A stretch of DNA of 38,612 nt. Source: Chytriomyces cf. hyalinus JEL632 (lineage: Eukaryota; Chytridiomycota; Chytridiomycetes; Chytridiales; Chytriomycetaceae). The notes under the pieces are model-generated. The model was not told the origin of the DNA. It saw only the letters and a list, made by a program, of their open reading frames with translations, and ran no database searches. This document shows positions 1-38,612 of this stretch, in pieces; position 1 is the first letter of the stretch; each line of letters opens with the position of its first letter. The DNA lies in the NCBI GenBank assembly GCA_025435555.1, contig JAIWWG010000165.1:1-38612 (forward strand). Reading direction: 5' to 3'. The translations under genes and the position numbers were made by a program.

Positions 1-988
1 ACACACATGAGCAACAAGGTGATGATAGTTAGTTATTCAATTGCAGCTTTATTTAACATAAAATGAACAGCAACAGCTCCCAACACCACACCAATACAAG
101 CGCAGTCAATCTGCCACGTTTATCTCCACAGAGCATTGAAATGAACCCAAATGACATCAACTGCACAATTGAACTCTCAGCCACCCTTTTCAACTGAGTA
201 AAGGATTGTTCACAGACAGACAATCATTGTTCAGAGAGCTGCACCTGCTCCACTTGTGCAGCCAACAGTGGCTCTTCCTTCTGAAGCAAAAGCGAGGTGG
301 CAAAAATGACCTGAAGGAGCAAGAGTCAGTGAAGGGTTAACAAGGAGCTGCGAAAGATGAGCAAAATTCTGGCCCGTGCACCTTCTGGTTCCAATCTCAC
401 TGAAGGTGCCTGCTTGTTTGTTAGCCAATACCACCCAATCATGGGCTGCTTACAGTACCACTTCTCTGGGGATGTGGACAAGTTTATTCAACACTATACG
501 AACATTGCTACATCCTCCTTCAAGACTGCAAAATGTCAGGGAAAAGACGGCATTCCATGTAAGCAGTTCTGAATGGACTGTTGCTCTGTTGCTCTGTTTT
601 TTTTGTCATGCTTTTTTTTTTTTTTTTTTTTTTTTTGATTGTCTCTTCATCTTCCTTTGTCTGCTCTGCATCTAATAAATCAGTGCCCTTCTTCAACCAT
701 ACACTCATATAACGTTCCTGCATGTTGAATATCAGTCTCAAGTGATGGAGCACTGTTTACTTCAATAAAGGTTAATTCTCCCTGATTCATCTCTTATTCT
801 CTGCTGCAGATAAAAAAGAGTCACGCGCCTCACCATTCCACCAACCTCAATACATATGGGCATGAATTATGACATTGAGTAGGGTAAACGTCTAGTAGAT
901 ACTATAACAAGGAATGAATACACAAATACTCCTATTCTATAAAGGGTGCAGACTTGTTGATGACGATAGCTTATTCCACTGCATGATT
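1..988. other. Intergenic or repeat-derived stretch
   Basis: No gene is supported here. The only reading frame with a protein-like look is on the plus strand at about 330-572. It runs from in-frame codons before an ATG at 357 to a stop at 572, contains a short His/Tyr/Asp-rich segment and has no recognisable domain. A run of 25 T lies at 612-636. The stretch adjoins the decayed transposase, so it may be the downstream part of that element, but I found no terminal inverted repeats. Confidence 0.4.
612..636. repeat. Homopolymer T tract (25 nt)
   Basis: An uninterrupted run of T. Read on the minus strand, the direction of the neighbouring transposase remnant, it is a poly(A) tract. Confidence 0.95.
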
Positions 989-2113
989 TCAACTATTCTT
1001 GCTCTGATCAAGCATAAACATGAAGAACACCTGTACTGCAAACTGTGGGCTGGACTGTTGTGGGGTGAGCAGTACCTGCCACCATTGCTTTAACATCCCA
1101 AATGTATGCCCAACAATCATTCGCATGGAAGAAAATTTGTGATTGAAGAACTTGTAGATGGGCATCGATGAATTCGGGTACGGTATCATTATCCAGTTTT
1201 GCAAGGAGTATCCAGAATCCCCAAGCACACAAAGATGCGAGGGAAAGACTTGTCCCGACAAGAGTTTCCTGTGCATTTTTGACAGTCGGAGGATGTGAGC
1301 ATCATGGATACTTCCAGGAACACTGCCGCAAATCTGAAAAGGTAATTGTATTAGTGGGAGCATAAAAATAAGCGCTGTAAGTTGCTACATATCAGATGCT
1401 GGCTTCGCTATCAACCATGACTTGGAACGCAAGGGATGCATATCCCTTTCGATTAACGTAAGCCTTCCAGGGATCATCAGGCGGCTGGAGGATTGGGACA
1501 TGCACTCCATCAATTGCAAGGCAGAATCCTGGAACCTCCTTCTTCCTGCAAAATAATTCCTCCATCTGCGCCCATGCTACCCTGTCTTGTTTTTCAGGCA
1601 GGCTAATAAAAAGGACATATCAATGCAATGATACAGATGGGTGAACATTCAAGTAACCTTATCAGACGATCCTTGAAGTGCTTCATAATAGCGTCCACCA
1701 CTCACTTAGTATCAATCATAACTGTCGACTCTGCAAGCCCAAACACAGACCCAACCACTATGTACGAAGCACCACTTGCAAGGCGATACAGAGCAATGGC
1801 CACTTGCTTGCTTGGGGGCAGAGGTTGGCTGCGACCTGCTGGCAGCTCATTAGATCAATACTGCTCCATTCATGTTCAAGTCACCTGCTGGATCCTTGGC
1901 AAGATATACGTTCAGCTGACAACAAAGCCAGTTGAAGATCTTGTCACTCTGCTGCAGATCCGTCTCCCAGAAGCAGCCCCCCCGAATGACCTTAGTGCGC
2001 TTCTTACTCAGATTCCCATGCAGTAGCATCAATTGAAGATACAGCCCTTCCCTGTGAAGTCGCTTGCGGCGCAAGAGCAAGTACATAATCCCAACGAAGC
2101 ATGCATTATTCAT
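989..2113 (-). pseudogene. Decayed PIF/Harbinger (HARBI1-like) DDE transposase
   Basis: The minus strand carries a nearly complete HARBI1/DDE_Tnp_4 nuclease in pieces. An N-terminal helical part begins near 2113. A frame change near 1850 leads into a segment containing AIALYRLASGASYIVVG. The first catalytic Asp lies in CLAIDGVHVPI (about 1510). A probable intron ends in a TTTTCAG acceptor near 1340. Then come the GS-hHDA motif and the second Asp in LGDSGY. The expected VER-hFG-LK-RW block reads VGHTFGMLKQWW, so the catalytic Glu is Gly and two conserved Arg are replaced. In-frame TGA codons interrupt the frame near 1710 and 1400. The frameshift, stops and lost catalytic residue make it non-functional. 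The stops sit where the family usually has Arg or another residue reachable from CGA. The element boundaries are unknown. Confidence 0.86.
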
Positions 2114-2667
2114 GAGTTCGCCAATTGTTTATAAAGTGAACCGGTCTTTTTTGCCACCAAAAAAGAGAAAATATGACACGCGCTTTCACTCCTTTATTTT
2201 CCAAAACAAAATTCGTTAAAAAAGTGTTTATAAAGTCGGGAATCATCAGTCATCCACCTTGACCAAGGCATGGACATCTTTATTAGCAATAGAAAAGCTC
2301 CTGAGAAAAGGATCAAGTGGGAAGCTTAAAAGCTTGTAGAGACACATAATATCGCTGAGATGGGGTGGCGCTGTTGCTGGTGATGCTGTCACCACATGAA
2401 ATGATCATGGTCAGGCTATATGTAGAGAGTTCAAGTGCACATATGAAATACGGAGCAGTCGCCGGGAGGGGCATAGAAATATGGCGTGGGTAATGGCTAA
2501 CAATTTGATCACGGAATGAACTTCCGATTTGAAAAACTTCTATCCGTGCGAGGGGTACGCGACAGAAATCAAACTGGCGATCCTCTGATCCCGATGCGGG
2601 GACCACAACTCGTTTCTCGAACGCTGTATGAGTCATCAGCATGTCCTCCTTTTCTTTTTGCTGAAAG
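2114..2667. other. Intergenic, 5' of the methyltransferase gene
   Basis: This joins the transposase remnant to the PCIF1-like gene. A perfect 8-bp inverted repeat (CTTTTTTG/CAAAAAAG, 4-nt spacer) lies at 2146-2165. The words GTTTATAAAGT occur near 2127 and 2225. A minus-strand frame from ATG 2642 to 2313 (109 codons) would be divergent from the methyltransferase, but shows no recognisable motif and is not called. Confidence 0.4.
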
Positions 2668-4330
2668 ATGGCACAAACACTGACGCGCAAGGCCCGCGAA
2701 AACAATTACGCCGTGACGGGCAGTCTGCACGTAGTATCGCCTGTTAGCGCCGCTGATTCAGAGCGGTACAGTGGTCTACTGAGCGTGAGCGATCGAGAGG
2801 CTCTTGATAACGAGCAGCGAGATGTGCGTGTGTGGGACCCAAGCGTGGATACGGCAGCGAGATACGTCAAGTACGCAACAAGCGCATCGAACGAGAAGTC
2901 GGAGAGTGTTTCCGTGCATGCTCGGAGACAGGCGCTTGATAGACGGCTGAGACGGCGGTTCAAGGTGATTCTCGTTACCAAGTTGGAATGGTTTGCATCC
3001 ATCAGTGGTTAACAAGCTCGCAACAACATCAATAGGCATTACTCAGCAACCACGGCTTGGCCCCGCCTATTCAGGCATATGAACGCTGGCTGTTCAACGC
3101 ACGGGCGAGCGCAACTGCGAAACAGCGAAAGGACCCTTTACTTCCATTCAACATTCATGCCGAGCCTGGCCTTGTTGCGGATCTTTTTCGTGCGGATCTT
3201 GCCGACAAGGAGGCAAAAAATGTAGTTCGCATGCTTGGAAAAGAAGCAACCGCATGTGTGCAGGAACTGCTGGATCTGAAGGCGAAAGAGTCTGTTTCCG
3301 ATGGAGAGGATGTGGTCATAACAATGCATCAGTATTCTGTCGATGTCTCTTGTGGAAAATATGCATTCTGCAAGCTGTCTCTTGCTCACTACGAAAAACT
3401 TCAAATGCTGTATGCGCGGTACTCTGGAAAGAAACTCGAAAACGAAGATGGCGATAATTCGCACTTTTCTCGTGCCTTGATGGCCCTTCTTTTGCGATAT
3501 CAGAGCATGTTGGGCCACGGATTCCAAGCAGCCATGTCAAATGTTTCGTTCAATGTTTTGAATCGCGAATTTGGTGTCGATTTTGAATGCTTTGCGTCCC
3601 CGTTAAACTCAAGATGGGGCCGCCACTGCTCTGCTTTTACCGACACGGATGGTGTGTTTGGGTCTCTGGGAGACTTTTTTTCATTTAAACCGCACGAGGG
3701 AAGCTTTGAAGTGAATCCACCATTTGTCCGCCCCATCATGGAAAAAGCTGCAGAGCATGTCGAATACCTTCTCGCGCGTGCGGAAGCTGCGAAAAAAGCA
3801 TTGTCCTTTGTGGTGGTGCTTCCTGCTTGGGAGGAGTGCACCAGCTGGACATTATTGAAAGAATCAAAGTGGTTACAGGCCATGACTGTATTACCGGGTG
3901 GAGATCACGGGTTCATTGGTGAGCTTTCTATTCATTTGTCATTTTTGTTGAAAAAGAATACACACTCAAATCGCGACACATTTTCCAAGACGGGGCGCAG
4001 CATCAGCGTCAAGATCGGTATCGACCATCTCCTTACCCCACCGCCATCTATTTCTTGCAAACAAGCCTTGCAGAGGCCAGGTGGCCCGTCACGGAAAAGA
4101 AAATAGCACTGCTGCGGTACGCCATGATTTTGTCGATGCCCACAAAGGCAGAAGCCGATCGACGGATGCGAGCAGGTCGTGGGTTTGGCGACTTGGACGG
4201 AGGTGGGGGTGTTTATAAGGGTAAGAAAAAGAGTAAGCGCGGGCACGAGGAAGTTGGGCAGGACGGCAAGGAGTTGGACAGGAAGCGGGTGCATGCGGAC
4301 ATGAATGATGATGTGGACGAAGCGTATTAG
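2668..4330 (+). CDS. PCIF1/CAPAM-like cap-specific adenosine N6-methyltransferase
   Basis: Exons 2668-2964, 3075-3918 and 3957-4330 join in frame to about 504 aa. In animals PCIF1 methylates the 2'-O-methyladenosine next to the mRNA cap (m6Am). The match lies in the C-terminal two thirds. A helical region with YERWL is followed by the core RWGRHCSAFTDTDGVFGSLG, then FEVNPPF. Here NPPF (residues 313-316) is the amino-MTase motif IV for the target adenine. Next come a VVVLPAW strand and, after the last intron, HIFQDGAQHQRQ and IYFLQ. The basic tail (GKKKSKRG, KRVHAD) may be nuclear targeting. No WW domain is visible before residue 100, although animal PCIF1 uses one to bind the Pol II CTD. The second intron is only 38 nt, but removing it restores the family-conserved C-terminus. 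The start is the first ATG of the open frame; an unseen upstream exon is possible. Confidence 0.85.
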
Positions 4331-4748
4331 TATTCTACTGGGTAAATAAAGAGACGATGGCATGGAAGGAAATGGAAGGAAATGGAAGAAAGTAAATAGA
4401 CACAAAAAGAAGATAAAAAGTGCCGAATCAACACAAAAAAAGAAACGATGGGAGATTTTTACTCAAAAAGCAAAATGATTGTTTAGCCACGTGACAAACA
4501 ATTTTTGTCATAAATTGTTCATGAGCAAAAAAAAGCAATTTTAATGCGCTCCAGCTTTCTCGTTTGTCTGCCCCGACCAAGAACCCAATTTGGAAGAACC
4601 CAAAAAGCCATCCAACCCAAACCCAAACCCAACCAACAACCAACCCAACACCCGATACGCACACCCACCCCCATCGCTACTGACACCCACGCCCAACCAC
4701 ATCCCCTGTCTGCCAATACACCAACGCCAGTCCCACCTCCAACGTCAT
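4331..4748. promoter_or_regulatory. Intergenic and CAACC-rich 5' leader
   Basis: An AATAAA-like signal near 4345 probably ends the methyltransferase transcript. From about 4590 to 4745 the plus strand is almost G-free and rich in CCCAA and CAACC words up to the ATG at 4749. Such an unstructured C/A-rich leader suggests an efficiently translated 5' UTR. A similar leader precedes the zinc-finger gene at 33469. Confidence 0.45.
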
Positions 4749-5459
4749 ATGGCCAGCTTCATGCTTGATTTGCTCCTGACTGCTGCCGCCGATCCTTCCG
4801 AGTTTACCCACGCTTCTTGCAGCAGTCCAACCGAATCTCTCACCACAACATCCCCTGAACACCACCACTATCTCCACCACACCAGCAGCAGTCCAAGCTC
4901 ATCTTCCACCCCAGCAAGAATGGCGAGTCTGTCACCGTATTGTAATCCAAGAAGCCGCATGGATATTGAGTTTTTATTACTCGAAGAAGAAGGCGAACTT
5001 AAGGACCAAAATGAGGCTGCGTCCAACCCATCTCCCGCCACGACAGTTATTCCCAAGAAAACCAGCCTTGCTATCCAACCTCCCTCCATGGAGCCCACAC
5101 GAGTCCATCTCCCAGACTACCGAGTGATATCTCCGACTCTGTCTGTGCGACCTTTGTCGACAAAACCAGACCGGTCAGCCTTACCGCGCCGATTTCCTTG
5201 CACGGTCCCGGGATGTCCGTCCCGGTTCACCCGCAAGCACCACATGGTGTCGCACCTGGTCACACACACAGGTACCCACATGCACAATCAAATTGTTCTT
5301 CATGAAGGAGAGAGGGAAGTCAAACGCGTACTAAAACTATTTAACCAACATACAGAGGGTAAGCCATTTCTGTGTTCTATTTCGGCCAATTGCAAGGCTT
5401 CGTTTCGGCGACTCCAAGATTTACGGCGTCATGTGAAAACCGTGCGGCATGAACTGTAA
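4749..5459 (+). CDS. Two-finger C2H2 zinc-finger protein
   Basis: Exons 4749-5271 and 5356-5459 give about 208 aa. The first ~150 residues are low-complexity Ser/Thr/Pro/His with an acidic patch (LLLEEEGELKDQ). Two C-terminal C2H2 fingers follow. Finger 1 is FPCTVPGC...H-x3-H. The linker (THTEGKPF, a TGEKPF variant) is rebuilt across the intron. Finger 2 has C-x5-C and ends RLQDLRRHVKTVRH. The 84-nt intron carries a TACTAAAAC branch site. It is a multiple of three without a stop, so unspliced message would stay open. It is probably a sequence-specific transcription factor with an N-terminal regulatory tail. Its second finger closely resembles that of the 33469-33970 gene (LQDLRRHVKT in both), so they are probably paralogues. 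Start chosen at ATG 4749 (MASFMLDLLL); the frame upstream has no ATG. Confidence 0.75.
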   Translation: MASFMLDLLLTAAADPSEFTHASCSSPTESLTTTSPEHHHYLHHTSSSPSSSSTPARMASLSPYCNPRSRMDIEFLLLEEEGELKDQNEAASNPSPATTVIPKKTSLAIQPPSMEPTRVHLPDYRVISPTLSVRPLSTKPDRSALPRRFPCTVPGCPSRFTRKHHMVSHLVTHTGTHMHNQIVLHEGEREVKRVLKLFNQHTEGKPFLCSISANCKASFRRLQDLRRHVKTVRHEL

Positions 5460-6314
5460 AAAAAACACGATTGATTTTTAGAACAACGGAGGCTATTTTT
5501 TCGTGCATGCAACACCCCCCATTGACACCCCACCCATGTTTTCCTCTCTTGTATATTATATGTTTGAACTCTTTTTCACTTTTTCTCTGGTCTGGCGATT
5601 CTATTTCGCCTTTTTCTCCTTGGTCTTGCGTGTTTTCTGTATCATTTTGTTCATGATTGGGAGGCAAACTCCTCGCGCTCTTTAAAATAAATGATGCATG
5701 CGATAAGAGCATTCAACCATATCACACTTCCCATCACATCCTCGTATAAAGAGTCAGCATATACCTTCGCCCTGCACTTGCGCATGTATGTCGCTACACG
5801 TCAATCGGCAACGTTCGTTTCGGGAATTTCTGAGATATCTGTTCTATGGGAACTCGACTTGCTGCAGTTATAATTGCCGTTGTTTCACGCAGTTGGTCCA
5901 AATCTCCAAGTCTTGTTGTGAGGTGGGCATCGCGCAAAGTTTGTTGGCAACTTTATGTCACCTGTTAATGTTGTTTCAATTTCGCATCCGTGCCGGCTTA
6001 GAACCCAGGCTCCTGACTCCCAGGTTATATTCAGAACATAACCGATCCATTAGGGCCTGATCGTTGCTGTCATTGACATTGGGGGCAAGTGATCGATCCA
6101 CTTCCAGATTCCGACTCTCCAAAGTCACGCTGGGCCTTGCTATGGAGCACTTGCCGCAACAGCAACACAAATGGCGCTGCAGGACGAACCTTCTTCGCCA
6201 TTCCAAAGCACCTTCCACGTTGGTTTTAAATTGGTCTAATTGAGGCCGGCCAATCAGAATCGAGCAACAGAAAAAAGACTCGTTGCCAAAAAGAAGCTAA
6301 ATCACCAACTTTGC
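5460..6314. other. Intergenic region 5' of the SERCA gene
   Basis: No gene seen. It holds the 3' flank of the zinc-finger gene and the promoter of the calcium pump. A CCAAT pentamer lies at 6250-6254, about 60 bp before the pump's ATG. The CCCAGG-containing stretch near 6000-6035 resembles a tRNA T-arm but does not fold as one. Confidence 0.5.
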
Positions 6315-9792
<3,478 letters not shown>

Positions 9793-10393
9793 AAAAGGAG
9801 AGTCTTGGCTTGTTTTTCAAACATGTATATGTCTCTTTTGATGTGTGCGGAGGAGTTCCTGATTGGTTCCTTTTCCTTTTCCTTTTTTTTTATTGTGAGC
9901 GCGTTCTTTCTACTTTTGATTTGAGGACGCGAGTTTTGTTGCGCGTTTTTTCGGGCTGTGGGGAAGGACTTGTATTGTCTCTGTGGAAGTGGTTGTCTTT
10001 CATTAAAAGCCGGTTTCTGATTGATCGTGACAACTTTGATTCCCGCATGTACCCATTCACCCATTTGGATTGCTGGTACCATGTCTCCTTTTCCCACTCT
10101 GGTCTCTTCGATATTCTTTTGTGCCAGTTCATGTCGAACGCGATGAAGTTCGTCCCAAGTCATTACAAGATTTTAATAAATATGCCAGAACAAAATTCAA
10201 TAGAAGCAGCGGAAGGGGATGGGATGATGAGGTATCTGTTGTATTATCGTGCGTGCATCCTGCGTCAAGAGGCGGGGAAGGTGGGGAAGGCGTTGCTGCG
10301 AGTGGCAACAGTGGCGACGCGCTCTAGGGTTTTTAGCAAGAAAAAATTTGATTGAGCCAAGCAAAGGCGCCACTTGAGAACCGCGCACATTTT
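9793..10393. other. 3' flank of the SERCA gene
   Basis: No gene recognised. It contains the pump's 3' untranslated region, with T-rich stretches near 9870-9895 and an AATAAA near 10176. Open frames here lack protein-like composition. Confidence 0.5.
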
Positions 10394-10693
10394 TCAACAC
10401 TTGTCAAGCTCGAGCCTCTGAACCAAGCAACGGTACTCCTCCAGCGCCGACTCGTCAAGCAGGCAATGCTCCGCTTGAGTAAGAGCAGCGAGCATCTTTA
10501 TCCGCCGGAGAAACAGTCTTGCGGCAATGATGGCGAACACGGCGGAGACGGCGAAGCTGGCAGCGCACTGGGCTGGCGTGCATGTCATGTCCAGCTGGCA
10601 TTGCTGTGTGTATGCGCAGAGGCCGTGGATCATTCCAAAGACGGCGAACGCTGCAGCCGAGAAGATGCTGAGGATTGTGAGTGCCAGATCCAT
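10394..10693 (-). CDS. Possible small two-TM membrane protein
   Basis: The open frame from ATG 10693 gives 99 aa. A hydrophobic segment (LTILSIFSAAAFAVFGMIHG) is followed by a Cys-bearing loop (CQLDMTCTPAQC). A second hydrophobic helix (AASFAVSAVFAIIAARLFL) and a charged Leu/Glu/Cys tail come next. Alternating hydrophobic helices and four loop/tail Cys suggest a real membrane protein, perhaps the last half of a four-TM protein like the one at 34719. Plausible upstream coding segments (for example one at 11010-10870 with a Leu-rich start) could not be joined by clear splice sites. No family recognised; the start is uncertain. Confidence 0.4.
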   Translation of the reverse strand: MDLALTILSIFSAAAFAVFGMIHGLCAYTQQCQLDMTCTPAQCAASFAVSAVFAIIAARLFLRRIKMLAALTQAEHCLLDESALEEYRCLVQRLELDKC

Positions 10694-11181
10694 TGTTTTT
10701 GTTTTCCTTGCTTTTATTAATTTTTTTGTTTGTTTGGGTTTTGTCAACTTTGCTTGTTATGTGCGATCAACGCGGGCTGTGGATACGGACAGCTTTGACG
10801 ACGCTTGGCCGTGGGATGCGATGCGTTATTACAACTTCCCTCGTGATCCAGTAAGATGTCATAATCTATTTCAACCCCATCGCGTATGTTGGAGCAAACG
10901 GGTCTCGGCATTGCTTGTTATCTCCTGTGGGTCCCTGGTTATCATTTGTGGGAGTCACATTTAGAGGGCCATGAGAGAATAACAGCAGGGTCCTGAGAGC
11001 CAGCATCATCCAGATCGTTCTTTCTGTGGACGGCGTTGTGATCACTGGTGCCAAACAAAGGAAGTTAGTAGAAAGAAGATAAAAGACGCAACTGGTACGA
11101 ACAGATTAATAATATTTTAAACTGGCTGCACGTGACAAACTCGTTGCCTTGTTGAATTCTAAAGGCTTGGAACGTGTCGAT
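10694..11181. other. Divergent intergenic region
   Basis: Lies between the small minus-strand frame and the PLAC8 gene. A CACGTG E-box hexamer occurs near 11129. Short minus-strand frames at 10866-11010 may be unplaced exons of the upstream small gene. Nothing else is supported. Confidence 0.35.
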
Positions 11182-12958
11182 ATGGACGCAAACATTGCCT
11201 TCGCCGACGAGAGTGGCCAGAACACCCTTCAACGCACGCTCCCGCTCCCACTACCGCCTCCTCATCCTCTCCCTCCCCCAAGTCCCCTCAATCCCGCTCG
11301 GTCACTCCCGCAACGAACCCCCGTCTCCCCGAGGCTGAAGTCCAGTTTGCAGTTCCACCATTCGGTTATGCTCGTAGATTCGGAAGATTCAGATGCAGAT
11401 GACCATGCTGACAAAGCCTTGCATATTGAGACCCTTGCCCCAGTCGTCCAACCCACAACCAAACATGAATTAACGGACCAACACCAAGATGTCGATCCCG
11501 TGCAACTAATGCTCGGAACGATCTCTGCCCGCGCTCCGTCTCCTGATGGTTCAGACGCCAGTAGCATCCCCCCATCTAAAGCGTACTTCCGAGCCTCCCA
11601 CCGACTCTCCGCGAGTTTACCGTTTGCAAACCACGAAGCAAGCTCGCGACCGACCTCCTTCTATGGCGTGATACCCAACAAACGCAACTCGGTTGCGTCG
11701 TTTCAGGAATCAAACTATTCGTCCCCCGCACATTCACCGCGCTTCGCTCGCCGCAGTTTCGCAACACCGGCGAATCTTCACACTGTCTCGAGTGCCTCTG
11801 GTCTCCACGTCCCGCACCGTCAACCTTCACTGTCTGTGATGCAAGCTATTCATCAAAAAGTATCCACATCGTCGATGCATATTGGGGAGGCGGTCATTTC
11901 AATACGAGATGGGGTTGGAGAGAGATTTGGGGCGGGATACTCGAACGATTGGACGTTTGGCATCTTTGATAAATGGTGGTCCGTCGAGGAGCGGGAAGTC
12001 CGGTTCATGGAACGCGGTGAGTGATGAAAAAGTTGGCTCTCCCCACTTTGTCTTTCTCTTCATCTAACGCTTTTTACTTTTACTGCTCAAGCTACGACAC
12101 AGCAACCTGCTAAGCAGCCAGAAATGGCGATCCCACAATCTGCGAGTCAACTGTTCGGGGGTGCAGGCAGCACCACCCTGAGCTACAGCCAACACCATAA
12201 TTCCAATCAAAACAAAACATCAACATCATACCCCAGCCATGATTCTATCCCCCATAGTCCAGACTCTTCCGGATCGGGAACTGGAAGTCCTAAGATACAT
12301 CCGCGGGGCCCTAGGCTCCCCCAGTCGGAATCGCACTCAAGTCGAGGAAGCGGAAGCAGCAAGGATAGTAACCCTGTTCAAGCAGCAATCAAGATGCAGC
12401 CTGTTGAGAGCCCAGTGATTACAGTGCCAACAGACAAGATTGTCAACGATAACGCGAAGAAATCTGCGCAGCCGTCGTGCATGCCGTTCTTGAAGGCGCT
12501 GTGCTGTCCATGTCTTATGTTTGGTGAAAACAGGGAATTATTTGTGCGAAATGGAGGTTTCATTGAGCAAGACACAGTTTCCATGTGTTGTGGCGATAGC
12601 ATTCACTCGAGCGAGTTTTCGCGTATAATGAAGGTAGCGATTCTTTATTTCAATCTTTTTGTTTCCTCTTGGATTTTGTGAGTACTAATGGATATGCGTA
12701 CAGTCCGCTCTGTGCTTCACCAGTGCAATGCCTCTATGCCTGTGCTGTATCCCACACCGGGTGTTGCGTAAGTCGATCAAGCAGCGATATGCGCTGCACA
12801 CGCATGGTGAGGAGGAAACGCAAGGCCAATGCGGGGAGTGTATGATCTCCGTGTACTGCTTACCATGCGCGTTGTTGCAAGAGCGTCGAGAGATTGTTCA
12901 CTGGGAGGGTGTTGTCGATGATGCCAGGAAAAGGCGAAGCATGGCAGCGTTCATTTAG
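11182..12958 (+). CDS. PLAC8-domain cysteine-rich protein with long disordered N-terminus
   Basis: Exons 11182-12016, 12092-12633 and 12704-12958 give about 543 aa. The last ~110 residues form a PLAC8 (Cys-rich, cornifelin/FCR) domain. It opens with LKALCCPCLMFGENREL, continues through CLCCIPHRVLRKSIKQRY and ends with CMISVYCLPCALLQERREI. The first ~400 residues are Ser/Pro-rich and probably disordered (a proline tract near residues 25-50, many SP/TP sites), with a DSEDSDADDHAD acidic patch and a more ordered WTFGIFDKWWSVEEREV segment. Fungal and plant PLAC8 proteins are membrane-associated and tied to metal (Cd/Zn) tolerance or cell size; a metal-related role here is inference. The last intron has a GTACTAATG branch site. 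An AATAAA lies near 12984. The start is the first ATG in frame. Confidence 0.8.
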
Positions 12959-13137
12959 GGAGATTTGTACTTGTGGTGGAGGTGAATAAATCGGCATGTC
13001 AAGAGTATCAGTAGTCTCGAAAAGCGCAGTGAAATTATCTTCTTGAGAGTAATGGGGATCTGACCCATTCTTCACAGCGACCGTTTCTTGCAGCAACTGG
13101 TTTGCCAGAAAAAAAAAAAATCATCCAAAAACAAGCC

Positions 13138-14364
13138 ATGACATCGATAGAATCCCTCCTTTCGCCCGTGCGTGCTCATCTGGAAGAGCAGAACAAGATG
13201 ATTCAGAATCTAGAACAGCAACTTGCACGCGCAAAATCTGATCTGGCTGCCGCGACACAGGCGAACAAGTCCGCTGGCCCTTCTAATTTTAGCATCTGGC
13301 CCGATTCAGCCCTCGCAGCATCTTTACCTGCCGACGATATTGGCGATCTTGCGATATCCCATGCATGGACGGGCTTTGAGTGCGTCGGAGGCGTGTTCTA
13401 TAACATGTTCGTTCCTGTTCCAACCCCCCACTGCCAGTCTGTTTGGATCTAACTTGAAAAGTTATGCCAGATTACTCCGCAGAATCATCCCAAACTATGA
13501 TAACATTGACACGGAGTCACGGACAGCTGTAAAAGCAGCCGTATTCACATATCTGAGCCAGAACCTCGAATTTGATCCGAAATACGCATCTCACCTTCAA
13601 AATGCATGGCATGAAACATACATTGTACCCGACCACAAGAGAGCCGCATTCCTAGATTGGGTCTATCCTGAACTTGAACGCTGTTTTCCGGAACTTGTTT
13701 TGCCGTTTTCCAACGATTTGTTTCGTGACTTGGATGCACCAAAATCCACTATTTCCAACGGAACATTGCAAGCGAAGCCACCACACGAAAAGGCTCTGAA
13801 AAATATGCCTGCAGCAACCTTCTCCATGCCCGAAAAACCATTAGCGTCGGAAACACAAGAATCTTTGTCTGGCATTGACATTGACATTGAATTGCCATTC
13901 GCATCACCCGATGTTACGATCGATGGTCCTGTCCGTTATTCATGCCCTTATCCAAACTGCCAATCCAAACCAAAAAACGAATCGGGCCTAAAAACCCACA
14001 TAAACGACAACCACAGAGATCTTGATCTCGTCCTCCCATCTGGCTTTGCAACTGTTCTTGTTCGAAACAAGGACGGGAAGCTGAACTGCATCTGCAACAA
14101 ATTTGAAACCAAGTCGGCCACCAGCTTGAAATTACATATTATCAGCCGCAAATGTTTTCAGGCGTTGGAGGATGGTCATGCTCTGCAACAACAACGGACA
14201 AGTTCGGCTACTTCTAGCCTGAAACGTGCTGGGTCTGAAGATACTGCGAATCAAAAGAAAGCGCCTGGTGACAAAACCTTGATATACTGCCAATAACATT
14301 TCAACCTTCAAAACTGATAAAACTTTTTCTAATTCCAGGGTCCAGCGCCAAGAAGCGCAAATAG
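13138..14364 (+). CDS. Family gene 1: coiled coil - module A - zinc module B - NLS
   Basis: Exons 13138-13379, 13438-14267 and 14339-14364 give 365 aa. Residues 1-40 form a heptad-like coiled coil opening with IESLLSP. Module A spans about 64-165: ADDIGDLAI, then ARLLRRIIPNYDN, a central helix (AVKAAVFTYL) and a terminal YIVPDHKRAAFLDWVYPEL. Module B is about 248-320: a C2H2 finger (C-x4-C...H-x4-H) and then VRNKDGKLNCICNKF...H-x5-C. The last exon adds only SSAKKRK, a likely nuclear localisation signal, so the protein is probably nuclear. Module A matches parts of the genes at 17040, 18567 and, in its ADD-[IL]-GD-[IL]-A start, the third copy of the 18567 gene almost word for word. No known family recognised. 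AATAAA at 14389-14394. Unlike its relatives, module B here has no intron. Confidence 0.8.
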
Positions 14365-14547
14365 AGGATATCGTGGCTTGAAATGAAGAATAAACATTTG
14401 CGCATGATCTTTAAGCATTGTGAAAATCGTAAAATCGAAAGTGCGAATCCCACCCAATTATCAGATGCAAAGAAAGAGCCTGCTGGATTCCGCTCCTGAG
14501 GCCATCAGAGATGTGCTTTGGGACCCCAAGGATTTGATGAAAAAGAG

Positions 14548-14620
14548 TGGAGAACCTGGGCATTGATCCCAGTGCCTCTCGCATGCTAAGCGAGCGCTCT
14601 ACCATTTGAGCTAGATCCCC
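14548..14620 (-). tRNA. tRNA-Ala (anticodon AGC)
   Basis: Read on the minus strand, 73 nt fold as a cloverleaf: 7-bp acceptor (GGGGATC/GTTCTCC, one U-U mismatch and one G-U), D arm GCTC/GAGC, anticodon arm CTCGC/GCGAG with loop TTAGCAT (anticodon AGC), and T arm CTGGG/CCCAG. The discriminator is A. The B box reads GGATCAATGCC, within the GWTCRANNC consensus. The TTC-to-ATC change at the start of the T loop and the acceptor mismatch are unusual. It lies just downstream of family gene 1 on the other strand. Confidence 0.85.
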
Positions 14621-15004
14621 TTGTGTTCCCATCAATTAAATGTACAATATAATTTTACGTAAGAGTTTCTCTCGCGACAAGTTGGAATCTGCTTTTCAAA
14701 AACAGAACCTCATTTGGGTAGCAGCGCCGCCCCATTCCCTAAAGCCTCATTGGTAAGCACAACTTTCTTGTTTTGACAAATGGCGATTGCATTTCAAAAT
14801 GACACTGCATCGGCCGTTGAAGGCACTATGAGAGGTTCATGTTTAACGCGTAACATCAACATCTGTTACACGTTAAACTATCTAATTAAAAACAATTGCG
14901 GAGTGAAGGAGACGGATCTGACCTTTTCTTGTCCATGAAAATCTCTTGTGCAAATCTTGAAAGTTATCAACAACCCAGCCTCCCACACAAAGACGCAGCA
15001 TATC
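14621..15004. other. Intergenic, 5' of the EFHC1-like gene
   Basis: No gene. It holds the 5' flank of the tRNA, a strong imperfect inverted repeat at 14841-14878, and the leader of the EFHC1-like gene. Confidence 0.5.
14841..14878. repeat. Inverted repeat, 15-bp arms
   Basis: Arm GTTTAACGCGTAACA at 14841-14855 and arm TGTTACACGTTAAAC at 14864-14878 pair at 14 of 15 positions around an 8-nt spacer. Located 127 bp before the start codon of the EFHC1-like gene. Could be a protein-binding dyad or a cruciform. Confidence 0.85.
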
Positions 15005-16947
15005 ATGCACACAAAAGCAGCAACAGAACAGCTGTTGAAGACGCTGCCGTTATTGCCGGGGCACTCATTTGGCTTTGCAAAGATGGTTTGTTTTCACTGG
15101 GACCTCAAAGCTGGCTTCTAAACCTTTTATGGTACTTCGACAGAGTATTCCCAACCACAGAAAGTCCCACGCGTTCGACTTTTGTAACAAAGTGTCTGTA
15201 TTTTGCGAAGAGAAACCGGGCATTGGTAATCGTGTGATAGGGTTGCAAATACTTGGAGACTTATCATTCTGCAGGTGGAAACGAACTTTTCGGGCAAGCA
15301 GCGGCGAAAATCGTAACCTCTGTTGATAATTACCCCTACTCCAATGTGCTTGGAGAGAGCGCACCGGCTTGGCTTGCATTCGATAGAAAGGTAAAACCCG
15401 CTGTCGTGATGAAAGTTGGTCAATGATGCCAGGTTTATCCTGATGACCACGGTTTAGGTGCTTCGATTCTACGCCTATTTTCAAGAAGCCGTTCATGAGA
15501 AACGCGAAGAGCAATACAGAGTCAGAAGGTGACATGCGTTCACCCTGATCAATATCTGTGCATGCTCACAATACTTTGCAGGGTCAACATATATTTTTAT
15601 CTAGAAGACGATACCATTCACGTCAGCGAGCCAAAGTATGCCAACAGTGGTATTCCGCAAGGTTGATGCTTTCAATGACCAATGCGTTGTGGTAGCTCTC
15701 CTAACTTTTTTGATTCGGTTGTATTGTGCATGCGCAGGCACTCTTGTCAGACGCAACAGGATTCCAAAAGGAAACGCGCTTAATGGACAGCACTACACCA
15801 TTTCAGATTTAAATGTTGAAAACGAAGTCACGTTTTATTCTCGCACGTTTAAAATTGTTGGCTGCGACCAGTTCACGCGGGTAAGGCCCATCCCGAAGAA
15901 CATCTTTAAAAACTGCCAAACATGGAATTCTTGAATTCATTTCAGGAATTCTTGACCAGTATCCATGTCCCGGTTCCATCCGGTGGGCAATTTCCTGAAG
16001 ACCCATATCAAGTCCAGCGAGCGGAATTGCTCGGTCGCTTGAAGGCAACCCGCCCTTGCGCCCCAAACACTTCACTGAAGAAGTTTCTCGAAAATGACCG
16101 CCGTGTGTTGAGATTTTACTGCATCTGGGACGACACCAACACAGTGTTTGGAGATGTTCGTCATATGGTCGTCCATTACTACCTCTCGGATGACACTGTC
16201 GATATCCACGAGAGCATTCCAGCCAACAGCGGACGTCCCACCAACAGTATGTTCCTTCGCAGATGTCGCTTGCCAAAGAATAAGATTTCTGGGGCCAGCA
16301 ACGTGGGTGCCAAAAATGCAACACCAGAGAGCTTCTTCACGGAGCGTGATTTCACACTGGGCGCCGTGCTTCATTTGAACGGACGTACTTTTGTGATTTG
16401 CGATTGCGATGACTTCACAAAGGAGTACTACCGCGAAAACTACGGCTTGGACTCATTCGATCCGGTGCGCCCGAGCGAGTACGAAGAGCATGTTGCCGAA
16501 GAGCCAAGCGTCAACCAGCTTGCAAAGGCGGCGGGCGTTGGACCGGCCGTGTTCCCTGACACTGGAAGCAGTGAAGAGCGGAAAGGCGGGATCAAGAACA
16601 GCTTCCGAACAAGCTTTGACGGACTTTTTCTCCGGTACTTGGCCGTGCTTCGAACAACAAAACAGGTGGATTCGGACCGTAGATTTGTTATATCGCTGTA
16701 CCTGGCGGACGACTCAGTCTCGGTATTTGAACCGCACCAACGTAACTCTGGCATTCTTGGGGGGAAGTTTCTGGAAAAAAGTAAGATTAAGAAGCCGGAC
16801 GGGCAGTCGTTTTACGGGTCGAGCGACTTTTTCATTGGCGCGCAGCTTACGTTCCACGGACACACGTTCATCATCAACAGCGCGGACGAGTACGCGCTTG
16901 TGTTCATGAGCCAGCATCCGGACGAGTTTCCCAATTTCAGAAAGTAG
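15005..16947 (+). CDS. EFHC1/RIB72-like ciliary protein with three DM10 domains
   Basis: Seven exons (15005-15085, 15144-15225, 15275-15390, 15458-15528, 15582-15661, 15738-15880, 15946-16947) join to 524 aa. EFHC1/RIB72 proteins are microtubule inner proteins that stabilise axonemal doublets. The N-terminus has the family LPLLPGHSF motif. DM10-1 (about 90-195) has VLRFYAYFQEAV, VNIYFYLEDDT, NSGIPQGTLVRR and VGCDQFTR. DM10-2 (about 230-365) has VLRFYCIWDDT, HYYLSDDTVDI and ICDCDDFTKEYY. DM10-3 (about 410-515) has LRYLAVLR, RFVISLYLADDSVSVFEP, NSGILGGKFL and SSDFFIGAQL. It stops after DM10-3, so the C-terminal EF-hand part of the animal protein is missing. The 5' half is intron-rich while the last two DM10 domains share one exon. 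Its poly(A) signal (17023-17028) lies just before the next gene's start. Confidence 0.94.
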
Positions 16948-16958
16948 AAGACACGTTC

Positions 16959-16979
16959 GCCATTATTTATAATAATGGC
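16959..16979. repeat. Perfect short inverted repeat after the EFHC1-like stop
   Basis: Arms GCCATTATT and AATAATGGC surround TAT, 12 bp after the stop codon, in the 92-bp gap before the next gene on the same strand. It could help 3'-end formation or insulate the next promoter; the function is inferred. Confidence 0.8.
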
Positions 16980-17022
16980 ATTATTTATCGTTCATGAAGC
17001 CATGTGTGTTCAAAATGCGATG

Positions 17023-17028
17023 AATAAA
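17023..17028 (+). terminator. AATAAA polyadenylation hexamer
   Basis: The only AATAAA downstream of the EFHC1-like stop (16947). It sits 12 bp before the ATG of the next gene (17040), so 3'-end processing of one gene overlaps initiation of the next. Confidence 0.55.
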
Positions 17029-17039
17029 CATCCAAAAAA

Positions 17040-18356
17040 ATGGATCTTCCCTTCGACGTACTCTTATCCACCCTCGCAGCAAAACACCAAGCGCAGACAG
17101 CGACATGCGAATCACAGCAGAAGACTATCGACAAGCTTACAACCGAAAACGCTAATCTGCTGGCCAAGATCAAGGACCTGACGATGCGCTTGGTGGCGGC
17201 ATCGTTCCAAGTTGCCCTTCTCAAGAGAACCATCAATGCTAGCAGCACCGCATCCTCCTCCTCGGAAGCAGGTATTGCATCTATGTAGTCCTTGGGGATC
17301 GAGCATGGCGGTTCTAAACTTTGCCAAGCTCAACTTCTCAATAGGATCGTCAATGTTGACACTCTTGCGCTTCTGAACCGTGCAATATCTGTTAATGGGG
17401 GCCGCCAGAACGGCGAAGTTCAGCTTCTTGATCGCTTGTTCGAGTCGGATTCCGGCTCTTCTTCCGAGGAACCACAGACATCTTCCAAACGACCCCGAAT
17501 CGCCGAACCCAACACTGTCGCCGATCTATTTGCGGATCGAGTTCAACTAGGGATCCCGAGCGATTCTTTCAACTGCCACATACAAGACTGTGGGGCACTG
17601 CTAGGATCGAAAGCATCTTTGAGCACGCACTTTCACCTGTTCCACGTCAAGGCAAAAGTTACCTTCCAAGGTCGCAGCGAAGTAACAGGTAAATATGGAA
17701 TCGAGTTGTTGAGCAACTTCAGTTGTGATTTTAACTTTTGGTCCTCTTTAGTTATACATCGCGATGCACACGGCGTTCTCAATTGCCCTTGCGGCAAGGC
17801 AGCTTTCAAAAAGGCCGACTGGCTTAGAAATCATGCTGCTACTTGTCCCGGTATCCCGAAAGCTTCTCTGACACCACCGACTCCTGTCCCTTCTGCCGCG
17901 CTCTCTCTGCAACTTCCGCACTTTCATCAACTGTTTTCAAGTAGGGATAACTCCGATTCGAGCGAGAATTTAAATGAGAGCTCGCAGCAGTCCGCCCATT
18001 CACATCTAAATGGCAACACGCATCCAAACGGAGTCCTATATGAAGAGTTTGTATCTGATTGGATCATCGCTTGTGTCACAAGCTTTTTGACAAACCATTT
18101 TTTCTATTTCAGAATTCTCGGAGACATGACTCAGAACTACAGGTCGTCGCCGATCCACGTTCGCAATTCGCTGCGGCAACGTGTGCTAAGCTTTCTGCAG
18201 GAGACGGTCGGCGCACACGTTCACGAGTACAAAGTCGCATTGAACGGCTCAAGCGAGCCGAGCTACCTGATACCCACTCACCTCATTCAAGAGTTTATGA
18301 AATGGATTGCGCCTGATTTACAACTGCACTTTCCGAACGGCAGAGTAACATGTTAA
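17040..18356 (+). CDS. Family gene 2: coiled coil - zinc module B - module A
   Basis: Exons 17040-17271, 17329-17688, 17752-18046 and 18113-18356 give about 376 aa. The N-terminus (FDVLLSTLAAK, then a Leu/Lys heptad stretch to about residue 60) is a coiled coil. A basic SSKRPRIAEP patch could be a nuclear signal. Module B (about 158-240) is a C2H2 finger (CHIQDC...H-x4-H), then VIHRDAHGVLNCPCG and H-x4-C; a phase-1 intron splits the Val codon of VIHRD. A Ser/Asn/His-rich linker follows. Module A (about 291-372) starts GVLYEEILGDM, has a central LRQRVLSFLQ helix and ends YLIPTHLIQEFMKWIAPDL. Compared with gene 1 the module order is reversed. The first intron is ambiguous: the chosen acceptor (after TTCTAAACTTTGCCAAG) has the best branch site; another intron at 17285-17344 also keeps frame. 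No known family recognised. Confidence 0.8.
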
Positions 18357-18566
18357 AAAGTAAAAGGAAAAGTGACGTCATTGTTTTTGTGAGCTGCTGC
18401 ACTTAAAATGTTAACGTGCGGTGCCAGTCATTGAAAGACAACGTCGCGCCGTCTTCTCAACGTGAATACCATCCAACTTGCTTCATTCTTTTGTATAAAT
18501 CTTAACCAACCAAAAAACAAGAATAAGACGAGCATCACACGTGAACACACATTCCCTTTCGAGGCA

Positions 18567-21500
18567 CTACGCATAATCAGCCATCTCAGGTATCTTCTGA
18601 ATGCTTCGCTCCGGAAACACTCGCACAAGCTCTTCATAGATCCACTCACAAAATTCAGGTACATAAGCCGTGGGAACCAAATACGTCACTTGGTCTTCCT
18701 TTCCGGGTATTCCAGGACTCAAATGTACTTCGCATGCCTTCAAAGTGCTACCCATTTCAGGCATGGCTTCCAGAAGGAAATCTTTCACCGCCATTTTCAC
18801 AGCGTGGCGCAGTTCTGACGCAATTTGATCAAAATCCATCATTTTTCGCAGCAGTCTAACGTCCACAATGCCATTGACGCGAAAAATCGTGCAGTATGTT
18901 AGATGATCCAAACAACAATTAACAAATCACTGCAATTAAATGGCAAAACTTACACGTTGTATAAAACACCGTCATTCTGCTGATATGATTCGACTGGTTG
19001 ATTCAAAGCAATATCTCCTAAATCATCGGCGACAGGAGAAGTACTGTCGTTTGAATTCCTGCGAGGATCAAGTATGTCTTGCTTCGCATCCCCGTTCGTT
19101 CGCACTTCCATGGTTGAAGTCTCGGAGACTGTGGCGGACGTGGGCGAGTCGATTCTGTCGCGATCTCGCTTCAAGGAGGACACAAACGAATCCCTATTCC
19201 CTAGCTCCTTGCCCTTTGCTTTCATGGCACCTGCAGGCATCAGCACAATTTCCTCATCATCAAACAAAGACTTCATCGCGTCATGCATATCGTGATCCTC
19301 ATTGATACCGGTTGTCTGCAAGATGCCATTATCTTTCTGATTTGCCAGTCCTTCAACTGGATTTACAGGTTTTGCCGACTGTACAGACGCATCTTTCAAG
19401 TTTCCACGTCCATCCACCACTCCTTTCGCTTGACTGTCAGAATCTGAACCAGCAGCCTGTTTTGCTGCGGGTTGATCAACAAGCGCGGGTTTCGATGCAA
19501 GCGCGCTTGCTTGTAAAGCTCGCGGAGAGCCAAGCTTGGAAGTTGAGGTTGGAAGTGCGAACGATGCGGATGCAACTGTGGATGCGACGCCAGAGGGGGT
19601 TGTTGCGGATTTTGGGTTCAGGCTGATTGTGGGGTTGGAAGAAATGACTGCTGCCAGCTGCAGAGATGCTGGCTGAGAAGCAACGATTGGAGTTGAGACG
19701 TTTGGTTCAAGGATTGGAGATTCCTCTGTTGGGGCAGAAGCACTTTTCTTTTCGGCAGCTTTGGACAGAGTTGCTGACAGAGTGGATGAATTCGATGTCA
19801 AAGCGATATTAGGAGTCGAGACCGACAGTGACTGTCCCTTTTGCATCGAAGGAGTGGACATGGATGAGCCCAAAGCGATAGTCGGCGCAGCCGTAAAGGG
19901 AGACGCGGTTTTCGATGAATCGGATGTGGCCCCTGTTGCAACAGAAATCGGAAGAGGAGAGGATCTAGAAGATGCTGGATGACCCGGCAAGATTGCTGGA
20001 AGCGCGGAATTCTGACTTTTTGGTGTGACAGACTTGAAGGGAGATATGGAAAGTTTGGGGACAGTTGGCATTGTCGCAGGCACAGTTGAGGAGAAGGCTA
20101 AAGGTTCGGGATTTTGTTCTACAGGCGCCACAATGTCACGCACGACTGTCATGGGGCGTTCAAATGTGGCTTCAACAGCACTAGCAACCTTATCCACATT
20201 CATCTTTGAAGCTTCATTGAGATCCATCTCACCAGCAATAGCTTCGGAATTGAGGTTGCTGAACAACGATTCCGAGGAAATGTTGCCGTCACTTTCCTTG
20301 GAACGGATCGAAACTGACGCAGGTGGGAAAGACTGCCTGTTGCTAGAATTATCTTCCACACGCTGGCGCTTTACACCACGTTCCGAAATTTCTTGAGTGA
20401 TGGGTGCTGTAATTGATCCTGCAGGGTAATATGGAAACTAGTTTACAAATAACAACCAAAAAAGATTCGAGCAAGCAAGAAAGCGTCATACGGACCAGCA
20501 GTTCCCAGCATTGCGGCCGCAACCGCCTCCTGAAGAGCACTTTGAGCAGCAGTAACACTTTCCGAAGAACCCACTCGCGGAAAAGTGTGTTCACCAGGAC
20601 GAGATGGCCGAGTCATTTCTTCAACAAAATCCGCGATAAATCGCTCTGGAATACCAACTACTACATGTCCTTGTTGGAACTGGCACGAAACTCGGATATT
20701 TTGTAGGCCGGTGCGTTTTCGAAAGTTGTGTAAACGCGCTTGGAGCTTCGATGCGGAGGTATCGAAGTTGGGATATAACGGACGAGCCACTGCAAGAATG
20801 TCTGTCCATGCATAGCAACGGTCAATATTTTTGGACCCATCAGGTAGATTGGCTACTGGTTCCATGGGCATGAATCGCCCATTTGATTGAGTTGTGGGTT
20901 GCGGTAAAACTGATTTTTGCTGAGCAACTGGTTTGACGGGAATAGCACTTGACGATGCGCCAGTTTGATAGGACTGCTTTGCGGGTAGAGGGGGCAAACC
21001 GAGATGCTTAATAAACTGCGGGATGAGGGAATGCGGGATAGCTGTCACATTTGATTTGATTCTGCTGTATAGTGGAGGCTGCTCACGTTTGATTACATGC
21101 ATGGCCGCGAATTGCGCTACTTTTGATGAAAGAAGCCTCTCGACATCTGGTCTCTCCTCGAAGTTGTGGACATGGTGTAAAACAATGTCTCGCCAAGCAA
21201 TTGCCTGTTCATTCGCAACGGGCTGAGTGGATTGCGTGCCGACAACCAGAGGTTGAGCTGATCCAGCCGTGCCATTAGGAATAGGTTGACTCGGCACAGA
21301 AACGTTTTGAGCAGATTGAGGAGGGCCTGAGACCAAACTCAGCATCTCAGCATGTCTCCGCTCCAGATCAGCAACTTTCTCCTTGGTAATCACAAGTGTT
21401 TGAACTTGAGCGTGCAGGGCCTTGTTCTCGTTCATTGCCAAAACCAACTTCTCGCGTAGCGTTTTGTTCTCGAGTCGCTGCTGCATAAACAACGTCTGGA

Positions 21501-21609
21501 TGCCCTCCAAGTGCGCCCTCATTGACAATGGCTGAGACGGCAGCTGCGACTGCGGATGAGGCTGCGACGGTAATGCCAAGTTGTTGGCGCTGCTGTTGGT
21601 CTGTGCCAT
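18567..21609 (-). CDS. Family gene 3: coiled coil with three copies of module A
   Basis: Minus-strand exons 21609-20496, 20418-18954 and 18855-18567 give about 955 aa. Residues 30-95 form a long coiled coil. Module A copy 1 is about 138-205 (AWRDIVLHHV...IPHSLIPQFIKHLG). Copy 2 is about 266-333 (YAWTDILAVARPLYPNFD...VVGIPERFIADFVEEM). About 500 residues of Ser/Thr/Pro/Ala-rich low complexity follow, with acidic (FDDEEIVLM) and basic (KRDRDR) patches. Copy 3 (about 835-942) is closest to gene 1: ADDLGDIAL, GVLYNVLLRKMM, and after the last intron YLVPTAYVPEFCEWIYEEL. No zinc fingers. Copies 1 and 2 are the most diverged. The first donor (GTCCGT) was chosen because only phase 1 fits; a donor at about 20455 is an alternative. 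It is divergent from gene 4 and convergent with gene 2. Function unknown; probably a nuclear scaffold (inference). Confidence 0.8.
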
Positions 21610-22090
21610 GCCTTTCTGGACTTCTTTTTGATGTGCCTTTTTATTCAAATTTTATCGTCGGATGACTTCGGACGTCAAGAACGAAGTTGGTGCACAATGA
21701 GTTAAATGTATGAATAGACAAGTTCTACTGATTCTCCAGAACTCATCTGCAGTTGAGAGATATCCTCTCAGCCCTTTCTTGCTCATCCGTCGTATGTATT
21801 GCTTGGTGCTGGGACACTAATCCCCTGAAACTCCTCGCCCAATTCACTGAAGTATCGAGCTTGACAATCATTGGACATGTATTCTTGGACAGTGCTGCGT
21901 GTGCAAGCTGTTGGGGCACGCATCTATTTTCGTGACGCAATGGGATCCCTGTGATTCTGCCCAAGCAAAGTTTGGCTGTGGAAATGCAAAAAATGGGTCA
22001 AGTCGAATCTGATTGGCTGTTTCATCGTTGAAGAAAATCAAAGGAAAAAAAAAAAAAAAAAAAAAAAAAAGGCCCAAATTTCCAACCAAC
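21610..22090. promoter_or_regulatory. Divergent promoter region between family genes 3 and 4
   Basis: 481 bp separate the two start codons. No gene inside. A run of 26 A (22045-22070) ends 20 bp before gene 4's ATG; poly(dA:dT) of this length commonly excludes nucleosomes in fungal promoters. Both genes could share this control region. Confidence 0.5.
22045..22070. repeat. Homopolymer A tract (26 nt)
   Basis: Uninterrupted A run directly upstream of the start codon at 22091. Confidence 0.95.
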
Positions 22091-23685
22091 ATGGAGCTGC
22101 TTCTATCGGTCCTCTCTGAGGAACTTTCAGCTTTCACACGGAAGCCATCGCACTCTTCCCTTGAAGACAACACCGGGGTCAAGCAGCGGATCCGTTCCCT
22201 CCAGCAGAAAATGAGTCTCAAGCGAAGGGCCTCCCTCGATTCAATATCGTATTTGCAAGATGCCACTGACTGTGAGGATAACGGCGATGACCTTGTCGAA
22301 CACTGCAAAGCGCCGTTTTTCGCTGTTGATGATGCTTTAAGTGTTGTGTCTCGCTCTGCCGGATTGGACTCCGCGCAGTTTGGCGTGGATCTTCTTCGCA
22401 TGTTCAAGTGCCCTGCCGAGGGCTGCTCATCTTCTTTCGCATCGCAAGACGTGTATCTAGACCACAAAGGCAAGCGCCATGATGATGCCACGGTTTTATT
22501 CATGAATGCAACCCGGACAAGAGGTGTGTGTTTTATATCTTCAACCTTTTTTTTTTTTCCAACGATTTTTTGAAGTTCACTTTTTTTTGGGTCCAATTTT
22601 TTATTGCTCACATTTCTCATTCAATTTCTAGTCATCGCAAGAGATGCAAACGGCCTCCTCAATTGTCCCTGTGGTCACCGAGGATTCACTTACCTGAATG
22701 GAATGCTCAAACATGCGAAAAACTGCGCCGGCGAAACCCCTGTTGTTGCAGTCGATCCAACAATTGCTCCAGTAAAAGCGTTCAAATGCTCGTTCGAAGG
22801 ATGTACAAAAAGCTACGGATCCAAGACCGGGCTGTCACTGCATTTAAAAAGCAAACATCTGAATAGCCAAAGTGACTCACCAAGGTCGTCTGCAGCTGGA
22901 CGATCTGCAGCTGATGAAAGCAAGGCAGAGCGTATGGATACCCCAGAAGCCTTGGGAGAGGCTGCGTTGCAATTGGAACAATCACCAACATCCCCTTTCA
23001 GAACACTGAAGGCTGAGGAAAACGGCCGATCCACGCCGTCAACCCCTGCACTTACCTTTAAATGTCCATCAGATCACTGCACTCAGGCGTTCGCATCAAA
23101 AAAGGGCCTTGCCCTCCACAAGAGCAAAACACACGGTGATGCTATCGTAACCTTTTTAGATTCAACAGAAAGCACAGGTCAGCTTTTTCCTAATTGCGAA
23201 GCTAATTTGTTGTTTCATGTGGACAAAAGTCTGACTGTCTGTTCATTGCAGTCATTCGGCGAAAAAACGATGTTCTTTCATGTCTATGCACTGAATTCGT
23301 GACAAATTCAAACCAAGAGATGGCTCGGCATGTATTACAATGCACTGGATCCCCAAAGTGCGCAGCAATCCTGCTAGAAGCTGCCGCCATATATTTGAGC
23401 AAAAATTCTTCAACTACGCCCTTACACTCTGAGCATGCAGAGCGAGGCGTTTCGCCGGCAGCTACTTTGATTCAGTCGACTGATACACCGTCTTTTTCGG
23501 CCGATGATGAAACGTCCTTATCGCCTCAAAGACTGCCAAAGATGGACTCTGAGCGAGAAGATGGCGAAGTACCGTTTCTGGTGGGTAATTTCGCGGATGT
23601 GCGGGAAGGAGAGAATGTATTATCAGGGAAGGAAATTGGTGTGGATTTGGAACCGGCGAGAAAAAAGGCCCGCCTCGCAATATGA
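22091..23685 (+). CDS. Family gene 4: tandem zinc modules (B - C2H2 - B)
   Basis: Exons 22091-22523, 22632-23177 and 23252-23685 give 470 aa. The N-terminus opens MELLLSVLSEEL with a short helical segment. Module B copy 1 (about 105-180) is a C2H2 finger (FKCPAEGC...H-x4-H) followed by VIARDANGLLNCPCG and H-x4-C. A plain C2H2 finger (FKCSFEGC, about 194-220) comes next, then an acidic Ser/Pro linker. Module B copy 2 (about 288-390) is FKCPSDHC...H-x3-H and VIRRKNDVLSCLC...H-x4-C. A phase-1 intron interrupts the same Val codon in both copies, so finger and intron were duplicated together. The tail is acidic and ends ARKKARLAI, a possible basic nuclear signal. Probably a DNA-binding nuclear protein (inference from the C2H2 fingers). 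The start is the first in-frame ATG. No module A present. Confidence 0.84.
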
Positions 23686-24000
23686 ACAAGCAATAATAAT
23701 AAAAAAGATAGCCCAAGTTCATCACCCGTTATCGTAGAGTTAGTGGGGCAAGGTGGTGTGAACGATGGTGTGGCAAAATCTCGTTGAACAAGCTGATTTC
23801 TTTGCCGTTCATGCAATCATCCACCGGAGGGCCCCTGACGGAGACTTTGCTCTAATCGCTCATCTTAACTCGGGCTACGATATTATGGAGCAGAAACTGC
23901 CGTTATCATTATCTGGGCTGCGCTCAATAGCAATTGTTATGGTTGGACGTTTGGGGCGAGACGTGTATATCACGCGTTTATTCGCTCAATAAGCAAAAAT
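23686..24000. other. Convergent 3' region
   Basis: Lies between family gene 4 and the acid phosphatase. A minus-strand AATAAA (23978-23983) about 20 nt past the phosphatase stop is its likely poly(A) signal. A 75-codon plus-strand frame from 23765 has no recognisable motif and overlaps this signal. Confidence 0.45.
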
Positions 24001-25330
24001 TTATTCAGAATTTGAGAATGCGGCGCAATCTGGATGAAGCTGGAAGGGGGCAGCGCTTGCATCATTATACCCCAAGTTTCCCAACGAAAAGATTTGTTCA
24101 ATCGTTGCAAGCAACGAGTAATGGTTATATCGAGTGCCATCCACGCTTCCTGGATGTGGAATACCCTTTCCGAGCAGTAAAGTGTCTAAAAACAAGCAAG
24201 GGTTTGAGAACGCGGCGCACAGGATACAATGAAATAAAATAAACTAAGAAGAATAAAGTTACAGATATGGTTTCCAAAGTAAGTCCGTGACTCATCGTAA
24301 GTTATAACAAAGAGGGTCTACAAGTTCCAGGGCAGTAGCGGGGGAAAATCCAGCAAAATAAGTCGTACTAACGTGAGTTTTTCAATTGCAAACGACTCAA
24401 AAACACACCGATGCAAACGACGGATGCGCAAGTTTCGGCTCCAAAAACTCTTTCAACCACTGACTCGCAAACTGCACAGACGTGTCATGGCCGTCATGGT
24501 TCATGTCTGGCGTGTAAAACATGAACGTGGGTAATGCCCCTCGTTCTGCATCCGTTTCCAACTCGTCGCTGTTAACGATTCGCGCGCATCGAGTTGCGTT
24601 GTTTCGAATGTTGTTGAAACTAATGAACGGGTTGTGTTTACGCGCGTAAGTTTCGTATCTGTCGCCGGTGAAGCATCCGCCCGGGTACGACTCTTGGTAC
24701 GACTTCCAAGATAGGTTTCGAGCCTCGAGAAGGTCTACCATTGTTTGCTGCGTTGAAAAGTGGTGTTCGTTCAGCTGGAGGAAGCATCCCGCCGTCCGTT
24801 TACTCACCCCCTCGATATCGATGTTCGTGTCAAAGAAGCAATTATGCGTAGACCCTGAGATCATACCAATGTAATTCGGCTGTCAAGGAGTGTATGTTTC
24901 ATGTTTACACGATCCCATGCCGCTTTCGTATCGCAAGAATCGAGCAGAAAACAAAACATACCTGCGACGGATGCCGTAAGCCGTGGTAGTTGCTGAGCAA
25001 AGATCCTTTTGATGTCAGTTCCTTTCCAAAGTACTCATCGTTGAGAACGTCGTTCGCGTTGGCGTTTTCAAAGTCGATGACGAATACGTTTTCGATGCTG
25101 TTTTTGTTGGAGGGTGTCCGTTTTACAACTGTTGCTTGCAAGTCGAAGGCCTTCTCGGGCGTAAGATTGGGTTTACCCGCATGAGTTTGAGGCAGTGGTG
25201 ATTGGATGCTGGTGTCTTCAACAAAACCGATCAGACAACTTTAACATGCGCATGCCCATTCATACCTTCTTGGGGTTGCCAGTGCAATGACTGAAAGCAA
25301 GAGGACCATGATAAGGTGGTGTCCAGTCAT
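24001..25330 (-). CDS. Secreted acid phosphatase, phosphoesterase family (PF04185-like)
   Basis: Minus-strand exons 25330-25266, 25208-24962, 24879-24409, 24317-24263 and 24185-24001 give about 340 aa. An N-terminal signal peptide (MTGHHLIMVLLLSVIALATP) points to secretion. The family blocks appear in order: NVFVIDFENANAND, NYHGLRHPSQPNYIGMISGS, WKSYQESYPGGCFTG, YARKHNPFISF, TFMFYTPDMNHDGHD, VITYDESRTYFGNH and HYSLLATIE. This matches fungal secreted acid phosphatases that release phosphate from organic esters; Asp/His/Asn residues in the FEN, PDMxxDGHD and TYDE blocks are the expected metal and active-site positions. The third exon reads on to a stop at 24397; splicing at 24409 restores the conserved C-terminal third. 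It is transcribed from just below the fungalysin gene (126 bp gap), so the two may be co-regulated by phosphate or protein supply. Confidence 0.9.
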
Positions 25331-25455
25331 GTTCAGTTGCGTTTAAAATATTTCGAAAGACTCAAATTTATTTGACAGGCCCAAACTCAACACACGCACG
25401 CAGACATCATACAACATTGCAAAATCCCCATCATCCATCATCACGTCGCTTCAAA

Positions 25456-28219
25456 TCATAGACACTCCTTGGGCAGTTTAAATGAATCAAAACCTCCACT
25501 AATTGCACCAACCCCAAGTCCTCTCTTTGCAAAACCTTTCCAGATCAAACACTTGTTCTTTCCTCCCGTCAACAGGTCTTCAGCAGTGATAATTGCATCA
25601 CGAGCATCGACAAAGCTTGGACTGCAAGGCTGCAGCTTCAGTCCATCTACAACCAACTGCAGAATCAAGACGTTGCCTCCAAGTGGGTATGGGTCATCGG
25701 ACTTTGGCAGCGAATTCTTTGTCGCATTTGGCCATGAGACACTCTTGCGAGTGCGAGTCCGGCCAGTGCTGAATTCCTGGTATGTGTTGCTGCGGGACTG
25801 CTGCAACAAAGCATCACCAGCGTGGCTGAGAGGCGAATCGAACCAGTCTGCATTGAATCCGTGGGTATCGACAAAGTTCCAGTAGACTTCATACAGAATC
25901 TCGGCCCAAACTTCGCCCTTTGCGTGGACACCCCAGTATGCAGGCTTTTGAACAAACGAGTAAACAGATGGGTTTGTTTCATTGTTGGTTGAGTACTGTT
26001 GATGACGCATATTAGTTACCATGCCGAGAATAAGGAAGAAAAAAAAAGCCCACCTTGAATCGACGGATTCCTTTCCCGCCGTTTGCATAGTCACCCATTC
26101 CAAATTCAATATCCCTTGATGCATCATTCGGCATTCTCAAAGCAGTTGCAAAGAAATCGCCCCATCCTTCGCCCATTCCTCCAGATTCACCAAATCCAAG
26201 GCATCCACTGTTTGCTGGGCCGCCCGTCAACCGCGTGCTGATACCATGAGCGTATTCGTGCATAATGATGCCTCCTTCAAAATCTCCATCGCGCCAAGGT
26301 GTAGTCACGTCCCATACATACATGCGCATTCTTCCATGAGATCCATCGGCTATGAAAAAAAGGAATGGGTTCAGTATGGCTTTACGGAGGAATCAGCGAA
26401 ACGGAACTTACGTGGAGTCGCAAAATTGGCATTGTTGTGTCCGCTTCCGTCTTGCGCGTTCGCAATAACACTGTCTCCGCCCAACCCACCACGACCAAGA
26501 TTTGAGTCTTGGAAGTTTCCTGAAACTTCATCGAATCCATAAACGTAAAACAGATCTGAAGAGTGGCATGTTCTTTAGTTTTAAGCAGGTTCCATTTTGC
26601 GAGTACTTACCATGAACCGCATTGTTCCAATAAAACAGATTGATAACAGCTGCGTCAACGTATGTCTCTGGATCCTGAGTCAAGTCAACAGGAGTGTCAA
26701 AAATAAGCTTTGCAGTTCCGTCAGGTCGTGACTTGTTTTCCCAGCCGTTATAAGAACCGTCTGATTCAGGCATTCATCAGTGATTTGCAGTGGGGAATTA
26801 ATGAAAGCAGACAATATGTACCAAGGTTTTCTTGAGCAAATACGTTGTTTCCAACAGTGACAGTGTAGTTTCCGTGCGGACACTGCTTTTTGTTCCCGCT
26901 GCACCAGTGCCAGCCATTTGGACTGGCGACCAGACTCAAGGGTCCCTTGACGAGATTTCTGTCGCCTGTTTAATTTCAAAGTCAGCTTTCAATTTCAGGG
27001 AGGTAAAGATGAAGCAGTTTTTACCTTCCAGCGGATCATTTGTGCCTAAAGGGTACACATTGTACACTCCATGAATTGAAGAGCCTTCGTCTTTGTCGTC
27101 AGAGACTGCATCGTCCATCACGAATGCAGCTTGTTTTTCATGATGGTGATGCTTGACCTTTTGCTTTTGATAAAGCTCCACCTTGTCTCCCTTCTTGCCC
27201 TTCTTGAACTTGCCATGAAGCTTCTGTTTTGCGTCTTTGCCGCGATAGGACACCCGTTCCACGATGCGCTCATAAACAATTTCACCCTCGTCATCGTCTT
27301 TGGGAGCCTCAGCATCAAAGTAATTTTCGCTGACCCAATCAACAAGAGACAAGGTGCGCTTGTGTTTAAAGGTTTTATCGGCGCGCGCGTCCACGTGGGC
27401 GTTGTAGTAGTTGTTGCCCAAGTCCACTTCAAAGTCCCAAACAGGCACCAGTTCGTTGGAATCTGTTCGAAGATATTTCAAAGTCGCTGGAACAGCAATG
27501 GGGCCTGAAGGTGGCGCGGAGGGACCAAATGCAGACATTATGGCCGATGAGGGAAGGGTAATTTCAAAGTCTGGGGTTCGACGGAAAGGCCTTTGACCAG
27601 GCAGAGCTTCTGCAGGAGGGAAGGCCCTTTTTCCCAGCGAACCTTGCGGGTGTTTTGACACTGCAGCTCCGGCGCTGCTTGGCGCTGCAAATCCCAGCTC
27701 GTCGAAAAACGCGTCGAGGGCCGGAAGCGGATCCAACAAATTACTCGCTTGATGCCTTCGCATAAGCTCAAAGTCAGTCTCTTTGCCCGAGTAAAAGTCT
27801 GAGGTAAATGAATGAATGGCCGATGAACTGGTCCGGACATTTGCGTTGGCAACGGCATTGACAATTTCAACGCCATCAAGTGTCTGCACAAGATGAACAT
27901 GCGTCAGATCCAAATGTGGAGAATGAACTGTCCCGGTGACCGCGACTGAAAAGCCCTGTTTTCATTTCAAAAAACTCGTCAGTTCTTCTGTCATGGACAC
28001 ACTATTTCATTCCAAAAGAGCCCAAACCTTGTGCGCGGCATACGCCACGGCCACATCCGGCAGACCCAGAGGTGAAGCTGATGCGCTCTGTGCTTGGAAT
28101 GCGGCAATGTCAGCGGGTGTCTCGGTGGTGTGTCTTGCTGCGGGACCGAAGCGTCGTTGTTTAGTGTTTGCGCAGTCTGCAGCGAGGACGAGAGCGGCCA
28201 GGATGCAGAGAAGACGCAT
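25456..28219 (-). CDS. Fungalysin, secreted M36 zinc metalloprotease
   Basis: Minus-strand exons 28219-28028, 27955-27025, 26965-26822, 26760-26611, 26555-26412, 26349-26054 and 25995-25456 give about 798 aa. A signal peptide ([17 protein letters not shown]) leads into an FTP/propeptide region ([20 protein letters not shown]). The catalytic domain has [30 protein letters not shown], the zinc-binding HEYAH (residues 551-555) with [10 protein letters not shown], and [12 protein letters not shown] supplying the third zinc ligand, Glu581. All catalytic residues are intact. At about 800 aa it is longer than typical fungalysins (600-650 aa): the propeptide contains a Ser/Ala/Pro-rich segment and a Lys/His-rich insert with HHHH. 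Fungalysins degrade extracellular proteins such as keratin and collagen and are expanded in some chytrids. It is divergent from the peptide transporter at 29586. Confidence 0.95.
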
Positions 28220-28230
28220 ATTTTGGTGTT

Positions 28231-28258
28231 GGGGATGAGTGGGGATGGGTTTTTGGGG
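28231..28258 (+). promoter_or_regulatory. Potential G-quadruplex in fungalysin 5' leader (template strand)
   Basis: Runs of 4, 4, 3 and 4 G at 28231-28234, 28241-28244, 28247-28249 and 28255-28258, with loops of 6, 2 and 5 nt, 12-39 bp before the fungalysin ATG. The G-rich strand is the template. Confidence 0.5.
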
Positions 28259-29347
28259 AATGTTTTTTGTTGACGTTTATGACGTGATTCGGTTTGCTTT
28301 TATCTTTTGGTGCCTCCCAGTGGCACTGCAAATTCATGTCTGCTTTGTCATTTCCAAACGCTTTTTATGCCCCACACAATACATGCAGACACATGAGATG
28401 CGATGTTGTAACCACGTACTCCATGATGTGGGAGTACAGGGTACCTGAGGCGAGTAAGGTTGCAAGAGACAGTTAGGCCACGCATTCACAGCAGGATGCG
28501 GATGTGGAACGAGACTTTGCTTGGATGTTTATCAGGCCCGACTGATTCAATCCACTGGGATGCACTGGCGAACGGTGGTGGGCATCATGATCCGAATCTG
28601 GATTCACGCTAACCAGATTCGTCACGTGATTTTGCGCAGCTTCCGCTTTGCCGGAATTGCCTCGCCTCCCTTCATGTTGTTGCCATTTTCCGATGTATTA
28701 ATGTGCTAGAGAGACACAGTGCTGACAGACTACAAACCAGCAGATGGTAAGGTGTGTGAGAGATTAGGTTAATATTGAGGTTACTGCTCGATGGGACATG
28801 GAACTTGTGGCAGTTCAGTTAAGCGCCACCAAGTTCCATTCTGGTGTGGTGCATTTTGGTGGTTACAAGGCTGTCGGTGGGATGGGGCAAGATGCTTCAT
28901 CTATAATCCAACAGGAAGGGAGCGGAGTACGACCATATCAGCCAGTCTCATACACAGGAAAGAACGGTGGTGATGAGTGGAGTTGAGGTGGCAAATCCGA
29001 TTTGAAAATGTGGCGAACGCGGGAGAACCACTCTTAGTAATAGCACCTTCTGCTGTAATAAAGAGAATGAGAGCAGCAGAAGACGTGGTTGCAGCTTGCG
29101 AGGGACTGTTGCTGAGTAGCTGCGTTGCTTACGCTGTTGGGTCAAGGGTGTCGACCTTCGCTTCCGGTGCGTTCGCAGGTGCAGCGACGTCTTTGCAATG
29201 AATCGAGCGTCATTGGGTTGTGCTTAAAAAAAGAATGAGATTTGGAAATTGCGACAATTTTTTGGCATTGCCGCAAGTGTGGCGTTCCAATAAATGATTG
29301 CGCCCAGATTGACAAGTTGGAAGCAACGTCGTCCCTGTCTGGACATA

Positions 29348-29373
29348 TATCGGACAACCCGCCTTGTCCGATA
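29348..29373. promoter_or_regulatory. Perfect 10-bp inverted repeat upstream of OPT
   Basis: TATCGGACAA (29348-29357) and TTGTCCGATA (29364-29373) around the spacer CCCGCC. The CGG-containing dyad resembles binding sites of fungal zinc-cluster dimers. It lies 213 bp upstream of the OPT start codon. Confidence 0.7.
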
Positions 29374-29429
29374 CCTGTCTGCGCACATGTCTTGTCTCTC
29401 TGCCAGTCCATGCGTTGGAAGCAGCATAC

Positions 29430-29441
29430 CCAACGCGTTGG
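29430..29441. promoter_or_regulatory. 12-bp palindrome CCAACGCGTTGG
   Basis: Perfect dyad 145 bp before the OPT start, in a context where GCGTTGGAA occurs twice (near 29412 and 29434). Possible regulator-binding or MluI-box-like (ACGCGT) site. Confidence 0.5.
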
Positions 29442-29541
29442 AATCAAAACGCAGCACTTGAAAATTACGCACACTTTAAAATTTGCAATTGATCAAACAC
29501 CGTGCATTAATCCCTGAAAAAGTGGCAGCCACCCGTGCGGG

Positions 29542-29549
29542 TATAAATA
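29542..29549 (+). promoter_or_regulatory. TATA box of the OPT gene
   Basis: TATAAATA preceded by GGG, 44 bp before the ATG. Transcription starting about 30 bp downstream would leave a leader of roughly 15 nt. Confidence 0.65.
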
Positions 29550-29585
29550 CGCTCCCTCTCCCTAAATGGGTGGTCATCAGGAAAA

Positions 29586-32080
29586 ATGGCAGACTATGAG
29601 GCCAAGGCCACCGACACTGAGTTCATCTCGGACGAAAAGGTTCAAACAGTCACTGAACAGGACGACGACTACATTGACGAAATCTATGAGATCATGTTTG
29701 TAACATCACTGCTTTCCGTCAATCCCTATGTTCTGACGTCTGATTTTCTTCCTCTAGTGATGCCGTTGTCCCACGCACAGACGACCCAACTATCCCTGCC
29801 AACACTTTCCGTGCCTGGTTTCTCGGTCTCGTCTTTGGAGTGTTGATCTGTGCCGCCAACACCATTTTCACCTTCCGATCCAACTCTTTCTCCATCACTC
29901 CCTTCGTCACGGTTCTGCTTGCCTACCCATGCGGTCTCATCATGGCCAAAGTACTTCCTGCTGGGATTTTGAATCCGGGGAAATTTAACTACAAGGAACA
30001 CGCCCTGATCTATGTCATGACTTCCTGCATGGCTTCCCCACCTTACGCGCTGTACAACATTGTCGGACAAAAGTACCAGCTGTACCAAACCGACTTGTCT
30101 TTGATCAGCGGTTTCGGATTCGCTATTGTTACTCAGTGCTTTGGTTACGGATTTGCCGGTGAGCGACTGAGAACAAATTTTATGTACCAAATCCGTCAAC
30201 TAACTTGTTATCACTGTTTTGTTTCAGGTCTTACTCGTCGTTACTTGGTTCGTCCAGCTGCCATGCTCTGGCCTTCCAACTTGGCCACCATTGCCATGTT
30301 AAACTCCCTTCACGGAACTGATGATGGTCAGGGAACCAGATACCCAATGACGCGTTTCAAGTTCTTCTGGCTCGTCTCGTCCGCCATGTTCTTCTACCAG
30401 TTGCTGCCAAGTTACGTTATGCCCATGATTGGAGCTCTGTCCGTCATTTGCTGGTTCACCAACAACAAGAAGGACAACAAAATGGCTCTTGTTCTTGGAA
30501 GTGGTTCCTACGGAGGTGGTGTGGGTCTTTTGTCCTTCACCCTCGACTGGTCCCTCTGCAATGTTTACTCTCCCATCACCACTCCTCTGTGGGCCATGAT
30601 GAACCAGTTCTTGGGTCTCTGGTTGTTCATGTGGATCGTTACCCCAATCTTGTGGTACACTGAGGCTTTCTACAAGGATCAGTCTATCGGTGCTAGCTCT
30701 GAGTACGGCTTCACCATCAACAGCCCTGCCACTTACAACAAGGACGGAAACCGTATTCCAAACACCAAGTTTGTCATTCGTAGCCCCGATGACCGCAACT
30801 CTCTGGTTCTCAACCAAACCTTCTACGATGAGAACAAACCCATCCTGATTACCACCTACTTTGCTTTGGAATACGCCAACTCCTTCATTGTGTTTGTTGC
30901 CGCTCTTGTTCACGTTGGCCTTTGGTACGGAAAGGATATCTGGCACCGTTTCCGCGCTACATTGCAGGACTTGGACCGTAACGACATTCACGCTACTTTG
31001 ATGGACGCTTACCCAGAAGTTCCCGACTGGTGGTTTATCGTTGTTCTTGCTGTGACTACCGTCCTTGGAATTGTTGTTTGCCAGTGGGGAGGTTTCGACT
31101 TGCCATGGTGGGGCACCATCTTGGCCATGTTGCTCGCTTTGGTTTCTATTATCCCCATCGGTACCATTCAAGCTATTTCTGGACAGCAGATTGGTTTGAA
31201 CGTCATGTCCGAGTTCTTGATTGGACTTTTGCTCCCTGGTCGTATCTCTGCTGTCATGGCCTTCAAGACCTTCTCCTACATGGCCATGTACCAGGGTCTC
31301 TTCCTTGTTGCTGACATGAAGCTCGGACACTACCTGAAGGTTCCCCCTAGAGCCATGTTCTTGGCCCAGTTGGTGTCCACCGTTTTGGGATCCTGTGTTT
31401 CGACTGGTACTGCTGCTCTGATCTACGAGTCTTTCGGTAAGATTGAGAAGCCAGTATCCCCACAGTTCCCCGCCGGATTCCAGTGGTTGATGCAAGTTCA
31501 GGGAGACGACCCCGCCTCTGGATGGTCTTCCAACGGATACAATACGTTCTTGTCTGCCGGTGCTATTTGGGGAGCCATTGCCCCAGCTCGTTTCTTTGGA
31601 CCCGAATCCCCCTACTTTAAGACTTTGCTCGGATTCCTCGTTGGAGGCATTCTGCCAATCATCCCATGGTACCTGCACAAACTGCAACCAAACTCCTTCT
31701 GGCACTTGGTCAACATCCCCCTCATCTTCATCTTCCCCGCCGCCGCTGGTGCACGTCGTTCCGACTTGATCACCCCTCTCGCCATTTCCGTCCTCGTCAA
31801 CTACTTTGTCAAAAAGTACAGAAACACTTGGTGGAAAAAGTACGCATACGTCATGTCTGCCGCCTTTGACTCTGGAACTGGAGTCATGCTGCTGATTCTG
31901 TTCTTTATGGTGCAGTTTAATCCAAAGTACCAGATGCCGTTCCCAGCTTGGTTCATGAACTCTGGAGACGTTGAGCGGTGTTTGCCGGATGCTGCGTTGA
32001 CTTGCATGGAGCATGCGACGATGGGTGGTGCGTATGGAAATGAGTACTTGCCAGAGCAGGATCCAGCGTGCAATGCTTAG
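29586..32080 (+). CDS. OPT-family oligopeptide transporter
   Basis: Exons 29586-29695, 29758-30158 and 30228-32080 give 787 aa, the usual OPT length. OPT carriers import tetra- and pentapeptides, glutathione or metal chelates across the plasma membrane with protons. Family marks: acidic cytosolic N-terminus; first helix region FRAWFLGLVFGVLICAANTI; NPGKFNYKEHALIYVM; ASPPYALYNIVGQ; GFGFAGLTRRYLVRP (spliced); GGGVGLLSFTLDW; GTIQAISGQQIGLNV; and the C-terminal VNYFVKKYRNTWWKKYAYVMSAAFDSGTG segment; about 14 hydrophobic helices in all. Codon use (GGT/GGA, AAC, CTC/TTG, ATC) is more biased than in neighbours, suggesting high expression, as does the TATA box. The second intron (69 nt) is a multiple of three with no stop. 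It is divergent from fungalysin, so its substrates may be that enzyme's products. Confidence 0.97.
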
Positions 32081-33468
32081 AAAGTTAGAAAAAATTGTTT
32101 GTATATTTCGGATTTGGTTTGCATGCAGTTGACATGCCCTTTCCAAAGACAACTTTGTTTTTTTGAAGCAAATAAAAAAACCAATTACTGTTTCATTTGT
32201 GTGGGGTGTATGGATACTTTTCAAGTGTTTCGGTTAAGAGAAGTGCAGTGCAATAATTCCAGGCCGTTCGAAAGACATACCATTGCTGCAGATCCCGGTA
32301 CTGAAAAGGAAGCCTACTGCGAGTTCATTGGTTAAGTCATGACTGTTGGACACCAACGCAATGAGGGCTGAAAGGGATTGAGCTGGCGGGGACCCAAATT
32401 TGAGGACGGACAAGAACGCGCCACACGCCTGATTGCACAAATAAATTATCCCAAGCCAAGTCACATGTGTCTCTGGCTCAGAACACCCTCACTCGCAAAC
32501 AAGAACAACTCGCAGATGGGTGAAAGAAAGTAAAGTATATCTGCAAGAATGGTGTGGTTTGGCTGTTGGTGACAAACGCAGTGAAGTCAATCCCGAGCCT
32601 CGGCATATTTGCGTTTGCCCAGTCTGAGCAAATTTAACGGTGTTTTCGGATCCGTGCAAGACAAGGTAACAGTAAAAAAAGCTTGCGCGCAGAATGCAGG
32701 CAATGCGATGCCAAGCGAAGGGTGCTGCATTTCGGCGGATTTCGAGAGGAGTTCAAACAGTCTTCGACGGAGACACCGTTGAGTATGATCTCCCTCTTGG
32801 ATGTGGCGTAATGTTGGGAGAAGTGCCTGAACTGCTGGCAACGGTTGTTAAACGGAACAAGGATCGACTCAATCAACGCGCATTGTCGAGTGCGTCTCTT
32901 TGCAACGAGTTTTGTTACAAAAGACACGCGCAGGCATGCCGAAAATCAGAGCGGGTTTATTGCCCAAAAATGTGGGGAGGATATTATTTTGATTGGCTGA
33001 TAGTTTGACTCAGGCAACGAGGGTATTGCGGGGGTGTTTGGGGGTGCGGGGGTGTGGATGCGGGGGTTACTTGGTAGCGATGATGGGGAGATGCGGCCTG
33101 TCTGCGGCAGTCCGATAAAAACGCAAAGGGTGTTTCAAGGAAACAAACACCCTGCACAACAAACCCTAGAGTGACCGCGTGACGCCCGCAGAATGAGTCA
33201 CGACTGCAACGAATGGCCGGAGACTCGCCGGAGAATGCGGGCGCAGCACCGACTGAGCAATAATCGCTGCACACGCACATACGCACGTGCGCCAGTCCTT
33301 ACTGAACACTGGCTCCGAATGATCGCCAATGATCGCGTGATCCAATTTCCTCATTTCCCGACGGCAACCCCGCAATTTGATTAAAAAGGAGCAACATTTT
33401 TCGCAGCACCAGTGCACCAGCCCCGCAAACTTTCTCGAATCCAAACCCAACACCAACCAACCCAACCA
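32081..33468. other. Intergenic region between OPT and zinc-finger gene
   Basis: Nearly 1.4 kb. AATAAA near 32169 probably ends the OPT transcript. A 104-codon plus-strand frame from ATG 32694 has no recognisable motif and is not called. Near the next gene are four runs of five G (33030-33066), a TGAGTCA AP-1/Gcn4-type site near 33194 and a C/A-rich leader. Confidence 0.45.
33030..33066 (+). promoter_or_regulatory. Potential G-quadruplex (four G5 runs)
   Basis: G5 runs at 33030-33034, 33040-33044, 33048-33052 and 33062-33066 with loops of 5, 3 and 9 nt, about 400 bp before the zinc-finger gene. Confidence 0.65.
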
Positions 33469-33970
33469 ATGAAAATCAGCCAACTTTTGCTCAACGACGA
33501 CCTTGTCTCCTCCAGTCCTCACGAGCACACTCTGCCCAGCCCCGCTCCCTCACACATTGCCGTCACTTCACCGCCCTCACGAACAAACACCTGGAGCCCG
33601 CTCACTTCGCCCGTCTATCCATCCTCAGCATCAAAACGAACACAGCCGTATGTCCGCTGTCTGATATCCACGTCCTTCGATGCTGTTCCAAGTGTGCGCA
33701 TCGTTACTGAGTCGTCCAACATTTGCCAGCACTGCTTCAAACAGTTTCCAAAACCGCATTTCCTGCAAGCACACATGGCTGCACACGCGACAGTCCTTGC
33801 TTATGGATGCGGATGCGGGCAGCGGTTCAAGCGGTTACAGGACCTGCGACGTGAGTTCAATTGTTTATCAGCTGTGCCCGTGTCACTCGATGTGTGTTCA
33901 ACGGATTAACCCTGTTCCAAAATAAATTGCAGGTCATGTCAAGACACAAGGGCACTCGACAGAGCAGTAG
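33469..33970 (+). CDS. Small two-finger zinc-finger protein
   Basis: Exons 33469-33850 and 33933-33970 give 139 aa. The start MKISQLLLNDD is followed by about 75 Ser/Pro/Thr-rich residues. Finger 1 is ICQHCFKQF...H-x3-H. Finger 2 is CGCGQRFKRLQDLRRHVKTQGH, where the first cysteine pair is only C-x-C. The intron interrupts the Arg before the HVKT of finger 2, so an unspliced transcript would lose the finger's histidines. It resembles the 4749-5459 gene in overall plan, in the LQDLRRHVKT helix and in its CAACC-rich leader, but the intron is at a different site, arguing against a very recent duplication. Probably a DNA-binding regulator. AATAAA at 33921 lies inside the intron, which could allow premature polyadenylation. 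Confidence 0.75.
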
Positions 33971-34718
33971 CAGTAGCAGCTTCCAGTGCACAAAACGATG
34001 AAAGAAAATACTCTACACACTGTTTCGCCTTCGTTATATTAGCCGCATTTTTCAAAGTAAAATAAAATAGAGTTTCTGAAGTAACTGCCTGTGAAGCCAT
34101 GCGGTGTACCACTTCTGGCATCCCTGCCCCGACACCTCTCGCCCATCGCATGATCGAGTGCACATGCTTTGGATGCCGTTCGTCGAATCAGCTGAAAACC
34201 TGAGGGGCAGAAATCCCTCAACACTCTCAAAAATTTGTCATCTTCACAACCAGAAAACACCGCACCAACCCTCTGACACCTCAGCAAATGATCCCATTAC
34301 GCATCGATGCGCATGCTATCAAACCTGTTCAGCTGGCTTACCTCACTGAAACTCGCCTACCACCCACAACCGCCTCATCAACAGAAGAACTGACTCACAA
34401 TCCAACCCACAGCATCATCAAACATCCTTTTATCCCTCCAACTGTTTCATCGTTGCCTGTAACATCCCGTGTGTGAAGCCCACTTTCCACCAATGCGGCA
34501 AATTGAGCACTGGATTTGTTGAAACCGAATGTGTTGGCTGAACGGATCATGCGCACAAGCATCTCCAAGAATAATAATGTAATGCATTCAGTATTCCAGG
34601 CCAGACTACTAATCACAATTACTGCAGGTGCCCCTTGTTCTTGCTGCCCCCTTCAAGACCCCGCAAAAAAGGTATAAATTGGAAGAAAATGCCACAATCG
34701 GAACCTCATACATAACAG
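33971..34718. promoter_or_regulatory. Intergenic region 5' of the four-TM protein gene
   Basis: No gene supported. A TATA box (TATAAAT, 34673-34679) lies 46 bp before the next start codon. Short open frames show no recognisable feature. Confidence 0.5.
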
Positions 34719-35501
34719 ATGACCGACAAGAAGCGCATCTCGCAGTCTCCTACCATCGTCTCGGTCTTTCTAGCTCTCGCAGCCCTTGCCCTCTCAATTG
34801 CAGCAACGGCGTATCCAAACCTCTACTCTTTCTTCTACTCTGTGGAGCCATTCGGCACTCTGACCGAGTAAGTCGAATTGCATCCAGCACTCGTCTTGTA
34901 GCTAAAGACTAACAATCCATTGCTGATGCAGAGAGACGGGTCTGTTCCGCTCGCAGGTGTGCCAGCAGGGATCATGCGTGGTGTATGCGGGAGACCTGTG
35001 CACGATGCTATCTGACCGCGGTGATCGCAAGTCACATCCCGAATGCGGCGAGATGTTCTCAATTCGAGTGATCATGATTGTGTGTGAGTTGCCTGTTCCT
35101 TACTTTTTTTTATACAAACCCGTTCTAAATTTTTTTGGGATTCAAGCCGATGTCATCGTCTTCATTGCTCTTGCCGCTCTGGTGCATCAGTCCAAGAACG
35201 GACTCAAATGGATGCAGCCCGTGATTTTGTCTGTTCTAGGACTCGGTGGTGAGTGCTTGGTCCAAGTGTTGTAACCTTGACGAACAACGCGTACTCAATA
35301 CCCACCATCTCTCCAGCCCTTTTGCTCGTCGCGGCCATGTCTGTTGCAATACATCTCAAGGGTCAGCCGTTGTTTACCACTTCGAAGGATACGAGTACCA
35401 TCAACTATGGTGTCAGTTTTTACTTGTTGGTCGCGTCATGCGTCGTTGCGACCGCTGCCTTTGCCTGGACGTTTTACATTCGTCGTCAACTTCATTCTTA
35501 A
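34719..35501 (+). CDS. Four-TM (claudin/SUR7-like topology) membrane protein
   Basis: Exons 34719-34867, 34932-35083, 35147-35248 and 35317-35501 give 195 aa. A short cytosolic N-terminus with KKR is followed by TM1 (IVSVFLALAALALSIAATAY). An extracellular loop contains four Cys (VCQQGSC, LCTML, ECGE). TM2 (IRVIMIVSDVIVFIALAALV), TM3 (VILSVLGLGALLLVAAMSVA), a second loop, TM4 (FYLLVASCVVATAAFAW) and a short basic tail complete it. This is the layout of SUR7/PalI-type fungal and claudin-type proteins, but no signature is strong enough to name it. Plasma-membrane location is inferred. Splice sites are clear and each exon boundary falls in or next to a helix. A close TATA box suggests a very short leader. 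Confidence 0.75.
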
Positions 35502-35995
35502 GGCGCAAGAACTAATAAATATTGTATCATGAACTCTGAAGACCAACCAGCTTTGCTTAGCTAATATACCTCGCCAGACAGCGCTGCGTGAAACCAAAGA
35601 GCACTGCATCGATCCTTCGGCGTGCCATCGCTGCACCCACGTACTTGCTTTGTCTCCACCACGCATATCTGGTTTATGTGACTAAAACTCAGCCGTTTGA
35701 GCCGAATGAATTTTTCATGCATGGAAAATGTAATTGCTCGGGCGAGAAATTCGTTGCGGGATCTAGCTCCAACCAGCGAGATAGCGCTTGACTGAAATCC
35801 CTGGACTCTTACTGATTCCGCTTGTAGTACAGACCCGAGAGTATCGGGGCATATGTTGGTTCCTCCCCAGCCAGAGTGCCCTTCAAAAATGCCAGCCCGA
35901 AATGAATACCAGCAAGGTAAAAAATCTCATCCCTGTGACTTGGCCTTTCGTGCGTGTTATGAATACAACTCTCATTCAATTGGAAAACTACCGGA
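35502..35995. other. Intergenic region 5' of the SH3 protein gene
   Basis: An AATAAA near 35514 probably ends the upstream transcript. No gene, TATA box or upstream signal-peptide exon was found for the SH3 protein. Confidence 0.45.
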
Positions 35996-38010
35996 ATGGC
36001 GGATGTACCAACGAGCACTACCACCCGCACCGACATCGTCTCTGCGATTCCGCTCACGTCCACGCTCGCATCCGTCATGTCTTCCCTGTCACTCGGGCCA
36101 GTGTCTATCCCCAGCGCAACTTCATTTTCAACTCTCGGTCTATCAGCGACGGTATCGACTACTTTTTCTGTTGCTGTGACTGGACCTCTTGCCACAGTTA
36201 CTCAAACCTCGCTCTTGCGGTCATCCCAGCAATCGTCCAGCTCGCAGACTGGGGCATCTACATCCATACTGAGCTCATTGATTTTCACGACGGCGACAAC
36301 TACATCATCAGCATCATCCTCAACGACAACAACACAACCAGCACTCCCATTCCTGCCAAGCTTCTCATCTGTCGCAACCCCGTCATCAACAGCAAGTGCC
36401 AATGCAGGCATTGAATCCAGCTCAACAACAACATCTGCCAATAAATCTGCAATCACAGGGTCCATGTCGACCATGATCTTTGTCGGAGTAGGAAGCCTGG
36501 GTGCGCTGCTACTTGTCGCCGGGGGTGTCTTTTTTTTCCGACGCATCGGAAAATCAAAGGTGGATAAACCGTTGCCAATCGATTCGATCAACAACTTGGA
36601 TGCACGAGGAAAACAAACGGCAGAATCTGGTGCAAGAAACGGGCACCGTGGGGAGATAAGTGTGGAATTTAAACACCAACAGGCGCAACAAACCCGTGCA
36701 ACCGCAAAATCGCCACGAACACCGACACCAGTGCAACACCCAGTGCAACACCCAGTGCAACACAGTACCGTTCAAATCAGTAGCATCCAACACCCGCCAG
36801 CCACATCCCCCCAAATGATTCTTCAGCAGCAGTTGTATGATCCCGGCGCAGCGGCGTTTTACAAAGAATACACGGTTGCCCAGGCTCATATCGCGCGCAG
36901 TCAAGGAGAATTGAATTTGGAATTGGGGCAAGTTATTGTGCTGATGCATGACTACAATAATGGCTGGGCGTATGGGTATAGCAAGTCTGGGATGGTGTAT
37001 GGGACGTTTCCTGTTGCTTGCTTTTCGAACAGTCAGACTTCCCCTTCACAACGTCCAAAGCGAATGTCTGTAGTGAATCAATCTGATGCCAAACCTCAGT
37101 CATTGAATATATCTTCAAATGCGGTTACGAAAGAATCTCCAATTCCTCTACCAACATTCAAAGTTGGACAGTTGTGTACCGCGGTGGCGAGCTTTATTCC
37201 CGACCGGAACGATGAGATGGGATTGTGTAAGCCTCTTTTCTTGAGTCTATCTGATAGTTCCAACCTGAAAATTTGAATTTCATTTCAGGTATCGGCGATA
37301 AAATCGAACTGGAACATGTGTTTGACGACGATTGGGCAGCAGGATTCAACAACAGCACCAACAAAGACGGCTTCTTCCCTCTCGAATGCGTGAATCCAGC
37401 CATGTCTCTTTCCAGACGATCAGACCCACACCGCAGCTACCCTGAACGCATATCAAGCGACTGCAACCACGCACCAACTTTGAAAATACCCAAATACACG
37501 GCTCAGAATCCGTTAAGAGCTTCAGTGGCAAGTACAGTGGCTGACCAGCGCATGAGTCTTGGCTCCCCGAGCATGAGCAACAACGTCCGTATCGTGGCTA
37601 CTGGCAAACGAATGATGGAAGTCCGACAAGTTCCCTCAGTACAACCAGACAGTCCACCAGGAAAAAGCCCCAAACATACCAGCTTGTACAGTATCGATTC
37701 CGTCTACACATCAAAGGCGGAACATTTGCAAAAGGAAAACGATACCCTGGTTCGAAATGAATTTTCGAAACGCAAGTCCAGTATTTACAGTACAATGGGT
37801 CGTGCGAGTTTGTATACGGTAGAAGAACGAAACGAGCCGCTGTATACCGTGATTCGATACTTTGAGCCAGAGTTGGAAGATGAAATTGAACTATGTGCTC
37901 GCGATAAGGTACGCGTGCTGGAAGAGTTTGATGATGGTTGGGCAGTAGTCGTCAACCTGGATACGGATGAGGAGGGTATGGTTCCTCTCCGCTGCATAGA
38001 ACGCGACTAG
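35996..38010 (+). CDS. Single-pass membrane protein with Ser/Thr-rich ectodomain and three SH3 domains
   Basis: Exons 35996-37226 and 37289-38010 give 650 aa. Residues 1-155 are mucin-like (Ser/Thr over half), with no signal peptide. A TM helix (IFVGVGSLGALLLVAGGVFFF, about 160-181) is followed by RRIGKSK, placing the C-terminus inside. Cytosolic part: three VQHP repeats; SH3-1 (about 291-342, ELNLELGQVIVLMHDYNNGWAYG); SH3-2 (about 393-445, ASFIPDRNDEMGL...DDDWAAGF, split by a phase-1 intron); a Ser/Pro-rich linker; and SH3-3 at the end (about 596-648, ALYDY-type motif altered to VIRYFEPELEDEIEL...FDDGWAVV). The plan recalls fungal mucin-type cell-surface sensors that feed SH3-dependent signalling (compare Msb2/Sho1), but this is analogy, not proven orthology. 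The start is the only ATG that includes the whole ectodomain. Confidence 0.85.
36731..36764. repeat. Tandem 12-bp repeat (about three units)
   Basis: The unit GTGCAACACCCA repeats in frame in the SH3 protein gene, encoding Val-Gln-His-Pro units between the TM helix and SH3-1. Confidence 0.8.
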
Positions 38011-38323
38011 GTAGTCGCCTTAATATTTCTTTTGCGCAGTTCCCACTTTGGTTTTTTTTTGCTTGCATTACTCTTTTTCGCTTTCGCATCTTCAATACGT
38101 AATAAAAAGATCATTTATCCTCAGTTTGTGGATCAGATAATCGATCGCGGTTCTCGTTGGTTGAGTCTTTGTCATGCGATGTTCTTTTCCCAAGTAAAGG
38201 TTCAACTCGCTACTCGCATTCTTCACAAACACAATTCGTTCAGATACGGCAGTGTACATGCATCAGGACTATCACTCAGCCAATCCGTTCTTCTTTCATC
38301 GTGAACCAGGCGCACGCACCAGC

Positions 38324-38366
<43 letters not shown>

Positions 38367-38612
38367 AGCCAAACGAGAGAACAATGTATGTAACAGATCA
38401 AATTGCTTCATTCAGAAGCATTCCAAAAGCCGGTGTTTGGAGCAGCAAAATGCCCGCGTTCAGCAGTCGCTGCTCTTGTTTTTTTATGACTCAAGCCCAT
38501 AAAAATAAGGTACTGTTTCAAGTGCGATTTCTGCCATTTAAATGAAAATTTAAAGAGATGCTCCTTCTGCAATTTCAACGTTTCTGTTTCAAGAAAAACG
38601 ATTTAATGGATT
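38011..38612. other. 3' flank of the SH3 gene and window end
   Basis: AATAAA near 38099 probably ends the SH3 gene transcript. A run of 40 A (38325-38364) follows. No gene is supported in the last 250 bases. Confidence 0.45.
38325..38364. repeat. Homopolymer A tract (40 nt) flanked by direct repeats
   Basis: 40 uninterrupted A, preceded by ACCAGCC (38318-38324) and followed by CCAGCC then AAACG, so the short CCAGCC word borders both sides. Confidence 0.95.

Follow-up and report, generated by a model that had tools for sequence, protein, structure and literature searches.

Four neighboring genes of the chytrid Chytriomyces cf. hyalinus JEL632, here called G1 to G4, raise the question of whether they are built from common parts and, if so, what kind of family they belong to. 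The window analyzed is the entire contig JAIWWG010000165.1 (38,612 nt), which contains repeats. An earlier note on this DNA had proposed that two shared modules, A and B, are arranged differently from gene to gene. The reading that we favor, at slightly better than even confidence, is that the family probably consists of nuclear zinc-finger regulators with interchangeable parts, in which module A would bind a partner, and that it is found so far only in Chytriomyces.

Gene models and shared modules

All four genes are multi-exon, and splice models with GT-AG introns gave reading frames without internal stops (Table 1). The spliced G1 model is identical to NCBI protein BJ741DRAFT_715588; the first intron of G2 can take three forms, and the two alternatives to the model also keep the frame open. 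The family genes are interrupted, as had been noted, by a tRNA gene and an EFHC1-like gene. In the latter, Pfam DM10 matched two stretches (16168-16944; 4e-52; 174.9 bits against a cutoff of 23). The model given covers the last open frame of a gene with further upstream exons, and a 92% amino acid copy of this gene is present on contig C166.

Table 1 Coordinates of genes and modules in the window (held-out E values are from profiles built without the window copies)
Feature	Position	Strand	Details
G1 (A-B)	13138..14364	+	exons 13138-13406, 13471-14267, 14339-14364; 363 aa; tail KKRK
Module A of G1	13472..13693	+	exon 2, first residues in exon 1; held-out E 1.7e-19
Module B of G1	13937..14158	+	no internal intron; held-out E 1.7e-13 at 13940-14155
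tRNA-Ala (AGC), amid family genes	14547..14620	-	ARAGORN
EFHC1-type DM10 gene, last open frame, between G1 and G2	15910..16947	+	
G2 (B-A)	17040..18356	+	exons 17040-17271, 17329-17688, 17752-18046, 18113-18356; 376 aa
Module B of G2	17568..17861	+	intron-split; held-out frame E 1.6e-13
Module A of G2	18114..18338	+	held-out E 1.1e-12
G3 (A'-A'-A)	18567..21609	-	exons 21609-20496, 20418-18954, 18855-18567; 955 aa
Module A of G3	18609..18851	-	held-out E 1e-17
Second module A' of G3	20605..20832	-	held-out E 2.9e-8
First module A' of G3	20995..21213	-	held-out E 9.3e-4
G4 (B, half B, B)	22091..23685	+	exons 22091-22523, 22632-23177, 23252-23685; 470 aa; tail ARKKARLAI
First module B of G4	22400..22738	+	intron-split; profile match
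Half module B of G4, C2H2 finger only	22781..22864	+	18.4 bits; held-out E 0.012
Second full module B of G4	23054..23358	+	intron-split; profile match

Profiles built without the window copies were searched against 1151 frames. The A profile, made from 18 of 22 copies (the window copies and the C166 copy of G3 were left out), ranked all three window copies first, and the next match had an E value of about 1. The profile of the diverged form A' recovered both copies in G3, with an E value of 6.4e-14 for the whole frame. The B profile, made from four copies from the second copy of the locus described below, recovered five frames of G1, G2, and G4 (E 2.3e-14 to 0.0014); the next match, at E 0.024, fell at 5.2 kb, within a C2H2 gene of the ordinary kind. 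Intron positions agreed with these rankings. In module A, a phase 2 intron follows GV[FL]Y[NE] at the same codon in all three window copies, and in module B a phase 1 intron precedes V-I at the same codon in three of the four full copies, the B module of G1 having no intron. At the level of sequence, the modules shared by the four neighbors are thus demonstrably homologous.

The module orders vary. The combinations A-B in G1 and B-A in G2 stood as proposed, while G3, taken before to be A-A-A, is A'-A'-A, and G4, taken to be B-B, has a half copy between two full ones. Profile comparison identifies A' as a diverged subtype of A (hhalign probability 69%, E 4.4e-5); its fold was predicted by AlphaFold2 without confidence (pLDDT block means of 35-69). 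The zinc-ligand pattern of B is constant in all eight aligned copies (C-x2/4-C-x12-H-x4-H, then C-x-C...H...C), and the second half of the first B copy of X1 is irregular. C2H2 ligand spacing (C-x2/4-C-x12-H-x3/5-H) was found in the aligned B modules of G1, G2, G4, and X4, and X1b has C-x2-C. In Pfam, G4 scored 20.4 bits against the zf-C2H2 gathering cutoff of 25.2, and single B modules of G1 and G4 fell below the finger cutoffs.

A leucine-rich or coiled-coil start had also been ascribed to all four proteins. By a crude heptad score, the real value was reached by 2 of 500 shuffles for G1, 43 for G2, 35 for G3, and 185 for G4, so that a coiled coil is upheld in G1, marginal in G2 and G3, and not upheld in G4. 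One N-terminal module common to all four genes was therefore only partly upheld, and we do not retain it. The N-termini of G3 and X2 are alike (8.5e-7).

Module A and the extent of the family

The family is larger than the four-member set at one place that the earlier note described. At least 24 copies of module A lie on eight contigs, with the densest region holding ten copies within about 120 kb of C166, and the partners of A across members are A', coiled coils, and fingers of the B and BED-like types. The A genes thus form many clustered paralogues of one lineage, with turnover. Varied module orders agree with the proposed shuffling, but the recent local duplication proposed with it is not demonstrated, because the A copies of the window are deeply diverged and only 2 of the 20 inner branches of the tree have good support. 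G1 is retained in three other C. hyalinus genomes; among the four orthologues, conservation is 71-84% in the coil, 73-81% in A, and 69-77% in B, and no module stands out. Three word-limited searches found no homologues outside Chytriomyces. Among the titles listed for C. hyalinus, chytrid zinc-finger families, Chytriomyces mating type, and diploid chytrids, none deals with the family. Together with the profiles, these homologues, all from Chytriomyces, point to a single family that is apparently undescribed and lineage restricted.

Module A could not be assigned to a known domain, in agreement with the initial impression. A Pfam scan of 22 A members gave no match (best E 0.051, in one member), and the KRAB, SCAN, ZAD, and BTB models were matched by none of the 22 A or 14 A' rows, the latter including one X2 copy twice. 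AlphaFold2 predicted a confident strand-helix-helix-hairpin-helix fold for A (pLDDT 82-97). Comparison of the A model with solved structures returned no chain at an E value of ≤0.001, as did a first model of the A exon alone (pLDDT 78.0), and the second model had no match at that threshold among viral structures. When the A and A' profiles were run against the sequences of solved structures, the best E values were 0.45 and 0.34. For A, then, neither a strong match to a described domain nor unrelated folds among its copies came to light, the two outcomes that would have told against the earlier note. When whole family proteins were scanned with Pfam and NCBIfam, only coiled-coil and finger matches appeared, none above a curated cutoff. 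The precomputed tag PF26082.1 on P0006 and P0007 was not reproduced by a Pfam scan at E ≤ 0.5 and was set aside, and one scan of viral contigs with P0008 found no relative.

Basic motifs of nuclear type, seen before as tails, were frequent: K[KR]x[KR] occurs in eight of nine proteins tested, with about 3.4 expected from shuffles, P0008 being the one without it. Module A sits at the C-terminus in G2, G3, X1, X2, X4, P0006 to P0009, and P0011, and not in G1. Its helix 2 carries several K/R residues in many copies (e.g., RKAVKRGVR), and G3 and its C166 counterpart hold A-type modules and no finger. Both observations would fit a module A that itself binds nucleic acid, with A, A', B, and BED-like fingers as alternative readers in series and G3 binding through its three A-type copies. 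We regard this as unlikely: the near-invariant residues are mostly hydrophobic in a core pattern (V24, L28, Y50, P53, F60, W63, L68, and F72; R17 excepted), and neither Pfam nor the solved structures yielded a match to a DNA-binding family, the Foldseek row for the Mbp1 DNA-binding domain having an E value of 7.7 and a probability of 0.02.

The second copy of the locus

The same assembly contains a second, diverged copy of the locus, and many A genes are present in one copy only. Across the block, dS between C74 and C166 is 0.65-0.87. Against the C166 copies, dN/dS is 0.16-0.26 for G4, 0.18 for the A module of G3, and 0.16-0.47 for G3 and G4 overall; with dN well below dS, these sequence comparisons demonstrate constraint on both genes. 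Such values, together with the intact multi-exon frames and the retention of G1 in the three other genomes, argue against the view that the family genes are left over from mobile elements, or carried along by them, with no host role. Transposases often carry BED-like and C2H2 fingers, and dispersal over eight contigs, the many presence/absence differences, and the repeats of the window would suit that view, but Pfam showed no catalytic domain, of a transposase or otherwise, in the family proteins scanned, and we consider this view quite improbable.

Partial doubling of the genome is real. C219 and C166 share six stretch pairs at 68-85%, and other doubled places are less diverged (C8/C241, 86-92%; C194/C197, 83%; C219 at 20 kb/C162, 92%). 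At the one point taken at 500 kb, C166 has no second copy. MCM matches are spread over eight contigs; single-copy MCM2-9 would give eight. Whole-genome doubling as the source of the second locus copy is supported by neither result and was rejected.

The high dS, the unshared A genes, the six C219/C166 pairs, and the lack of a doubling sign in the MCM matches or at 500 kb of C166 are compatible with a mating-type-like recognition or compatibility locus, in which two haplotypes that separated long ago and carry different sets of these genes are kept together. Doubling is also seen elsewhere, however, between less diverged copies, and candidate origins of the copies include alleles, the two sets of a hybrid, and an old segmental duplication; we give this explanation very little credence. 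Equally slight is the chance that A is a new small domain of unsolved fold that arose in Chytriomyces or close to it, with the locus as a shuffling ground within an anciently diverged haplotype pair, possibly serving recognition or mating compatibility.

Proposed role and known systems

Under the favored reading, that of nuclear zinc-finger regulators, an N-terminal coiled coil would pair many members, B or BED-like fingers would bind DNA, and A would act as a partner-binding or dimerizing domain through which a fixed effector reaches the bound site, a role likened to that of KRAB, SCAN, and ZAD in animal zinc-finger families. If fingers are reshuffled around a constant A, targets would change while the effector stays. 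Such a scheme would agree with the turnover seen when the two locus copies are compared. Weighing against regulators are the fingerless G3, P0008 with no basic motif, the sub-cutoff Pfam C2H2 and BED scores, the similar conservation of all modules among the G1 orthologues, and the coiled-coil scores, marginal in G2 and G3 and failing in G4.

The family would be an example, from outside the animals, of a lineage-restricted zinc-finger family that shuffles its modules, here together with an accessory domain without a Pfam match. If this is confirmed, the drivers of such families (transposons, development, or self-recognition) could be addressed in an early-branching fungus. Being small and predicted with confidence, module A would then lend itself to structural work and to screens for partners. 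The presence of two diverged locus copies in one assembly allows genes gained and lost to be compared directly.

Among the closest known systems we name the Tfb5 (TFIIH), Taf14 extra-terminal, and TAF4 RST domains. BED-finger proteins are resembled through the CxxC...H...C fingers present in members on C8, C241, C219, and C166, whereas P0008, outside the window, scored 11.8 bits against the Pfam zf-BED cutoff of 20.6, and no transposase domain accompanies the fingers. SCAN zinc-finger clusters, like those of KRAB and ZAD, combine fingers and a constant accessory domain with clustering, turnover, and lineage restriction. Passages in PMC10547256 describe KRAB, FiNZ, and ZAD families in the same terms, as zinc fingers with a constant accessory domain, clustered, lineage restricted, and subject to copy turnover. 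The Chytriomyces family differs from these four in that its fingers are few and irregular, in contrast to the long C2H2 arrays of the animal families, its module A matches none of them in Pfam, its host is a fungus, and its finger types (B and BED-like) interchange. It nevertheless resembles them in pairing fingers with an accessory domain and in clustering, turnover, and lineage restriction, and the best reading by analogy is that it may have evolved much as the KRAB and ZAD zinc-finger clusters have.

Modules shared by the window genes

That four neighboring genes are built from shared modules A and B, as the earlier note had proposed, was borne out. The window spans the full length of a contig of 38,612 bases. 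All four genes (G1 to G4; see the table) have several exons, separated by GT-AG introns of 57 to 108 bases, and their reading frames contain no internal stop. The splice model of G1 is identical at every residue to NCBI BJ741DRAFT_715588 (C. cf. hyalinus JEL632; Chytridiales, Chytriomycetaceae); the structures of G2, G3, and G4 are gene models of this analysis alone, and the first intron of G2 has three acceptable forms. To avoid circularity, we built profiles of A, A', and B without the window copies (A from 18 of 22 copies, the G3 copy on contig C166 also being left out; B from four copies at the second locus, on C166) and ran them against every one of the window's 1151 frames of at least 20 residues. 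The top three A-profile matches were the window's three A copies (E values of 1.7e-19 to 1.1e-12), followed by a gap to the next match at an E value of about 1. The top five B-profile frames all lay in G1, G2, and G4 (2.3e-14 to 0.0014), and the next match (0.024) was an ordinary C2H2 gene. The A' frame of G3 was recovered by the A' profile at 6.4e-14. Intron positions provide evidence independent of profile matches: the intron within A is in phase 2 after GV[FL]Y[NE], at the same codon in G1, G2, and G3; the B of G2 and the two full B modules of G4 share an intron in phase 1 before V-I, which the B of G1 lacks. Judged from sequence, the modules common to these genes are real. The proposed orders A-B and B-A stood; the supposed A-A-A was found to be A'-A'-A, and B-B to be B-b-B.

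Coordinates and module orders of family genes and other features. A, small module without a Pfam match; A', diverged A subtype; B, zinc-finger module; b, half B. Positions are in the window unless a contig is named.
Feature	Position	Strand	Observation
G1	13138-14364	+	A-B
G2	17040-18356	+	B-A
G3	18567-21609	-	A'-A'-A
G4	22091-23685	+	B-b-B
X1	C166		B-B-b-A
X2	C166		B-A'-A'-A
X4	C166		A'-B-B-A
Diverged copy	12061-28230		C166 789-809 kb
Diverged copy	6250-9100		87% to the C166 copy
Diverged copy	33190-38120		C166:813-818 kb, inverted between the two locus copies
Dispersed repeat	723-1022		300 bases
Separate gene outside the B family	~4593-5460	+	ends in two ordinary C2H2 fingers
Large membrane-protein gene	29510-32080		resembles oligopeptide transporter (by eye)
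Repeated B-like fingers	C168:317.4-319.3 kb		no module A within scanned stretch
Repeated B-like fingers	C179:4.5-5.0 kb		no module A within scanned stretch
Repeated B-like fingers	C24:298.0-298.6 kb		no module A within scanned stretch

Family size and the second copy of the locus

The family is not confined to four genes at one place. When its own genome (37.8 Mb, 242 contigs) was searched, two A queries yielded 21 and 23 matches, and there were 18 matches for B and 19 for A', exon pieces being included in the B and A' counts. Scanning 35 of 85 loci and the window with profiles put the number of A copies at no fewer than 24, spread over eight contigs: C166 has ten, C219 four, the window three, C8 and C241 two each, and C191, C194, and C197 one each (the last in pieces). 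These counts are lower bounds from profiles that by construction contain many of the counted copies, and they exclude a partial match on C166 (14.4 bits). Module orders differ freely across the family, and further members have the arrangement coiled coil-BED-BED-A'-A (coil and BED assigned by eye). As annotated, A is cut short in protein P0005 and missing in P0010. The finger stretches on C168, C179, and C24 are possibly B-only paralogues. Consistent with the claim of lineage restriction, homologues were confined to Chytriomyces in protein searches requiring exact short words, which distant relatives could escape. G1 has three orthologues in C. hyalinus (70 to 76%), and homologues of the BED-A'-A type numbered two in JEL632, four in C. 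hyalinus, and one in Chytriomyces sp. MP71 among the best 7995 candidates by shared words. A further exact-short-word protein search yielded no additional homologues, and one scan of viral contigs found no relative.

Much of the window has a diverged copy at C166:763-818 kb. G3 and G4 are common to both copies, and the EFHC1-type gene is retained at 92%. Of G1, the C166 copy keeps just 35 bases around the gene's start and perhaps a piece of 22 bases, and the window lacks X1, X2, and X4. With the window contig and C219 pooled as the partner of C166, 5 of the 10 C166 A genes were partnered (G3 and four with C219, of which the C166:829/C219:166 pair has weak tree support, 87/46) and 5 were not; on the other side, 2 of 7 (G1 and G2) lacked a C166 partner. 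About 818-828 kb of C166 is covered by neither contig. In the A tree, X1 groups with G1 as its sister (support, 90/88), which raises the possibility that X1 corresponds to G1 in rearranged form. Support for the deep branches is weak: 2 of 20 inner branches are well supported, and long branches were flagged, so duplication order is not readable from this tree.

Nei-Gojobori estimates between the two copies (own script) gave similar dS values across the block (0.65 to 0.87), with dN/dS of ~0.06 for the EFHC1-type gene, 0.16 to 0.26 for G4, and, within G3, 0.18 for A, 0.35 for the first part, and 0.47 for the linker. At such similar dS, G3 and G4 are constrained yet evolve faster than their EFHC1-type neighbor.

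Parts of the assembly, the window's locus among them, are present in two strongly diverged copies (68 to 92% DNA identity where measured). The pairs are window 6250-38120/C166:763-818 kb, C219/C166, C219/C162, C8/C241, and C194/C197; eight MCM places and one C166 point look single. The doubled parts are possibly alleles, hybrid remnants, or old duplications. The 300-base repeat has at least 32 further near-full copies on other contigs at 95 to 97% identity (among the best 40 of 158 candidates) and, on that sequence evidence, is a recently active element. The transporter-like gene has many relatives on other contigs (71 to 91% DNA identity), several in tandem on C1.

Proposed function and comparison with known systems

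The suggestion that basic motifs mark nuclear proteins gained support: K[KR]x[KR] occurred in eight of nine proteins tested (G1 to G4, X1, P0005, P0006, and P0010; absent from P0008), compared to ~3.4 expected from shuffled sequences. Taken with the zinc fingers, and with the coiled coils that several members carry, the motif points to probable nuclear proteins that would bind DNA. The preferred reading of module A is that it would be the constant part and bind a partner, in view of its C-terminal location in the majority of members, the core-type pattern of its conservation, and analogy. Alternatively, A itself may bind nucleic acid, given that many copies have a basic helix 2 and that fingers are absent from G3. 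Coil, A, and B are similarly conserved among four G1 orthologues, so conservation singles out no module.

With A as the putative partner-binding part, the chytrid family would resemble the KRAB, ZAD, and FiNZ families of animals, which, as described in PMC10547256, also combine zinc fingers with a constant accessory domain and show turnover within clusters. The families differ in that a Pfam scan of A matched none of the KRAB, ZAD, or FiNZ domains, and the chytrid accessory domain may be a new one.
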